Of a DNA stretch of 64,000 nt, positions 1-64,000 are shown piece after piece. The DNA comes from Gemmatimonadota bacterium (GTDB lineage: Bacteria; Gemmatimonadota; Gemmatimonadetes; Palauibacterales; Palauibacteraceae). The notes below the pieces were generated by a model. That model saw nothing but the letters and a program-made list of their open reading frames with translations. It had not been told where the DNA came from and ran no database searches. How positions within the stretch are numbered: the stretch's first letter is position 1; each line of letters begins with the position of its first letter. The translations under genes were made by a program, and so were the position numbers. The stretch spans positions 1 to 64,000 of the forward strand of contig JAJDWE010000084.1 of assembly GCA_022825725.1 (NCBI GenBank), written 5' to 3'.

Positions 1-79
1 GACTGCGGCCCTCCATGAGGCTGTCGAGAAGCTCGTTCACCTCCCGCTCGGTCGCATCCTTCTTCTTCTTCCCGGCCAT
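1..79 (-). CDS. Transposase N-terminus, IS256/Mutator-like (partial, runs off left edge)
   Basis: Only the first 26 codons are in the window. The ATG at 79 has a strong Shine-Dalgarno (AGGAGG on the minus strand, 85-90, five bases from the start), which marks a real gene start. The peptide opens MAGKKKKDATEREVNELLDS and continues LMEGRS. A lysine-rich start followed by a short helix resembling 'LLDxLLEGR' is usual for IS256-family transposases, but the catalytic DDE part lies outside the window. Just upstream (115-142) is a sequence like an IS256-type terminal repeat, as expected for an element whose transposase reads leftwards. The family call rests on a short stretch and is tentative. Confidence 0.5.
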   Translation of the reverse strand, partial: MAGKKKKDATEREVNELLDSLMEGRS

Positions 80-114
80 GGTCTCCTCCTGCTTCCAGAG
101 TCTACTCCATGGCC

Positions 115-142
115 ATTTACACAGAAATCAGCACACTCCCCC
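115..142. repeat. Candidate terminal inverted repeat of the IS256-like element
   Basis: On the minus strand this reads GGGGAGTGTGCTGATTTCTG then TGTAAAT and lies 36 bases upstream of the transposase ATG. IS256-family ends characteristically carry a TGTGTAAA-type block close to the tip. It abuts directly on the IstB reading frame that resumes at about 143. The partner repeat and the target duplication would lie left of the window, so this is unconfirmed. Confidence 0.45.
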
Positions 143-667
143 CTGGCCACGAGCGCCTTCGTGCGCGAGGCCGACAACGTGCTCTTCATGGGCCCGCCCG
201 GCGTCGGCAAGAGCCACCTCGCCGTGGCGCTCGGCGTGAAGGCCATAAAGAACGGGTTCAGCACCACCCACTTCCTCCTCGATGACCTGATGCACGTGCT
301 CAAGGGAGACGCGGCGGTCCCACCCCGAAGGCTCACGGCCAAGCGCTACCTGAACAGCGCGCTGCTCGTTATCGACGAAGTGGGCTTCCGGCCCCTCGAC
401 CGCCAGGAGGCCAACCTCTTCTTCCGCCTCGTGAGCGCGCGCTACGAGAAGGGCTCGATCATCCTCACCTCCAACAAGCACGTGCGCGACTGGCCCGAGA
501 TCTTCGCCGGCGACGAGATCCTCACCACCGCGATCCTCGATCGCCTGCTGCACCACGTACACATCATCCACATCGACGGCCGCAGCTACAGGCTCCGAGA
601 GATCGACGGCCTCCTCAGGCCGACCAACCCCGCTCCCGCGCAAGGAGGTGACATCCAGACCGCTTGA
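143..667 (+). pseudogene. istB: IstB-like ATP-binding protein of an IS21-family element, 5'-truncated
   Basis: IstB is the AAA+ helper ATPase that works with the IstA transposase of IS21 elements. The frame is open from 143 and shows Walker A GPPGVGKS (179-210 region), Walker B LLVIDEVGF, sensor-like IILTSN, and the C-terminal AILDRLLHH block typical of IstB. Complete IstB proteins have roughly 70-90 more residues ahead of this point; here they are missing and replaced by the IS256-like end at 115-142. The first in-frame start is GTG at 161, which would give 168 residues. No istA is present in the window. Most likely a remnant cut by a second insertion sequence. Confidence 0.75.
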
Positions 668-1089
668 AGATACCTGCGTGCGTAAAGTCCGAGTGTCGTT
701 CTACAACCGCGGATCGTGGACGTCTTGGGGCTACGTGGTGACTGCCCTCTCATCCTGGCCTCATGCTCGAGTTGGTGGGCTTGAGACCGGGTCATAGATT
801 GGCCGGCACCGCGACACGGCGCGGGATGGTCTCATGCAAAGGGGCGAATGGGAGCCATCGGCACGCCGGATCCGTGTGACGGCAGTGCGAGATGCAAGGC
901 CGGCGCACTCAGAGCGGCAACACGTTGCGCGGTTGGATGGGACCACGAGGCCGGGTGACACCGCCCTTCGCCCTCTCGCGAGCACGCGGGATTCGAGCGG
1001 GTTACACGACATCTGCGGTTGTGTTTTCTTCGCGGGATTCGGACGAAACCCGTTGAGAGATTCTGGCAAGGGGACACGAGGTCAACGAA
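668..1089. other. Intergenic stretch, no gene recognised
   Basis: About 420 bases between the istB remnant and the DUF4145 gene. Several overlapping open frames cross it on both strands, but none has a recognisable product or convincing start. It should contain the other end of the IS21 element; I could not define that end by eye. Confidence 0.4.
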
Positions 1090-1725
1090 ATGGAAACTGT
1101 CCGAGCAACACAGGGATCGCCCCATCATGGACCAACGGTACGCGTCCGGTGTCCGGCCTGTCGACAGCGGGCGACCTTCGACAGGTTGGGGTCGGATCTC
1201 CAAGTGGGAAATCGAGACGGACAGGCACTCGTAGCGGGGCAGAGAGCGTGCCCGGATCCGGAGTGTCACGCTCACCTGTTCTTTATCAGCGCAAGAGGGA
1301 CACTGTTGGTAACGTACCCACCTGAGACGATCGATTTCGATTCCACCGGCTTGCCGCCCGGAGTACTGGGTGCGTTGGAGGAAGCCATCACATGCCACGC
1401 AAACGGTGCCTTCTTTGCGGCCGCGGTCATGGTTCGTAAGACGCTGGAAGAGCTGTGCCGGGATAGGAATGCGGAGGGAGACAATCTATATAGTAGAATA
1501 AAAGCTCTGCGTGGCTCGGTGATACTTCCCGATCAACTACTCGACGGACTCGATGACTTGCGGCTGTTGGGCAATGATGCGGCGCACGTGGAACTGAGAA
1601 CCTACGAAAACGTCGGTCGGGAGGAAGTGGAGATAGCGCTTGAGCTTACGAAAGAAATCTTGAAGGCAGTGTACCAATTTGAGCATTTGCTCCACAGGCT
1701 CCGATCGCAGAAGAAGAACGACTGA
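1090..1725 (+). CDS. DUF4145 domain-containing protein with zinc knuckle
   Basis: 211 residues. The N-terminus carries two cysteine pairs, C21/C24 (CPAC) and C54/C59 (CPDPEC), forming a likely zinc ribbon. Residues about 80-205 resemble DUF4145: a helical bundle with 'FFAAAVMVRKTLEELC' and 'LRLLGNDAAHVE' motifs, the latter typical of HEPN-like folds. DUF4145 is common as a solo protein or as a domain of restriction-type enzymes in mobile islands; its biochemical role is not settled. The start is ATG 1090 with GAGG about ten bases upstream. It lies between an IS remnant and unknown genes, and likely belongs to the accessory island. Confidence 0.75.
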   Translation: METVRATQGSPHHGPTVRVRCPACRQRATFDRLGSDLQVGNRDGQALVAGQRACPDPECHAHLFFISARGTLLVTYPPETIDFDSTGLPPGVLGALEEAITCHANGAFFAAAVMVRKTLEELCRDRNAEGDNLYSRIKALRGSVILPDQLLDGLDDLRLLGNDAAHVELRTYENVGREEVEIALELTKEILKAVYQFEHLLHRLRSQKKND

Positions 1726-1789
1726 AGCTGCCGACTTGCCGTGCGCAGGTCACCTTGGCCAAGTGGAGACATGATGTCACTACTATCGA

Positions 1790-2230
1790 ATGGAGAGATT
1801 TGGCATGAGCGCCACCAACCCATTTGAGGAACTTGGGATGTGTATGGAGGAAGAGATCACGACTCTGATGGACGCCGGATATCGCGTCTCCTTGAGGCGG
1901 AACAACGAAATAGTCACTAGCGGTCTCGTCGCTGGAGACTTTTCAGTTCGGCGCGAAGTGACGGGGTCTCGATTGTTCCGGGCCACACTCACGCTTGACG
2001 GCGCGCTTGACGTTCGGCTGGGGTCGCCAAACGAAGACACACGTGTTCGACGCTATCGTGCCAGCGAGACGGATCACGTCTGGCAGCTCTTGTCAGATCA
2101 CAGAGGAGACACGGGACCTCTCACTTCGCGGGCACTTGCTGATGCTTGGGGCCAAGAGCTGCGGGAGTTGCTCGAGTCGTTGAACCGGCCCCGGGGTCAT
2201 CTTGGCGCAATCGTCACGACTGAAGAGTAG
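1790..2230 (+). CDS. Hypothetical protein
   Basis: 146 residues from ATG 1790, or 141 from ATG 1805. I do not recognise it. It is soluble and acidic, with no signal peptide or membrane segment. The central part (about 40-110) looks like alternating strands, and the last 45 residues look helical (LADAWGQELRELLESLN). It sits 64 bases after the DUF4145 gene on the same strand, and codon use is less GC-rich than in the core part of the window. Confidence 0.5.
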   Translation: MERFGMSATNPFEELGMCMEEEITTLMDAGYRVSLRRNNEIVTSGLVAGDFSVRREVTGSRLFRATLTLDGALDVRLGSPNEDTRVRRYRASETDHVWQLLSDHRGDTGPLTSRALADAWGQELRELLESLNRPRGHLGAIVTTEE

Positions 2231-2276
2231 CCCCTGCCTCAGCGAAACCCACGCTGGCGAGACGGGTGCCTCGTCG

Positions 2277-3041
2277 TCAATCCCGAAGCGTTTGATGGAA
2301 TTCGTCAATTGTTGTGATCGCCGCCCCGCCGATGTTGACGGCGAGGGTGCGCGCGCAATTCAGGATCCTCGATCGAGTGTCCTTGTCCAGACCGAGAAGG
2401 ACGGCGCCTAGACCGGCGACTGCAGAGAGTGGCCCGGCGAGTTCGTTCACACAGACAAGAATCCCCTCCGCCTGCGGTTGGCTGCGGGAAAACGGAATAC
2501 CCAGGACGTTGTGAGACTGGGGAACCGTGTGCGGTCCGACGTGGGTGGCGCGGGTGCTGAGCAGCGCATAGCGCTCTTGTGTGATGACGGGAGCGTGCGA
2601 GAGCTTCTCAAGTCGTTTTCGAACCTTATAGGGGGAGAAATCGTGGCGTACCTTCTGATCTGTAGCATCGCGCCACTCGTCTAGGGCTGATCTGTCCACG
2701 GTGAAGAGCTGCATGAGGTTTGCAGTCTCCCCAATGGCGCGGGAGAGAGCCAAGGACTCGTCGTAGCAGCCAAAACGAAGAAGTCTGACGGCTGCGCGGG
2801 CGTTGTTGAAGGCTCGTCCACAGAGGTATTCGATGCGGTGGTCGCCGCCTCGGCATACCCACCAGCAGGAGGCCATTCGGTCGAGAAGCGACATGACTGT
2901 ACCGACGTGGACCATGGTTGCCGGAGCTTTCTTGCCTAGGTTGGGCAGAAGGGCATCGGTCTCGGTTTGACATTCGTCTTCCTGGCGCCACACCAGTTCA
3001 AGGAAGTCTCGACCTTCCGGGACATCGGTGTCGTGGTTCAT
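2277..3041 (-). CDS. Hypothetical protein, mostly helical
   Basis: 254 residues with no family I can name. It is predicted largely helical, with segments such as 'NNARAAVRLLRFGCYDESLALSRAIGETANLM' (positions about 77-110) that resemble HEPN/DUF5677-like helical proteins found in defence islands; that likeness is by eye only. No signal peptide. Start ATG 3041. It converges with the plus-strand gene ending at 2230 and is followed upstream (3042-3334) by about 290 bases with no recognisable gene. Confidence 0.5.
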   Translation of the reverse strand: MNHDTDVPEGRDFLELVWRQEDECQTETDALLPNLGKKAPATMVHVGTVMSLLDRMASCWWVCRGGDHRIEYLCGRAFNNARAAVRLLRFGCYDESLALSRAIGETANLMQLFTVDRSALDEWRDATDQKVRHDFSPYKVRKRLEKLSHAPVITQERYALLSTRATHVGPHTVPQSHNVLGIPFSRSQPQAEGILVCVNELAGPLSAVAGLGAVLLGLDKDTRSRILNCARTLAVNIGGAAITTIDEFHQTLRD

Positions 3042-3334
3042 TGGCGTCTCCTATGATCCCTGTACGTGACGGTGGGGCAGATCGTTGGGAAGCTGTAGTT
3101 CCGCTCTCTCCTGCATTGAACGATACAGCTAGCGGATTCCCCATCGGCGGCTGGCCGCGCCGAACGAACGGCCATTCCAGAAGACCCAGGGCCGTGGGCA
3201 ACATCTTGGACACTGCACTGCGCGCCTTACGGGAAGCCTCCCGCAGCCCCGCGCTACCTGCCGCCGCTGGGAGAGTAGCTGTCACCCCGCCACGCCCTCA
3301 ACGGGTCGTGACGCGAGATGCGGGTGTCGACCAT

Positions 3335-3570
3335 TCAGTTCTCGGCGACGAACGGCGGACGCTTTAGCCGAGCAGGGTCCTGGACCACAACAAGGACGCG
3401 ATCCTTAGCCCGGGTAATCGCGTTGTACAGCAAGCGTCGCTGACGCTCGATGGTGCCAGCGATCTCGTAGGGCCATAGCACGATGACCGAGTGAAATTCG
3501 CGATTCTTCGCCTGATGGATCGTCATCGCCCGAACTCCGCGCGGTCTCACCCGACGATAGGCCCTCGAAC
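3335..3570 (-). pseudogene. C-terminal piece of the UvrD-like helicase, out of frame
   Basis: This frame encodes the missing end of the helicase that starts at 4619: 'RGVRAMTIHQAKNREF' (helicase motif V region) and 'RRLLYNAITRAKDRVLVVV' (motif VI, with the arginine finger region), then ends at 3335. The upstream gene runs into a different frame and loses these motifs after about 3570. Fusing the two requires a +1 shift (one extra base, or two missing) between about 3545 and 3570. I see no obvious slippery site, so a true mutation and a sequence error are both possible. Confidence 0.7.
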
Positions 3571-4619
3571 GCCGGTGGATTACGGCGTGCCTCGCGCTGG
3601 ATTTCGCTAACTGTAAGAGTTGTCCTTCCGGCGACGCGCCTTTGTCGGTCGATCCAACGACGAAGGCCGCGTCGGGGCCCACTGACATCATCGAACGAAA
3701 GCTCATCGCAGCGGACCTCACTGTCGGGCTCATCGGGCAGTTCAAGCTGTGCGATGAACTTGTCGCACTCTCCTTCCTGAGACTCCTCCCATGGAACATG
3801 ATGCGGGCCTGTAGCGCGCTTCCCGATCGGCTTTTCCGCTACGCGAGCGAACAAGTTACGTACGAATGTGGACCTGGACGGCCGTACCGGAGTTAGGACG
3901 GCGATGTCCGCACAGCTCCTCCACCACGTAAGGCTATTGGAAACGAAGCTAGCCCCGACGTTCGCATTCGGTGCACCCAGCACCGTTAGGCCCTTCCCTC
4001 TATCGGGAACATTGCCCCCGGATCGGAAGGCTTGACTCGCGCCCAACAGACCCGCTGCCGAGGTCCGGTGAATCTCCCTCAAGTTCTCGCTGTCGCCATT
4101 GGTCCGTGCCCACGTGACCGCTGGATTCACCCCGGTGTTCTCCAAGTCCTGAAAAGAATCGGCCGCTAGGATGCATGTCGCCACGTCGGAGAGCGAGGAA
4201 ATCATCTTCAGTTGCCCACTCGTGCTATCCTGAAACTCGTCGACAACAAGGACCGGGAATGCTTGGCCAACCCAGCGCGAAACGGTCGTCTCCGCCAGCA
4301 GATCACCGGCGAGCGAACAAACCTGCTCGTAGTCATCCTCGGCCAGCTCCGCCGCGGACCTTTTTCGAGCGAGCGTTCGCCAGCGCCGCACGATTCTCCA
4401 TGCAAAGCTATCGACCGTAGAGCAACGGTACCGTCCTCGAAGGCCTGGAACTCCCCGAAGTTGGTCACCCATGCGCCGCCTTGAGCCGTGCATTCTGGTC
4501 AGTGCGAGGACTCGCTGATGCTCCGCCAGCGGATAGGCCTCCAGCACATGCTTCAATTCCTGAAACAGGCGGGTTGTCTTGCCGGTCCCGGCGGGACCTT
4601 CGATCAAGTAACTACTCAC
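3405..4619 (-). CDS. UvrD/Rep-like helicase, GajB-like, frameshifted near its C-terminus
   Basis: Superfamily 1 ATPase/helicase partner of the OLD nuclease at 4616-6454. Walker A GPAGTGKTT is at residues 8-16, motif Ia-like LALTR at 38-42, and Walker B DEFQD at 127-131. The start ATG overlaps the nuclease stop codon by four bases (ATGA), so the two are translationally coupled. As read, the frame continues to 404 residues, but the last ~55 are nonsense relative to the family; motifs V and VI are found in another frame at 3335-3570. A repaired protein would be about 428 residues, near the size of compact GajB-type helicases. OLD plus UvrD is the Gabija / class 2 OLD arrangement. Activity is doubtful if the frameshift is real. 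Confidence 0.75.
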   Translation of the reverse strand: MSSYLIEGPAGTGKTTRLFQELKHVLEAYPLAEHQRVLALTRMHGSRRRMGDQLRGVPGLRGRYRCSTVDSFAWRIVRRWRTLARKRSAAELAEDDYEQVCSLAGDLLAETTVSRWVGQAFPVLVVDEFQDSTSGQLKMISSLSDVATCILAADSFQDLENTGVNPAVTWARTNGDSENLREIHRTSAAGLLGASQAFRSGGNVPDRGKGLTVLGAPNANVGASFVSNSLTWWRSCADIAVLTPVRPSRSTFVRNLFARVAEKPIGKRATGPHHVPWEESQEGECDKFIAQLELPDEPDSEVRCDELSFDDVSGPRRGLRRWIDRQRRVAGRTTLTVSEIQREARRNPPAFEGLSSGETARSSGDDDPSGEESRISLGHRAMALRDRWHHRASATLAVQRDYPG

Positions 4620-6454
4620 GGCTGGAGACGAAGGACGGTCGAGTTCGGAACGCTGTGGTCTTCGTCCCTATGGACCAAGTCGCAACCTTCCTCTCGCCTT
4701 AGCGTGGCGAGCGTGACTGCCTCCAGCAAAGCTGCGGCGCGAGCGCGGCAGCCAGGAAGGCGGCCGATGACCGATGCCACCTCCTCATAGGCGAGATAAT
4801 CGGTTTTTAGACGACCGACACCAGTCTTGACCTTGAATAGATCGACCAATTCGTCGATAGATTCGAAATCACAATTGATTCGGTCCCGCAGTTCGGTGAG
4901 CGCATCGCTTTCTTCGCCCTCAAGGATCCAACCAATTACATCCTCCATGGTCCAGTCGTCGCGCCATCTCAAAATGATCTTCGGCGTCGCGTGGGAAGCG
5001 CGGAGCTGGTCGACCTTCTCGGCTCCGGCAGCATCCCCGTCCACGAGAGGGACCAGTCCACGTCGAAGGATCCGCAGAGCGTCGTATACGTCTGCGATCG
5101 CTCCGTCATGAGTCGGCACCACACCGACCACGGTCCCGAAGGCGGGCGTGTCGGCATCAGCGTCCTCGGGCACCATCTCCGCAGTCTCGAGCACATCGCT
5201 CAGCAGCCGGAACCACTCGTACTCGCTGCGCCCTTCGGGGATGAGCATACGGTGGTACATCAGTGCCTCGACGATCCGTGCACGATCGTCCAAGAAGAGT
5301 TTCCGACGCGCGTTCGTCGCACTGTCTTCGAGAGGTGTTGCCAGCATGGGAGTCGCGGCGAGACTCTCCGTGCCGCGATCGAGAATCTGAACGGAGGTCG
5401 CCGGGTAGTAGGCGGCGACGCGCGGCGAGTGGCTGGTGCAGATCGTCTGGTCCGCGATGGAAACGGCCTGGGAAATCAGTCGACGCTGCATGCCCGGCGG
5501 AATGTGCAACTCGGGCTCCTCCATCGCGAACAGGAAAGGCTTGCCCATGCGCACCCGCTCTCGTCCAAGCTCGAGCAACAGAATGAACGTCTGAAGCGAG
5601 AGCAGGCCCATCCCATGCCGCCCCACCGGGAGCGAAACACCTTCGCTGACGGCGTAGTGCGGAACGAGTGCGCGAAGTAGTGATTCGGAGTCCGTGGCTG
5701 TAAGCCTTAGCTGAAAACGTGGTGCGTCGGGCAACAGCTCGGCCAACTGCCGGTTCATGCGCTCTACCAACGGAGCGAGCCCAGCCGCTTCCTCTAGCGG
5801 TGCGGCGGGGGCGCGCAGCCGATCACGCTCTTGGAGAACCGTCTGCGCCGGGATGCCTCCCACCGTGGCAACCGCTTTGCGAAATAGCTCCGAAGCGAAC
5901 GAAACGGCTCCTCCCCAGGTGCGACGAGCCATCAGGACGTAGTATCCGATCTCGTCAAAGAGCCGAGTCGGAATCGGCTGAACAGCATCGTCCAGGAATG
6001 GATCTTCAACGTCATCATCATCATGGAAATAGCGGATCGATTCAATCGCTAACTCCTCAAGATCGAAACGCGCAGCGAAGGCAACCTGCGCGCAGAGGAC
6101 CTTCGATTGATCGCCCCGCTCCGCTTCTACTTCACCTGTCGATGAGTTCCACCACTTGGGGACTGCTCTTCCTTCCCGGAACCAGGTGTCGTTCCGCTCC
6201 GGGTCATCGCCATCGAATCCCGCCAAAGTAGCAACGACGCGGATGCGACTGGTCGCTTCAGGACGGCTTCCGTAGAAGTCGTGTTCCGTGAGATCGCGCA
6301 CTAGGCCGGTGCGGCCGAAGACGAGCGATAGGGCGTCGATGATCGTGCTCTTACCCGCACCGTTGGGCCCTACCAGCACATCATGCTGACCAAAACGCAA
6401 GTCGGCTCGCTGAACGCCGCGGAACCCACTTATCGAGAGAGCCAGCAGCTTCAT
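4616..6454 (-). CDS. OLD-family ATP-dependent endonuclease (AAA ATPase plus TOPRIM), GajA-like
   Basis: 612 residues. The ABC-type ATPase comes first: Walker A GPNGAGKST at 29-37, a signature-like GRHGMGLLSLQT near 278-289, Walker B FLFAMEEPEL at 307-316, and an H-loop CTSHS at 339-343. A C-terminal TOPRIM nuclease follows: LIPEG with catalytic E407, then VDGDAAG with D472 and D474. This is the architecture of class 2 OLD nucleases and GajA, which cut DNA and are paired with a UvrD-like helicase in antiphage systems. Here the helicase follows with a 4-base overlap. A 35-codon frame overlaps its start by four bases. All key residues look intact, so the nuclease half may still function even though the helicase frame is broken. 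Confidence 0.88.
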   Translation of the reverse strand: MKLLALSISGFRGVQRADLRFGQHDVLVGPNGAGKSTIIDALSLVFGRTGLVRDLTEHDFYGSRPEATSRIRVVATLAGFDGDDPERNDTWFREGRAVPKWWNSSTGEVEAERGDQSKVLCAQVAFAARFDLEELAIESIRYFHDDDDVEDPFLDDAVQPIPTRLFDEIGYYVLMARRTWGGAVSFASELFRKAVATVGGIPAQTVLQERDRLRAPAAPLEEAAGLAPLVERMNRQLAELLPDAPRFQLRLTATDSESLLRALVPHYAVSEGVSLPVGRHGMGLLSLQTFILLLELGRERVRMGKPFLFAMEEPELHIPPGMQRRLISQAVSIADQTICTSHSPRVAAYYPATSVQILDRGTESLAATPMLATPLEDSATNARRKLFLDDRARIVEALMYHRMLIPEGRSEYEWFRLLSDVLETAEMVPEDADADTPAFGTVVGVVPTHDGAIADVYDALRILRRGLVPLVDGDAAGAEKVDQLRASHATPKIILRWRDDWTMEDVIGWILEGEESDALTELRDRINCDFESIDELVDLFKVKTGVGRLKTDYLAYEEVASVIGRLPGCRARAAALLEAVTLATLRREEGCDLVHRDEDHSVPNSTVLRLQP

Positions 6455-6558
6455 CCGGAGTCAGCGCAAGTCGAAGGAACGTTGCACTCCCGAACCTCGA
6501 TGAGCTCCGCGATGCTGCTCATTGGGTCCTCGAGCGGATAGAGTGTCTCTTTGTGCAT
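6451..6558 (-). CDS. Short ORF coupled to the OLD nuclease start
   Basis: A 35-residue frame from ATG 6558, beginning MHKETLYPLEDPMSSIAELI. Its TGA overlaps the nuclease ATG (ATGA at 6451-6454), the same arrangement as between the nuclease and the helicase. It could be a leader peptide that feeds ribosomes to the nuclease, or the tail of a decayed gene. The rest of the interval up to about 6749 holds no other frame I would trust. Unrecognised. Confidence 0.35.
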   Translation of the reverse strand: MHKETLYPLEDPMSSIAELIEVRECNVPSTCADSG

Positions 6559-6749
6559 GGGCGCCGTCAAGGTGGTACTCCGTCACGAGCCGTCTGTTAC
6601 TTGGATTGCCTCGGGTGTGCGCTCCTCGCCGGCCGTAGACAAGGGAAGTCCGGCATCTCGCTTGAGTGCCTCCGTTCCCACGCCGCAGTGAGATAGCCAC
6701 CCTCAAGCCGCTCCGCCGTTGCGTATCATACAGTACAGCCCGCACCGTG

Positions 6750-7280
6750 TCACTCCCGATCAACGAAGCAAACTGCGTGCACGCAGCGATGGTATCCGAA
6801 GCGCCTCCTCTGGGTCTCTGGAGGAGGGAACACAAAGAATCGCAGGTCATACCAACCGGGAGAAAGATCCTGATCCAACGGTACCGAGCAAGTCACCTTC
6901 TCGTCGCGAATACCAAGTTGCTCGGAACAGAAGAAGGGCAAAGGAATGACTCGCAAATCGTCGCGATTAAACTGCTTGCACTCCAAGTCTTTCAACCTGA
7001 TGATGTCATTTGTGGATTCTAATCGCTCTGTCATTTGATTGCTGATGCACTCAACAAAATCTGCATCTGGCGAAGATACAATCAAGCACGCCCAATCGAT
7101 TTTGCGGCGATAAACGGACTTGCTTTCCAAAGCAAGCTTCGCAACAGGGCGACCTCGAATACTTGTCACTTCTAGCGAACAGACAACGTAGCCGCGACGC
7201 CACTCGAGAAGTCTCGGAGCGGCAACAACGATCGCAACGACTACGCCCAAAACTGCAAAAACAATCTCGGCTGGTGACAT
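6750..7280 (-). CDS. Hypothetical membrane-anchored protein
   Basis: 176 residues from ATG 7280 (GTG 7295 is an alternative). One hydrophobic segment at about residues 4-21 (IVFAVLGVVVAIVVAAP) is followed by an arginine-rich stop-transfer stretch, so the protein is probably N-terminally anchored with the remainder cytoplasmic. The body contains 'SLEVTSIRGRPVAKLAL' and looks beta-rich. I do not recognise the family. It lies upstream of the OLD/helicase pair on the same strand, about 190 bases from the short coupled ORF, so it might be an accessory gene of that module. Confidence 0.5.
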   Translation of the reverse strand: MSPAEIVFAVLGVVVAIVVAAPRLLEWRRGYVVCSLEVTSIRGRPVAKLALESKSVYRRKIDWACLIVSSPDADFVECISNQMTERLESTNDIIRLKDLECKQFNRDDLRVIPLPFFCSEQLGIRDEKVTCSVPLDQDLSPGWYDLRFFVFPPPETQRRRFGYHRCVHAVCFVDRE

Positions 7281-7439
7281 TACGGCACATTTCACGTTCG
7301 TGGGTTCTCACGTACCAACACAATTGGCGGCGACACCGCCCACGCATCCTCTTCGTTCGTATCGTAACATCGTGATGGGATCGCTCTCAAGGAGTGTAGA
7401 GAAACGGTATCCACCTGAAACCCGACCGCCCCGAGGTCG

Positions 7440-7614
7440 GCGCTGGAGGTAGACCTTGCCCACGCCCTTCAGCGTACCCGCGAAGAAGGTGTCCACGGCC
7501 ACAAGCTCACCGGTCTTCTTCACTTTGCTGTGATGATCCCGGTACTCGGGGTCGAAGCGCTCCAGCGCGAGGATCTGTTCCTCGGTGAGCTCGAAGTCGC
7601 GCTCGCGGACCGTC
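7440..7614 (-). pseudogene. Transposase fragment, integrase-core type (IS481/IS3-like)
   Basis: The minus strand encodes 'FELTEEQILALERFDPEYRD' followed by 'GELVAVDTFFAGTLKGVGKVYLQ'. The second block is a close match in pattern to the start of the rve integrase core, where the first catalytic Asp sits in 'V(G/A)xDTF(Y/F)VGTLKGVGxVY'. The similarity stops at about 7440 and the frame then runs into unrelated sequence. Only about 58 codons survive, so this is a dead remnant. The neighbouring bases 7621-7838 contain no intact gene. Confidence 0.6.
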
Positions 7615-7838
7615 TGGGTTGACCGGCGAACTCTGGCTTCCTCAGCCGGAGGATGCGGGAGAACGCTGGTCGACGCGGCTCATTGACGGTCGGCTCGCGA
7701 GCTACGGTGCCTGCTACCTCCCGCGCGGCGGCATTTCACGCTGCCCAGGCGCCACAATGCCCGCGACCCCGGCACGGTGGACCAGATGAAGGATCTGGTC
7801 GCGAAGATGGTCGGGGAAGCGGTTGATGTGGAGCGACC

Positions 7839-8123
7839 TTATCCAGAACTAGGTTGTGTCAGCCAGTAGCACTTCGTACCACCGGTCACATATCCGCTTG
7901 AGACCTGCGCGTGGAGGGTCTCTTCGAGTAGGTGATACAAGGGATTCGTACCCTTGGGCGGTTGTCCATGGGCCGTAAGCAGCCTCTGGAGTTGCCGTCG
8001 TGTCAATCCATCCTCACCGGCCTCAGCGAGGAACGCCAGTACCAGTTTCATCTCGACCAGCTTGTCAACCTCGGCCACGATCTTCGCAGTCTGCGCCTCG
8101 ACCGGACTTCTACTCGACATCAA
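7839..8123 (-). CDS. Hypothetical small protein, possibly winged-helix
   Basis: About 94 residues (TTG at 8123, or ATG one codon later). The central 'EDGLTRRQLQRLLTAHG' and 'NPLYHLLEETLHAQVSSGYV' segments have a helix-turn-helix spacing seen in small winged-helix proteins, suggesting DNA binding, but no family can be named. It lies among transposon debris. The absence of a clear ribosome binding site lowers confidence. Confidence 0.4.
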   Translation of the reverse strand: MMSSRSPVEAQTAKIVAEVDKLVEMKLVLAFLAEAGEDGLTRRQLQRLLTAHGQPPKGTNPLYHLLEETLHAQVSSGYVTGGTKCYWLTQPSSG

Positions 8124-8337
8124 CGGACTCCATATGAAGGGGGGACTTGAAAGAGGGTTGGATTAAAAAGGTGCGGCGGGGCTCGCCTGTGTGGCGTGGG
8201 CAACGGTCCTAGCCGGGATTCGTGGTTTCGACTCCTACCTTCGTCGCACCTGGATGCGTCTTGGCGACTGGCTTCTTCGGTTTGATGTAGGGCTCCGCGC
8301 GACGTAGCAACGCCTTCGCCAACCGCTCCGGCGTGAC

Positions 8338-8397
8338 GTCACCAAACCGTACCGAACCATGCCAAACCCGACCGAGCCCAACCAAACCAAGCCGCAA
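8338..8397. repeat. Degenerate short-period repeat (accaaacc/ccgaacc type)
   Basis: Roughly every 5-6 bases a variant of ccaaac, ccgaac or ccgagc recurs on the plus strand, for about 60 bases. The unit is imperfect throughout. I see no function; slippage-derived low-complexity DNA is the simplest reading. Confidence 0.5.
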
Positions 8398-8951
8398 GTT
8401 TTCGGATTTTCTTCCTCTTGGGTAAACACACCAAGCCCACAATACCTGACCCTTGGCTCGTGCTGCAAGCCAGTGGAGTTGTCCTGCTTTCACGGACGGT
8501 TGGATTTCTGTGATTGATCGTCTCCGGTTCTTCTCCTTTCCGCCTCTCGCGGCCGCTCGAGAGAGGTCGTCCGCGGGCGCCGCGGGCGCTGCCTATTCCA
8601 ACGGAGCCGTCCATCGATTCCGAGCGAGGCCGGCCGGGGACCGGGGCGGTCCTGAAGCGGCACTGGACACGGATCCGATGGGACCGCCGACGACAAGGGT
8701 TCGGGTCCGCAGCGCTTTGCGTACTCCGAACTTCGTCGAGACGCCGCCCGTGCGTGCGAGGCCACTTCTCGCAAGTTGACCTGCTACGCTAGGATCAGCG
8801 CGTAACAGAAAAGAACGGGGTACGAGATTCGAAAGGCAGGCCTTCGAGGCGCTCCGGTCGCGCCCGGCTGCACCCGGAAACCGAAGCAACCCCCGGACGC
8901 CATCGGTACGGACCAAGCCCGGGTGTTTCGAGGAGAGCGGCGTTATGTTGG

Positions 8952-8991
8952 GCGAACCCATCCCTAGGTTTGCGAACCCATCCCTAGGTTT
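8952..8991. repeat. Exact tandem duplication of a 20-bp unit
   Basis: Two perfect, adjacent copies of a 20-bp unit that starts gcgaacccat and ends ccctaggttt (8952-8971, 8972-8991). Each contains the palindrome cctagg. The repeat ends 11 bases before the ATG at 9003, at the head of the radical SAM/ATPase/DGQHR cassette, so it may be an operator. A simple slippage duplication is the alternative. Confidence 0.7.
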
Positions 8992-9002
8992 GGAGAGAGA
9001 CC

Positions 9003-9191
9003 ATGGCGGTTCCATCCGTCAGCGTAAGGGGCGTGCTGATCGATCACTGCGCCAGCCGGCTCGCCATCCTGACGTTGCCGGATTACCATGAGCCGTTCGA
9101 GGCGCTCATGGAACGGTGCTCCGTGAGCGAGGTGCGCACGACAACCCTGCTGGCGACCGACAGATACGATACGACCGACGGAGGAAGGTAA
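9003..9191 (+). CDS. Small ORF heading the radical SAM cassette
   Basis: 62 residues from ATG 9003, preceded by GGAGAGAGA at a suitable distance, which supports translation. The sequence (begins MAVPSVSVRGVLIDHCASRL) matches no family I know. It ends 15 bases before the radical SAM start on the same strand. It could be a small cassette component, or a residue of an upstream regulator. Confidence 0.4.
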   Translation: MAVPSVSVRGVLIDHCASRLAILTLPDYHEPFEALMERCSVSEVRTTTLLATDRYDTTDGGR

Positions 9192-9206
9192 ATTGCAGCC
9201 GAACCC

Positions 9207-10853
9207 ATGACCAAACGGAACATCCTCCTAATCGAACCCGGATACCGCAACAAGTATCCGCCGCTCGGCTTGATGAAGATCGCTGCCTACCACGGACCGC
9301 ATGGCCGCGGCGATAACGTTGTGTTCGTCAAGGGCCACGAGCCGGAGGTCCTCGGCCAGGTCTGGGACCGCGTTTACGTTACGACGCTCTTCAGCTTCGA
9401 GTGGAAACGAACATCGGCCGCTATCGATTTCGCGATCAGCGCCGCGAGGGGACAAGCGGAACGCGTCTTCGTTGGCGGCATCGCCGCGAGCCTGATGTTC
9501 GAGGACTTTGTCAAAGAGCCACGCTGGGCCGGTGTCCGCTTCGTTAAAGGATTGCTCGACCAGCCCCCGCCGACGTCCCTGCAGCTGTCGGTGGTCGATG
9601 GCGACTTCGGCGCCGACGACACCGTCGGGACGCCGATCGAAGAGCTTGTCCCAGACTACAGCATTCTCGAACAGGTCCCCTACACTTATCCCGTACGCGA
9701 TGCCTATTTCGGATATGCGTCGCGGGGCTGCATTCGCAAGTGTTCGTTTTGCGGCGTGCCAAAACTCGAAGGTGCTCAACGGGAGATGCCGCCGCTCTTG
9801 GGCCTCGTCGCCGGCGTGGACGCCGAGTTCGGTCCCAAGAAAGATCTAATCCTCATGGACAACAACGTCGTAGCAAGTTCTCGATACAAGGAGGTCATAG
9901 CGGAGATTCGAGATCTAGGTTTCCACGGCGGTGCTGTTTTGGAACGACCAGGCTCGCCGGGTGTCAAGCGACGGGTCGACTTCAACCAAGGTGTCGACGC
10001 ACGTATTCTTGCTAAGACCTCGATGTACTTGCGCGAAATGTCCACGATCTGCATCGACCCACTCCGTATCGCCTTCGACCACGTAGGGATGCGCAAAGTG
10101 TACGAGAGAGCCGTGGAAATGGCGGCGGACCACGGACTGACATCTCTTTCGAATTACATGCTATACAACTTCATGGATACGCCGCGGGATCTCTACGAGC
10201 GCATGAACATCAACATTGCGCTCAACGCGCGCCTTGGCGTCCAGATCTGGTCTTTTCCAATGCGCTATTTGCCGGTAACGATGAAGGATCGGTCACATGT
10301 CGGCAGGCACTGGAGCCGCTATTACTTGAGATCTTTCCAGATCATGCTCCAGGCGACGCACGGCGTCGTGTCCGGCAGCCATAACTTTTTCCTGCGAGCC
10401 TTCGGCAACAGCTACGAGGAATTCGAGAAACTGCTAGCACTGCCGCATGCCTTCATCTTCCACCGTAACTACTACGAGCACGGCGAAGGTAGGCCCGTTC
10501 TAGACGAATACAACGCACTCCTAGGTCGTCTGAACAGTGAACAACGAAATGAACTCATCGAGCTGCTTAGCGGTGTCTTGCTGATGCGCCCACGACGCGA
10601 AGCCTTTTTGGAGCTGGCCTCGGACAAGTCTGTTTCGGGTCTCATCCGCCAACTCGTACCCTTCCATGCAATCGATACCAAGGCGCCAAAGGTCACCAAC
10701 ATTGCGCAGGCATTCCCCGAGCTAACGCCTCACCACATACTTCCGGAACCCGAAGCCTTAGTCGAGGACGCGGGCCTCTACGAACCCCTGGACGAGCCGT
10801 TAGACCAGCAGGACCCCACTCCCCTGCAGCCAGTTGGCCCAGGCGTCGACTGA
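9207..10853 (+). CDS. Radical SAM protein with N-terminal B12-binding-like region
   Basis: 548 residues. The radical SAM cluster motif is CIRKCSFC, with C175, C179 and C182 binding a 4Fe-4S cluster that cleaves S-adenosylmethionine. The first ~150 residues, with 'IEPGYRNKYPPLGLMKIAAY', have the layout of the Rossmann-type cobalamin-binding domain seen in B12-radical SAM enzymes, but the DxHxxG cobalamin motif is not apparent, so B12 dependence is uncertain. The remainder is a TIM-barrel-like region and a helical C-terminus ending in an acidic tail. Its stop overlaps the ATG of the ATPase gene (TGATG at 10851), so the two are almost certainly co-translated. Substrate unknown; nucleic-acid or peptide modification is conceivable. 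Confidence 0.8.
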   Translation: MTKRNILLIEPGYRNKYPPLGLMKIAAYHGPHGRGDNVVFVKGHEPEVLGQVWDRVYVTTLFSFEWKRTSAAIDFAISAARGQAERVFVGGIAASLMFEDFVKEPRWAGVRFVKGLLDQPPPTSLQLSVVDGDFGADDTVGTPIEELVPDYSILEQVPYTYPVRDAYFGYASRGCIRKCSFCGVPKLEGAQREMPPLLGLVAGVDAEFGPKKDLILMDNNVVASSRYKEVIAEIRDLGFHGGAVLERPGSPGVKRRVDFNQGVDARILAKTSMYLREMSTICIDPLRIAFDHVGMRKVYERAVEMAADHGLTSLSNYMLYNFMDTPRDLYERMNINIALNARLGVQIWSFPMRYLPVTMKDRSHVGRHWSRYYLRSFQIMLQATHGVVSGSHNFFLRAFGNSYEEFEKLLALPHAFIFHRNYYEHGEGRPVLDEYNALLGRLNSEQRNELIELLSGVLLMRPRREAFLELASDKSVSGLIRQLVPFHAIDTKAPKVTNIAQAFPELTPHHILPEPEALVEDAGLYEPLDEPLDQQDPTPLQPVGPGVD

Positions 10854-12313
10854 TGGCCGCGAACCCAACTGTCGGGGGTGATCTCCTCCGCTTGATTACC
10901 GCCGGGATGTATGACAGCCCCCTCATCCTTTACAGGGAATACCTGCAGAATGCTGCCGACGCGATCGCGGCTCAAGGTAGTGGAACCGTCCACGTCATGA
11001 TCGACCGCATTCGATCACAGGTTGCGATAAGAGATGACGGCACGGGCCTATCTCCCAAGGAGGCGTCGCGCCGCCTCATCGATGTTGGTTGCAGTGACAA
11101 GGTTCGTACGTTGGACCGTGGTTTTCGCGGCATCGGCCGACTGTCAGCCCTTGCTTTCGCGGAGCAGGTTCGGTTCACGACGCGGACGTGCGCAACAGAG
11201 CCCGTGACGGAGGTAACATGGAACGGAGAAACGCTGCGCGACTCAAACCTGGCACAAGTCGATGTCGCAACGGCTATTGAGCGCTGCACCACGATACGAC
11301 AGCTTCTTCACGGCGACTGGCCGGAACGGTTTTTTGACGTCACGATCGACCGCATCCACCGACATGCTGCCTCGGCGCTATTGAACGAGGATGATGTCAG
11401 ACGCTACATCGGAGAAGTATGCCCTGTACCACTGGCGAACGCCTTTCCACTTGCAAGCCGGATCCGCGAGTTTCTCACCACGCACACCGACCACCTCGTG
11501 CTCGATGTTCGCGTCAACGATCACGACTCTCCGGTTAAGCGACCGTTTGGAAAGACCATCCCGTTGACCGACAAGTACAACGCCGCTTTCGAGCGTCTCG
11601 AGACGCACGTCATTCCCGCAGTCGACGGAGACGAGCCAGCTGCCATCGTGTGGCTGGCTCATACACCGTACGCTGGCTCCATACCACGCCGCGTCGGTGT
11701 CCGCGGTCTTCGCGCCCGCGTAGGGAACATCCAGATCGGCAGCGACCGCATCTTCGAGCACCTCTTCCTCGAACCGCGATTCAACGGATGGTGCGTCGGG
11801 GAGGTCCATATCTTGGACGAACGCGTTGTCCCGAACGGTCGGCGCGACTACTTCGAGCCCAGCCCTCATCAACGCAACCTAGAGAACCACATTGGGGCCA
11901 TCGCCCATGAGATCAGTTCGCGATGCCGCCGGGCCTCATCTCAGCGAAATCGGCTTCGCCACATTGGCGTCGCCATCAATCGGCTCAGGCGTGCGCGCGA
12001 CTTCGCGGTTTCCGGCTATCTGCAGCCCGAAGATGCCATCGCCCTAGTCGAGCGGGAGCGCCAGCGCATCCCCGAGATCAAGCAGATACTCACGACGCTT
12101 GGAGCTGTCACATCAACGTCCGACCAGGAGGAGCTTGCCAGTTTCGAGAATCAACTAGAGGATATCGAGGTCAATCCTGAGCCAGCACTGAACGGCGTAC
12201 CGTCCGACTCCGTAGCGACGATCCAAGCTGCTTTCGGTGCAATCGTCGAAGCCATGCCTTCTGATTCTGCCTATGACATCGTCGAGATCATCCTTCGCCG
12301 CCTGTCTCGGTAA
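10853..12313 (+). CDS. GHKL/HSP90-type ATPase
   Basis: 486 residues. The N-terminal ATP site is clear: N-box REYLQNAADA at 28-37 (metal-binding N33, D36), G1 box DDGTGLS at 61-67, and G2/lid GFRGIG at 90-95. This is the pattern of HSP90, MutL and MORC-like ATPases and not of histidine kinases, since there is no H-box. The rest has a middle domain with 'LRARVGNIQIGSDRIF' and 'NGRRDYFEP' and a helical C-terminus. Such ATPases clamp or remodel other macromolecules and recur in defence islands. Start ATG 10853 overlaps the radical SAM stop by one base. A 253-base gap follows before the DGQHR gene. Confidence 0.82.
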   Translation: MAANPTVGGDLLRLITAGMYDSPLILYREYLQNAADAIAAQGSGTVHVMIDRIRSQVAIRDDGTGLSPKEASRRLIDVGCSDKVRTLDRGFRGIGRLSALAFAEQVRFTTRTCATEPVTEVTWNGETLRDSNLAQVDVATAIERCTTIRQLLHGDWPERFFDVTIDRIHRHAASALLNEDDVRRYIGEVCPVPLANAFPLASRIREFLTTHTDHLVLDVRVNDHDSPVKRPFGKTIPLTDKYNAAFERLETHVIPAVDGDEPAAIVWLAHTPYAGSIPRRVGVRGLRARVGNIQIGSDRIFEHLFLEPRFNGWCVGEVHILDERVVPNGRRDYFEPSPHQRNLENHIGAIAHEISSRCRRASSQRNRLRHIGVAINRLRRARDFAVSGYLQPEDAIALVERERQRIPEIKQILTTLGAVTSTSDQEELASFENQLEDIEVNPEPALNGVPSDSVATIQAAFGAIVEAMPSDSAYDIVEIILRRLSR

Positions 12314-12566
12314 TCCCATCGGGGACCGACTTGCTACCCAGCTCCCCGAGCGCTTCATCGCGGTCTCAGAGGGTGGAATCCCGTCGGAAGAACGGCAATT
12401 CACCGGCGCCGGCCTCCGGAGTCACCGCATCAACTCATCGTCGCACTCCGCTGTGCTGCGCGACAATCTTGCTGGCGACCCACGACGGTTGCTCCCGGCT
12501 CGTGACCTCACACTCGATCAGGCTATCCTCCGTTAACCGCCTACTGCGTGAAAGGCGACCCACGGC
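12314..12566. other. Gap between the ATPase and DGQHR genes
   Basis: 253 bases on the same strand between cassette genes. A 79-codon frame (12331-12570) crosses it but is Ser/Thr/Arg-rich and looks like noise. I see no terminator hairpin, so the DGQHR gene may be cotranscribed. Confidence 0.3.
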
Positions 12567-13631
12567 ATGACCGACAAACATGAGTACCTAGGCCCCCTCG
12601 TCGTCGGAGACGCGATCAAGACCGAACTGCGGCGGCGGAGGCAGACGGACGAGTATCAGACCGTTAAGGGCTCGACGAAGAAGCTCATCGCTGACAAGGT
12701 CAAGCTCGAGGAGGCCGACGGTTGGCGAGTGTTCAGAAAGAACGTCAAGTCAACTCGGATGGCCAAGGCGAAGCCTGCGGACGAGCAGCTTGAAGACGAG
12801 GTCTGGTGCATCTTGGCGCAAATGGGCTTCAAGGAGATGAGCGAAGGCCGCCAGTTCACGATCGTCGTCGACGATGGCTTGCCACCACGTCAGATCGACG
12901 CATTTGCCAAGGACGACGAGACCGTCATCATCGTCGAATGCACACGTCGCGATACGCCAGGCAAGCGGAGCATGCTCCCACTCATCGAGAAAATCCAGGC
13001 AATACGCGAGGGCCTCCACAAATCGATCCTCAACGCCTACGGTCGAAAGCCCAAACTCAAGGTCAAACCGGTCATCGCTACGAGGAACATCGCATGGAGC
13101 GCCGTCGATCTTGAGAGATGCACCAGCGCAGATATCGGCGTGCTCACGGACGGCGAACTTGACTACTATTTGCAGCTTGTAAAGCACCTCAAACAGGCCG
13201 CGCGTTACCAGTTTTTGGGGCATATCTTTGGCGGTCAGAAAATCGACGGTCTAACCCGGAAGGTGGTAGCGACCAGAGGAAAAATGGGCGGCGATACCTT
13301 CTATACGTTCCTCATCCGACCCGATGAGCTTCTGAAGATCGCCTACGTCGGCCACAAGGCCAGCCGAGACATCGAGAATTTAGCGACATACCAGCGTATG
13401 CTCCAACCGCACCGGCTAAAAAAGATCGCCAAGTACATCAATGAAGGTGGGAAGTTCCCTACGAACATCGTGGTGAACCTAAAAACAAAGAAGGGAACCA
13501 AGCTACGGTTCGAAGATAAGGAAAAGCACGGTGACGAGACCTGGGGCACAACTGTACCTGCCGCCGACTTACGCTTCGGCGTGGATCATCGACGGTCAGC
13601 ACCGACTCTACGGTTATGTCTATGCACGTGA
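12567..13631 (+). CDS. DGQHR-domain protein, N-terminal part (nuclease-like), before frameshift
   Basis: Residues 1 to about 325 of this frame are the genuine start of a larger protein. Residues 75-126 have the outline of a PD-(D/E)xK nuclease fold: a helix with EDEVW, then 'RQID' with D111, then 'IIVECT' with E124. The usual lysine after E-x is threonine here (T126), so cleavage activity is doubtful. From about 215 the DGQHR/DndB-like region begins ('FLIRPDELLKIAYVGHK'). At the GGGG run 13543-13546 the frame departs from the family, and the last ~30 residues are spurious. Removing one G joins it to the frame at 13531-14892, giving about 775 residues. Confidence 0.72.
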   Translation: MTDKHEYLGPLVVGDAIKTELRRRRQTDEYQTVKGSTKKLIADKVKLEEADGWRVFRKNVKSTRMAKAKPADEQLEDEVWCILAQMGFKEMSEGRQFTIVVDDGLPPRQIDAFAKDDETVIIVECTRRDTPGKRSMLPLIEKIQAIREGLHKSILNAYGRKPKLKVKPVIATRNIAWSAVDLERCTSADIGVLTDGELDYYLQLVKHLKQAARYQFLGHIFGGQKIDGLTRKVVATRGKMGGDTFYTFLIRPDELLKIAYVGHKASRDIENLATYQRMLQPHRLKKIAKYINEGGKFPTNIVVNLKTKKGTKLRFEDKEKHGDETWGTTVPAADLRFGVDHRRSAPTLRLCLCT

Positions 13632-14892
13632 AGCCGGGGGGTTCAAGGACGATTCGACCATGTTGTCCGTGCTCGCCTACGAGAACCTTCCATCCGAGAA
13701 GGAAATGAACCTGTTCATCGACATCAACAGCAAACAGGTCAAGGTGCGCACTGCCTTGCTGGTTGAACTTTATGCAGATCTCCATTGGCGTTCTTCCGAT
13801 CCGGCTGAAGCACTTCAGGCGCTACACTCTCGTATCGCGTCACGCCTGAATAGCACCAAAACGTCACCTCTCCACGAACGCATGGTCGTAACCGGAAAAC
13901 GGAAGACTAACTATCGCTGCTTGACCACGACGTCAATTCAGGCCGGCCTCCGCGTTGCTAACCTGTTGGCGACGTCCAGCAAAGGTGTTGTCCTTCCCGG
14001 CCCGCTGTCCACGGCCAAATCGGACGACTATGAGGCGAACCTCAGGAAAGCACTGGCGGTGCTGTCAGACTGCTTGGAGATGTTCGCGACGGAGCTGTCG
14101 ACTCACTGGCAACTCGGCGACGCACCAGGAGGATATCTGTGTACGAACAACGGCATCCGAGCACTGTTTCACGTCATCAAAGACATCACGGATCATGTCC
14201 GACAGGATGACGGAGTGGATTTGTGCCGGTTGGATGCTGACGAGACCTTCGCGAAAATTGAGCCATATCTTGAAGTGTTGACCGACTACTTTAGGAGTGC
14301 ATCGGCGCAAGAGATTCGAGCGTTTAGACGCATTGGCTCGTCACTGACAGCTGTTCGGCAACAGGCCTATGGTCTAGAAGCGCAGATCAACAAGACGATT
14401 GATACGTTCAGGCCGCCGGGACTAATGGAGTACTTGGCATCCCGTGATGAAGTGGGCACGGAAGAGGCAGCCGGCAAGGTGACGAAGATTCACCGCCAGC
14501 TCTTCGACTACGTCATCGGGACGCTGAAGGATCACTACGGTAAGCAGAATAAGGCGTGGTGGATCGAGGGTGTTCCCGTGGGAATCCGAAAGAACTGCAC
14601 GACCGCGTGGGAAGAAAAGAACCGTGAAGGTAAAGAAGAATCCAATCTTTACCTAATCGATTACGTCGATATTTGTATCAATAATTGGCATTTGGTGAAG
14701 GATGTGATTTCCCTGGGTGCACGGGACAAGGAAAACAAGAAGGCGAACACGAAATGGATCAAGGAACTTAATGAGATCCGCAAGATCACGACCCATCCGG
14801 AGCGTGGTGTTCTCAGCAAGGATCAGGTCGCGTTCGTAAACGAATACCACGACAAAATCGATAAGTTCTTTCCGAGTGTACAAGTACAGTAA
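13531..14892 (+). CDS. DGQHR-domain protein, C-terminal part (DndB-like), after frameshift
   Basis: The literal DGQHR motif occurs in 'AWIIDGQHRLYGY', about 20 codons into this frame, followed by 'EMNLFIDINSKQVKVRTALL', both hallmarks of the DGQHR family that includes DndB. DndB regulates or assists phosphorothioate DNA modification; relatives occur in 7-deazaguanine DNA-modification clusters and in stand-alone islands. The remaining ~330 residues are helical, with 'RKITTHPERGV' near the end. Real coding in this frame starts at about 13544; the upstream part belongs to the preceding frame. The gene probably encodes one protein with the 12567 frame. No dnd or dpd genes are in the window. Confidence 0.75.
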   Translation: MTRPGAQLYLPPTYASAWIIDGQHRLYGYVYAREAGGFKDDSTMLSVLAYENLPSEKEMNLFIDINSKQVKVRTALLVELYADLHWRSSDPAEALQALHSRIASRLNSTKTSPLHERMVVTGKRKTNYRCLTTTSIQAGLRVANLLATSSKGVVLPGPLSTAKSDDYEANLRKALAVLSDCLEMFATELSTHWQLGDAPGGYLCTNNGIRALFHVIKDITDHVRQDDGVDLCRLDADETFAKIEPYLEVLTDYFRSASAQEIRAFRRIGSSLTAVRQQAYGLEAQINKTIDTFRPPGLMEYLASRDEVGTEEAAGKVTKIHRQLFDYVIGTLKDHYGKQNKAWWIEGVPVGIRKNCTTAWEEKNREGKEESNLYLIDYVDICINNWHLVKDVISLGARDKENKKANTKWIKELNEIRKITTHPERGVLSKDQVAFVNEYHDKIDKFFPSVQVQ

Positions 14893-14990
14893 TCACCTGA
14901 CACCCGCACTCGGCGAGGTGAGCGCTTCAGGCGACCGTCGTCACCTACGAAGCGTGCGTTCTTTGATGCCGCGGGCGCGGGGGGGCGTGT

Positions 14991-15066
14991 GAACTTGGCG
15001 ATGCGCGGTCCGCTTCGGGGCCGCTGCGTCACCGAGCTTGGGCATGGTACAGGCGCGCGGTTGAAG
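14991..15066 (-). repeat. Copy A of the tRNA-associated hairpin element (diverged)
   Basis: On the minus strand it has the same order of blocks as copies B and C: a TTCAACCG box, then GGTGACGCAGCGGCCCCG, then a 3' arm ending CATCGCCAA. The hairpin arms pair imperfectly. Unlike B and C it is not followed by the tRNA-Ile acceptor strand, but by a C-run (ACACGCCCC). It lies just after the DGQHR gene. Confidence 0.55.
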
Positions 15067-15149
15067 CCCCTGGGGCAGCTTGGCCGTGCAGGAGGTCGCT
15101 TCACGTCGGGTCGGACAAAGAACGAGCCGAACTTAGCGACCGGGGAGCG

Positions 15150-15240
15150 TGGGCCCGGGTAGATTTGGCGAAGCACCGTCCCCTGCGGGGCCGCTGCTTC
15201 ACCGAACTCGCGCCCGAGACGGGCGCTCGGTTGAACTACC
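15150..15240 (-). repeat. Copy B: tRNA-Ile T-arm and 3' acceptor strand carrying the hairpin element
   Basis: Read on the minus strand: T-stem GGTAG, TTCAA, a ~66-base insert, ATCTACC, then CGGGCCCA. Removing the insert regenerates the exact T-arm and 3' end of the intact tRNA-Ile at 15317. The insert folds into two hairpins (GCGCCCG/CGGGCGC, and GGTGAAGCA/TGCTTCGCC with an inner GTCCCC/GGGGC pairing). The tRNA 5' half is absent, so this is not a functional tRNA. Flanking sequence gaccggggagcg is shared with copy C. Confidence 0.7.
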
Positions 15241-15316
15241 GAGGCGACTTGGTCATCCGTGAGGTCGGTCCAGGATTGGGACCGGGGCGAGGCTTGGGAT
15301 TCGGTAGGAGATTGAG

Positions 15317-15384
<68 letters not shown>

Positions 15385-15391
<7 letters not shown>

Positions 15392-15518
15392 CGAAGAAGA
15401 CCGGCACGCGACCGTTCCGTGCTGAGGGAGGGTCGCGCGCCGGGCGGCCTCCATCCTACGGGTGCAGCGCGGTGGGTTCAAGTTTCCTGGGCACCGGGGA
15501 TTCCACTCTTGGGCTCGT
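15385..15518 (-). repeat. Duplicated tRNA-Ile upstream region, copy 1 (partner 15726-15846)
   Basis: From the tRNA 5' end outward, this stretch matches 15726-15846 with scattered substitutions and a short length difference. Shared blocks include cccgaagaagaccggc, gccgggcgg, tccatccta, gcgcggtgggttcaagtttc and ctgggc. So promoter, leader and tRNA were duplicated as one unit. The right-hand copy runs into the end of phoD and is thus likely the ancestral site. Confidence 0.75.
15453..15481 (-). promoter_or_regulatory. Promoter of the intact tRNA-Ile
   Basis: On the minus strand, -35 TTGAAC (15481-15476) and -10 TAGGAT (15458-15453) are separated by exactly 17 bases. The same elements with the same spacing are preserved at the second tRNA copy. 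Predicted transcription starts about 55 bases before the tRNA 5' end. Confidence 0.65.
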
Positions 15519-15591
15519 AATCTCCCGCCGGGTGTCACGATCGCAATCGACAGTTGCCACCCGCAGGTCGCGGCATCATGACCGGGGAGCG

Positions 15592-15732
<141 letters not shown>

Positions 15733-15793
15733 CGAAGAAGACCGGCGCGCGACCGCTTCGTTCGAGACGAGGGTCGGGCGCCGGGCGGACTCC

Positions 15794-15822
15794 ATCCTAT
15801 GGGTGCGGCGCGGTGGGTTCAA
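15794..15822 (-). promoter_or_regulatory. Promoter of the interrupted tRNA-Ile copy
   Basis: TTGAAC (15822-15817), 17-base spacer and TAGGAT (15799-15794) on the minus strand, identical in layout to 15453-15481. The -35 hexamer overlaps the stop codon of phoD (15819-15821), so the tRNA promoter is embedded in the end of a protein gene on the same strand. Confidence 0.6.
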
Positions 15823-17393
15823 GTTTCCTGGGCGCCGGGGATTCCGTTTTCTACGATGTAGCTGGCGCGGGTGGCGATGGGGGCGTTGGGGCGGGTGACG
15901 TAGGGCATGACGCGGAAGTCGGTTCGCATCCGCTCCGGGGACAGAGTGCAGCGGACGTAGCCGCGTTGGGCGTTGAAGAACTTGATGTGGGGGTTGTGGC
16001 TCATGGCGTTTTCGCCCTGGGGGCCGGTGTCGACGCCGTCTCCGCTGGAGGAGATGGAGGTGCCGGCGAATTCGGTTCCGACGACCGGAGACGCGGGGCG
16101 GTCGAAGTCGAGTTTGAGGTCGTTGACCCAGTTGGTGTGGAGGTCGCCGGTGAGGACGATGGGGTTGGAGGGGCGGCGGTCGTGGAGGAAGGTCATGAGG
16201 CGGGCGCGGTCGGCGGGGTAGCCGTCCCATTTGTCCATGGGGAGGGTCAGGGTCTCGGTGCCCTCGAGGAGGCGGGCCATGAAGACCTGGTTGGCGAGGA
16301 CGTTGTAGCGGGCCGACGACTGGTCGAGGCCGTCGAGGAGCCAGTCGGCCTGCGGGGCTCCGAGGATGGTGGCGGACTCGGCGTGTTGTTCGGGGCAGGG
16401 GGGTTGGCGGCGGCCTCCGCAGGGCTGGAGGGTGCGGTACTGCCGGGTGTCGAGGACGTGAAGGCGCATCAGCGAGCCGAAGTCGAGGCGGCGGTAGAGC
16501 TGCGCGTCGGGGCCGGTGGGGAGGGACGCTCGGCGGAGGGGGAAGTGTTCGTAGAGCGCCTGGAAGGCGGCGGTGCGGCGGGCGAGGAAGGCGTCGCGGG
16601 CCATCGCCTCGGTGTTGTGGATGCCGGCCCAGTCGTTGTCGACCTCGTGGTCATCGGGGGTGAAGACCCAGGGGGCGGCGGCGTGGGCGGCCTGGAGGTC
16701 GGGATCCCTTTTATATAGGGCGTAGCGCGCGCGGTAGGCCTCGAGGGTGCGGGGTTCCTCGGCGTCGTGGCGGCGGACGAGGTCGTTCCGGAGGCCGGGT
16801 CCGCTCTCGTAGATGTAGTCGCCGAGGTGGATGACGAGGGACGGGGTCTCGGCGGCCATGTGGCGGAAGCCGGTGTACCAGCCGCGCTCGTAGTGCTGGC
16901 AGGAGACGAAGACGAAATCGAAGCGGTCCGGCATCGCGCCGGGGGCGGGGGCGGTGCGGGTGCGGCCGGCGGGGCTCGTCGCGCCGGCGGCGTGGAACCG
17001 GTACCAGTAGTCGCGTTCGGGGTCGAGACCGTCGACCTCCACGTGGACGGAGTGGCCGAGTTCGGCGAGGGCGGCGGCTTCTCCGCTTCGGACCACGCTC
17101 CGGAATCCCTCGTCCGAGGCGACTTCCCACCGTACGGGGAAGGCGGCGGCGGGGTCGCCGGGCAGGGCGAGGAGGCGGGTCCAGAGGACGACGCCGTCGG
17201 CGGCGGGCTCTCCGGAGGCCACGCCGAGTTCGAACGGGAACTGGTCCGCCGACACCGGGCGGGCGGCGCGCGGGCCGAGTTCGCGGCCGCGCACGGAGGC
17301 GCCGGGGCCGAACTGCGCGAGGGGGAGCGGGGCGAGCGCGCAGAAGGCGGCGGAGCGGGTCCAGGCGGCGAGGAAACCGCGGCGCGACGTCAC
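15819..17393 (-). CDS. phoD: Alkaline phosphatase D family protein, Tat-exported
   Basis: About 524 residues. PhoD enzymes are metal-dependent phosphodiesterase/phosphomonoesterases that release phosphate outside the cytoplasm. The start is GTG 17393, giving an N-terminus VTSRRGFLAAW, a twin-arginine signal with a following hydrophobic stretch. Family motifs appear in order: ASGEP and VVLWTR, FVSCQHYE, HLGDYIYE, TPDDHEVDNDW, LDTRQYR, PQADWL and VLTGDLHTNW. The open frame extends further upstream to 17693, but that part is antisense to the DUF4837 gene and not credible. It diverges from DUF4837 with about 70 bases between starts. Confidence 0.9.
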   Translation of the reverse strand: MTSRRGFLAAWTRSAAFCALAPLPLAQFGPGASVRGRELGPRAARPVSADQFPFELGVASGEPAADGVVLWTRLLALPGDPAAAFPVRWEVASDEGFRSVVRSGEAAALAELGHSVHVEVDGLDPERDYWYRFHAAGATSPAGRTRTAPAPGAMPDRFDFVFVSCQHYERGWYTGFRHMAAETPSLVIHLGDYIYESGPGLRNDLVRRHDAEEPRTLEAYRARYALYKRDPDLQAAHAAAPWVFTPDDHEVDNDWAGIHNTEAMARDAFLARRTAAFQALYEHFPLRRASLPTGPDAQLYRRLDFGSLMRLHVLDTRQYRTLQPCGGRRQPPCPEQHAESATILGAPQADWLLDGLDQSSARYNVLANQVFMARLLEGTETLTLPMDKWDGYPADRARLMTFLHDRRPSNPIVLTGDLHTNWVNDLKLDFDRPASPVVGTEFAGTSISSSGDGVDTGPQGENAMSHNPHIKFFNAQRGYVRCTLSPERMRTDFRVMPYVTRPNAPIATRASYIVENGIPGAQET

Positions 17394-17462
17394 GGTGAAA
17401 ACCGTCCCTCGAGGGGTCCCCTTCGATTGCCGCCGCCAGCCGGCCGATCTAGCTTCACTCGC

Positions 17463-18482
17463 ATGAAAATCCGTCCTCTCGACGCCCTGACGGCGCTCCT
17501 CGCGGCCGCGCTCCCGGTCCTCTCCGCCTGCAGCAAGCAGACGGCCTTCGGAGAGGCGAACAGCCTCATCATCATCGCCCCGGACTCTCTCACGCTGCAA
17601 GTGGAGGAGGAGACCCGGCAGGTGCTGGAGCCCACGATCTTCACGAGCCGCGACGAGAAACAGTACGAGGTCACCTTCGCCGATCCGGGTCACGAAAGCG
17701 CGGGCCAGCTGAAACTGTTCCGTAACCTCATCGTGTTCGGGACGGCCGACGATCCGCTCCTGCTCGAGGTGGCAGAGGAGGCGGGCCAGGACCTCTCCGC
17801 GCTCGAGCCGGGCCGCGTCTTCCAGGCCTCCGACGTCTGGGCGCTGGGCCAGACCGTGACGGCCGCGCTCCTCCGGTCGGGCCGCGAGGCCGAGTCATGG
17901 GTCGCGGCGCTGCCGTCGGTCCTGAACGCGGTGGACACGAACTACCGCCATCTGGTGCTGCGGCGGATGTTCGCGACGGCGGCGGATACCGCGCTCAGGA
18001 CGGATCTGGGGCGGCGGTTCGGGTTCTCCCTCCTCGTTCCCCAGGTCTACGACCGGATCGCCCGGGATCTCGGCGGGGGCGACAGCCTCGTCATCCTGCG
18101 CAACGACAACCCGGACCCGAGCGAACTCATCCGTTCGGTTCTCGTCGCCTGGCGCCCGAACGCGGACTCGCTGACGAGGGAACTCGCGCTGGAGTGGCGG
18201 GCGGAGATCGACGGCAGGCACTACAACGTCCCGCAGCGCATCGACGACTCGAACTCGAGCGTGGTCAACTTCATGTGGGAGGGCCGTCCGGCGCTGGAAG
18301 TGACCGGGGTGTGGCAGGATGAGACGGGCGGGTTCCCCGCGGCGGGCCCGTTCATCGTCTGGCTGGTCGACTGTCCGGCGCGCACGTACTTCGTCGATGC
18401 GTGGCTCTATTCGCCGAACCGGCCCAAGTACGAGTACATGCTGCAGCTGCAGGAGATACTCGGATCGTTCCGCTGCGCCTAG
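17463..18482 (+). CDS. DUF4837 family lipoprotein
   Basis: 339 residues from ATG 17463. A type II signal peptide with lipobox LLSAC places it in the envelope. Residues 28-60 ('SLIIIAPDSLTLQVEEETRQ') and a repeat-like second half ('FGFSLLVPQVYDRIARD', then 'FIVWLVDCPARTYFVDAWLY') match the layout of DUF4837, known chiefly from Bacteroidota and Gemmatimonadota; function unknown. The reading frame is open far upstream, but the lipoprotein signal fixes the start. dnaE follows 50 bases downstream on the same strand. Confidence 0.85.
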   Translation: MKIRPLDALTALLAAALPVLSACSKQTAFGEANSLIIIAPDSLTLQVEEETRQVLEPTIFTSRDEKQYEVTFADPGHESAGQLKLFRNLIVFGTADDPLLLEVAEEAGQDLSALEPGRVFQASDVWALGQTVTAALLRSGREAESWVAALPSVLNAVDTNYRHLVLRRMFATAADTALRTDLGRRFGFSLLVPQVYDRIARDLGGGDSLVILRNDNPDPSELIRSVLVAWRPNADSLTRELALEWRAEIDGRHYNVPQRIDDSNSSVVNFMWEGRPALEVTGVWQDETGGFPAAGPFIVWLVDCPARTYFVDAWLYSPNRPKYEYMLQLQEILGSFRCA

Positions 18483-18532
18483 CCGAACGCGACAACCGAA
18501 TCTGACACGCCTGGCCGGACAGGGTCGCCTGG

Positions 18533-21500
18533 ATGCCGTTCGTACATCTGCACACACATAGCGAGTACTCGCTCCTCGACGGGGCGAACCGGATCGACGA
18601 CCTCATCGACCGCGCGATCGAACTCGGCATGCCCGCGCTCGCCCTCACGGACCACGGCAACCTCCACGGCGCGTGGGAGTTCCAGGAGAAGGCGCGCGCG
18701 AAGGGGATCAAGCCGATCCTCGGCTGCGAGGTCTACGTCGCGTACGGCGACCGCCGGGCCCGCAGGCGGGAAGAGGGGGCCCCGGCCCTCAACGCCCACC
18801 TCCTCCTGCTCGCCGAGAACCGGCGCGGGTACCAGAACCTCGTGAAGCTCTCGTCCATCGGGTACACGGAAGGCTTCTACCGCCGCCCCCGCGTGGACCG
18901 CGAGGTGCTTGAGAAGTATGCGGAGGGGATCATCTGCCTCTCCGCCTGCCTCGCCGGCGAGGTCCCGCGCTACCTGCAGTACGAGCGGTACGACGAGGCG
19001 AAGGAAGCCGCGGAGTGGCACGCGCGGGTGTTCAAGGACCGGTACTGGCTCGAACTCCAGAACCACGGAATTCCGAAGCAGGACGTCATCAACCGGGGGA
19101 TCATCCAGCTCTCCGAGGAACTCGGACTTCCGCTCGTCGTGACGAACGACGCGCACTACCTGCGGCGCGAGGACGCGGACGCGCACGACACGCTCCTCTG
19201 CATCGGGACGGGCAAGGACAAGGACGACCCCGACCGGCTCCGCTTCCACGGGGAGGAGAGCTACTTCAAGACCGCCGACGAGATGGCGGAACTCTTCCCG
19301 GACCTGCCCGGCCTGCTCGCCGAGACGGTGAAGATCGCGGACCGCTGCAACGTCGAGTTCGAGAAGCAGTACCAGCTGCCCGACTTCCCGCTCCCGGACC
19401 GCTTCCCCGAACCCATGGCGATGCTGCGCCACGAGGCGACGGAGGGGGCGAAGGCCCGGTACGGCGATCCTCTGCCCGAGGAGGTGCGCGAGCGCCTCGA
19501 CTACGAACTCGGGGTCATCGAGAACACGGGGTACGCGGGATACCTGCTCATCGTCTGGGACTTCATCGTCGCGGCGCGCGAACGCGACATCCCGGTCGGG
19601 CCCGGCCGCGGGTCGGCCGCGGGGTCGATCATCTGCTACGCGCTCGGCATCACCGACGTGGACCCGCTCGAGTTCGACCTCCTCTTCGAGCGCTTCCTGA
19701 ACCCGGAACGCGTCTCGATGCCGGACATCGACATCGACTTCTGCTACGAGCGCCGCGGCGAGGTCATCGACTACGTGCGGGAGAAGTACGGACAGGCCTC
19801 GGTCGGGCAGATCATCACCTTCGGGACGATGAAGGCGCGCGCCGTGATCCGGGACGTGGGCCGGGTGCTCGGCTTCTCCCCGTCGGACACGGATCGCCTC
19901 GCGAAGCTCGTGCCGTCGACGCCGGGGTACTCGCTCACGGTGGCGCAGGCGAGGAAGAAGGTGCCGGAACTGGCCGAGAGCGACCGCGAGGACGCCCAGG
20001 TCAGGAGGCTCCTCGACTACGCGGAAAGCATCGAGGGGCTCGCGCGCCACAGCTCCGTGCACGCGGCGGGCGTCGTGATCGCCCCGGGACCGCTCGACGA
20101 CTACGTGCCGATCTGCTCGGATTCGAAGAGCGGCGCGGTGATCACGCAGTTCGACATGAACGCGCTCGAGAAGGCGGGCATGCTCAAGATGGACTTCCTG
20201 GGCCTGCGCACGCTGACCGTGATCGACGATGCGGCGCGGAACGTGGACGAACGGCACGGGATCCGCGTGGACTGGGAGGAGATCGGCCTCGAGGACCCGG
20301 CCGTGTACGAGATGCTCGCGGCCGGCCGCACGAGCGGCGTGTTCCAGTTCGAGTCCAGCCTCGCGACGGACAAGCTGCGCGCGATGCGCTGCGACCGCTT
20401 CGACGACCTCGTCGCCGTCAACGCGCTCATCCGCCCGGGTCCGCTCGACTCCGGGATGACGGACGTCTACATCCGCCGCAAGCGTGGCGAGGCGGTCGAG
20501 TACCCGCACCCCGACCTGAAGGAGGTCCTCGAGCCGACGTACGGGGTCATCACCTACCAGGAGCAGGTGATGCGGGCGGCCAACCTGCTCGCGGGGTTCT
20601 CGCTCGCCGAAGCGGACGTCCTCCGGAAGGCGGTGGGGAAGAAGGACGCCGAACTCACGGACAAGGTCCTCGGGGAGTTCGTCACGCGCGCGGTCGAGCG
20701 CGGGGTGAAGAAACCGAAGGCGGTCGAGATCGCCAAGCTCATCCGCACCTTCGGCCGCTACGGCTTCAACAAGGCGCACAGCGTCGCGTACGCGCTCCTC
20801 TCCTACCGCACGGCGTGGCTCAAGGCGCACTATCCGGCCGAGTTCATGGCCGGCCTCCTCTCGTCGGAGATCGGGAGCACCGACTCGGTCGTCCAGTACA
20901 TCGGCGCGGCCCGGTCGCTCGGGATCCGCGTGCTTCCCCCCTCGGTCGCGGAATCGGGGTACCGCTTCACGGTCGTCGACGACCCGGACAATCCGGGGAA
21001 GTCGGCGATCCGCTTCGGGCTCGGCGCGATCAAGGGCGTGGGACACTCCGCGATCCGGTCGATTCAGACGGCGCGGGAGGAGGCACCCTTCGAGAGCTTC
21101 ATGGACTTCCTCGAGCGGATCGACCTGCGGCTCAACAACTCGCGGGTGATCCAGGCGCTGATCGGCGCCGGGGCGCTCGACGACATGGGCGATCGCGCGG
21201 CCCTCTCCGCCGGCCTCGAGGTCATGCTCAACGAGGCGCAGCTCCGCCGACAGGAGGCGGAGAGCGGGCAGACGAGCCTGTTCGGGGGCGAGTCGGCGGA
21301 GACGCGGCCGGAAGTCGAACTCCCGATCGTGTCCGCGTGGAGCGAACGCGACCGCCTGCGCGAGGAGAAGGAACGCCTCGGGTTCTACATCTCCGGACAC
21401 CCGCTCGAGCGCTACCGGGATCTCGTCGAGCTGTACTCGCTGGAAGCGAAGACGACGAACCTGCGCGCGCGCCGCGACCGCAAGGTGGAGGTCCCCTGCG

Positions 21501-22009
21501 TCGTCACCGAGACGTCGGTCCGCACCGCGCGCAAGGACGGCCGGGAGTGGGCGCGCCTCACGATCGAGGATTTCCACGGGACGGCGACGACGCTCGTGTT
21601 CGGCGACGTCTGGCAGAAGAACCGCGACCTCCTCACGGACGACCGTCCGGTGCTGATCGCGGGGACGGTGTCGGGCAACTCGCGGGATGACGACGACCCG
21701 CCCATCTTCCTCGACTCCGTGCGCCCGCTGGCGGATGTGCGCGACGAGGGGCAGGTGGGGATCCTGATCGAACTCCGGGAGGATGAACAGCCGGAGCCCG
21801 GTGCGTTCACGCGTGCCCGGGAGCTGCTGGAGGCCTCGCCGGGGCGCGGTCCGCTCTACCTCGAAGCCGGGTCTGCGGAGCCGGAAGACGAGGAGCGACC
21901 CTCGCGATTCGCGTCGCGATCCCTGCGCGTGGACCCGACGCCGACCCTCGTCGAGGAGCTGCGCGGACTGCTCGGCGGAAGCGGCGTGAGACTGGTCCGG
22001 AGTCGCTGA
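18533..22009 (+). CDS. dnaE: DNA polymerase III subunit alpha
   Basis: 1158 residues, normal for DnaE1, the replicative polymerase. The N-terminal PHP domain starts FVHLHTHSEYSLLDG, with the ALTDHGNLHG block. The polymerase palm is shown by GPGRGSAAGS and the PDIDIDF catalytic aspartates. The fingers region includes the YQEQVM and RYGFNKAHS motifs. A tandem HhH region and an OB-fold near 990-1080 follow. QTSLF at 913-917 is the internal beta-clamp binding motif. It is the first of a compact run dnaE-accA-ricT-metG. Confidence 0.97.
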   Translation: MPFVHLHTHSEYSLLDGANRIDDLIDRAIELGMPALALTDHGNLHGAWEFQEKARAKGIKPILGCEVYVAYGDRRARRREEGAPALNAHLLLLAENRRGYQNLVKLSSIGYTEGFYRRPRVDREVLEKYAEGIICLSACLAGEVPRYLQYERYDEAKEAAEWHARVFKDRYWLELQNHGIPKQDVINRGIIQLSEELGLPLVVTNDAHYLRREDADAHDTLLCIGTGKDKDDPDRLRFHGEESYFKTADEMAELFPDLPGLLAETVKIADRCNVEFEKQYQLPDFPLPDRFPEPMAMLRHEATEGAKARYGDPLPEEVRERLDYELGVIENTGYAGYLLIVWDFIVAARERDIPVGPGRGSAAGSIICYALGITDVDPLEFDLLFERFLNPERVSMPDIDIDFCYERRGEVIDYVREKYGQASVGQIITFGTMKARAVIRDVGRVLGFSPSDTDRLAKLVPSTPGYSLTVAQARKKVPELAESDREDAQVRRLLDYAESIEGLARHSSVHAAGVVIAPGPLDDYVPICSDSKSGAVITQFDMNALEKAGMLKMDFLGLRTLTVIDDAARNVDERHGIRVDWEEIGLEDPAVYEMLAAGRTSGVFQFESSLATDKLRAMRCDRFDDLVAVNALIRPGPLDSGMTDVYIRRKRGEAVEYPHPDLKEVLEPTYGVITYQEQVMRAANLLAGFSLAEADVLRKAVGKKDAELTDKVLGEFVTRAVERGVKKPKAVEIAKLIRTFGRYGFNKAHSVAYALLSYRTAWLKAHYPAEFMAGLLSSEIGSTDSVVQYIGAARSLGIRVLPPSVAESGYRFTVVDDPDNPGKSAIRFGLGAIKGVGHSAIRSIQTAREEAPFESFMDFLERIDLRLNNSRVIQALIGAGALDDMGDRAALSAGLEVMLNEAQLRRQEAESGQTSLFGGESAETRPEVELPIVSAWSERDRLREEKERLGFYISGHPLERYRDLVELYSLEAKTTNLRARRDRKVEVPCVVTETSVRTARKDGREWARLTIEDFHGTATTLVFGDVWQKNRDLLTDDRPVLIAGTVSGNSRDDDDPPIFLDSVRPLADVRDEGQVGILIELREDEQPEPGAFTRARELLEASPGRGPLYLEAGSAEPEDEERPSRFASRSLRVDPTPTLVEELRGLLGGSGVRLVRSR

Positions 22010-22119
22010 CGGTTCGGCGCCTCTCCGGCCCCCCGCTGGCCGGATCACCGTCCGCGGGCCCATTTTGTGCGGTCAGCCGACGGATGGATGTCGGCTCCGG
22101 GACCGAGAGATGATCGCGT

Positions 22120-23067
22120 ATGTCGATAGAACACGAGGGCTTGGCCGAGCTCCGCAGCCATGTGGAGGAGCTTCGGAACAAGGCCAGAGAGAGCGGGATC
22201 GATGTGAGCGCGGAGCTGGGGCCGCTGGAAGCCCAGCTCGCCGCTGCGCACGATGAGGCCATGGCCCGGCTCTCGCGTTTCGACCGCGTAAAGCTCGCCC
22301 GCAACCAGGACCGCCCCTTCTCGCTCGACTACATCCAGGGCATCGGCACGGACTTCTTCGAGCTGAGAGGCGACCGGGTCTTCCGCGACGACCCGGCGAT
22401 CGTCGGCGGCTGGCTCAAGCTCGACGGCCGCTCCGTCATGGTCATCGGGCACCAGAAGGGCCGGGAGATGAAGGAGAACCTGCGCCGCAACTTCGGTTCT
22501 CCCCACCCCGAGGGATACCGCAAGGCGAAGCGCCTGCTGCGGCTGGCCGAGAAGTTCGGCCGCCCCGTCATCACCTTCATCGACACGCAGGGGGCGTATC
22601 CCGGCATCGGCGCGGAGGAGCGGGGCCAGGCGGAGGCGATCGCCCGCAACCTCGCCGTGATGGCGGGCCTGCGCGTCCCGATCGTGAGCTGCGTCATCGG
22701 CGAGGGAGGCTCGGGCGGGGCCCTGGGGATCGGCGTGGCGGACCGCGTCCTGATGATGGAGAACGCGATCTACTCCGTGATCTCGCCCGAGGGGTGCGCC
22801 GCGATCCTGTGGCGGAGCCGCGAGCACTCCGACAAGGCGGCGGAGGCGCTCAAGCTCACCGCCCGCGACCTGCAGGATCTGGGCGTCGTGGACCACGTCA
22901 TCCCGGAGCCCCGGGGCGGGGCGCACACGGATCGGGAGGCCGCGGTCGAAGCGATGGGCGCCGCGATCCGGCGCCATCTGCGGGAGCTCGCGAAGCTGGA
23001 GCCGGACGACCTCGTCGAGGCCCGGCGGGACAAGTACTACGCCATCGGCGCCTGGGAGGAGAGGTGA
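22120..23067 (+). CDS. accA: Acetyl-CoA carboxylase carboxyltransferase subunit alpha
   Basis: 315 residues, usual length for AccA, which with AccD transfers the carboxyl group from biotin to acetyl-CoA to make malonyl-CoA. An N-terminal coiled region is followed by the crotonase-like core: DYIQGIGTDFFEL, GHQKGR, the TFIDTQGAYPGIGAEERGQ region, and EGGSGGALGIGVADRV forming the oxyanion-hole glycines. accD is not in the window. The gene ends by overlapping the ricT start (GTGA). Confidence 0.97.
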   Translation: MSIEHEGLAELRSHVEELRNKARESGIDVSAELGPLEAQLAAAHDEAMARLSRFDRVKLARNQDRPFSLDYIQGIGTDFFELRGDRVFRDDPAIVGGWLKLDGRSVMVIGHQKGREMKENLRRNFGSPHPEGYRKAKRLLRLAEKFGRPVITFIDTQGAYPGIGAEERGQAEAIARNLAVMAGLRVPIVSCVIGEGGSGGALGIGVADRVLMMENAIYSVISPEGCAAILWRSREHSDKAAEALKLTARDLQDLGVVDHVIPEPRGGAHTDREAAVEAMGAAIRRHLRELAKLEPDDLVEARRDKYYAIGAWEER

Positions 23068-24083
23068 GCGAGGGCCGGCGGCCGCGCCCTGTGCGGCCGA
23101 CCCCCCCGAGTCCCGCGGCGCCCCCGACTCCGGCAGCGCCCCCAAGTCCGGCGGCGCCCCCGAGCCCCGCGGCGACGCCGGATCCCGTCGGGTCTACGAG
23201 TCCGGCGGCGGGCGCCCGGAGCCAGGTCCTCGAGGTCCAGTTCAAGGGCCTTCGCTCCGACTTCTTCGCCTTCAGCGGCGCCCCCCCGCTGGCGGAGCGG
23301 GAGTACGTCGTCGTGGAGGCGGACCGCGGGCAGGACATCGGGTGGGTGAAACGCGCGGCCTCGGCCAAGGACCTGGCCTGCGAAGGGGGCTGCGACGCCG
23401 TGGGCGAACGCCAGGTCCCCCTGCCCTCCCGTCGCGTGATCCGCCGCGCCGCGCCGGCCGACGTCCTGCGGCTGCAGCAGCTGCGCGACCAGGAACTCGA
23501 GGTGCGCCGGCGCACCCGCGAACTCGCGATGAAACACCGGCTGCGGATGAAGGTGAGCGAGGCGGAGTGGCAGTGGGACCGCAACAAGCTCACCGTCTAC
23601 TTCACCGCGGAGAAGCGGGTCGACTTCCGCGCCCTCGTGCGGGACATGGCCCGCTCCTTCCGGACCCGCATCGACCTCCGGCAGATCGGCGTCCGCGACG
23701 AGGCGCGCCGTCTCGGGGGGCTCGGCCGCTGCCGCCGCGAACTCTGCTGCCGCTCCTGGCTCACCTCCATCGAGCCCGTCACGCTTCAGCTCGCAAAGGA
23801 CCAGGGCCTCTCCCTCAACCCGAGCCAGATCTCGGGCGCCTGCGGCCGTCTCATGAACTGCCTCCGCTACGAGCACGCCGTGTACGCGCAGGCGAAGAAG
23901 CGCTTCCCGCCCGTGGGCCGGACGATCCGGACCGCCAAGGGCCGCGAGGACGTGAAGTCGTGGGACCTGTTCGAGGAGACCGTGTCGCTCCAGGCGGGGG
24001 ACGGAGAGACCCGCACGATCCCGCTCGCCCAGCTGAACGACGAAAGGCGTACGGCGCGGCGCGCCGAGCTGGACCGCCGCTAG
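23064..24083 (+). CDS. ricT: PSP1/RicT-family regulatory iron-sulfur protein
   Basis: 339 residues from GTG 23064, which overlaps the accA stop by four bases. RicT (YaaT) proteins carry the PSP1 C-terminal domain and in Bacillus act with YlbF and YmcA on RNase Y and phosphorelay functions. Here residues 50-330 match: 'VLEVQFKGLRSDFFAF', 'MKVSEAEWQWDRNKLTVYF' and the cysteine-rich GRCRRELCCRSWL with CGRLMNC, the presumed Fe-S ligands. The first ~45 residues are an unusual Pro/Ala tandem repeat (PPSPAAPP units) not expected in the family. metG follows with a one-base overlap. Confidence 0.88.
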   Translation: MSEGRRPRPVRPTPPSPAAPPTPAAPPSPAAPPSPAATPDPVGSTSPAAGARSQVLEVQFKGLRSDFFAFSGAPPLAEREYVVVEADRGQDIGWVKRAASAKDLACEGGCDAVGERQVPLPSRRVIRRAAPADVLRLQQLRDQELEVRRRTRELAMKHRLRMKVSEAEWQWDRNKLTVYFTAEKRVDFRALVRDMARSFRTRIDLRQIGVRDEARRLGGLGRCRRELCCRSWLTSIEPVTLQLAKDQGLSLNPSQISGACGRLMNCLRYEHAVYAQAKKRFPPVGRTIRTAKGREDVKSWDLFEETVSLQAGDGETRTIPLAQLNDERRTARRAELDRR

Positions 24084-25606
24084 TGCCCCGGTTCTATCTC
24101 ACGACGGCGATCGACTACTCGAACGGCGACCCCCACCTGGGACACGCGATCGAGAAGATCGGCGCCGACGTGGTCGCCCGGTACCGGCGCGCCTGCGGGG
24201 ACGACGTCCACTTTCTCATCGGGATGGACGAGCACGGGCAGAAGGTCCAGCAGGAGGCGGAGAAGCAGGGATCGGCCCCCGCGGAATGGGTGGACCGGAT
24301 CGCCGAGGCGTTCCTCGACGTCTGGCGGCGCCTGGGGCTGTCGAACGACGACTTCATCCGGACCTCGGAACCGCGCCACCACCGCGGCGTGACCGCGCTC
24401 ATGGAGCGGATCGCCGAGAACGGGGACTTCCGCCGCTCGAAGTACGAGGGCCACTACTGCGCCGGGTGCGAGGCCTTCAAGAAGGACGAGGAACTCACGG
24501 ACGGGCGCTGCCCGCTCCACCCCGGGCGCGAGATCGAGTGGACGGAGGAGGAGAACTGGTTCTTCAAGCTCTCCGACTACCGGGACACGCTCCTCGAACG
24601 GCTGCGGAACGACCCGGCCTCCGTGCGGCCCCGGACGCGCCGCAACGAAATCATGCGACTGCTGGAATCCGGACTCGACGACATCTCGGCCTCCCGCTCC
24701 AGGATCCGCTGGGGGGTCCCCTTCCCGGGGGACGAGGGGCATACGGTCTACGTGTGGTTCGACGCGCTGTCGAACTACATCACGGCGATCGGCTATCCGG
24801 ACGGCGAGGCGTTCGGGAAGTTCTGGCCCGCGGACCTCCACATCATCGGCAAGGACATCACGCGCTTCCACTGCGTGTACTGGCCGGCGATGCTGCTGGC
24901 GGCGGGCGTGGAGCCGGCGAAGAGCGTGTGGGGCCACGGCTTCATCAAGATCGGCGGGGCGAAGCTCTCGAAGTCGGCGGGCACGGAACTCGGTCTCGTC
25001 GAACTCATCGAACGGCACGGGCCGGACGCGCTGCGGTACTTCCTGCTGCGGGAGGTGCCCTGGGACGGCGACCGCGACTACGCGTCGACGGAGGCCTTCA
25101 TCGAGCAGTTCGACCGCCGCTACACGACGGATCTCGCGAACGACCTCGGCAACCTCCTGAACCGCGTGGTCTCGATGGTCTCCAGGTACCGCGGAGGGGA
25201 CGTGCCGGCCTCGCGGGGCGGAGAACTCGCGGAAAAGGCGGCGGCCGCCCTCGCGGAATACCGCGCGGCGATGGAGGGCTACCTGCTGCACAAGGGCCTG
25301 GCGGCGGCGTTCGACGTCGTGCGCGCGGCGAACGGGTTCGTGGACGAGACGAAGCCGTGGGCGCTCGCGAAGGCGGAGCGCGAGGCGGGCGCGGACGCGG
25401 GTCCGCTCGACGGAGTGCTGTCGCAGCTCATCGGGGCGCTCGGCGCGGTGGCCGCGATGCTCGCCCCCTTCACTCCGCGGAAGGCCGCCGAACTCTGGGG
25501 GACGCTGGGGGGCGACGGATCGCCGCCGGCCTTCGAGCGTCTCGAGCCGTCCGTGGCCGGACTCCGGACCGTGCGTCCGGGCGGCGTGCTCTTCCCGCGC
25601 CCCTGA
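24083..25606 (+). CDS. metG: Methionyl-tRNA synthetase
   Basis: 507 residues from GTG 24083 (TAGTG overlap with ricT). Class I synthetase that charges tRNA-Met. The HIGH-like motif is in 'SNGDPHLGHA'. A zinc knuckle (CAGCEAFK ... CPLHPG) forms the connective domain. 'YVWFDALSNY' gives the methionine pocket, and KLSKSAGT is the KMSKS loop. The helical anticodon domain follows. The C-terminal EMAP/Trbp-like dimerisation domain of longer MetG proteins is absent, giving the short Bacillus/mitochondrial-like form. Confidence 0.95.
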   Translation: MPRFYLTTAIDYSNGDPHLGHAIEKIGADVVARYRRACGDDVHFLIGMDEHGQKVQQEAEKQGSAPAEWVDRIAEAFLDVWRRLGLSNDDFIRTSEPRHHRGVTALMERIAENGDFRRSKYEGHYCAGCEAFKKDEELTDGRCPLHPGREIEWTEEENWFFKLSDYRDTLLERLRNDPASVRPRTRRNEIMRLLESGLDDISASRSRIRWGVPFPGDEGHTVYVWFDALSNYITAIGYPDGEAFGKFWPADLHIIGKDITRFHCVYWPAMLLAAGVEPAKSVWGHGFIKIGGAKLSKSAGTELGLVELIERHGPDALRYFLLREVPWDGDRDYASTEAFIEQFDRRYTTDLANDLGNLLNRVVSMVSRYRGGDVPASRGGELAEKAAAALAEYRAAMEGYLLHKGLAAAFDVVRAANGFVDETKPWALAKAEREAGADAGPLDGVLSQLIGALGAVAAMLAPFTPRKAAELWGTLGGDGSPPAFERLEPSVAGLRTVRPGGVLFPRP

Positions 25607-25657
25607 TCGCGCGGCACGCTGCCGCCCGGAACGCATCCGCCCAAAGCGGGTAAAACG

Positions 25658-25687
25658 TTGACACTGGTTGCCGCCCGCGGCTAGCTT
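25658..25687 (+). promoter_or_regulatory. Candidate promoter upstream of the M23 gene
   Basis: A perfect -35 TTGACA (25658-25663) and TAGCTT (25682-25687) are separated by 18 bases, about 85 bases before the TTG start at 25771. A TAGCTT also precedes the DUF4837 start. Supported by consensus only. Confidence 0.4.
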
Positions 25688-25770
25688 TACCGGTCGATTT
25701 TGCGGCTGCGGACGGGTTGTTGCCGTGTCGCGGCGACCCGCCGGAAGCACCTCCTTACGGTTGAAAAGAC

Positions 25771-26712
25771 TTGAAGACACCTTCGTACTGGACGATACAG
25801 ATACTGCCCGGGAGTGGAGGGCGCGCACGCAGCTATCGCGTGGAGAAACGCCGCGCGAAAGCTGCCGGAATCGCGGCCGCCGTGCTCCTGATGATGGCGT
25901 CCGCCTTCGTCGCCAGCGTGCTGGGGCGGCAGGATGCGGCGGAGCAGCTTGCGCGCTATCGGGCCGAGAACCGGGAGCTGATCAGCAGCCTGCAGGCCAT
26001 GGAGCAGCGCAGCGGACAGCTCAGCCGGGCGCTCGACGATCTCTCCGTGCGGGAACAGAGATTCCGGCTCGTCGCCGGCCTTCCGCTGCTCGATCCCGAG
26101 ATCTACTCGGTCGGCGTCGGCGGTCCCGGCGGCATCGATCCGACGAACGACGAGTTCTTCGAGATCGCCCCGGACCTGGCGCGGGAAGCCGGGGATATCG
26201 CGGTCGACATCGATCAGTTGCTGCGGCGCGCGGACCTGCTTCGAAGCAGTCTCACCGAGGCGGCGGACTCCGTTGGAACGCAGCGCGAGCGGTACCAGCG
26301 CATTCCCTCGATCTGGCCGGTCCAGGCGGAGGGTTCCTTCCTCTCGTCGGGCTTCAGCCACAACCGGCTGCATCCGCTGCTCGGGCTCCGGCGTCCGCAC
26401 ACCGCGGTCGACATTTCGGCCGATTTCGGAAGTCCCGTGGTCGCGGCGGGGGCGGGGCGGGTCACCTTCGCCGGCTCGAAGACCGGGTACGGCCGCATCG
26501 TCGAACTCGATCACGGCGATGGCTACGAGAGCCGCTACGCTCACCTCGGCCGCATCACGGTTCGCGTCGGCGAGCAGGTCCGGCGCGGCGACACCCTCGG
26601 GGAGGTCGGCGTCTCCGGGACGGCCACGGGTCCCAATCTCCACTACGAGGTCTGGGTCAACGGCCGCCCGGTGAACCCGGTCGGCTACTTCCTGGACAGC
26701 TACCGCCCGTAG
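25771..26712 (+). CDS. M23 (LytM-like) peptidase-domain membrane protein
   Basis: 313 residues from a TTG start. A single membrane segment lies at about 31-50, followed by a coiled-coil (about 55-90, 'LARYRAENRELISSLQAMEQ') and a C-terminal LytM domain (about 200-305). This layout is that of divisome or elongasome murein-hydrolase activators and endopeptidases. HTAVD gives two zinc ligands and YAHL the catalytic-type His. The HxH motif reads N-L-H (N289, H291), so the first His of the pair is missing, which may mean a regulatory rather than hydrolytic protein. Confidence 0.82.
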   Translation: MKTPSYWTIQILPGSGGRARSYRVEKRRAKAAGIAAAVLLMMASAFVASVLGRQDAAEQLARYRAENRELISSLQAMEQRSGQLSRALDDLSVREQRFRLVAGLPLLDPEIYSVGVGGPGGIDPTNDEFFEIAPDLAREAGDIAVDIDQLLRRADLLRSSLTEAADSVGTQRERYQRIPSIWPVQAEGSFLSSGFSHNRLHPLLGLRRPHTAVDISADFGSPVVAAGAGRVTFAGSKTGYGRIVELDHGDGYESRYAHLGRITVRVGEQVRRGDTLGEVGVSGTATGPNLHYEVWVNGRPVNPVGYFLDSYRP

Positions 26713-26782
26713 CCTACCGCCCTCAGCAGGAGCCTCTTAGATTCCGCCCACTTATCCGGACACCCCAACTGGAGTTCGATTG

Positions 26783-27544
26783 ATGTCGAAGTTGCGTGTG
26801 GCTATCCCGCTTCTGGCGATCCTCCCGTTGCTGGCCGCCTGCGGCAGCAGAATCACCGTGCAGGTGACGGCCGACGAAGCCGCGTCCGAAGCGGTGGACG
26901 ATCTGGAAGTTCAGTTCCTTCCATTCGACCGCGACTCCCTGTTCGCGACCATCATCGCACAGGCCGCGACGCCGGAGCCGGAGATCCCGGCGGACCTCGA
27001 AGAGGCGTCTCTGACGGAACAGGAGTTGCGGGACCGGTGGAGCACGGCGGAGTCGAGTTGGAACAACGTCCGTGATTCCATGCGGTCGATCACCACGCGA
27101 CTCGACAATCTCGACGACCGCAGCCGGGAGTACCGGGAGCTGTTCGACCGCTTCGGCGATCTCGAGGATCGCGAACGGGCGCTGGACCGCCAGCGACAGG
27201 CGGCGTTCGACGAGTTCAACGAGATGCAGCAGGCCACCCAGCAGCGCGTCGACTCGATCTGCATCGTCATCGATTCCTGGGAGGAAGCGGCCTTCGCCGG
27301 GTACGGCGACATCGAGGACGACCTCCTCATGGCGCTGGGCAGCGAAGTGATGGCGGACACCACGGACGCCGATGGGGTCGCGTGGGCGTCGGCCTCCGGC
27401 GGGCCCTGGTGGATCCACGCGCGGGTGAACACCGCGGCCGGCGAACTCTACTGGAACGTGATGATCGACGAGGCCACGTCGGACACGCTGCGGCTGGAGC
27501 CGGGCAACGCCGAACTGCGACAGGGTGTGCGTCAGCGCTGCTAG
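26783..27544 (+). CDS. Hypothetical lipoprotein with coiled coil
   Basis: 253 residues from ATG 26783 (a TTG one codon earlier is possible). Signal peptide with lipobox LLAAC. The mature part has an acidic, helical middle with a predicted coiled coil ('TTRLDNLDDRSREYRELFDR', then 'LEDRERALDRQRQ'). The C-terminal ~80 residues look beta-rich ('WWIHARVNTAAGELYWNV') and end in a cysteine. No family recognised. It lies between the M23 gene and the fatty-acid oxidation gene, all on the plus strand. Confidence 0.65.
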   Translation: MSKLRVAIPLLAILPLLAACGSRITVQVTADEAASEAVDDLEVQFLPFDRDSLFATIIAQAATPEPEIPADLEEASLTEQELRDRWSTAESSWNNVRDSMRSITTRLDNLDDRSREYRELFDRFGDLEDRERALDRQRQAAFDEFNEMQQATQQRVDSICIVIDSWEEAAFAGYGDIEDDLLMALGSEVMADTTDADGVAWASASGGPWWIHARVNTAAGELYWNVMIDEATSDTLRLEPGNAELRQGVRQRC

Positions 27545-27578
27545 ATAGGCCCCTGGCGGCCGGGTAGCTGGGGGACGC

Positions 27579-29756
27579 ATGGTCGACAAGCCGACGCCGC
27601 TCAGGCTCGAGATCGACGCGGACAAGGTCGCCTGGCTGATCTTCGACGCGCCCGACTCGCAGGTGAACCTCCTCGACCTCCAGGTGATGCAGCGCCTGGA
27701 CCACTATCTCACCGAACTCGAATCGCGGATCGCCACCGGGCACCCCATCGCGCTCGTGATCTGGAGCGCAAAGCCCGACACGTTCATCGCCGGCGCCGAC
27801 GTCAACGAGATCGCCGAAATCGAGGACGAGGAGGACGGCCGCCGGAAGAGCGCCATGGGACAGCGGATCTTCAGCCGGCTGGGGCGGCTCGGGATCCCGA
27901 AGATCGCCGCGATCCGCGGCACCTGTCTGGGCGGGGGCACGGAACTCGCGCTCGCGTGCGACTGGCGACTCGCTTCGGACAATCCCGCCACGACGATCGG
28001 CCTGCCCGAAATCAAGCTCGGGCTGATTCCCGGGTTCGGCGGCTCGGTGCGGCTGCCCCGCCTCATCGGAGTCCAGCGTGCGCTCTCGATGATCCTCACG
28101 GGGAGAAGCCTCTCGGCCTCGAACGCGTATCGATACGGCCTCGTGGACCAGCTCTTCGACGACGCGGGTTTCCAGCATTCCGTCGCGCAGGTGGCCCTGG
28201 ACGCCGTGCTCGGGCGAGTGGAGCGCGAACTCCCGCACGCGACGGCGCGAGACCGCTTCCTGGAGCACACGCGCCTGGGTCGCCGCCTCCTGTTTCGGGG
28301 CGCCCGCAAGCGTGTCCGGACCGCCTCCGGGACGCGATACCCCGCGGCGTTGAAGGCGATCGACGTCATCGAGGAAACGCTGGACCTGCCGATCGACGAG
28401 GCGCTCGCGATCGAGGCGAGGGGCCTCGGGGAAGTGGCGACGACGAACGTCTGCCGGAACCTCGTCCGGCTCTTCCGGGGAGGCCGCGCCGCGAACCGGA
28501 CGTTCGCTCCGGAGATCGCGGCACAGCAGCGGGAGATCAAGAAGGTCGCCGTCTTGGGGGCCGGCGTCATGGGCGGCGGGATCGCCGAACTCGCCGCCGC
28601 GCAGGACGTCCCGGTCATCCTCAAGGACATCGACCGGGAGGCGCTCGATCTCGGACTGCGGACCGCGAGCGAACTCCTCAAGAAGGCGGGCAAGCGGGGC
28701 ATCATCGCGCCGGAGGAGGTGGGGCTGAAGTTCGCGCTCATCCACGGCACGCTGGACTACGATCGGTTCGGCGATGTCGACGTCGTCATCGAAGCCGTCG
28801 TCGAACGGCTCCCGGTAAAGCAGCAGGTACTGCGGGACGTGGAGGCGGAACTCCCCCCGCACGCGGTCTTCGCGACGAACACGTCCTCGCTGTCCGTGAC
28901 GAAGCTGAGCGAGGCCGCCGCCCGCCCGGACCGGGTCGTCGGCCTGCACTTCTTCAACCCGGTGCACCGCATGCCCCTCGTGGAGATCATCCGCGGAGAG
29001 TCTTCCTCTGACGCGGCGCTCGCCACGGTGTTCAAGCTCGCGCGGCGTCTCGGGAAGACGCCCGTGCTCGTCGCGGACCGGCCGGGGTTCCTCGTCAACC
29101 GGCTCCTCGCGCCGTACCTGAACGAAGTCGGGTTCCTGCTGGATGATGGCGCGGATGTGTCCCGCATCGACCGGACGCTGAAGGAGTTCGGGCTGCCGAT
29201 GGGGCCGTGCCGGCTGCTCGATGAAGTCGGCTTCGACGTCGCGGCGCACGTCGCGAAGGAGATGACCCGGGCGTACGGCGACCGCATGCGCCCCTCCGCC
29301 GCCCTGGACACGCTCGCGGGGCTCGGCCGGCTCGGGAAGAAGAACGGTCGCGGCTTCTACAACTATGCGGACCGCGAGGAGCGCGTGGACCGGGAGGTGG
29401 TCCGCGCCTTCGGCTCCGGGGGCGGCGGTGTGAAACCCGACGAGATCATCGATCGCTGCCTGCTGAGTTCCGTGAACGAAGCCATGTACGCGCTGGAGGA
29501 AGGTGTCGTGGCGGGGCCGGGAGACGTCGACCTCGCGATGGTGATGGGCACCGGATTTCCGCCGTTCCGCGGCGGACCGCTCGCGTGGGCGGAGTCTCGC
29601 GGCGTGCACATGGTGCGCGACCGTCTTCTCGAGCTGCGGGAGCGGCACGGGGACCGCTTCGCTCCGGCGCCCGGACTGGAACGGCTCGCCGACACGGATG
29701 GATCGTTCACGTCCGACGCCTTGTGGCGTGACCCGGGGTCTCGGCCGGACATGTAG
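27579..29756 (+). CDS. fadJ: 3-hydroxyacyl-CoA dehydrogenase / enoyl-CoA hydratase, FadJ/FadB type
   Basis: 725 residues, the usual size of the bifunctional beta-oxidation alpha subunit. The N-terminal crotonase domain (about 1-200) has the 'GGGTELALACDWRLA' and 'GLPEIKLGLIPGFGG' blocks bearing the hydratase glutamates. The dehydrogenase has VLGAGVMGGGIA for NAD binding, 'NTSSLSVTKL', and 'GLHFFNPVHRMPLVEI' with the catalytic His. Two C-terminal 3HCDH domains follow. No thiolase gene is adjacent. The next gene starts on the base after the stop codon. Confidence 0.93.
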   Translation: MVDKPTPLRLEIDADKVAWLIFDAPDSQVNLLDLQVMQRLDHYLTELESRIATGHPIALVIWSAKPDTFIAGADVNEIAEIEDEEDGRRKSAMGQRIFSRLGRLGIPKIAAIRGTCLGGGTELALACDWRLASDNPATTIGLPEIKLGLIPGFGGSVRLPRLIGVQRALSMILTGRSLSASNAYRYGLVDQLFDDAGFQHSVAQVALDAVLGRVERELPHATARDRFLEHTRLGRRLLFRGARKRVRTASGTRYPAALKAIDVIEETLDLPIDEALAIEARGLGEVATTNVCRNLVRLFRGGRAANRTFAPEIAAQQREIKKVAVLGAGVMGGGIAELAAAQDVPVILKDIDREALDLGLRTASELLKKAGKRGIIAPEEVGLKFALIHGTLDYDRFGDVDVVIEAVVERLPVKQQVLRDVEAELPPHAVFATNTSSLSVTKLSEAAARPDRVVGLHFFNPVHRMPLVEIIRGESSSDAALATVFKLARRLGKTPVLVADRPGFLVNRLLAPYLNEVGFLLDDGADVSRIDRTLKEFGLPMGPCRLLDEVGFDVAAHVAKEMTRAYGDRMRPSAALDTLAGLGRLGKKNGRGFYNYADREERVDREVVRAFGSGGGGVKPDEIIDRCLLSSVNEAMYALEEGVVAGPGDVDLAMVMGTGFPPFRGGPLAWAESRGVHMVRDRLLELRERHGDRFAPAPGLERLADTDGSFTSDALWRDPGSRPDM

Positions 29757-30824
29757 GTGGGCTTCGACCTCCTGGGGGCACGGCGCCGCGCGCTGCGGGC
29801 CGCGCGCCGGATCCCGGAAGATGCGCCCCGCGTCGACGTGGAGATTCGCCGCGGAAGCGACGTGCAGCGCTTTCGCCAGGAACTGCTCGCGGACGGTCCG
29901 AAGTGGAAGATCACGCTCCAGGTTCTCGATGCGCGCTTCACTCCGGTGAGGGTCGACGAGACCACGACCCTGCGGCCGGGCTCCCTCCTCATCTGGTTCC
30001 TTCGACCGGGGCAGCCCTTCGAGATCGGCGCCTTCTACCACGGCCGCGGCACCTTCCAGGGTTACTACATCAACCTGATCCGGCCTCCGCGACTGCAGTC
30101 CCGGCACTGGATCATCGAGGACCTCTACCTCGACGTGTGGCTGCCCGAGGGAGGGGACGGCGTGTTGCTCGACGAGGATGAACTGGACGCCGCCGTCGCC
30201 CGCGGCGAGCTGACGGCCGAGGAGGCCGGGGATGTGCGCGCGGCCGGCGCGAGGCTGCTCGCCCGGTCGAGGCGCCGCGGACGCTCCCGCTGGCTGCCCC
30301 GCAGCGTCGGGAGAAGCCCCGCGGAGTCCGTGCCGGAACTCCGTCTGCGGCGGGACGCGCCGGGAACCTTCCACGCCGCGCGGATCTCGGGCCGCATCAT
30401 CGCCTTCGGGCTCTACCTGATGGCGGCGGTCTCCGCGACCTCGGCCGGGTTCGCCGCCTTCACCGACGCGTTCCTGATCGCGGGTCCGGCGCAGGACGCC
30501 TGGCGGCTGACCATGCTGGGCGAGGCGCTCGTTCTGGCGCCGCTCGCTCTCGGGGGCTGGCTGCCCGCGACCCGCTGGCCGCAGCCGCCCCTGACCGACG
30601 AGCGCTCCCTCTTCATCGCGACGCTCGCCGCCGGGCTCGCCGTGCTCGCGCTCAGCGAACGCGCGGAGTGGGCCGGAGCCCTTCTTCCCGTGTACGCGAC
30701 GCTGGGCCTCTTTTCGCTCGTCTTCGCCGTCTGCCGGTGGCGGTTCGACCGGGAAGTGCCGGTATTCGCGCTCGCGGGCGTCGCGATGACGCTCGTCGCG
30801 CTCGTCCTCCTGATCGTAACGTGA
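29757..30824 (+). CDS. DUF402 domain fused to a multi-pass membrane domain
   Basis: 355 residues from GTG 29757, directly after the fadJ stop. Residues about 20-165 match DUF402 in pattern: 'GSLLIWFLRPGQPFEIGAFY', 'GYYINLIRPP', and 'IIEDLYLDVWLPEGGDGVLLDED', the acidic metal-binding segment of the family (FomD and Ntdp nucleoside phosphatases). The second half is unrelated: four or five hydrophobic helices from about 212 to 355. DUF402 proteins are normally soluble and about 170-180 residues, so the fusion is unusual. The phosphatase role is inferred from the family. Confidence 0.72.
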   Translation: MGFDLLGARRRALRAARRIPEDAPRVDVEIRRGSDVQRFRQELLADGPKWKITLQVLDARFTPVRVDETTTLRPGSLLIWFLRPGQPFEIGAFYHGRGTFQGYYINLIRPPRLQSRHWIIEDLYLDVWLPEGGDGVLLDEDELDAAVARGELTAEEAGDVRAAGARLLARSRRRGRSRWLPRSVGRSPAESVPELRLRRDAPGTFHAARISGRIIAFGLYLMAAVSATSAGFAAFTDAFLIAGPAQDAWRLTMLGEALVLAPLALGGWLPATRWPQPPLTDERSLFIATLAAGLAVLALSERAEWAGALLPVYATLGLFSLVFAVCRWRFDREVPVFALAGVAMTLVALVLLIVT

Positions 30825-30875
30825 CGACCCCGGCCGACCGACACCGGCGCCGGGCGCATCCCGTATGAGGAACGC

Positions 30876-31547
30876 ATGAACGATCAAACGAAGCGAAGGG
30901 TTCGTTTCCTGGCCGCGTTCGCCGGCCTCTTTGCGGCCGTGTGGTTCCTCTGGGACACGCCCTTCGTGTATCCCGTGAAACTCTTCGTCGTCCTGCTGCA
31001 CGAGATCAGCCACGGACTCGCGACGCTCGCGACGGGGGGCCGGATCCTCGCCATCGAGGTGACGCCGCTCGAGGGGGGATTGTGCCGGTGCCCCGGCGGG
31101 AACGCGTTCCTGAGCCTGTCGGCGGGGTATCTCGGAAGTCTGCTGTGGGGCGGCCTGATGATCTGGAGCGCGGAACGGTTTCCGACGCTCAGTTCGTGGT
31201 TTTCGGCGGCCCTCGCCCTGGTCGTGGGAGGCGCGACGCTGCTCTACACGCAGGAGTCCTTTGCCCTCGCGTTCGGGCTCGCCTTCTCCGCGGCGCTGCT
31301 CGCGGTGGCGTGGCGGGCGAGCGCCGGCGTGAACCGCGTCCTCCTCACCGCGCTCGGCCTCACGAGTTGCCTCTACGCGGTGCTGGACATCAAGAGCGAC
31401 ATCCTCGACCGGCCGGAGCTGCGGTCGGACGCCCGGATGCTGGCGGACCTCACCGGCATCCCCACCCTCGTGTGGGGCGGGTTGTGGATCGTCGTCGCGC
31501 TGCTCTTCTGCTTCGTCCTCTTCCGCTGGGCCTGGCGCCGCGCCTGA
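30876..31547 (+). CDS. M50-type membrane metallopeptidase
   Basis: 223 residues from ATG 30876, with GAGG-like sequence just upstream. HEISH (about residue 45) in 'LLHEISHGLATLATGG' is the HExxH zinc motif of the M50B group, lying in the second membrane helix. Six or so hydrophobic segments cover most of the protein. The third zinc ligand Asp is not obvious. Proteases of this group cut within membranes; the substrate is unknown. It converges with the M28 peptidase gene. Confidence 0.75.
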   Translation: MNDQTKRRVRFLAAFAGLFAAVWFLWDTPFVYPVKLFVVLLHEISHGLATLATGGRILAIEVTPLEGGLCRCPGGNAFLSLSAGYLGSLLWGGLMIWSAERFPTLSSWFSAALALVVGGATLLYTQESFALAFGLAFSAALLAVAWRASAGVNRVLLTALGLTSCLYAVLDIKSDILDRPELRSDARMLADLTGIPTLVWGGLWIVVALLFCFVLFRWAWRRA

Positions 31548-31577
31548 CGGGCGGAGCCCCGGCCGCGCGGCCCGTTG

Positions 31578-33047
31578 CTAGTTGCCGCGGTCTCGGGCGA
31601 TCCACTCCAGCGGCTCGTAGGCGCCGATGGGCCACGGGAAGACGACGGGGCTCTCGTAGCCGTCCTCGGACACGCTGGCCACGCCGAAGAGGTAGTTGTC
31701 GATGACGATGTTCTCGAGCGTGTGCTCGGTCACGTTGCCCGCGAACACGCTCCACTGCCACTGCGGCGCATCGGTGAGCCGCCAGTAGACGCGGTATCCC
31801 GCGAGGTTCGGGGCGTGCTCCGGGGGGACGGGGTCCCAGCGCAGCGTCGTGGAAGGCCGGACGGCACCCTGGATCGCCACGTTCCGCGGCGGCGCGGGAG
31901 CCCAGGCCATGGCGGCGAGCGAGATCGCGTTCACCGCCGTCAGCTTCGCGGCGAAATCGAACTCGACCTCATCGATGACGTCGCCGTACTCGACGCCGTC
32001 TTCCACGCGGATATCCTGGTGCTGGCGCCGGTAGTCCTCGTTCGCCTCCATGATCCGGACGGCGGGGAAGCCGAGGTCGTTGAACGGCCGGTGGTGCCCG
32101 CCGCGTCCGAACCGGTCCAGCCGGTACACCATCATCATGTCGAGATTCGGGACGTAGCCGTCCACGAGACGGTCGACGAAGCGGGCGAGATTCCGCGACG
32201 GGGAGTCCACCTCGCCCCCGGTGACGCGCCGCCGCGCGGCGACCTGCTCGGTTTCGTCCGCCCGCGTGCCCTCGGCGAAGATGCGCGCGATGGTGTTGTC
32301 CGAGACGCCGTTCTGGCCCTGGATGTTGCCGATCATGTCGTTGTTCAGCACCGCTTCGAGGCGCCAGCCTTCGTCGAGCGCGACCCGGGCCATGTGCCGC
32401 CCGCCGAACAGCCCCTGCTCCTCGCCGGAGAGCCCCGCGTAGATGATGGACCCGTTGAACTCGTACTGCGTGAGGACGCGCGCGGCCTCGAGGACGCCGG
32501 CCATCCCGGACGCGTTGTCGTTCGCGCCGGGCGCGTCGGAGACGCCGTCCAGCGCGTTCGTGGCGCGCGAGTCGATATCCCCCGACATCACGACGTAGCG
32601 CCCCGGGTCCGTCGTCCCCCGCTGGATCGCGAGCACGTTGACGATGGCCGTCGTGTCGGGGATGCGCGCCGCGCCCATGACGAGCGACGTCTGGTACGAG
32701 ACCTCCAGGCACCCGCCGCACGCCTCGGAGATCGCCTCGAACTCGGCCTTGATCCAGCGTCGGGCGGCCCCGATCCCACGGGTGTCGGAGAGCGTGTCCG
32801 ACAGCGTGTGACGGGTGCCGAAGGCCGCGAGCCGGCGGATGTCCGCCTCCACGCGCGAGACGGAGACGGCCGCCACGATGTCGTGCAGCGCCGTGAGTTC
32901 CGCCTTCGGCTCCTTCGCCTCGCCGGTCGCTGCCGCCTCCTGACCGTGAAGCGGACGGGTGGCGAGGGGGATCGTCAGCGCCGAGGCGAGGACGGCCGTC
33001 GCGAGAGATGTCACATGGGGTACGGGCCTTCGGAACCTTCTAAACAC
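31578..33047 (-). CDS. M28-family peptidase with C-terminal fibronectin-like domain, exported
   Basis: 489 residues from GTG 33047; an internal GTG that yields 'VTSLATAVLASAL' may be the real start of the signal peptide. The M28 zinc-aminopeptidase core has PGANDNASG (Asp), SGEEQGLFGG (Glu pair), NNDMIGN (Asp) and GGHHRPF (last His). The first ligand, normally His in G-H-x-D-S, is Asp here (GDIDS). The last ~90 residues ('PPRNVAIQGAVRPSTTLRWD') look like a fibronectin type III domain. Likely a secreted aminopeptidase or a derivative. Confidence 0.82.
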   Translation of the reverse strand: MFRRFRRPVPHVTSLATAVLASALTIPLATRPLHGQEAAATGEAKEPKAELTALHDIVAAVSVSRVEADIRRLAAFGTRHTLSDTLSDTRGIGAARRWIKAEFEAISEACGGCLEVSYQTSLVMGAARIPDTTAIVNVLAIQRGTTDPGRYVVMSGDIDSRATNALDGVSDAPGANDNASGMAGVLEAARVLTQYEFNGSIIYAGLSGEEQGLFGGRHMARVALDEGWRLEAVLNNDMIGNIQGQNGVSDNTIARIFAEGTRADETEQVAARRRVTGGEVDSPSRNLARFVDRLVDGYVPNLDMMMVYRLDRFGRGGHHRPFNDLGFPAVRIMEANEDYRRQHQDIRVEDGVEYGDVIDEVEFDFAAKLTAVNAISLAAMAWAPAPPRNVAIQGAVRPSTTLRWDPVPPEHAPNLAGYRVYWRLTDAPQWQWSVFAGNVTEHTLENIVIDNYLFGVASVSEDGYESPVVFPWPIGAYEPLEWIARDRGN

Positions 33048-33191
33048 GGGTCACTCCGGGATGAAGTCGCATCGCTGCCGGGCCGATATCTTAGCGCTGC
33101 GCTGGCCAGCGGACAGCGGGCCGGTTAGCGTCGCGTGTCTCTCGCCGCGCCATCCGGCGGCCATTCATCACCACCCCGAAGCGGTCGACCC

Positions 33192-34967
33192 GTGAATCGA
33201 ACCGAACGTACAGGACAGCGAGTCTCGAATCTCTTCGGCATGACCCTGCGCCAGGCGCCGGGGGAAACCGAGATCGAGTCCCACAGCCTCCTTCTGAGGG
33301 CCGGCTACGTCCGTCAGCTCGCGGCGGGGATCTTCTCCTACCTGCCTCTCGCCTGGCGGTCGCTGCGGAAGATCGAGCAGATCCTGCGCGAGGAGATGGA
33401 CCGGATCGACGGGCAGGAGCTGTCGATGCCCGTCGTCCATCCGGCGGAGCTGTGGCAGGCGACCGGCCGCTGGTACGACATCGATGCGACGATGGCCCGG
33501 TTCGTCGACCGACGCGAGCGCGACCTGCTCCTGGCGATGACCCACGAGGAGGTCGTGGCCTTCCACGCGGCGTCGGAGATCCAGTCCTACCGGCAGCTCC
33601 CGGCCATGGTCTATCACATGCAGACCAAGTTCCGGGACGAACTCCGCTCCCGAGGCGGCCTCATCCGCGTGCGCGAGTTCATCATGAAGGACTCCTATTC
33701 GCTCGACCGGGACCCGGAGGGGCTCGCGGCGCAGTACGAGCGGCACTATGAGGCGTACGAGCGCATCGGGCGCCGCTGCGCCCTGCCGCTCACGGCCGTG
33801 CGGAGCGATACGGGCATGATGGGCGGCAAGATCGCCCACGAGTTCATGTACGTGACGCCGATCGGCGAAGACAGCCTCGCGCTCTGCGACGCCTGCGGCT
33901 ACGCGGCGAACCGGGAGGTCGCCGAGTTCACGCTCGAGGCCCGGGAGGGCGGGATGTCGCCGGTGGAGCGCGTCCACACGCCCGGAACGTCCACGATCGA
34001 GGAGGTCACGGGGCTGCTCGGGATCTCCGCCCCGGAGACGGGGAAGATGGTCTTCTACATGGGCAGCTTCGCGGGGGAGGAGGGGGCCCGCGAAGAGAAG
34101 CTGATCGCGGCGATCGTGCGCGGCGACCTCGAGGCGAACCCGATCCAGGTCCAGAACCTCACGGGCGCGCTCGAGCTTCGCCCGGCGCACGAGGAGGAGA
34201 TCGCCGCGACCGGAATGGTGCCGGGATTCGCCTCACCCGTGGGGGTGGAGCCGGAGGCCGCGATTTTCGTCGTCGACCGCTGGGTCGCGGAATCCCCGAA
34301 CCTGGTGCTCGGAGCGAACGAGACGGACTATCACCTTCGCAACGTCTGCTGCGGACGGGACTACGAGCCCACGGTCGTCGGCCCCGTCGCCCTGGCTTTC
34401 GACGGCGCGCCGTGCGGACAGTGCGGCGAGGGGCTGCGCATGGCGCGCGGCGTGGAGGTGGGGAACATCTTCCAGCTCGGCACCCGCTACTCCGAGGGGC
34501 TGGGGGCGATGTACGCGGATGAGGAGGGGGTCGAGCGCCCGATCTGGATGGGCTCGTACGGGATCGGGACCGGGCGCCTCCTGGCCTGCGTGGCCGAGGA
34601 ACACCGGGACGACTACGGCCTCAAGCTGCCGATCTCCGTCGCGCCGTATCACGTCTCGCTCGTCGTGCTCGCGCGGGAGGAGGAGACGTGGGCGACGGCG
34701 GACCGGGTGTTCGACGAGCTGTGCGCCGCCGGGATCGAGGTGATCTACGACGACCGGCGGGAACTTCGCGCCGGCGTGAAGTTCAACGACGCAGACCTGC
34801 GCGGCCTCCCGCTGCGCCTCGTCATCGGCGAACGCTCGCTGGAGGCGGGGGGTGCGGAACTCAGCCACCGCGGCGTCCGCGAGAGCCGGATCGTCCCGCT
34901 GGACGACCTCGTGGCCGAACTCCGCCGGGAGATCGACGCGCTCATGGCGCAGCTCACGCTCGACTGA
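33192..34967 (+). CDS. proS: Prolyl-tRNA synthetase, bacterial type with editing domain
   Basis: 591 residues from GTG 33192. Class II synthetase: motif 1 region 'LLLRAGYVRQLAAGIFSYLP', motif 2 'FRDELRSRGGLIRVREFIMKD', and motif 3 'GSYGIGTGRLLA'. The ~180-residue insertion (INS/YbaK-like) between motifs 2 and 3 is present and normally clears Ala-tRNA-Pro. The C-terminal anticodon-binding domain ends at LTLD. The frame is open upstream to 33135, but the family N-terminus fits 33192 better. It converges with the TonB receptor gene. Confidence 0.94.
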   Translation: MNRTERTGQRVSNLFGMTLRQAPGETEIESHSLLLRAGYVRQLAAGIFSYLPLAWRSLRKIEQILREEMDRIDGQELSMPVVHPAELWQATGRWYDIDATMARFVDRRERDLLLAMTHEEVVAFHAASEIQSYRQLPAMVYHMQTKFRDELRSRGGLIRVREFIMKDSYSLDRDPEGLAAQYERHYEAYERIGRRCALPLTAVRSDTGMMGGKIAHEFMYVTPIGEDSLALCDACGYAANREVAEFTLEAREGGMSPVERVHTPGTSTIEEVTGLLGISAPETGKMVFYMGSFAGEEGAREEKLIAAIVRGDLEANPIQVQNLTGALELRPAHEEEIAATGMVPGFASPVGVEPEAAIFVVDRWVAESPNLVLGANETDYHLRNVCCGRDYEPTVVGPVALAFDGAPCGQCGEGLRMARGVEVGNIFQLGTRYSEGLGAMYADEEGVERPIWMGSYGIGTGRLLACVAEEHRDDYGLKLPISVAPYHVSLVVLAREEETWATADRVFDELCAAGIEVIYDDRRELRAGVKFNDADLRGLPLRLVIGERSLEAGGAELSHRGVRESRIVPLDDLVAELRREIDALMAQLTLD

Positions 34968-34996
34968 GCCGCGCCCGGTCGCTCAGCCGGCGCGGC
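34968..34996. terminator. Hairpin between convergent proS and TonB-receptor genes
   Basis: GCCGCGC (34968-34974) pairs with GCGCGGC (34990-34996), extended by an inner CGG/CCG after one bulged base, starting on the base after the proS stop. There is no T-run on either side, so it is a transcription-end candidate only. Confidence 0.4.
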
Positions 34997-35018
34997 GCAC
35001 TGCGGCGCTATGGGTCGA

Positions 35019-37166
35019 TCAGCCTCCGAACCGCACCCGCAGGCCGCCGACGAGCGTTCGCGGCGCGCCCACGCGAATGAACCCGTTCGCGTCGTGCGAC
35101 ATCTCCGCGATCGCATCGAAGAGGTTCTGCACGCTCGCGAACGCGCTCAGCCGGCTCGACAGCTGACGGCGAAACCGGATATCCAGGAGGAATGAGCCCG
35201 CGATCTCCCCCGTGTTGAGGTCGTTGTCGAACCGGGCGCCCAGGTACCGGGCCGTCGCGACCACCTCCAGCGTCGACGGGTCGATGTGCCCGACGCGCAG
35301 CATGGCGCGGTGGGTCGGGCTCCCCTGCACCTCGTTGCCGATCAGGTCCGGGCGGCCCGGCGCGTCGGTGACCTCGGTCGGGTTGTACTGGTGGTTCACC
35401 GCCAGGAGCCAGGCATCGCCCGGGCGCAGTTCGATTTCCGTCTCGAGGCCGACGCTGCGCAGCGTTCCCACATTGTCGCGTCGCCGGCACACGCCGCCGG
35501 CCGCCACGAAGCCGCACGGCTGGATGACGCCGGAGGTCTCGGCTTCCTGGATCGTGACGTCGGTGATCGCGTCGCTCACGGTCGCCCAGAAGCCCGTGAG
35601 CCGGATGAGGACCGAGGAACTCGGCTGCAGATCGAGTCCCACCTCCGCGCCCAGAACCTGCTCCGGATCCAGCGCCTCGTTCGACTCGTTGACGACGTTC
35701 CCGGCCGCGCGGAACGGCTTGTAGAGTTCGTTCAGCGTCGCGACGCGCAGGCCGCTGTAGAAGCTCCCCCGCAGGGCCACCTGGTCCGACGCGTCGAGCA
35801 GGACGCCGAGGCTGTGGCTCAGCTTGCTGCCGCTCCGGTCGTCGAACGCGTTGTCCGTGAGCACGTCCCCGCTGACCGTGTTGACGATGCGGCGCATGCC
35901 CGAGGCGTTGCGCCACCGGTCGAACCGCAGACCTCCGTACACCTGCCACCGGTCGTTCAACCGGATCCGGTCCTGGATGAAGAAGCCGTACAGCGTCTGG
36001 TCGCCGCCGGTCTCCCGCTGTCGCGTGAACGCGCCGTCGTTGAACAGATACCGCTCCGAGGCCTCGCCGGTCGCGCTCAGGATGTCGGTCCCCAGCGTGA
36101 GGTCGTGGCTGCCGAGTCCGGGCTTCTGCCACACGAGGTTCGCGCCGATCCCGGACGAGGGAACGTCCTGGCTGATGGACGGCTCCTCGCTGTTTCGGCC
36201 CGCCTCGACCCCCGAGAAGGAGTTCACGTAGGACTGCGACTGCATGTAGGTGTTGAACGCGAGCGTGGAGCCGTCTTGGCCGCTGAGGGTGGCCCCGATC
36301 TGTCCGAATCCCGCTTCCGTCGTGTTGTTCCGGAGAGGCGTCGCGTTGTCCTTGTCCTGGTCGAAGTAATTCCCCTGGGCGTGGATGCGCAGGCGGTCCC
36401 CGGCCTGGAACTCGACCTTTGCGCGCAACGCCCCGTGGCTCGAGGCGGAGGGGATGTCCACGGCGCCGCGCAGGCTGGGCTCCGTGAGGATGTAGCCGTC
36501 GCTGTTGAAGAGTTCGCCGGCCACGTAGCCGCCGGCGCGCTCGTCGCCGAAGGATGCCATCGCGTCGCCGCGGAAGGTGGACTGGCTCCCTCCCTGCGCA
36601 CTCGCGGAGAACCCGCCTCCGCCGCCCGAGCGGGTGATCACATGGACGACGCCCGCGAGGCTCTGACTCCCCCAGCTGACCGTGGCCCCGCCGCGCACGA
36701 TCTCGATGCGCTCGATGACTTCGACCGGGACCTGGCTCCAGCGCACCCAGCCGAAGTAGGGGTCGTTCAGCGGCACGCCGTCGACGAGCACGAGCGTCCG
36801 GCTCGCGGCCGTCCCTCCCAGTCCCCTCAGCGTGACGGCCTGCCAGGAGGGATGCGCGACCCCCGCCTGGAAGGGGAAGCGGAAGTTGAGCCCGGGCACC
36901 TCCTGAAGGACGTCCTGGAGCGTCTGCGCGGCGGAGAGACGCAACTCCTCGCGCGTCACGGTCGTCACGTTGACGGGGACCTCTCCCACGGATGTCGGGG
37001 CGCGCAGCGCCGAGACGATCAACTCGCCCAGCGAAATCACGCTGTCCGCGGGCACCGGGTCCTGCGCCTCGAGCGCCGCGCCCGGCCACAGCCCGCAGAG
37101 CGCGAGCACGAGAAACCCGCAGCGGGGTTGCCGGCGCGATCGAAGCGCCGCTTCACGTAGCGTCAT
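35019..37166 (-). CDS. TonB-dependent outer-membrane receptor
   Basis: 715 residues with an N-terminal signal peptide. The plug domain (about 45-160) begins 'ISLGELIVSALRAPTSVGEV' and has the characteristic 'LQDVLQEVPGLN', 'LVLVDGVPLND' and 'VEVIERIEIVRGG' blocks. A beta-barrel of alternating strands follows, ending 'GGLRVRFGG'. Such receptors import siderophores, vitamins or oligomers using TonB energy. No substrate is evident, and no transport operon or riboswitch lies beside it. It starts inside the end of glnS (14-base overlap), so it is probably cotranscribed with glnS, an odd pairing. Confidence 0.92.
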   Translation of the reverse strand: MTLREAALRSRRQPRCGFLVLALCGLWPGAALEAQDPVPADSVISLGELIVSALRAPTSVGEVPVNVTTVTREELRLSAAQTLQDVLQEVPGLNFRFPFQAGVAHPSWQAVTLRGLGGTAASRTLVLVDGVPLNDPYFGWVRWSQVPVEVIERIEIVRGGATVSWGSQSLAGVVHVITRSGGGGGFSASAQGGSQSTFRGDAMASFGDERAGGYVAGELFNSDGYILTEPSLRGAVDIPSASSHGALRAKVEFQAGDRLRIHAQGNYFDQDKDNATPLRNNTTEAGFGQIGATLSGQDGSTLAFNTYMQSQSYVNSFSGVEAGRNSEEPSISQDVPSSGIGANLVWQKPGLGSHDLTLGTDILSATGEASERYLFNDGAFTRQRETGGDQTLYGFFIQDRIRLNDRWQVYGGLRFDRWRNASGMRRIVNTVSGDVLTDNAFDDRSGSKLSHSLGVLLDASDQVALRGSFYSGLRVATLNELYKPFRAAGNVVNESNEALDPEQVLGAEVGLDLQPSSSVLIRLTGFWATVSDAITDVTIQEAETSGVIQPCGFVAAGGVCRRRDNVGTLRSVGLETEIELRPGDAWLLAVNHQYNPTEVTDAPGRPDLIGNEVQGSPTHRAMLRVGHIDPSTLEVVATARYLGARFDNDLNTGEIAGSFLLDIRFRRQLSSRLSAFASVQNLFDAIAEMSHDANGFIRVGAPRTLVGGLRVRFGG

Positions 37167-39627
37167 TGAGACTCTCCTCGAGGAGTTCCCTCACGATGGC
37201 CGGGTCCGCGCGTCCGTGCGTCGCGCGCATGACCTGGCCCACGAAAAAACCGGCGAGGCCGGTGTGCCCGGCGGCATAGCGGGCCACCTCGGCCGGATGA
37301 GCGGCCACGACACCGTCCACGACCTCGCGAATCTGCTCGGTATCGCCGATCCGGCCCAGCCCCTCGCGCCCGACGATCTCCCGGGGACTTCCGCCGTCCG
37401 CCACGAGTCGCGCCAGCAGCGACTTCGCCACCGCCCGCGAGATCGAGCGCTCGAGGACGAGTTCCACCAGCTCGGCCAGCGCCTCGGGTTCGAGAGCGCC
37501 CGCGTCGCCTTCGCTGCCCCCGGCGCCGCGGACCTCGTGCACGAGCCAGGTCGCGACGGCGGCCGGATCCACGCCGCCGCCGATCGCGCGCTCATAATAC
37601 TGCACCGACTCGGCGGAACCACTGAGCAGGTCGGCGAGTTCGTCCGGCAGCCCCAGCGGATCCCGAAAGCGGTCGAAGGCCGCCTGGAGCGCGGGGTCGG
37701 CGCGCCTCGCCGCATCGCGGGCCTCCCGCGCCGAGTCGATTCCGGGGACCGCCGGCCCGGTCGCCCCGTCGTCCGCCGCGGTCCGCGCCTCCGGGGCGTC
37801 GGTGCCGCGGGCTCCGTCCGACTTCGCCCGCCGGCTCCAGGCGTCGCGGAGCGTCACCGTCCGGTTGAAGACGAGCGGGCTGCCGCGAGGGGCCTCGCCG
37901 CCCGCGTCCGCCGCCGTGCCCGCAGCCGTCGTGGCCGCAGCCACCGTGGCCCGGTCCGGGACGAAGTAGCCCAGCCGCTCGAACTGCCAGGCCGTCTCGG
38001 GCGGATCGTCGGCCAGGCTCGGCTCGCCGCGCGCGTCCGTCAGGACCTGCAGCGAGTCCGGGTTCAGGCTCTCGCGGAGGCCTTCGGCGTCTCCGGCCGG
38101 GTTCGAGACGCGGAACAGGCGGTCGTAGAGGCGGACCTCCATCGGCACCGATTCCGTGGCGGACACCCAGTGGATCGTGCCCGCCGGCCGACGCCCGTCC
38201 GGCGCCGATCCGCTTCGCGTCTCCGGGTCGTACGTGCAGTGCAGGCGCACGATCCGGCCGGCGTCGTCCTTCTCCACGCGGCGGCAGGTGATGAAGTAGC
38301 CGTGCCGCAGGCGCACCTCGCGTCCGGGGGCGAGCCGGCGGAAGCCGGGGGCCGGCTCCTCGGCGAAGTCGTCCCGCTCCATGTAGAGGACGCGGGTGAA
38401 CGGGACTCTCCGCGTTTCCGGCCACCCCTCCGGCGGGGCATCGGCGCCGCGCGGGAAGTAGGGGGCTTCGATCCAGTCGACCTCGCCCTCCGGATAGTTG
38501 TCGATCACGACCTCGAGGGGGCGCAGCACGGCGAGCACGCGCGGCGCCCGCCGGTTCAGCGCCTCGCGCACGGCCCATTCGAGCGTGGCGATCTCCACCC
38601 GGTTGTCGGCCTTCCCGATCCCGACCTGCCGGCAGAAGGCCCGAATGGCATCCGGAGGGATGCCGCGGCGCCGGAAACCGGCCAGCGTGGGCATGCGCGG
38701 GTCGTCCCAGCCCGAGACGTGTCCGTCCTCCACGAGGAGGAGGAGCTTCCGCTTGCTCACGATCGTGTAGTCGAGGTTGCGGCGCGCGAACTCGTACTGG
38801 CGGGGCCGCGGATCCCACGAGCCGAGCGCCTCTCCGCCGCCGCCTTCCGCTCCCGGCACGCGGTCGATGCGGGCGGAAGCGGGACGCGTATGCTCGATGA
38901 ACCAGTCGTAGAGTGCGCGATTGTCCTGGAACTCGAGCGTGCAGAAGGAGTGCGTGATCCCCTCGATGGCGTCGGATTGGCCGTGCGCCCAGTCGTAGAA
39001 GGGGTAGATCGGCCATTCGTCGCCCGTCCGGTAGTGGTGCGCGTGCCGGATTCGGTACATGAGCGGGTCGCGCAGCTTCATGTTCGACGAGGCGAGGTCG
39101 ATCCGCGCGCGGAGCACGTGTGCACCATCCTCGAACTCCCCCGCGCGCATGCGTCGGAAGAGATCCAGGTTCTCCTCGGCCGAGCGGTCCCGGTACGGGC
39201 TGGGCCGGCTGGGTTCTCGCACGGACCCGCGGTGGGCGCGGATCTCCTCCTCGGACAGGCTGTCGACGTAGGCGAAGCCATCCTCGATCATCCGCAGCGC
39301 CATCCGGTAGAGCGCCCCGAAGTAGTCCGACGCGTAGCGGATCTCGCCGTCCCACTCGAACCCCAGCCAGCGGATGTCCCGCGCGATCGCCTCCACGTAG
39401 GACGGGTCCTCCGTCGTCGGGTTCGTGTCGTCCATGCGCAGCGTCGTGCGGCCGCCGTACTCCCGCGCGACCTCGAAGTCGAGGCAGATGGCGGAGGCGT
39501 GGCCCACGTGAAGGAAGCCGTTGGGCTCGGGCGGAAAACGCGTGAGCACGCGCCCCCCGTGACGCCCGCTCAGGACATCCTCGGCGACGATCTGACGGAT
39601 GAAATCGAGACGCTCTCGTTGCGGCAT
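37153..39627 (-). CDS. glnS: Glutaminyl-tRNA synthetase with C-terminal YqeY-like domain
   Basis: 824 residues, longer than the ~550 of E. coli GlnRS. Class Ic catalytic core: 'TRFPPEPNGFLHVGHA' (HIGH motif HVGH) and 'YTIVSKRKL' (KMSKS-like). A beta-barrel anticodon domain runs to about 560. After an Ala/Gly-rich linker (about 565-650) comes a YqeY/GatB-tail helical domain ending 'VGQVMRATHGRADPAIVREL', as in Deinococcus GlnRS, where it aids tRNA binding. A direct GlnRS suggests Gln-tRNA does not depend only on GatCAB. Confidence 0.93.
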   Translation of the reverse strand: MPQRERLDFIRQIVAEDVLSGRHGGRVLTRFPPEPNGFLHVGHASAICLDFEVAREYGGRTTLRMDDTNPTTEDPSYVEAIARDIRWLGFEWDGEIRYASDYFGALYRMALRMIEDGFAYVDSLSEEEIRAHRGSVREPSRPSPYRDRSAEENLDLFRRMRAGEFEDGAHVLRARIDLASSNMKLRDPLMYRIRHAHHYRTGDEWPIYPFYDWAHGQSDAIEGITHSFCTLEFQDNRALYDWFIEHTRPASARIDRVPGAEGGGGEALGSWDPRPRQYEFARRNLDYTIVSKRKLLLLVEDGHVSGWDDPRMPTLAGFRRRGIPPDAIRAFCRQVGIGKADNRVEIATLEWAVREALNRRAPRVLAVLRPLEVVIDNYPEGEVDWIEAPYFPRGADAPPEGWPETRRVPFTRVLYMERDDFAEEPAPGFRRLAPGREVRLRHGYFITCRRVEKDDAGRIVRLHCTYDPETRSGSAPDGRRPAGTIHWVSATESVPMEVRLYDRLFRVSNPAGDAEGLRESLNPDSLQVLTDARGEPSLADDPPETAWQFERLGYFVPDRATVAAATTAAGTAADAGGEAPRGSPLVFNRTVTLRDAWSRRAKSDGARGTDAPEARTAADDGATGPAVPGIDSAREARDAARRADPALQAAFDRFRDPLGLPDELADLLSGSAESVQYYERAIGGGVDPAAVATWLVHEVRGAGGSEGDAGALEPEALAELVELVLERSISRAVAKSLLARLVADGGSPREIVGREGLGRIGDTEQIREVVDGVVAAHPAEVARYAAGHTGLAGFFVGQVMRATHGRADPAIVRELLEESLNDAT

Positions 39628-39666
39628 GGGGGAAACTACGAGATTGACGGCGAACCGGAACGGGCG

Positions 39667-39702
39667 AAAAAAAAGGGGCCGGATCCGCGGGGGACCCGGC
39701 CC
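39667..39702 (-). terminator. Rho-independent terminator after the small membrane-protein gene
   Basis: On the minus strand an 11-bp stem (39702-39692 with 39686-39676, one G-U pair) with a five-base loop is followed by C and eight Ts (39674-39667). It lies 33 bases after the stop of the gene at 39736-39954 and about 40 bases before the glnS start, so it separates the two transcripts. Confidence 0.88.
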
Positions 39703-39735
39703 GACAGGCGTCGTGCGTGGCCTGACGGGGTCTCG

Positions 39736-39954
39736 TCAGGAAATCACGTCGAAATCAGGGGCGGCGGTCGCGGCGGTCGGCGCGTCGGGAAGCTCGGGAC
39801 ATGCGCCCGTCGTTTCCGGCGCGTCCACCGTCCCGGTCGCCTGTGTGCCCTGCACGGCTCCGCTGTGCGTGCCCAGGATCAGCCCCACCGCCATCAACAG
39901 CCAGGCCAGAGAGCCCGTCGTCGCCCACTTCGACAGTCTGTCCATGTGTCCCAT
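39736..39954 (-). CDS. Small exported or membrane protein, hypothetical
   Basis: 72 residues from ATG 39954, with GGAG five bases upstream (second ATG at 39945). One hydrophobic segment (about 13-29, 'GSLAWLLMAVGLILG') is followed by a Thr/Ala/Pro-rich tail with a single Cys. It could be a signal-anchored or secreted small protein. No family is recognised. A strong terminator directly follows, which supports it being a real transcription unit. Confidence 0.55.
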   Translation of the reverse strand: MGHMDRLSKWATTGSLAWLLMAVGLILGTHSGAVQGTQATGTVDAPETTGACPELPDAPTAATAAPDFDVIS

Positions 39955-40105
39955 CCCTTCTCCATGTCGGCGGCTGCGATCTGTACCCTTCTGGTACGAA
40001 AAACCGGAGCGGAAGTTTCCCGGTTCGCGTCTGTGTGACCTGTAAGACCCTCGGACCGGCGGAATGGTTGGCAGACCGCCCGGTGTGCGCGGATATGCCG
40101 GACGG

Positions 40106-40681
40106 TCACGACGGCGTCGTGAGGCGGGCGAGGTACGTGCCGTCCCCGCCCTCGAACACGACGTCGAGTCGCCAGCCCGCGCGCGCGGCGTGACGCGCCA
40201 GCGTCTCGGGGTCGATGTACAGCTCGCGAAACGGCCGCCCGACCCGGCCGGCGTGGGAGAGTTCGATCCAGGCTTCTCCCGGGTATTCGCCGGCGGGGGG
40301 CCATGCTACGGAGGACGCCGTGGCAGGCGGTGGGAAGGGGGCCGCCTCCGCGCCGTCGACGAGCAGTTGTCCGCCCGGCGCCAGGAATCGGGGCGCGTGC
40401 GCGAGGAAGCGGTCGAGGCCCGCCAGCGTCCCGACGGGGCCGAGCCCGTTCATCAGCATGAGGACGGTGTCGAATCCCGGTCGCCACCAGTGGCGGAAGT
40501 CAGCGTGCACGACGTGCGCCGCGCCACGCGCGCGCAGCAGGCGAGCGACATCGGCAGAGCCTTCCACCGCGACGACGCGCCGTCCCCGCGCCTCGAGTGC
40601 GAGAGTGTGCGGTCCCGCGCCGGCACCGAGATCGAGCACACGGCCGCGACACAGATCGAGAGCGTAGCGCTCGAAGTCCAT
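40106..40681 (-). CDS. Class I SAM-dependent methyltransferase
   Basis: 191 residues from ATG 40681. The SAM-binding motif I VLDLGAGAG is at 15-23, with an acidic residue after strand 2 (VVAVEGS). 'FDTVLMLMNGLG' is motif IV-like. The coding signal clearly continues upstream in frame: 'VGFFFRTPDELMDFERYALD' precedes the ATG and fits homologous N-termini. The frame is open to 40897 but has no ATG, GTG or TTG. CTG 40885, one base after the stop of the zinc-ribbon gene, could start a 259-residue form. Substrate unknown. It is at the tail of the paa cluster, and a metabolic link is not shown. Confidence 0.75.
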   Translation of the reverse strand: MDFERYALDLCRGRVLDLGAGAGPHTLALEARGRRVVAVEGSADVARLLRARGAAHVVHADFRHWWRPGFDTVLMLMNGLGPVGTLAGLDRFLAHAPRFLAPGGQLLVDGAEAAPFPPPATASSVAWPPAGEYPGEAWIELSHAGRVGRPFRELYIDPETLARHAARAGWRLDVVFEGGDGTYLARLTTPS

Positions 40682-40886
40682 CAGTTCGTCCGGCGTCCGG
40701 AAGAAGAAGCCGACGGGTAGCGCCTCGTCCTCGCCGAGACTGCTCCGCAGCCGGAGTTCAACGTCGATCTCTCCTCCCGCATACGCGGCGAGCGCGCGGG
40801 CGAAGGGGGCGAGCGGCGGAACCCGGTCGCGGTAGGCGCCGGGCCCGCACGCGGGCGCGGGCGGATCGGGCTCTAGCGCTACCAGT

Positions 40887-41111
40887 TCAGCGCCACCTCA
40901 GCGCCTCGAACACCGTGCGGCAGGCGTTGCAGTAGTACTGGGCCGTCGAGGCCTGTCCTCCGAAGGTGGCGAACGGGTCGGTATCGTCCGAGTCGCAGAA
41001 GGGACAGGGGACGGAGGACGGCATGGCGGACGACTCGACGGGATCGTCGAGCGGCGGTTTCCGTGGCGGGGCATCGCCCTTCGCGTTGTCGCGCTTCGCG
41101 CCGTCGGCCAC
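40887..41111 (-). CDS. Stand-alone PaaD-type zinc-ribbon protein
   Basis: 74 residues from GTG 41111, four bases after paaC. After a 34-residue lysine-rich, disordered lead comes CPFCDSDDTDPFATFGGQ and, later, YYCNACRTVFEAL: two CxxC pairs in the order found at the C-terminus of canonical PaaD (CP.CGS.T...FG.T.C...Y.C..C..PF..F). The MIP18 half of PaaD is encoded separately at 42219-42704. PaaD is thought to help install the iron centre of the phenylacetyl-CoA epoxidase. So PaaD appears split into two genes separated by paaB and paaC. Confidence 0.78.
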   Translation of the reverse strand: MADGAKRDNAKGDAPPRKPPLDDPVESSAMPSSVPCPFCDSDDTDPFATFGGQASTAQYYCNACRTVFEALRWR

Positions 41112-41115
41112 GGGG

Positions 41116-41940
41116 TCAGTCCATCAGGAGTTCTCGGTTGCGGTCGCCCCGGACCCGGGCGAGGGAGTCTTCATCGGGTCCGCCCTCCGCCGCGCGCCGA
41201 CGCCCTGCGAGGTAGCACTCCCAGACCGGCTCGCGCGTACTGGCCCAGATCGCGTCGGCCTCCCGGGCGAGGCCCGTCTCCGCGGCGAGCGGCCCCACCC
41301 GTTCGAGCCAGCGCGCCCGCGCCCCGGCGGCACCCCGCCGCACGATTCCATGCGCGGCGAGCGTCGCGATGAGCGGGTCGTCCTCGGGGCCGAACCAGCA
41401 GAGGCAGGCGTTCCAGGCCGCGCCGAACGCCCCGGTCAGCGCCGCCCGCCCGCCCTCGGCGCTCAGGAGACGGGAGGTCCAGCCCTGTCCGTGATCGAAG
41501 TGGAACCGCTCTTCCTCGAGCAGTTTGCGCACCTTGTAGTGGATCGGCTCGTAGCGGCTCTCCGCGAGCATCTCGAACTGCACCGAGAGCGCGGTGTCCC
41601 ACAGGAAGTTGAGGGCGAGGAACTCCTCCCACGATGCGACGTCCCGGTCCAGCAGTTCCGAACTGTGGTACTCGCCGGATGCGCGTTCGTGTTCGAGCGC
41701 GGCCGGATCGTGGCCGAAGTCGCGCAGCAGCGCGTAGAGGATGCGGGCGTGGCCCCACTCGTCCTGCGCCATCGCGGAGCAGGCGATGCCGGCCTCGACG
41801 GAGGGCGCGCCGAGAAGCCAGTCCGAGTAGCGGATGCCGAGCAGCCGCTTGTTGTCCGCGAGGGCGAGGATGAGGTTGCCGAGGTGTCCCGACACGCCCT
41901 CAGGAAGGTCCTCCGCCGAACGGAAGCCGCTCTCGGTCAT
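41116..41940 (-). CDS. paaC: Phenylacetyl-CoA epoxidase structural subunit PaaC
   Basis: 274 residues. PaaC is the non-catalytic ferritin-like partner of PaaA in the 1,2-phenylacetyl-CoA epoxidase. The four-helix bundle is evident: 'LILALADNKRLLGIRYSDWL', 'AMAQDEWGHARILY', 'ALSVQFEMLAESRYEPIHYK' and 'LLEEERFHFDHGQGW'. Metal ligands are only partly kept, as usual for PaaC. The order here is paaA-paaD-paaB-paaC. It is followed by the zinc-ribbon gene after four bases. Confidence 0.92.
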   Translation of the reverse strand: MTESGFRSAEDLPEGVSGHLGNLILALADNKRLLGIRYSDWLLGAPSVEAGIACSAMAQDEWGHARILYALLRDFGHDPAALEHERASGEYHSSELLDRDVASWEEFLALNFLWDTALSVQFEMLAESRYEPIHYKVRKLLEEERFHFDHGQGWTSRLLSAEGGRAALTGAFGAAWNACLCWFGPEDDPLIATLAAHGIVRRGAAGARARWLERVGPLAAETGLAREADAIWASTREPVWECYLAGRRRAAEGGPDEDSLARVRGDRNRELLMD

Positions 41941-41970
41941 CGCGGGTCCGCCGTCATCGCGAGTCCGCCG

Positions 41971-42222
41971 TCATCGCGAGTCCGCCCCCGGCGCGCGCCC
42001 GCCCGGGCCGCCGAGCGTGAAGGGGGCCTGCGGCCGGTTCACCGCCGCGAACGCATCGCGCGGCGCGACCGTCATCTCGAACCACTTCGCCTCGTCGTAC
42101 GTCTGCCACGCGTAGACGCGCGCGAGCTGCTCGTTGGGGGCGGACACCGCGCCGACATGCTCGAAGCGGTCCGCCCGCTTCTTGCGCGCGAACACCTCGT
42201 ACACCTGCCCGTTCCCGCTCAC
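41971..42222 (-). CDS. paaB: Phenylacetyl-CoA epoxidase subunit PaaB
   Basis: 83 residues from GTG 42222, overlapping the paaD stop by four bases (GTGA). 'VYEVFARKKRADRFEHVGAV', 'ARVYAWQTYDE' and 'WFEMTVAPRDAF' are the conserved blocks of PaaB, a small scaffold subunit of the epoxidase complex. The last ~20 residues are Gly/Pro/Arg-rich and beyond the family consensus. The longer open frame to 42360 is a shadow of paaD. Confidence 0.88.
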   Translation of the reverse strand: MSGNGQVYEVFARKKRADRFEHVGAVSAPNEQLARVYAWQTYDEAKWFEMTVAPRDAFAAVNRPQAPFTLGGPGGRAPGADSR

Positions 42223-42704
42223 GTGACGACTCCGACGGAGCGCAGGAGCTTCCGTCCGCGCGCGGAGATCGCCGCCGTCGTCCACGGAGGATCCCACTCC
42301 GTCACGATCTCGACCTTCCCGACTTCGTCCAGTTGCAGGAGGCGCTCCCGCACGTCCCACTGGATGAAATCCATGCAGGGGCAGGCCGTGGCCGTGAAGG
42401 TGAGGTGAACGGTGACGGCCCCGGCTTCCTCGTCCCCCTCGACCCCGCGCACGAGCCCGAGGTCAACGATCGAGATCGGGAACTCCGGGTCCGCGACTTC
42501 ATAGAGCGCCCGGCGCGCCCGTTCCGCGAGATCCGCGGCGGGTTCGGCGAACGCGGGAGGGGGCGGCAGGTCCCGTCCGCCCTGGGTCTCCCGCAGCACG
42601 GCGCCGAAATCCATGCCTGCCTCGTAGCGCGGGAGGGACCGCGGGCGGGATCGCGGGGCGGATCGCGGGAGCGCCACTCCGCCGGCCGGGGCGTCGGCGT
42701 TCAT
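42219..42704 (-). CDS. paaD: PaaD-like MIP18 (DUF59) protein without zinc ribbon
   Basis: 161 residues from ATG 42704, overlapping the paaA stop (ATGA). After a ~60-residue Arg/Pro-rich, probably disordered lead, the MIP18/DUF59 fold is clear: 'LYEVADPEFPISIVDLGLVR', 'HLTFTATACPCMDFI' with the reactive Cys pair, and 'VTEWDPPWTTAAIS'. It ends at 'LRSVGVVT', where canonical PaaD continues into a zinc ribbon; that ribbon is the separate gene at 40887-41111. Predicted to assemble the PaaAC iron site. Confidence 0.88.
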   Translation of the reverse strand: MNADAPAGGVALPRSAPRSRPRSLPRYEAGMDFGAVLRETQGGRDLPPPPAFAEPAADLAERARRALYEVADPEFPISIVDLGLVRGVEGDEEAGAVTVHLTFTATACPCMDFIQWDVRERLLQLDEVGKVEIVTEWDPPWTTAAISARGRKLLRSVGVVT

Positions 42705-43639
42705 GCCGCGAGCAGCCGCTCGACCGCGAATCGGCTTCTGCGCAGCGAATCGACGTACTGCTCGTTCATCGGGCCACGCGCCTTCCACCGCTGGAACACC
42801 TGCTTCCAGGTGATCGTCTCGTTGAAGAGCCAGCGTCGCGCCTCCGGGTCGTACTGGCAGGGAAGCTCGTAGGTCAGCTCCACCTCGTCCGTCCCGGGGT
42901 CGTACTGCGCCGGAAGGTCGTACCCCAGCTCCTCGCACAGCGGCACGACGGCCTTGAGCCAGGTCCGGCGAAGCTGGTCGTTCGTCATCCCCTTGAGGCG
43001 GAAGTCGAGCTGCGCGTTGTGGTGCTTTCGGTCGTCGGGCATGCCGAACCACTCCACGCCCATGGGGAACATCCAGTCGAGCGTCCGCTGCACGGCTTCC
43101 TTCGCGGCGCCCCCCGCCTCGGCGAAGCGGCGGATCCAGACCTCGCCGTGCCGCAGGTGGAAGTTCTCCTCGAGGCTCACCTTGACGAGGCCGCGCTTGA
43201 GCGGTCCGTAGCTCGTGTTGCGGTGCACGTCGCCCAGCAGCGTGATCCCGGCCCGGTCGTAGAGCGCGTTCGCCGAGACGAGTTCGGCCCAGTTCATCAG
43301 CGGCTGGTCGAACCCGTAGGGGTGCTTGAAGTGGGCGGGTTCCCGCTCGTAGAGGAGCCAGTGGCGGTCGACGCCGAGGTCCTCGAGCAGGCGGTATGCG
43401 ATGTTCGCGTGCCCGAGTTCGTCCTGGATGATCGCCGTGGCCGAGACCATCGTGTTCGTGGACGGGGCGTCCCGCGCGGCCATGAAGTAGGCCGGCGCGC
43501 TGATGAGTTCCGTGTCGCCCTGGACGGTGAGCTGCGTGATGAGCGCCCGCTTGTAGGTCTCCGTCATGTCCTCTTCGGACTCGACGATGAACCCCTCCTG
43601 CACCTTCCGCTGCAGTTCCTCGTCCGTAAAACGTCCCAT
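42701..43639 (-). CDS. paaA: Phenylacetyl-CoA epoxidase catalytic subunit PaaA
   Basis: 312 residues. PaaA holds the di-iron centre that epoxidises the ring of phenylacetyl-CoA. Ligand-bearing helices are visible: 'ATAIIQDELGHANIAYRLLE' (E, ExxH-type) and 'VSLEENFHLRHGEVWIRRFA' (E and H). 'YGPLKRGLVK' and 'DWMFPMGVEWFGMPDD' are family blocks. It heads the operon paaA-paaD-paaB-paaC-zinc ribbon, all with short overlaps or gaps. The reductase PaaE and the downstream paa genes (paaG, paaZ, paaJ, paaK) are not in the window. Confidence 0.93.
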   Translation of the reverse strand: MGRFTDEELQRKVQEGFIVESEEDMTETYKRALITQLTVQGDTELISAPAYFMAARDAPSTNTMVSATAIIQDELGHANIAYRLLEDLGVDRHWLLYEREPAHFKHPYGFDQPLMNWAELVSANALYDRAGITLLGDVHRNTSYGPLKRGLVKVSLEENFHLRHGEVWIRRFAEAGGAAKEAVQRTLDWMFPMGVEWFGMPDDRKHHNAQLDFRLKGMTNDQLRRTWLKAVVPLCEELGYDLPAQYDPGTDEVELTYELPCQYDPEARRWLFNETITWKQVFQRWKARGPMNEQYVDSLRRSRFAVERLLAA

Positions 43640-43694
43640 ACCTGGCGCCTCTCCCGCCCCCGGGGATCTTCCACCCCGCGGGCGAATCGTGAAT

Positions 43695-44689
43695 CTACAT
43701 CATGCCGGGCGTGTGCGAGTCCAACCGCCGTCCGGCACGGAAACGAATCGTGCCTCCTCTGAGCGCGAGCGTCATCCGGTCGCCCTCGATCCGGAACGCT
43801 CTCACGGAACGAAGCGCCTCGAGAAGGCGCTGCTCGAAGTCCGTCGGGCGTTCCCCGCAGAGCCTTCGCATGGCCGTCAAGCCGTAGAAGCGCATGGCCT
43901 CCGCCTCGTGCATCCGGAAGCTCGCGAAGATCCGGTTGCAGCCCGCGAATCCCGCCACCTCCCCGGTGACGTCCGCGGCGTCGCGCGGCTCCGCCTGGAA
44001 CCTGAGCGTCACGGGTTCACGCGGCGCGCGAAGGTTCGCGCTCCAGTCCCCGCGGTCGAACGATTCAAGCTCCCATTCGTGCGTGTACAGCGTGGGCGTT
44101 GCCGCCGGCGTCCCGTTGCCGGCCTCGGCACCGCCGGCCTGCGCGTCCTCCCGGTGGGCGCCGTCGATGAGGGCGACGGAGGTGAGTCCCCGACTCGTCA
44201 GCGCGAAATACGGGGTCCGGTCGACCGATGGACGGACCGTGACCGGGTCGCCCGGCCTGCGCACCCGGACCCTCACCTGGATCATGCCGTCGAGAATCTC
44301 CGCCCGGTGGACTTCGATCCGATCTCCGATGAGGCGCGCGGACACGTCCCGTATCTCATCGCCGTCCCTCAGAACGGCATGCAGGGTCAGGAACCGCTCC
44401 CGCCCGCGATCCGCCGCGAGCACCGCGACGGCGTCGATGTCCGAATCGAAATCGAGATCGCCATCCGCTGTGAGGAGAAGCTCGTGCCGCACGTTGCCCT
44501 CACTCGTCGTCACGCCCCCCGTGAGCGTGATCTCGCCACCCTCCAGCGTGAGGAACGTCGCGTTTTCCAACATCTCCCGACCGATGGCTTCGGGCTCGTC
44601 GCCGCACCCCACGGCCCCGAGCGCCGCGACCAGCAGCCCCGCGAGCGCCAGGTTCCGAGTCACGGACCCGCTTCGGAAAATGCCGGTCT

Positions 44690-44693
<4 letters not shown>
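43695..44693 (-). CDS. META-domain lipoprotein
   Basis: 332 residues. Signal peptide with lipobox GAVGC. The first ~200 residues are beta-rich and unfamiliar. The C-terminal ~100 residues match the META domain (HslJ-like): 'GEVAGFAGCNRIFASFRM' with the conserved GCNR, 'FYGLTAMRRLCG', and 'FRIEGDRMTLALRGGTIRFR'. META/HslJ proteins are envelope proteins linked to stress and antibiotic tolerance in enterobacteria; the role here is unknown. It overlaps the end of pruA by four bases (ATGA) and so is translationally coupled to it. Confidence 0.8.
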
Positions 44694-46351
<1,658 letters not shown>

Positions 46352-46440
46352 GGCTGAATTTCATTCGCGAAGGGAGGCGCAATCTGGCGGCCCGGGAGTG
46401 AGATTGAAAGGTGCCCGCTGCCCTGCGTATCGTGGAATGG

Positions 46441-47922
46441 ATGATTACCGAAGACATGACGGAAGACATGACGTTTGTCAGGCTCGGAGGACTTGTCGCG
46501 GCCGTCGCGGTCGCCTCCTGCCTCCTCTTTCCCGGTCCCGCCGCCGCCCAGGAAGGCGCCGCCTCGCTGCAGGCCCTCGAGGTCCGGCTCGGCCAGGCGC
46601 GCGAGAGCGCGGTCCACCTCCTCGCGCCCTCGTCGTTCGAGGACGCCGCGGACCGGTTGGAGGACGCGTCGCGGCGCCTGAGGGGTGGCCGAGAGGATGC
46701 CCGGTTCGAGGAGTTGCTGGACGAGGCCGGACGCTGGCTCGAAGCGGCGGAGCGGATCGCGGTTGCGGGCCGGCCGCACTTCATGACGGTGCTCGCCGCC
46801 CGGGAGGAAGCCCGCGCCTCCGAGGCCGAGACGCGCGCGGTCCAGGGGTGGGCGAGGGCCGAGAACGAACTGGAGACGGCCGGCCGCCGGCTGGAACGCG
46901 AGGACATGGAAGAGGTCGCCGTGCGGGCGGATCGCGCGACGACGCTCTACCGGCGGGCGACCCGCGCGGCGCGGCGCGACCAGTTCCTGGGCGAGGCGAT
47001 GCAGGCGCGGACCGCCGCCCTGAACGCGGGCGCGAGCGAGTTGTCGCCGGGTGCGTTCGGGGAGGGCGAGGCGCACCTCGCGAGCGCGGAAGCGGAGATC
47101 GAGAGCCTCGCTCCGGTGGAGGGGCCGGCGCGGGCCGGAGAGGCCGCGTTCGCCGCCTTCACCCGCGCGCACCGCATTGCCGCCCTGTTCGACAGCGTGC
47201 GCCGGCGCCATGTGACGGTCGAACGACTCATCGACGAGCACGAGGCGGACCTGGCCCGCCTGGCCGAAGCCGCGAGGGTGGAGCCTCTCCGGAGCGACGC
47301 CGGCGAGACGACTGCGCGCATCGCGGAGGTCATCTCGAGCCTCCGGGCGGACAACGAGCGGCTGGGCGCCGAGTTGGCCGCCGAACGGGCGCGGGCTTCG
47401 GAACTCGATGGCCGGCTGGCCTCGCTGGAGGCCCGCCTGGCCGACTTCGAGCAGCGTTTCACGGGAGCCCGGGACGAACTGCTCGCGGTACGCGAGCGGG
47501 AGGCGCGGCTGCGCGAGGTCCAAGGCCTCTTCACGCCTTCGGAAGGCGAAGTCCTGCTCGTCGGAGACCGGCTCGTCCTCCGGCTCTTCGGCCTCACCTT
47601 CGAGCCCGCGCAGGCCGAGATCGACGAGGCGCTGTATCCCCTCCTCACGAAGGTTCAGCGCGTCATCACGACCTTTCCCGGGGCGAGCTTGAGAATCGAG
47701 GGGCACACCGACGCGCAGGGCGGGACGCGCGGGAATCAGGCGCTGAGTCAGCGGCGGGCGATCGCGGTGCGCGAACACCTGCTCGCGCGGGTGCCCATCC
47801 CGTCCTCGCGGGTCGAGGCGACCGGCCTCGGCGAGGAACGCCCGATCGCGAGCAACGAGACGGAGGAAGGACGCGCGCGGAACCGCCGGATCGAGATCGT
47901 CATCAACCTGCCCGGAAACTGA
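46441..47922 (+). CDS. OmpA-family protein with long helical domain
   Basis: 493 residues from ATG 46441 (GTG 46411 would add ten residues). A signal peptide ends near 'GPAAAQ'. Residues about 40-370 are charged and helical, with DUF4398-like repeats (e.g. 'RLGQARESAVHLLAPSSFED') and a coiled coil around 300-370. The C-terminal OmpA peptidoglycan-binding domain (about 385-490) has 'RIEGHTDAQGGTRGNQALSQRRA', with the D and R that bind diaminopimelate, and 'ARNRRIEI'. It probably links the outer envelope to the cell wall. Confidence 0.87.
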   Translation: MITEDMTEDMTFVRLGGLVAAVAVASCLLFPGPAAAQEGAASLQALEVRLGQARESAVHLLAPSSFEDAADRLEDASRRLRGGREDARFEELLDEAGRWLEAAERIAVAGRPHFMTVLAAREEARASEAETRAVQGWARAENELETAGRRLEREDMEEVAVRADRATTLYRRATRAARRDQFLGEAMQARTAALNAGASELSPGAFGEGEAHLASAEAEIESLAPVEGPARAGEAAFAAFTRAHRIAALFDSVRRRHVTVERLIDEHEADLARLAEAARVEPLRSDAGETTARIAEVISSLRADNERLGAELAAERARASELDGRLASLEARLADFEQRFTGARDELLAVREREARLREVQGLFTPSEGEVLLVGDRLVLRLFGLTFEPAQAEIDEALYPLLTKVQRVITTFPGASLRIEGHTDAQGGTRGNQALSQRRAIAVREHLLARVPIPSSRVEATGLGEERPIASNETEEGRARNRRIEIVINLPGN

Positions 47923-47965
47923 CGCGAGGCGTCGCGCACGGCGTCACGGCCGCCGCGACGGGCTG

Positions 47966-48184
47966 CTAGTCCCGCAGGCGCTCCGCCTGCACCGCGGCGA
48001 TCACGCCCCACACCGTCGCGCCCACCGCGAGGCCCGTACCGATCCAGCGGCCGACCTCCGCCCAGCGCCCGGGCCGTCCCGTCCGCCAGGGTCGGGTGAC
48101 CTCGCGCCGCCAGTAATCCACCTCGTCGGAGACGATCTCCCGGGCCACCTCCGCCGCCGGTCCGGCCAGTCGCCGGGGGTCCAC
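47966..48184 (-). CDS. Small membrane protein, hypothetical
   Basis: 72 residues from GTG 48184, five bases after the SDR stop codon. The N-terminal half is charged ('EIVSDEVDYWRREVTRPW'); one membrane helix lies at about 48-65 ('WIGTGLAVGATVWGVIAAV'). No family is recognised. Proximity suggests cotranscription with the SDR gene. Confidence 0.5.
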   Translation of the reverse strand: MDPRRLAGPAAEVAREIVSDEVDYWRREVTRPWRTGRPGRWAEVGRWIGTGLAVGATVWGVIAAVQAERLRD

Positions 48185-48189
48185 GTGCC

Positions 48190-48993
48190 TCAGTTCCCGG
48201 GCGGCCGGGAGCCGACGAAGTCCTCGCCTCCGTCCACGCGGATCGTGTTCCCCGTCATCCACCCGGTCTCCGGCATCGCGAGCGCGACCATGCAGCGCGC
48301 CACGTCTTCCGGGGTTCCGAGCCGCCCGTGGGGGTTCTGGGCCGCGGCTTCGGCGATCATGTGTTCCGCGCCGGGGATCTTGCGGAGCGCGGGCGTATCC
48401 GTCACGCCGGCCCGGATCGAGTTGACGGTGATGCCTTGCGTCGCGAGTTCGAGCGCGAGTTGGCGGCAGTGCGATTCGAGCGCGGCCTTGGCCGCGGAGA
48501 CGGCCCCGTAGGAGGGGATCACGCGGTCGCCCCCGGACGAGGTCATGGCGAAGATCCGGCCGCCCTCGCCCATCAGGCCGCGCTCGAGCAGGCCCTGGGT
48601 CCAGTAGACGAGCGTATGGGCCATGACGTCCAGCGTCATGTTCATCTGCTCGGGGCTCATCCCGGGAGCGCCGTCGGGTACGAAGGGGCGCAGCGTTCCG
48701 AAGGCCAGGGAGTGCATCAGCACGCGCACGGAGCCCGGGCCCGCGCTCTCCGCGATTTCGTCCAGGACCCTGTCGCGCTTCTTCGGGGAGGCCGCGTTCA
48801 CGTTGAAGAACGCCGCGCGCCGTCCGCGCGACTCGATCAGCTCCCGGATCTCCTCGACGTGCGCGAGTCCCGCGCGCCGGTCCAGGTGCACCCCGTAGAT
48901 GTCGTAACCCGCTTCGGCGAAGGCGAGCGCAGCCGCTTCGCCAAAGCCGCTCGAGGCGCCGAGAATCAACGCGCCAGGCGCGGAATCCGTCAC
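48190..48993 (-). CDS. Short-chain dehydrogenase/reductase, FabL-like
   Basis: 267 residues from GTG 48993; the frame is open upstream but the Rossmann fold starts here. The NAD(P) motif is GASSGFG at about 10-16. Catalytic 'SYGAVSAAKAAL' gives Tyr-x6-Lys, with Ser in 'AMTSSGGDR'. 'NSIRAGVTDTPALRKIPG' and the C-terminal 'GNTIRVDGGEDFV' resemble enoyl-ACP reductase III (FabL), but 'ENR-like SDR' is as far as the sequence goes. A small membrane-protein gene follows directly. Confidence 0.82.
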   Translation of the reverse strand: MTDSAPGALILGASSGFGEAAALAFAEAGYDIYGVHLDRRAGLAHVEEIRELIESRGRRAAFFNVNAASPKKRDRVLDEIAESAGPGSVRVLMHSLAFGTLRPFVPDGAPGMSPEQMNMTLDVMAHTLVYWTQGLLERGLMGEGGRIFAMTSSGGDRVIPSYGAVSAAKAALESHCRQLALELATQGITVNSIRAGVTDTPALRKIPGAEHMIAEAAAQNPHGRLGTPEDVARCMVALAMPETGWMTGNTIRVDGGEDFVGSRPPGN

Positions 48994-49560
48994 TCGCTTC
49001 CCTCCGTTTCCGTCCGTCTCAAGGGCCAGCCCCCCGCCTCCTCCAGCCCGCGGAAGTTGGAGCGCACAGCATAGCCGCCCGCTCCCCCGGTCGCACGGTC
49101 GAGCCCCCTCCGGCACGGGCCGCCAAACCCCCAACGGCGAAGCATCCGGCAAGCCGGCCGCCCATCGGTGGCAATCGATATTTTTCGAAAAAAATCATGC
49201 GCGCTCCGGTTCTCCCGAGCCGCCGTCGCAGTCCGTTCATCTCCGCATGTAACGGGCAAGAACGCGGCACGGGAGCGGCACGGCGGCGAAGTGGATCCGC
49301 GACACAATCCACACATGATCGGGAGTTTTGGACGATCATTGGACAGTTACGTAACGCACGATGACATAGTCTGTTACGATCCCAATACACAACCCCGCCA
49401 TCCGAGAGCGGATGGGTCGCAAGCTTGCAGGCGCGGGAGCGTCGATCCTATCCTCAGTGCGCGACGGGAAATGCACGGCCCCCGATTGCCGCGGACCTCC
49501 GGGGTCCGTTCCGATACAAAGAGCGAAACCCTCGAATTTCTTGCGAGTGTGTCCTTGACC
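48994..49560. other. Intergenic stretch with AT-rich palindrome, no gene recognised
   Basis: About 570 bases between divergent genes. At 49181-49192 is TTTTTCGAAAAA, a perfect 12-base palindrome in an AT-rich patch, out of keeping with the GC-rich surroundings. Around 49330-49380 are TTGGAC and the palindrome TTACGTAA, possibly a promoter and operator region for either side. Open frames through the interval look like noise. Confidence 0.4.
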
Positions 49561-49743
49561 ATGATGGCATCATCCGACTGTAGCCTCGTCAACGTCGCCG
49601 TGGATCTTCCGAAGGAGCTTGCTGCGGATGTGGAGGCCGTGCGCCAGCGAGATCCGGAGTTCCTCGAGCGAGCCATACAGTACGTCCTCGCGCGCCGCAT
49701 CATCTTCGAAGAACTCAGAACCCCCGCCTCGAGACACCGCTGA
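49561..49743 (+). CDS. Small hypothetical protein, possibly ribbon-helix-helix
   Basis: 60 residues from ATG 49561 (two adjacent ATGs). 'LVNVAVDLPKELAADVEAVR' followed by 'FLERAIQYVLARRIIFEEL' has the strand-helix-helix spacing of ribbon-helix-helix DNA-binding proteins or antitoxins. No toxin gene is adjacent. The frame is open further upstream but without protein-like character. Tentative. Confidence 0.45.
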   Translation: MMASSDCSLVNVAVDLPKELAADVEAVRQRDPEFLERAIQYVLARRIIFEELRTPASRHR

Positions 49744-49898
49744 GAGAGGCGGCCGGCGAGCGCGCGAGCGCGGGCCCGGTCGCGGAGTGCGGTCCCCGCC
49801 ACAGTCTTCGCAGCCCGTGCCGCGGGCCGCCAGCCGTTGACGCCCGTCCCACCCGGGGCTAAATCGCGCAGGGAGTTGGTGAGTGGGGAGGTGAGGGG

Positions 49899-50303
49899 TT
49901 GGCCAGCGATTGCGAGCCGAGTATAGCCGTGTCTTCCGATACGGAGAGTCCAGCGCCCCGTCGGGATGCCGAGAAGGGATCGGAGTCCGACGAAGGCGTG
50001 CTGCGGGCAAAATACGCCGACTACTGCTCGGCTCAACTCACCGAAGTATTCCTCTCCCTTTCCGAAGAGCGCATCTACGAACTCGTGGAGGAGGAAGCTC
50101 GGGCGCAGACTTCCGGTCAGGAGCGCCTGGGGTTTCAGACGAAGGTCCGACTCGCGACCAAGCGACTGCGGGAGAGCGTGCCGCTCCCCGATTTCGAGAC
50201 CTGGTGCCGCGACTACGAAGCCGCCCCTGAGGAGTACGAGGAGTACCTGATGGGCCTGTGGCGGCAGCGTTCCGAGGAGGGGGAGGCCCCGGAGACCGAT
50301 TGA
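49899..50303 (+). CDS. Hypothetical acidic protein
   Basis: 134 residues from TTG 49899, or 124 from GTG 49929; the first ~30 residues look disordered. The rest is helical and acidic ('LTEVFLSLSEERIYELVEEE', then 'WCRDYEAAPEEYEEYLMGLW'). Unrecognised. It is directly followed by another small gene whose ATG comes immediately after its stop, so the two probably act or are made together. Confidence 0.55.
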   Translation: MASDCEPSIAVSSDTESPAPRRDAEKGSESDEGVLRAKYADYCSAQLTEVFLSLSEERIYELVEEEARAQTSGQERLGFQTKVRLATKRLRESVPLPDFETWCRDYEAAPEEYEEYLMGLWRQRSEEGEAPETD

Positions 50304-50585
50304 ATGGCGGACGAAGGACGCCCCCAATTGCGGATGTGGGATGAAGCAGGCCAGGAGACGGCCATCGGCAGTCTCGACGACGGGGAACGCCGGTGGCAGA
50401 TCGTGGTCGTCGCCGAACCGGTCGCCGACGACCTCGTGCGCGGCTGGCTCTCCTTCAGACTCGACGACGAGAAGTACGACACGGCTCCGGTGATCATGGA
50501 AGAAACGGTGGAGCTCGTCATCGAGCGGGCCGTCGAACTTCCTGAGCCCATGTTGCAACAGCTCTTCGGTTCGGCTCGGCGGTGA
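50304..50585 (+). CDS. Hypothetical small protein
   Basis: 93 residues, starting on the base after the previous stop. Mixed strand/helix, soluble ('ERRWQIVVVAEPVADDLVRG', then 'MEETVELVIERAVELPEPML'). No family recognised. Its stop overlaps the start of the glycosyltransferase gene (GTGA), placing the three genes in one operon. Confidence 0.6.
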   Translation: MADEGRPQLRMWDEAGQETAIGSLDDGERRWQIVVVAEPVADDLVRGWLSFRLDDEKYDTAPVIMEETVELVIERAVELPEPMLQQLFGSARR

Positions 50586-51961
50586 CCCCGGCGGGTTCGC
50601 CCGCTGACGCCGGCGCAGGCCGGCTCTGGTTCCTCGTGGCCGTCCAGGCGGCGGCGCTCTGGGGAATCGCCTGGGGTGGATCCGGTACGCCGTGGCCGGC
50701 GATTCCGCTGTGGATCGTGGCGTTCGCGGCCTATCTCGGGGCGGTCCGCCACGCCGCCGCCCCGCACCGGGCGGGTTCGATCCGCCGGCACGCATGGACC
50801 GCCGGGATCGCCCTCCGGGCGGGCGTCTTCCCCGCGGCGCCGACCCTCTCCGAAGACATCTACCGGTACATCTGGGACGGCTGGGTTCAGTCCAACGGAG
50901 TGAATCCCTACGCGCACCCCCCTTCGGCGTCCGCGCTCGAAGAGCTGCGCACCGCGTGGTGGCCGCTCATCAATCACGCGGACGTCCCCACGATCTATCC
51001 GCCGGGGGCCCAGATCGTGTTCGCGCTCCTGGCCGCGGCCGGCCCCGCGTGGTGGATCTTCAAGCTGGGGTGGCTCGCGGCCGATCTGCTCGTTGCGCGG
51101 CTCATCGACCGGCTTTCGTCGGGCCGGAGCGTGGTCCCGCTCGTGCTCTGGCTCTGGTCGCCGCTCGTCATCGTCGAAGTGGCGTGGAGCGGGCACCTGG
51201 ATCCGCTCGGCGTCGCGCCCATGCTGGGCGCCGTCGTGCTGGCCGGCAGCGCGGCGGCCCCGGCGTGGCGGTCCGGGGCGCTTCTCGGGCTCGGCGGGGC
51301 GGTGAAGTTCGCTCCCCTCGCCGCGCTCCCGGCGCTCTTCCGGCTGCGCGGCGCCGGGGCGCTCGCCGCCGGCGTCCTCGTGCCCCTCCTGCTCTACCTG
51401 CCCTACATCGGCGCGGGGCCGGCCCTCTTCGACGGCCTGCGGACCTACGCGGACATCTGGGCGTTCAACGGCGGCCTCTACCGGGTGCTCGAGCGGCTGC
51501 CGGGGCATCCGGATCTCGCGAAATGGATCGGCGCGGCGATCGTCGGCGCCATCGCGCTGCGCGCCGCGCTCCGCCGCTGGCCGCTGGAGCGCGCCCTCCT
51601 GTGGACGATCGGAGCCGCCCTCCTCCTCTCTCCGACCCTCCACCCGTGGTATCTGCTCTGGGTGCTCCCCTTCGCGTGTCTCTCGGCGAATCGGGGGTGG
51701 CTCCTGTTCAGCGGGACCGTGTTCCTCGCGTACGCCGGCAGGGATGCCTACCTCGCCACGGGGGCGTGGCCGGAACCCGCGTGGCTGGTCTGGCTGATCC
51801 ACGGGCCGCCGCTGGCCCTCCTGGCCTGGGACGGCCTGGGCGGCCGGGACGGCTTACGCGGCCGGCGCGGCGGGCGTCGGGGAGGGTCTCCGCAGGGACT
51901 CGTGCGTCGTGAGCGCGTAGCCCGCGGCGAAGAGCGCGGTGAAGGGGAGGACGGCGGGTGA
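50582..51961 (+). CDS. Multi-pass membrane glycosyltransferase (GT87/DUF2029-like)
   Basis: 459 residues with about ten hydrophobic segments. 'PTLSEDIYRYIWDGWVQSNG' with the acidic pair after the first helices, and 'NPYAHPP', are typical of the GT-C polyprenyl-phosphate-sugar transferases such as the GT87 mannosyltransferases. 'VAWSGHLDPLGV' and 'AVKFAPLAALP' are further family blocks. It likely adds a sugar from a lipid carrier on the outer face of the membrane. The last ~36 residues are Gly/Arg-rich and lie antisense to the end of the next gene, an unusual 108-base convergent overlap. Confidence 0.78.
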   Translation: MTPAGSPADAGAGRLWFLVAVQAAALWGIAWGGSGTPWPAIPLWIVAFAAYLGAVRHAAAPHRAGSIRRHAWTAGIALRAGVFPAAPTLSEDIYRYIWDGWVQSNGVNPYAHPPSASALEELRTAWWPLINHADVPTIYPPGAQIVFALLAAAGPAWWIFKLGWLAADLLVARLIDRLSSGRSVVPLVLWLWSPLVIVEVAWSGHLDPLGVAPMLGAVVLAGSAAAPAWRSGALLGLGGAVKFAPLAALPALFRLRGAGALAAGVLVPLLLYLPYIGAGPALFDGLRTYADIWAFNGGLYRVLERLPGHPDLAKWIGAAIVGAIALRAALRRWPLERALLWTIGAALLLSPTLHPWYLLWVLPFACLSANRGWLLFSGTVFLAYAGRDAYLATGAWPEPAWLVWLIHGPPLALLAWDGLGGRDGLRGRRGGRRGGSPQGLVRRERVARGEERGEGEDGG

Positions 51962-53299
51962 TCCGGCGAACGCCGTGTTCACGACGGCGCCGGCGAGCGC
52001 GGCGGCGAGCACGAGGCGCAGAAGCGCCGGCGCGCCCGAGAGCCGGGCACGATACGCCACGACGGGGTGGAAGCCGCGTTTCGGCGTGCGGGCGAAGGGC
52101 GTCCGGGTCCCGAGGCAGGCCCGTGCCACGGCGAAGGTGAGGGGCACCCCGAGCCCCAGCCCGAGGAGCAGGGCTTCGACGATGCGGCGCCCAAGCCGTC
52201 CCCGCGCGCGGATCCACCCGGCGGAGCCGTAGAAGAGCACGAACGGGACCGTGGCGAGGAGCACGGCGGCCACGTGCACCGCGGTGGGGAGACCGAAGCC
52301 GGTCGCCGTCGCCCACCCGGCGCCCGCGAGCGCCGCCGCCATCGTGAGCGTCAGCGGATGGACGACGTGTCCCGCGAGATGGGCCGTCGCCTCGAACTTG
52401 ATCGCCGCCGGGACGGGAGCGCGCCAGATCCGCGGCAGGAGCTTCTTCGCGCTCTGGATGCCGCCCTGCGTCCACCGGCTCTGCTGGATCTCCACGGCGC
52501 GCAGGCTCGCGGGCAGCTCGGCGGGAACCCGGACGTCGTCGCGGTACACGAATCGCCAGCCCGCGAGTTGGGCGCGGTAGCTGAGGTCGACGTCCTCCGT
52601 CAGGGTGTCGCTCTGCCAGCCCCCGGCCGCCTGTACGCACGCCTTGCGCCACATTCCGCCGGAACCGTTGAAGTTGAAGAAGAGGCCGGCCCGGTATCGC
52701 GCTTCGTGCTCGATGGCGAAGTGCGCGTCGAGGAAGAGCGCCTGTGCCCGCGTCAGCCAGCTCGCGTCGGGCGAGAGGTGGTCCCAGGCCGCCTGCACGG
52801 CCCCCACGCCGGGGTCCGCGAAGGGGGGGAGCAAATCGCGGATCAGCTCCGGAGGCGGAACGAAGTCCGCGTCCAGCACGAGCAGGAAGTCGCCGCGGGC
52901 GAGGGATACGCCGTGGGCGAGCGCGCCGGCCTTGAAACCCTCGCGGGTCCCCCGCCGGACGTGCCGGATGTCGATCCCGCGCGCCCGCCACTCGCGCACC
53001 CGCCGCGCCGCGATCGCCACCGTGTCGTCGTCCGAGTCGTCGAGCAGCTGGATTTCGAGGCGGTCCGCGGGATAGCGCAGACGGCAGGCCGCATCGATGA
53101 GCCGTTCGACGACGTTCGCTTCGTTGAAGACCGGCAGCTGCACCGTGACGACCGGAAGCCGGCCGGGCCAGGCGGGCGCCTCCGCCCTGGCGGGCCGGCG
53201 CATCCGCAGCCAGAGCAGACGCAGCCGGTGGGCCCCGAAGGGGGCGAGGAAGGCGAGGAGCGCCAGGTACCCCAGTTGTCCGATCTCGCTCATCGTCAA
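51854..53299 (-). CDS. Membrane glycosyltransferase family 2, cellulose-synthase-like
   Basis: 481 residues. A processive-type GT2: N-terminal membrane helix, then the GT-A domain with DDSDDD at 87-92, the nucleotide-sugar/metal DAD at 143-145, TED base at 234-236 and QQSRW at 272-276, equivalent to the QxxRW of cellulose and glucan synthases. Four or five membrane helices follow from about 310 onwards. Product unknown; beta-glucan or glucomannan-type synthesis is plausible. Its start overlaps the amidohydrolase stop (ATGA). Its 3' end overlaps the convergent GT87-like gene. Confidence 0.87.
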   Translation of the reverse strand: MTMSEIGQLGYLALLAFLAPFGAHRLRLLWLRMRRPARAEAPAWPGRLPVVTVQLPVFNEANVVERLIDAACRLRYPADRLEIQLLDDSDDDTVAIAARRVREWRARGIDIRHVRRGTREGFKAGALAHGVSLARGDFLLVLDADFVPPPELIRDLLPPFADPGVGAVQAAWDHLSPDASWLTRAQALFLDAHFAIEHEARYRAGLFFNFNGSGGMWRKACVQAAGGWQSDTLTEDVDLSYRAQLAGWRFVYRDDVRVPAELPASLRAVEIQQSRWTQGGIQSAKKLLPRIWRAPVPAAIKFEATAHLAGHVVHPLTLTMAAALAGAGWATATGFGLPTAVHVAAVLLATVPFVLFYGSAGWIRARGRLGRRIVEALLLGLGLGVPLTFAVARACLGTRTPFARTPKRGFHPVVAYRARLSGAPALLRLVLAAALAGAVVNTAFAGSPAVLPFTALFAAGYALTTHESLRRPSPTPAAPAA

Positions 53300-54600
53300 T
53301 CCGCGTCCGGGACGCGCCGACCCCCGATGGCGTCCGCGCGGAAGTCGAGCCGGTCGAGGGCGATGGTCCCGTCGCTCATGACGAACAGGACATCCTGGTA
53401 CTGGCCGATGTCGTCGAGCGGGTTCCGGTCGAGGACGAGGAGGTCCGCCTCGAAGCCCGGGGCCACCCGCCCCGTCCGATCCGCGATGCCGAGCAACTCC
53501 GCCGCGACGGTGGTCGCGGCCCGGATCGCCTCGATCTCGCTTATTCCGATCCCTGTGAATTCGATCAGTTCGTGGCTCATCCGAAGGACGCTCTCGGACC
53601 CGTAACCCGTGTCCGTGGCGGCGACGATCGGCACCCCGAGCGCGTGGGCGGCGGCCGCCGTCTCCCGGACCCGCGGGAGCATGTGTCGTCCGCGGACCTG
53701 GAGCACCGGGTCGTCGTAGTCGCCGCCGGGGACGGTGAGATCCGACACGACGGCGATCGTCGGCACCAGGTAGGTGCCCCGCTCCCGCATGAGGCGGAGC
53801 GTTTCGTCACGCAGGTACGTCCCGTGCTCGATGCTCCGCACGCCCGCCGCGACCGCGGCCCGGCCGCCCCGGTCTCCGTGCGCGTGCGCGGCCACCGGGA
53901 CGCCGCCTTCCGCCGCTTCGGCCACGAGCGCCGACAGTTCGTCCTCCGTGAAGAACGGCTTGCGGGGGTCGGTCTCCGGCAGGCCCGCGCGTTCGGTCGC
54001 GTTGACCTTGACGAAGTCCACGCCGCGATCGAGCATCGCCCGCGCCACCCGTCCCATGGCCTCGGGGCCGCGCACGTCGCGTCCGAGGAGATCGCCGAGC
54101 CCCGGCTCATCGAGGAAGAGTCCCTCCGCCGGGCGGGGCCGCACATGGTAGCCCGCGGCGAGGATCTCCGGCCCCTCCAGCTCCCCGTGCCGGAAGAGTT
54201 CCCGCAGGCCGACATCGGCGAAGAACCCCGCCCCCATGCTGCGCGCCGTCGTGACGCCGGACTGCAGCGCCCGGCGGGCCGCCTCGAGCGTCCCGATGTG
54301 GACGTGCGCGTCGATGAGGCCGGGGACGAGGAAGCGGCCGCCGAGGTCGATCGCCCGCGCCGCGGCGGGCGCCTCGCCGCCCTCCTCCACGGAGACGATG
54401 ACCCCGTCCCGCACGACGACCGTCGCGTTCGAGAGGACGCCGGCGGTCCCCGGATCGATCACCGAGGCGCCGGTGAAGGCGATCGTCTCGCTCTGGCCCG
54501 CCGCCGGCGTCGGGGAGGCCAGGAAGACGAGCAGGAAGCACGCGTTACGGGCGAGTCGGAAGCGTCGGGATGCGGTCGCCGCTGAAGTGATGGAAGACAT
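53296..54600 (-). CDS. Amidohydrolase-family protein, exported
   Basis: 434 residues from ATG 54600. Signal peptide 'FLLVFLASPTPAAGQ'. Composite amidohydrolase: an N-terminal urease-like beta-sandwich, then metal site HVH in 'GLIDAHVHIG', the Lys position 'VDFVKVNATE', 'AAHAHGD' (His), 'SIEHGTYL' (His) and 'AATDTGYG' (Asp). 'LGIADRTGRVAPGFEADLLV' is the usual C-terminal block. This subgroup includes prolidase and imidazolonepropionase-like enzymes; substrate cannot be read from sequence. Coupled by four bases to the downstream GT2 gene. Confidence 0.86.
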   Translation of the reverse strand: MSSITSAATASRRFRLARNACFLLVFLASPTPAAGQSETIAFTGASVIDPGTAGVLSNATVVVRDGVIVSVEEGGEAPAAARAIDLGGRFLVPGLIDAHVHIGTLEAARRALQSGVTTARSMGAGFFADVGLRELFRHGELEGPEILAAGYHVRPRPAEGLFLDEPGLGDLLGRDVRGPEAMGRVARAMLDRGVDFVKVNATERAGLPETDPRKPFFTEDELSALVAEAAEGGVPVAAHAHGDRGGRAAVAAGVRSIEHGTYLRDETLRLMRERGTYLVPTIAVVSDLTVPGGDYDDPVLQVRGRHMLPRVRETAAAAHALGVPIVAATDTGYGSESVLRMSHELIEFTGIGISEIEAIRAATTVAAELLGIADRTGRVAPGFEADLLVLDRNPLDDIGQYQDVLFVMSDGTIALDRLDFRADAIGGRRVPDAD

Positions 54601-54712
54601 TCGGAACCTCCGGCATCTGATCGTAAGGTACCAAGATGCCTTCGGCCGGGGGCTGGCGGTAGGAGCGGGCCGGGGGTGGGGCGCGCCGCCACCGATTCGG
54701 GTACGTTGGAGG

Positions 54713-56296
54713 ATGCAGCGCACGACGCCACCACTGCCACGCGAGACCGCCGACGGCCGGGAGCCGCTTCCGTTCCCGCTGCGCGTCGCCGCCATCGATG
54801 TGGGATCGAACGCGTTCCGCTTCGTCGCGGCCGAGTTCAGCGACCCGAACCGCTACATCGAACTGGCCTCGGAGCGGGTCCCCGTCCGGCTGGGACACTC
54901 GGCCTTCCTCACCGGCGAACTGTCGCCCTCCGCCATCGACCGGACCGTCGAGGGGTTCCGGCGCTTCCGGGAGGAGATCGACCGCCTGGGCATCGACCAC
55001 GTGCGCGCCGTGGCCACGAGCGCGGTGCGGGAGAGCCGCAACGGCGCGGATCTCGTCCGCCGCGTGAAAGAGGAGGCGGGGATCCGGCTCGATCTCATCT
55101 CCGGTACGGATGAAGCGCGGTTCGTGTGGACGTCCGCGAAGCGGCGTATCGACTTCGGCGACTCGAAGTGGATGCTCGTGGATCTCGGCGGCGGGAGCGT
55201 GGAAGTCTCCCTCGCGGACCGGTCCGGGATCATGTGGAGCGAGTCGCACCGGATGGGGTCGGTGCGGCTGCTCGAGGAACTCACGGGGGCGGACGATGCC
55301 CCCGCGCACTTCGCGAACCTGCTCGCGGAGTACGCCGCCACCCTCCGCATTCCGCACGCGAGCAAGCACTGGACGCCGGTCCAGCTGATCGCCACCGGCG
55401 GCAACATCGAGGAGCTCGCCCGCCTCGCGGGCCACCGCGCCGCCGACGGGACCCGCCGCATCACGCGGGCGGAGCTCGCGATGGCGATCGAGGAGTTCTC
55501 CCACCTCTCCTACAGCCAGCGCATCGGACGGCTGGGTCTGCGCGAGGATCGGGCCGATGTGATTCTCCCCGCCGCGATCGTGTACGACCGCGTCGCCGAA
55601 CTCGCGGGAGCCGAGCAGATCCTCGTCCCCGGAGTCGGCGTGAAGGAGGGGGTGCTCTTCGACCTCGTGGATGAGCTGACGAGCGGGGCCGGTTTCGGGC
55701 GGCTGGAGCGGATCGTCCACGAGGGGGCGCTCACGCTCGGGCGCAGATACCTCTTCGACGAGGACCACGGAAGACACGTCGCGTCGCTCGCCGTCTCCCT
55801 GTTCGACCAGCTCGCCGACGTCCACGGCCTGGAACCGCGCGACCGGCGGATCCTGCTGGCGGGAGCGATGCTGCACGACATCGGGCAGCACATCTCTTAC
55901 GCGAAACACCACAAGCACTCGCTCTACCTCATCCATCACAGCGAGATCCCGGGGATCGCGCCGAACGAACTCCCTCTCGTCGCCCTCGTGGCGCGCTACC
56001 ACCGGCGCGCCGAACCCCGCCGCGGCCACTACCTCTACCGCGACCTGAAAGATCGCGACCGCCGGCGGGTGGAGAGGCTCGCCGCCCTCCTCCGCATCGC
56101 GGACTCCCTCGACCGCGAGCACCTCCAGCGCGTGCACAGCGTCGAGGCGCGGGTGCACGAACACCGGCTCGAACTGCGTCTCGAGCGCAGGGGACGCCTG
56201 CTCCTCGAGCAGTGGGCGCTGCGCAAGAAGGGGAAGCTCTTCGCCCGCATCTTCGGCCTCGAACCGTACGTCACCTTCGACCTCTCCTCCGACTGA
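54713..56296 (+). CDS. ppx: Exopolyphosphatase / pppGpp phosphohydrolase family with HD domain
   Basis: 527 residues from ATG 54713. Ppx/GppA removes terminal phosphate from polyphosphate (and pppGpp in GppA). The actin-like fold has 'AAIDVGSNAFRFVAAE' (phosphate 1), 'ATSAVRESRNG', 'MLVDLGGGSVEVSLAD' (phosphate 2) and 'LIATGGNIEEL'. The C-terminal region, about 325-470, is an HD-type domain with 'MLHDIGQHISY' and 'VALVARYHRR'. ppk1 follows 118 bases downstream, pairing synthesis with breakdown of polyphosphate. The open frame upstream of 54713 is antisense to the amidohydrolase. Confidence 0.92.
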   Translation: MQRTTPPLPRETADGREPLPFPLRVAAIDVGSNAFRFVAAEFSDPNRYIELASERVPVRLGHSAFLTGELSPSAIDRTVEGFRRFREEIDRLGIDHVRAVATSAVRESRNGADLVRRVKEEAGIRLDLISGTDEARFVWTSAKRRIDFGDSKWMLVDLGGGSVEVSLADRSGIMWSESHRMGSVRLLEELTGADDAPAHFANLLAEYAATLRIPHASKHWTPVQLIATGGNIEELARLAGHRAADGTRRITRAELAMAIEEFSHLSYSQRIGRLGLREDRADVILPAAIVYDRVAELAGAEQILVPGVGVKEGVLFDLVDELTSGAGFGRLERIVHEGALTLGRRYLFDEDHGRHVASLAVSLFDQLADVHGLEPRDRRILLAGAMLHDIGQHISYAKHHKHSLYLIHHSEIPGIAPNELPLVALVARYHRRAEPRRGHYLYRDLKDRDRRRVERLAALLRIADSLDREHLQRVHSVEARVHEHRLELRLERRGRLLLEQWALRKKGKLFARIFGLEPYVTFDLSSD

Positions 56297-56414
56297 GACC
56301 TACCGGCCGGGAGGTCCGAAACGAGCGGAAAAGGCGGCTTCGGGCTTATATTACGGGCCCTGCGTCCGCAAATGGCGGGCGAGGGGACCAGGAGAGAGGG
56401 GTCGGGAGAGCCGC

Positions 56415-58742
56415 ATGTCGTCCGAGTCGAACGAGATTTCGCGCCGCCCGTGGGTCCACCACGGGAGCCGCCGTCCGGGCGGGGTTTCTCCGCCGCGTGA
56501 GGCGCCGCTGCCGGTCGAGCCCGCGCCAGCCCCGGAGCGCGACGCCGACTCCGCTCCCCGTCCGTCCGACCCGGAGTTCGGCCACCGCGTAAAGGGCGTC
56601 CCGGTGCTGCCGAGAGCGGCGATTCCGACGCCGGTTCCGGATGACGCGAAGCCGAACCACCCGTCGCTCTACTTCAACGCGGAACTCAGCTGGCTGGACT
56701 TCAACTGGCGCGTGCTCTACCAGGCCATGGACGAGCGGACCCCGCTGCTGGAGCGGCTCCGTTTCCTCGCCATCACGGAGAACAACCTCGACGAGTTCGT
56801 GATGAAGCAGGTCGGCGGCCTCAAGCGCGTGCTCGGCGCGGGCGTGGTGAAGCCATCGCCGGATGGCCGCGGTCCCGCCGAACAGCTCGATCTCGTGCGT
56901 GAGGGCGTCCGCACCATGCGGACCCGGCTGGCCCAGGTCTGGGAGGACGATCTCCAGCCGCGCCTCGCGGCGGAACTCGACATCGCGGTGCGCGACTTCG
57001 ACGATCTGAGCGAGGAGGAACGCGAGCAGGTGCGTCGCGTGTTCGTGGATAGAATTTACCCGGTCCTCACGCCGCTGGCCGTCGATCCGGGACACCCGTT
57101 CCCGTTCCTCTCCAACATGAGCCTCTCGCTCGCCCTGATGCTGGAGCACCCGGAACGGCGAACCCGCCACTTCGCTCGGGTGAAGATCCCCACCGCGCTG
57201 CGCTGGGTCGAACTCCCGGAGAGCGGGCACGTGGTCCCCGTCGAGCAGGTCGTGCGGCACTTCGCGGGCGAACTCTTCCGGGGGATGAAGATCGAGAGCG
57301 CTTCCCTCTTCCGGGTCACCCGCAACGCGGACGTGGCCCGGGACGAAGAGGTGGCGGACGACCTCCTGCAGATGATCTCGGAGGAGCTTCGCGAGCGGCG
57401 CTTCGCGCGCGTCGTTCGTCTCGAGGTCGAGCCGGGCATGCCCGATGACGTGCGGCAGTTCCTCGTTCGTCAGCTCGAGCTGGACGAGGAGGACCTGTAC
57501 GAGATCCCGGGCCTGCTCGAGATGTCGGGATTCTGGCAGATCGCGGCCGAGGGCCCGTGGGAGCACCGGCACGAACCCTGGGAGCCGATGATCCCGCCGC
57601 GCCTGATCCGCGAGGGCGAGACGGAGGACCGACCCGACATCTTCACGGTGATCCGGGCTGGCGACCTCATGGTGCACCACCCGTACGAGTCCTTCACCGC
57701 GACGGTGCAGCGGTTCGTCGAGGAGGCCGCCGCGGACCCCGCGGTCGTGGCCATCAAGCAGACGCTCTACCGGACGGCGGAGCACTCCCGGATCATCGCC
57801 GCGCTCGTCCGGGCGGCCGAGGCGGGCAAGGCGGTCGCCGTGCTCGTGGAGGTCACGGCCCGCTTCGACGAGGCCGACAACATGGAATGGGCCTCCGTGC
57901 TGGAGGAGGCGGGCGTCAACGTGACGTACGGCCTCGTCGGGCTGAAGACGCACGCGAAGGTCGCGCTCGTCGTCCGCGAGGAAGGGGACGAGATCCGCAC
58001 CTACTGCCACATCGGCACCGGCAACTACAACTCCGAGACGGCTCAGATTTATGCGGACATGGGAATCCTCACGGCGCGTCCGGAGATCGGCCGCGACGCG
58101 GTGAACCTCTTCCACTACCTGACCGGCTACGCCCCCGACCAGGAGTACGAGGAACTCGTCGTCGCGCCCCGCGACCTGCGCCGGGCCCTCACCGCCCGGA
58201 TCGAGCGCGAGATTGCCCACGTCGAGGCGGGCCGGAAGGGGCGCATGATCATGAAGCTGAACGGTCTCGACGACCCGAAGGTGATCCGCGCCCTATACGC
58301 GGCGTCTGCCGCCGGCGTGAAGATCGACCTCATCGTCCGCGGCCAGTGCCGGCTCCGCCCCGGGATCCCCGGCTTCAGCGAGAACATTCGCGTACGGAGC
58401 ATCGTCGGACGGTTCCTGGAGCACGACCGGATCTTCTGGTGGGGGAACGACGGGAATCCCGAGGTGTGGATCGGGAGCGCGGACTGGCGCCGCCGGAACC
58501 TCGACGACCGCGTCGAAGTGCTGCTCCCGGTCCGCGACAAGCGGATCCGGAAGCGCCTCCGCAAGACGCTGCGCTTCGCCCTTCGCGACAACCAGCGGGC
58601 CTGGGAGTTGCGGCCGACCGGAGAGTACGTGCTGTGCGAACCCGCCCCGGGCGAGCGCTCCATCGACTACCAAAGCCGGATGCTGAAGGCGGTCCGGAAA
58701 CGCCGCCGCAAGGTCGACGACCACTGGGACGCCTCGCACTGA
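56415..58742 (+). CDS. ppk1: Polyphosphate kinase 1
   Basis: 775 residues. Makes polyphosphate from ATP reversibly. A Pro/Arg-rich ~75-residue lead precedes the PPK N domain ('YFNAELSWLDFNWRVLYQA'). Then come the middle domain, and two phospholipase-D-like C domains: 'VAIKQTLYRT', 'VLVEVTARFDE', 'LKTHAKVALVVR' and 'TYCHIGTGNYNSETAQIY', with the catalytic histidines, then 'GQCRLRPGIPGFSENIRVRS'. A possible TATATT -10 lies at 56347-56352. It converges with phoU. Confidence 0.95.
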   Translation: MSSESNEISRRPWVHHGSRRPGGVSPPREAPLPVEPAPAPERDADSAPRPSDPEFGHRVKGVPVLPRAAIPTPVPDDAKPNHPSLYFNAELSWLDFNWRVLYQAMDERTPLLERLRFLAITENNLDEFVMKQVGGLKRVLGAGVVKPSPDGRGPAEQLDLVREGVRTMRTRLAQVWEDDLQPRLAAELDIAVRDFDDLSEEEREQVRRVFVDRIYPVLTPLAVDPGHPFPFLSNMSLSLALMLEHPERRTRHFARVKIPTALRWVELPESGHVVPVEQVVRHFAGELFRGMKIESASLFRVTRNADVARDEEVADDLLQMISEELRERRFARVVRLEVEPGMPDDVRQFLVRQLELDEEDLYEIPGLLEMSGFWQIAAEGPWEHRHEPWEPMIPPRLIREGETEDRPDIFTVIRAGDLMVHHPYESFTATVQRFVEEAAADPAVVAIKQTLYRTAEHSRIIAALVRAAEAGKAVAVLVEVTARFDEADNMEWASVLEEAGVNVTYGLVGLKTHAKVALVVREEGDEIRTYCHIGTGNYNSETAQIYADMGILTARPEIGRDAVNLFHYLTGYAPDQEYEELVVAPRDLRRALTARIEREIAHVEAGRKGRMIMKLNGLDDPKVIRALYAASAAGVKIDLIVRGQCRLRPGIPGFSENIRVRSIVGRFLEHDRIFWWGNDGNPEVWIGSADWRRRNLDDRVEVLLPVRDKRIRKRLRKTLRFALRDNQRAWELRPTGEYVLCEPAPGERSIDYQSRMLKAVRKRRRKVDDHWDASH

Positions 58743-58776
58743 CGCGCAGGCTGACGGGCGGCAGGCTGACGGCGGC

Positions 58777-59463
58777 TCAGCGTCCTGCGCTGCCCTGTGC
58801 CGGGTCCGGCGGGCCCTCCTGGTGCCGGATCGTGATTCCCTGGACCATGTAGACGACATCCTCCCCGATATTCGTCGCGAGGTCGCCGATCCGCTCGAGA
58901 TTGCGGCCGATGAGGATGACCTGCAGGCACCCGGACAGGTTGTACTCCGGCATATGGGTGATCATCACCCGGCTCAGTGAGTCCTGGAGCTGGTCCAGCC
59001 GGTCGTCGCGCGCGATCACGGAGCGTGCGGCGTCCGCGTTCCGGTGCACGAACGCGTCGAGCGCATCCCGCAGCATCGCCCTCGCCATGCGGCTCATCTC
59101 GTCGAGTTCCGGCGGGACCGGCACTTTTTTCTCGGCCTTCGCCAGCCGTTCGGCCGCTTCGGCGATGTTGACCGCGTGGTCACCGATCCGCTCGAGGTCG
59201 TTGTTGATCTTGAGAACCGTGACGAGCACGCGCAGGTCGCTCGCCACCGGATGGTGGAGCGCGAGGATCTCCACCGTGGACTCCTCGACCTCCACCTCGG
59301 CCCGGTCGATGGCGTCGTCGGCCTCCCGAATCGCCTCCGCGTCGACCGTGGGCTGTCCCACGAGCGCCACCGCGCGCTGAACCAGCTGCTCGATGTCGTG
59401 CGCCATCTGGTGCAGCGTCCGCGTGACGTCGCTGACCCGGTCGTCGAATTGCCTGAAGGACAT
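58777..59463 (-). CDS. phoU: Phosphate signalling protein PhoU
   Basis: 228 residues, usual length. Two three-helix repeats carry the metal-binding E-R-x-G-D motifs 'NDLERIGDHAVNIAE' and 'RNLERIGDLATNIGE'. PhoU relays transporter status from PstB to the PhoR kinase and keeps the regulon off when phosphate is sufficient. It lies at the end of the minus-strand operon phoR-pstS-pstC-pstA-pstB-phoU, 17 bases after pstB, matching that role. Confidence 0.95.
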   Translation of the reverse strand: MSFRQFDDRVSDVTRTLHQMAHDIEQLVQRAVALVGQPTVDAEAIREADDAIDRAEVEVEESTVEILALHHPVASDLRVLVTVLKINNDLERIGDHAVNIAEAAERLAKAEKKVPVPPELDEMSRMARAMLRDALDAFVHRNADAARSVIARDDRLDQLQDSLSRVMITHMPEYNLSGCLQVILIGRNLERIGDLATNIGEDVVYMVQGITIRHQEGPPDPAQGSAGR

Positions 59464-59480
59464 CGATCGCGGCCGGTCCG

Positions 59481-60242
59481 TCAGCCCCGCCGGCCCGTGA
59501 TGTAGGCCTCGGTCCGCTCGTCCTCGGGATTGGTGAACAAGCGCTGCGTCTCCTTGTACTCGACGAGTTCGCCCATGTAGAGGAAGGCCGTGTCGTCGCT
59601 GATGCGCGCGGCCTGCTGCATGTTATGGGTCACGATCACGATCGTGTAGTCTCCCCGCAGTTCTCCGATCAAATCCTCCATGCGGCCGGTCGCGATCGGG
59701 TCGAGCGCGCTCGCCGGCTCGTCCATGAGGAGAACCTCCGGTTCCACGGCCAGCGCCCGCGCGATGCAGAGCCGCTGCTGCTGTCCGGCCGAGAGCCCGA
59801 GGGCGTCCGCGTCGAGCCGGTGGTTCACCTCGTCCCAGAGCGCGGCCGCGCGGAGCGACGCCTCCACCCGATCCCCGATGTCGTCCTGGAACCCGTTGAT
59901 CCGCAGGCCGAACGCGATGTTCTCGAAGATCGACTTCGGAAACGGGTTCGGCTTCTGGAAGACCATCCCGATGGCGCGCCGAACATCGGCCGGTTCGACA
60001 CCGGGTGCGTAGAGGTCCCGGCCCCGGAAAAGAACTTGGCCCGTGACGCGGGCCGTCGGCACGAGGTCGTTCATGCGGTTGAAGCAGCGCAGGAGCGTGC
60101 TCTTGCCGCAGCCCGAGGGCCCGATGAAGGCGACCACCCGCCGTTTCGGTATCGTGAGCGAGATGTCCTCAATCACCCGCGTCTCGCCGTAGCGAACGCC
60201 GAGTCCGACGGTCTCGAGGACCGCTTCCGGAGCCACCGTCAC
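59481..60242 (-). CDS. pstB: Phosphate ABC transporter ATP-binding protein
   Basis: 253 residues. ATPase of the high-affinity phosphate importer. Walker [11 protein letters not shown]-loop '[19 protein letters not shown]', signature [14 protein letters not shown] (S/G-Q variant usual in PstB), Walker B '[16 protein letters not shown]' and switch His '[13 protein letters not shown]'. Start ATG overlaps the pstA stop by four bases. Confidence 0.97.
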
Positions 60243-61117
60243 CTCTCGAATCGGTTACGAATCAGAATCGCGGCCGCGTTCATCATGAGCAGCACGCCCA
60301 GCAGTACCACAATGGCCCCTGCCGCCAGCGCATGGAACTCCCCGCGCGGATCCGTGGTCCAGTTGAAGATCTGGATCGGCAGGGCCGTGAAGGGATCCAT
60401 GGGCGAGAGTGGATCGAAGGCGATGAACGTCAGCGCCCCGATGATGAGCAGCGGGGCGGTCTCTCCCCCCGCCCGCGAGAGGCCGAGGATGGTGCCGGAG
60501 AGGATGCCGGGCATGGCCGCCGGGAGCACGTGGTGGCGGATGGCCTGCCAGCGCGTGGCGCCGAGCGCGTAGGCGGCTTCCCGCAGCGAGTCCGGAACGG
60601 CGCGGATCGCCTCGCGGGCGGCGATGTTCACGATCGGAAGCACGAGCAGCGACAGCGTCGCCGCTCCCGCGAGCAGGCTCCGTTCCAGCGCCAGGAAGCG
60701 GACGAACACGGCGAGTCCGAGGATGCCGTACACGATGGAGGGCACGCTGGCGAGGTTCGCGATGTTCGTCTTCAGGAGCGTCGTGAAGCGGTTCGTCGGG
60801 GCGTACTCCTCGAGATACAGCGCCGCGCCGACGCCGAGCGGGAAGGACATCACGGCGACGAGCGCGAGCATCCACGCGCTCCCGAGGATCGCGGAGCGGA
60901 TCCCGGCCCGCTCCGGGAAGCGGGACGGGTAGCTGGTCAGGAACTCGAAGGAGAGCGCCGGGAGTCCGTCCGCCGCGAGGCTCACGAGGAGGACGACGAG
61001 GGACGCGACCCCGAAGGCGACCGCGAGGCGGCACAGCCACATGAACCGGATCCCGGCCCGGCGGCGGGCCTCGAGCCGCGTGTCGAACCGGCCCCCGCGG
61101 GGCGCCCCGGGGCTCAC
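60239..61117 (-). CDS. pstA: Phosphate ABC transporter permease PstA
   Basis: 292 residues from GTG 61117, overlapping the pstC stop (GTGA). Six membrane helices; the permease coupling loop is '[19 protein letters not shown]', and '[18 protein letters not shown]' is the PstA hallmark. A longer open frame to 61837 is a shadow of pstC. Partner of PstC in the inner-membrane channel. Confidence 0.95.
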
Positions 61118-62025
61118 CGGAAGCTCTCCCGGAAACGCGTCGTCATGCGCTGGCTCAGCAGGTTGAGGGCCAGCGTGATGAGGAAGAGAAGGAGGCCGAC
61201 GGCGAACAGGGTCCGGTATTCGATCGACCCGGAGGGGGCATCGCCCAGGCTCACCTGCACGATGTAGGCCGTCATCGTCTGAACGCTCTGGAGCAGGTCC
61301 AGCGTCATCCCCGGCGTCGCCCCCGCGGCCAGCGTCACGACGATCGTCTCGGCGATGGCGCGGGAGATCGCGAGGATGAAGCTGGCGGCGATGCCGGGCA
61401 GGCCCGCTGGGACCACGATCCGGGTCGCCACCTCGAACCGGGTGGCCCCGACGCCGTACGCGGCCTCGCGCAGAGAGCCGGGGACGGCGCTCAGCGCGTC
61501 CTCGGAGAGCGACGACACCATCGGCAGGATCATGATGCCCACGACGATGGCGGCGCTCGCGGCATTGAAGACCCCGACCCCCGGAAAGAGCGTCCGAAGG
61601 ACCGGCGTGACGAGGATCACGGCGAAATAGCCGTAGACGACCGTCGGGATCCCCGCGAGAATCTCGAGCGCCGGCTTGACGGTCCGCTTCGTCCGGATCG
61701 ATGCGAACTCGCTCAGATAGATGGCCGTCGCGAGTCCGACCGGGAGCGCGATCAGCGCCGCGCCGGCCGCGACGAGAAAGGTTCCGTTGACGAGCGGGAG
61801 GATGCCGAACGACCGCGGCACGAGGTCCGGAGACCATCGCGTCCCCGCGAGGAACTCGACGGGGGAAACCTCGGCGAAAAAGCCGAGCGATTCGGTGAGC
61901 AGCACGACGACGATCCCGACCGTCGCCACGATCGAGAGCGCTCCGGAGGCGAAGAGGAGCGCCCCGATGAGGCGCTCGCCGACCCTGGTGTGGCGGCTAG
62001 CCGATCCGGGCTCGGATTTCCGCAT
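61114..62025 (-). CDS. pstC: Phosphate ABC transporter permease PstC
   Basis: 303 residues, six membrane helices. Coupling loop '[19 protein letters not shown]' and '[20 protein letters not shown]' are PstC features. ATG 62025 lies 29 bases inside the end of pstS, so translation is coupled; a later GTG (VGERL) could remove the overlap. Confidence 0.95.
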
Positions 62026-62914
62026 ACGCTTCCGGCTCGAGCGGTATGTACCCCGTCTCCGGGATCAGGGTCGCCGCGTGCTCGAGGGTGAAGTGCACGA
62101 ACGCCCGGACCTCCGGCCGGTCGAGCGCGTCACGCCGAATGTAGATGTACATCGGCCGAGCGAGCGGCGTATACGTACCGTTCAGGATCGTTTCGCGGGA
62201 CGGCGCGACGCAACCGTCGCCACCGTCGACTTCAATCGCGCGCAGTTGCTCCTGGTTGTCCTCGAAGTACGCGTAGCCGAAGTAGCCGAGCGCGCCCGGA
62301 TCGCCGCTCACCCCCCCGACGAGCACGTTGTCGTCGGCGCTGGCGGTGTAGTCGCTACGGCTCGCGCCCGCCTCGCCGACCACGGCGGCCGTGAAGTAGT
62401 CGAAGGTGCCCGAGTCGGTGTCGGGGCCGTACAGCTTCAGCTCCTCATCCGGCCATTCCGGGCGCAACTGGCTCCATCTCTCGATCCCGGACCCGGGCGT
62501 CCATACGCGCCGGAGTTCGGCCACGCTGACGCAGGCGACCCAGTCGTTGGAGGGGTGCACGACCAGCGTGAGGCCGTCCCGGGCGATCTGGAGTTCGACC
62601 GGTTCGATGCCCTCCGCCCGGCAGGCCGCCGCCTCGGCTTCGTTGATCTGCCGCGACGCGTTCGTGATGTCGGTCTCGCCGTTGCAGAACCTCTGGAACC
62701 CGCCGCCCGTGCCGGAGACGCCGACCGACACGCGGACCGCGCGTCCGCCGGCGATCTGGAACTCCTCGGCCATCGCCTGGCTGATCGGAAACACGGTGCT
62801 CGAGCCGTCGATCTCGATGAGCCGCGACGAGGCGCCGCCGCCTCCGCCGGCCCCGCAGCCCCAGGCGGAGAGGAGCGCCAGAACCGCCAGCGCGCGACCG
62901 CTAGGCCGGGACAT
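61997..62914 (-). CDS. pstS: Phosphate-binding lipoprotein PstS
   Basis: 305 residues from ATG 62914. Signal peptide with lipobox SAWGC, then a Gly-rich linker. The PBP-like fold has '[20 protein letters not shown]', '[19 protein letters not shown]' and '[20 protein letters not shown]', all contacting phosphate. The frame is open further upstream but that part is antisense to phoR coding. Its start overlaps the phoR stop by 14 bases. Confidence 0.95.
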
Positions 62915-64000
62915 CGACGGTCTCCTCGTCGGCGACGGCCGCCGCGACCGGCAGGGTGAACCACACCGTCGTCCCGCTGCCGAGTGCGCTGTCGATGCCG
63001 ACCTCGCCCCCATGTGCCTCGACGAAGTGCTTGACGATCGCGAGTCCGAGTCCGGTGCCCCCGCGGGCGCGCGAACGCGCCGGGTCGACCCGGTAGAAGC
63101 GCTCGAACACGCGCTCCACGTGCACCGACGGGATTCCCGGCCCCCCGTCCGTGACCTCGACGCGCTGGAACTCCCCGTCGGACCGGATCCGCACGGCGAT
63201 GTTCGGGTCGTCATCGCTGTAGCGCGCCGCGTTGTCCAGGAGGTTGCGCAGCACCTGCCGGATCGCGTCCGGGTCCGCGTACGCGGGCTCCTGCGTGCCG
63301 GAGACGTCCAGCGTCACCTCCTCTCCCCGCACCCGGGGCGAGAGCGTCTCCCAGACCTCCAGGGCGACGGCCCCCACCGACACCGGCTGCGGCTCGGGAC
63401 TCCAACTGCCGGACTCCAGCAGCGAGAGATCGAGGAGGTCCTCCACCAGGTGTCGCATGCGCGTCGCGTTGACGAGGATGCGCCGGGCGAAATCGCGCGC
63501 GTGACCGGCATCGAGTTCGCCCTCCGAGAGTGCCTCCGCGAAACCGACGACGCTCGTCAGCGGGGTCTTGAGTTCGTGGGACACGTTCGCGACGAAATCG
63601 CGCCGGACCCCTTCGAGACGCCGCATCACGGTGAGATCGTGCAGCACGATGACCGCGCCCGAGCGGTGGGGACGGGTCGACATCAGCACGGTATGCTCGC
63701 CGAGTTCGACCTCGACGGTCGTGGACTCGCCCCGCCGCGCGGCGCTCACCGCATGGATGACGCGGGGGGAGCGGAAGAGCGTGCCGATGCGAACGCCCGG
63801 CGAGACGTCGCGCCCCGCCCAGCGCTCGAACGCGGGGTTGCAGAGGCTCACGAGCCCGTCGCGGTCGATGAAGGCGAGCCCGTCCTCCAGCCCGTCGAAC
63901 AGGATCCGGAGGTCGCTGGACTCGCGTTCGGACTGCGCCACGCGGTCCCTCACCTCGCCCGCCATGCGGTCGATCGCCCGGTTCAGGGAACCCACCGGCC
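62901..64000 (-). CDS. phoR: Phosphate regulon sensor histidine kinase PhoR (N-terminus beyond window)
   Basis: At least 366 codons are visible; the gene runs off the right edge, and the GTG at 63995 is internal. The first visible residues look like the end of a HAMP linker. A PAS domain follows ('LRILFDGLEDGLAFIDRDGL'), then the H-box 'FVANVSHELKTPLTSVVGFA' with the phosphorylated His, N-box 'LRNLLDNAARYS', G1 'TDGGPGIP', and G2 'GGTGLGLAIVKHFVEAHGG'. Position at the head of pstSCAB-phoU supports PhoR. The PhoB regulator should lie to the right. Confidence 0.92.
   Translation of the reverse strand, partial: PVGSLNRAIDRMAGEVRDRVAQSERESSDLRILFDGLEDGLAFIDRDGLVSLCNPAFERWAGRDVSPGVRIGTLFRSPRVIHAVSAARRGESTTVEVELGEHTVLMSTRPHRSGAVIVLHDLTVMRRLEGVRRDFVANVSHELKTPLTSVVGFAEALSEGELDAGHARDFARRILVNATRMRHLVEDLLDLSLLESGSWSPEPQPVSVGAVALEVWETLSPRVRGEEVTLDVSGTQEPAYADPDAIRQVLRNLLDNAARYSDDDPNIAVRIRSDGEFQRVEVTDGGPGIPSVHVERVFERFYRVDPARSRARGGTGLGLAIVKHFVEAHGGEVGIDSALGSGTTVWFTLPVAAAVADEETVDVPA

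What the first reader, a model, noticed from the sequence alone, without database searches (positions are those of the whole stretch)
3335..6558. Gabija-like class 2 OLD nuclease/helicase pair with a +1 frameshift removing helicase motifs V-VI
The nuclease has intact ATPase and TOPRIM residues, while the helicase splits between 3545 and 3570. A living nuclease with a broken helicase would say something about decay or partial function of the pair.
Basis: partly seen in the sequence, partly recalled or inferred. Interest (0 to 1): 0.5.

Follow-up and report, generated by a model that had tools for sequence, protein, structure and literature searches.

The report
Anti-phage gene pair, freshly broken helicase
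A bacterium carries a horizontally acquired Gabija-type anti-phage gene pair whose nuclease gene looks whole but whose helicase gene appears to have been knocked out of frame very recently, most likely an ordinary early step in the decay of a defence island.

Summary
On the minus strand an OLD-type nuclease (6454-4616) is followed, with a 4-base overlap, by a UvrD-like helicase (from 4619) whose frame changes near 3580; helicase motifs V and VI lie in another frame, ending at 3335. Four close relatives (nuclease 78-91% identical) have one uninterrupted 427-codon helicase; the window differs by a single one-base gap. The pair matches PADLOC GajA and GajB profiles. It lies in a low-GC island (59% against 70%) beside tRNA-Ile; the nuclease was found in none of 99 other related genomes searched. 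dN/dS in both helicase halves resembles that among intact relatives, so the break is very recent, or an assembly error. A screen of about 47 kb of host backbone found no one-base coding frameshift private to this genome (planted controls: 35 of 64 found), while a second island gene (DGQHR/DpdB-like) is frameshifted too; this favours island decay over a poor assembly, but reads were not available. Most likely verdict: a Gabija-type pair inactivated by recent helicase loss. Ordinary; no evidence for a programmed frameshift or a new function.

The parts
4616..6454 (-). GajA-like OLD-family nuclease, 612 aa (ABC-type ATPase, then TOPRIM)
   Evidence: Pfam AAA_15 2.7e-16; PADLOC GajA PDLC00086 9.4e-46 over residues 1-426; dN/dS 0.11-0.15 against L002-L005
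6344..6370 (-). Walker A of the nuclease (residues 29-37, GPNGAGKST)
   Evidence: G29, N31, G34, K35, T37 invariant in 12 of 12 aligned proteins
5504..5536 (-). Walker B region of the nuclease (residues 307-317, FLFAMEEPELH)
   Evidence: E312-E315 and H317 invariant in 12 of 12; aligns with solved GajA chain 8wy4
5222..5236 (-). TOPRIM glutamates E407 and E411
   Evidence: Align with E379/E383 of GajA chain 8wy4; E407 invariant in 12 of 12, position 411 is D or E or other in relatives
5033..5041 (-). TOPRIM D472-G-D474
   Evidence: Invariant in 12 of 12; equivalence to the DxD of GajA inferred from the pattern, not aligned here
3405..4619 (-). GajB-like helicase, frame a (404 codons; residues 1 to about 346 collinear with relatives, the rest out of frame)
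   Evidence: PADLOC GajB PDLC04173 2.1e-20 over residues 5-172; tblastn
4227..4241 (-). Helicase Walker B DEFQD (residues 127-131), retained in frame a
   Evidence: D127, E128, Q130 invariant in 11 of 11 relatives
3575..3590 (-). Junction where the helicase frame changes (net one base more than in four relatives)
3335..3580 (-). 3' end of the helicase gene in frame b, carrying motif V (about 3523-3494) and motif VI (about 3436-3410); motif names recalled
   Evidence: UvrD_C_2 1.2e-13; 79-86% identity to L002-L005
6451..6558 (-). 35-codon ORF overlapping the nuclease start; possibly the remnant of an upstream gene
   Evidence: Similar ORF in L002; L003 has a methyltransferase with an S24-like end at this place
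12567..14892 (+). Second frameshifted gene of the same island (DGQHR/DpdB-like), context only
   Evidence: Homologue in pNL1 is one ORF of 769 aa; the window matches it in two frames that switch at 13547-13552
15316..15391 (-). tRNA-Ile at the right border of the island

Best explanation
This is a Gabija-type defence pair (OLD nuclease GajA plus UvrD-like GajB) that reached this genome by horizontal transfer inside a tRNA-Ile-linked defence island, and whose gajB was broken very recently by a one-base frameshift. In a working system (established for other Gabija systems, not tested here) GajB docks on a GajA tetramer and its ATPase site is needed for defence. Here translation in frame a would give a protein with the first RecA-like domain and the DEFQD box (shown) but without motifs V and VI, hence (inferred) unable to hydrolyse ATP productively. 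The system is therefore most likely inactive and at the start of decay; the nuclease ORF is whole only because too little time has passed.
For: One indel in 1,285 bases against four relatives. dN/dS of the window helicase against L002-L005 0.19-0.22 (residues 1-345) and 0.14-0.15 (last 80), against 0.20-0.26 and 0.11-0.18 among those four intact relatives. Gabija profiles matched by both genes. Both genes whole in 19 of 21 other loci examined. Island: GC 59.0% against 70.0%; the pair's stretch unmatched in 15 of 15 other genus genomes, backbone matched in 15 of 15; nuclease found in 0 of 99 other relatives at E 1e-30. A second broken gene in the island; no private one-base coding frameshift seen in about 47 kb of backbone. 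Literature passages: both genes needed for defence (PMC12407980; PMC10681800), mutation of the GajB ATPase site abolishes defence (PMC10822852).
Against: No reads: an assembly or consensus error at the site is not excluded. No other disabling change in the helicase. The backbone screen has only partial sensitivity (35 of 64 planted insertions found in at least one relative, 24 in at least two). In the second broken gene the switch lies beside a run of four G. By sequence profile the best solved-structure matches are not Gabija chains: TsOLD 6p74 for the nuclease and UvrD/PcrA/Rep for the helicase, with GajA at E 1e-10 and GajB at 1e-8 behind them. VD045 GajB showed no helicase activity in vitro (PMC10681800), so what loss of motifs V-VI costs is not certain.
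Confidence: 0.72

Rival explanations
1. Assembly or consensus error: the real genome has a continuous helicase frame and a working Gabija pair.
For: Both halves of the helicase evolve as if coding; it is the only disabling change found; a draft assembly of 84 contigs; a second one-base shift in the same island could reflect poor coverage there.
Against: No private one-base coding frameshift seen in about 47 kb of backbone on the same contig, with partial sensitivity, whereas the five island genes with homologues at hand (about 8.6 kb) have two; the site is not in a long homopolymer.
Confidence: 0.2
2. Partial function: the truncated GajB still docks on GajA through its N-terminal part and gives a nuclease complex with altered regulation that is kept for its own sake.
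For: In B. cereus VD045 GajB residues 1-223 bind GajA and 224-416 do not, and a complex mutated in the ATPase sites keeps nuclease activity and is more active on linear DNA (PMC10822852, passages); the window keeps frame a to residue 346. dN/dS is lower in the nuclease (0.11-0.15) than in the first 345 helicase residues (0.19-0.22).
Against: The same mutations abolish phage defence. None of 21 other loci shows a whole nuclease with a broken helicase. The same difference in dN/dS between the two genes exists among the intact relatives (0.15-0.18 against 0.20-0.26), so it says nothing about the nuclease being kept alone.
Confidence: 0.05
3. Programmed +1 frameshift, phase variation or a split helicase made from two ORFs.
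For: Both frames are open and conserved.
Against: Four close relatives encode the protein without any shift; no repeat tract at the junction, and frame a reads through it without a stop codon.
Confidence: 0.03

Closest known systems
Gabija system (GajA-GajB), Bacillus cereus VD045 and relatives
   Same: Gene order nuclease then UvrD-like helicase; ABC ATPase plus TOPRIM nuclease; helicase with Walker A and DExQD box; matches to PADLOC GajA and GajB profiles.
   Different: Distant in sequence: the PADLOC GajA match covers residues 1-426 only, and the intact helicase of the near relatives is shorter (427 aa against 493-499 in the solved GajB chains); in the window the helicase is frameshifted.
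OLD nucleases of class 2 (with a UvrD/PcrA/Rep-like partner helicase)
   Same: OLD nuclease next to such a helicase; definition as given in PMC10781630 (passages).
   Different: The best solved-structure match by profile is 6p74, the TsOLD nuclease of PMC10781630, which I recall as class 1; GajA chains follow at E 1e-10.
Nuclease-helicase pairs on rhizobial, Aminobacter, Pseudomonas putida and Robbsia plasmids
   Same: Same two genes in the same order; nuclease 39-44% identical in the six aligned.
   Different: Helicase in one frame in 14 of the 15 plasmid records examined at 80% coverage or more; in Devosia (L027) both genes are broken.

Membership tests
Gabija | Two adjacent genes, gajA then gajB | tested here: met
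   4616-6454 and 3335-4619, same strand, 4-base overlap
Gabija | GajA with ABC-type ATPase and OLD-type TOPRIM residues | tested here: met
   Pfam and PADLOC; E407/E411 align with GajA E379/E383; D472/D474 invariant in 12 of 12, but that part did not align to GajA by profile
Gabija | GajB: one UvrD-like SF1A protein with motifs I to VI | tested here: not met
   Motifs V-VI are in another frame in the window; one continuous frame in L002-L005, 4 of 4. The window copy is therefore filed as a broken copy
Gabija | 4:4 GajA-GajB complex | not testable with these tools
   The AlphaFold model of the nuclease was poor (mean pLDDT 35.9); no complex was modelled
Gabija | Anti-phage activity that needs both genes | not testable with these tools
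   Needs an experiment; reported for other systems (PMC12407980, PMC10681800 passages)
Class 2 OLD | OLD nuclease associated with a UvrD/PcrA/Rep-like helicase | tested here: met
   in the window the partner is broken

The most novel reading that the evidence does not exclude
The truncated GajB, which keeps the region corresponding to the GajA-docking part, still binds GajA and produces a de-repressed nuclease complex with a changed substrate preference that the cell retains, so that loss of helicase motifs V-VI is a route to a different defence activity rather than decay.
Probability: 0.05. Interest if true: 0.55.

Novelty: new member of a known kind. Interest (0 to 1): 0.2.

Why it matters
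If the shift is real, it is a snapshot of a Gabija-type system at or near the moment of inactivation, helicase first, inside a horizontally acquired defence island, together with a second broken gene. That fits the view that defence islands turn over quickly. It adds little to the understanding of Gabija itself unless the truncated protein proves to act.

Tried and rejected
Programmed frameshift or phase variation: rejected, since the relatives need no shift and there is no repeat tract.

A recombination joint at the frameshift: the rise in identity downstream of about 3580 is also seen, less strongly, among several pairs of relatives, as expected for the conserved motifs V-VI, so it was not taken as a joint.

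Structure prediction: the nuclease model was unusable (pLDDT 35.9); the helicase model of L002 (61.7) gave UvrD, Rep and PcrA chains first and GajB chains at ranks 21-23, used as weak support only.

Relatives in viral contigs (28 pattern matches, none confirmed) and in phage records (no match): none found. Papers: the search for Gabija with pseudogene, frameshift and defense systems gave 2 papers; passages of one (PMC9148166) described no broken GajB, the other was not opened. Passages of PMC7251935 report Ralstonia strains whose gajA and gajB are dispersed, i.e. incomplete Gabija is already in print. A search for sponge, Gabija and symbiont gave 3 papers, listing only. A search for radical SAM with DGQHR and defense gave none.

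Rows dropped: of the 45 plasmid records with a nuclease match I examined the 15 with at least 80% coverage plus H19; H16-H18, H20 and the 25 unlisted were not examined. The genome-contig scan works from short patterns (15 matches, 5 confirmed), so it is not exhaustive. Frameshift screen: 16 hits in all. The one-base hits lie at ORF ends or between ORFs (34965, 42689, 51835 and a cluster at 58756-58783, this last seen against two relatives); three longer hits inside ORFs (24083, 26712, 42214; 14-35 bases) were each seen against one relative only; the rest are longer indels at ORF ends. None was counted as a private one-base coding frameshift.

Full report
What is there. On the minus strand a 612-codon ORF (6454-4616) encodes an OLD-family nuclease; the helicase gene starts inside its last codons (GTG at 4619, 4-base overlap). 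Frame a of the helicase is open to 3405; the C-terminal helicase domain is in frame b, ending at 3335. PADLOC profiles name the two proteins GajA (9.4e-46) and GajB (2.1e-20 for frame a; 2.6e-7 for frame b).

The break. A pattern-based scan of species genomes (15 pattern matches, 5 confirmed) gave five loci with a relative of the nuclease: L002 (Gammaproteobacteria MAG, 91%), L003 (Acidobacteria MAG, 79%), L004 (Caldilineaceae MAG, 78%), L005 (Vicinamibacterales MAG, 80%) and L006 (Cupriavidus lacunae, 43%). All five have one continuous helicase ORF (427, 427, 427, 427 and 421 codons). The window gene differs from the first four by a single gap position near 3581; frame a matches them up to residue 346 and frame b from 347 or 348 on.

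Age of the break. By a Nei-Gojobori count, dN/dS of the window against L002-L005 is 0.11-0.15 in the nuclease, 0.19-0.22 in helicase residues 1-345 and 0.14-0.15 in the last 80; among the four intact relatives it is 0.15-0.18, 0.20-0.26 and 0.11-0.18. The window helicase thus looks like one that was under normal selection until very recently, or still is (if the shift is an error).

How common. Of 21 loci other than the window (5 genome contigs, the 15 plasmid records with at least 80% coverage, and H19), 19 have both genes in one frame each. In Devosia (L027) both genes are broken; in Mesorhizobium (L038) the nuclease is cut short beside IS6 transposases and no helicase match was found. No locus of the 21 shows a whole nuclease beside a broken helicase.

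Where it lies. The nuclease was found in none of 99 other relatives (100 genomes with the own one) and once in its own genome. The stretch 17001-36900 is matched in 15 of 15 other genus genomes, while of the stretch 1 to about 15,000 the same 15 show only short pieces, at 3-706 (IstB-like), 7443-7746 and 8474-8594. GC is 59.0% in 1-15000 and 70.0% in 15600-64000. A tRNA-Ile lies at the border. In G005 the same place holds other genes that match defence profiles: HEC-05 (8e-213), PifA (2e-80) and PLD/SNF2-type helicases. So the site looks like a defence hotspot, seen in two genomes.

Real or artefact. In 46-48 kb of backbone compared with four genus relatives, no one-base coding frameshift private to the window was found; a control with 64 planted insertions found 35 in at least one relative and 24 in at least two, so sensitivity is only partial. 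In the island, a second gene is frameshifted: the DGQHR/DpdB-like gene 12567-14892 matches the single 769-aa ORF of plasmid pNL1, and a 786-aa ORF of an Agrobacterium plasmid, in two frames, switching at about 13547-13562 (DpdB match). Of the five island genes with homologues at hand (nuclease, helicase, radical SAM, HSP90-like ATPase, DGQHR; about 8.6 kb) two are broken. This favours decay of the island over a generally poor assembly, but poor coverage of the island alone could give the same picture, and only reads can settle it.

Mechanism. From papers (passages only): GajA-GajB form a 4:4 complex needed for resistance (PMC10781630); GajB residues 1-223 bind GajA and 224-416 do not, and mutating the ATPase site of GajB abolishes defence (PMC10822852); both genes are required for the Pseudomonas aeruginosa PA14 system (PMC12407980, a preprint) and GajA alone cuts DNA in vitro though both genes are needed in vivo (PMC10681800). 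The last paper also reports no helicase activity of GajB in vitro, so the motifs may serve ATP use rather than unwinding. Here the DEFQD box and the N-terminal domain are kept and motifs V-VI are lost from frame a (shown); that the product cannot hydrolyse ATP and that defence is lost is inferred. Whether the truncated protein still docks on the nuclease is open.

Limits. No reads; host name unknown; the simple dN/dS count cannot date the event; the second half of the TOPRIM was matched by pattern only; the nuclease structure model failed; by profile the best solved matches are TsOLD (6p74) and UvrD rather than GajA and GajB.

Noticed in passing
window 9207-14892: Radical SAM gene, HSP90-like ATPase gene and DGQHR (DpdB-like) gene form a module also present on plasmids pNL1 (Novosphingobium) and of Agrobacterium sp. 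S7/73, there with a second, small DGQHR gene; the pNL1 one has no match in the window. In the window the large DGQHR gene is frameshifted. Function unknown.
   Followed up: partly
window 6451-6558; L003 1957-5994; L004 and L005 upstream of the nuclease: L003 has a type ISP-like methyltransferase with an S24-like end just upstream of the nuclease; L004 and L005 seem to carry remnants of it, and the window's 35-codon ORF may be another remnant.
   Followed up: partly
L026 (G005, next to tRNA-Ile): The same tRNA-Ile site in a genus relative holds genes matching HEC-05, PifA and PLD/SNF2-type helicases, so the site is probably a defence hotspot.
   Followed up: partly
window 3555-4154 against L002: DNA identity to L002 is 84-92% along the nuclease, but only 65-73% in this part of the helicase, where L002 and L003 share 80-82%: the two genes have partly different histories.
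   Followed up: partly
L004 6001-7902: The Caldilineaceae nuclease carries an insertion of about 24 residues that repeats a neighbouring stretch (GIPAKTVLQERD).
   Followed up: no
L002-L005: Near relatives of the pair (78-91%) sit in MAGs titled as Gammaproteobacteria, Acidobacteria, Caldilineaceae and Vicinamibacterales, which suggests recent transfer between distant bacteria; binning errors were not excluded.
   Followed up: no
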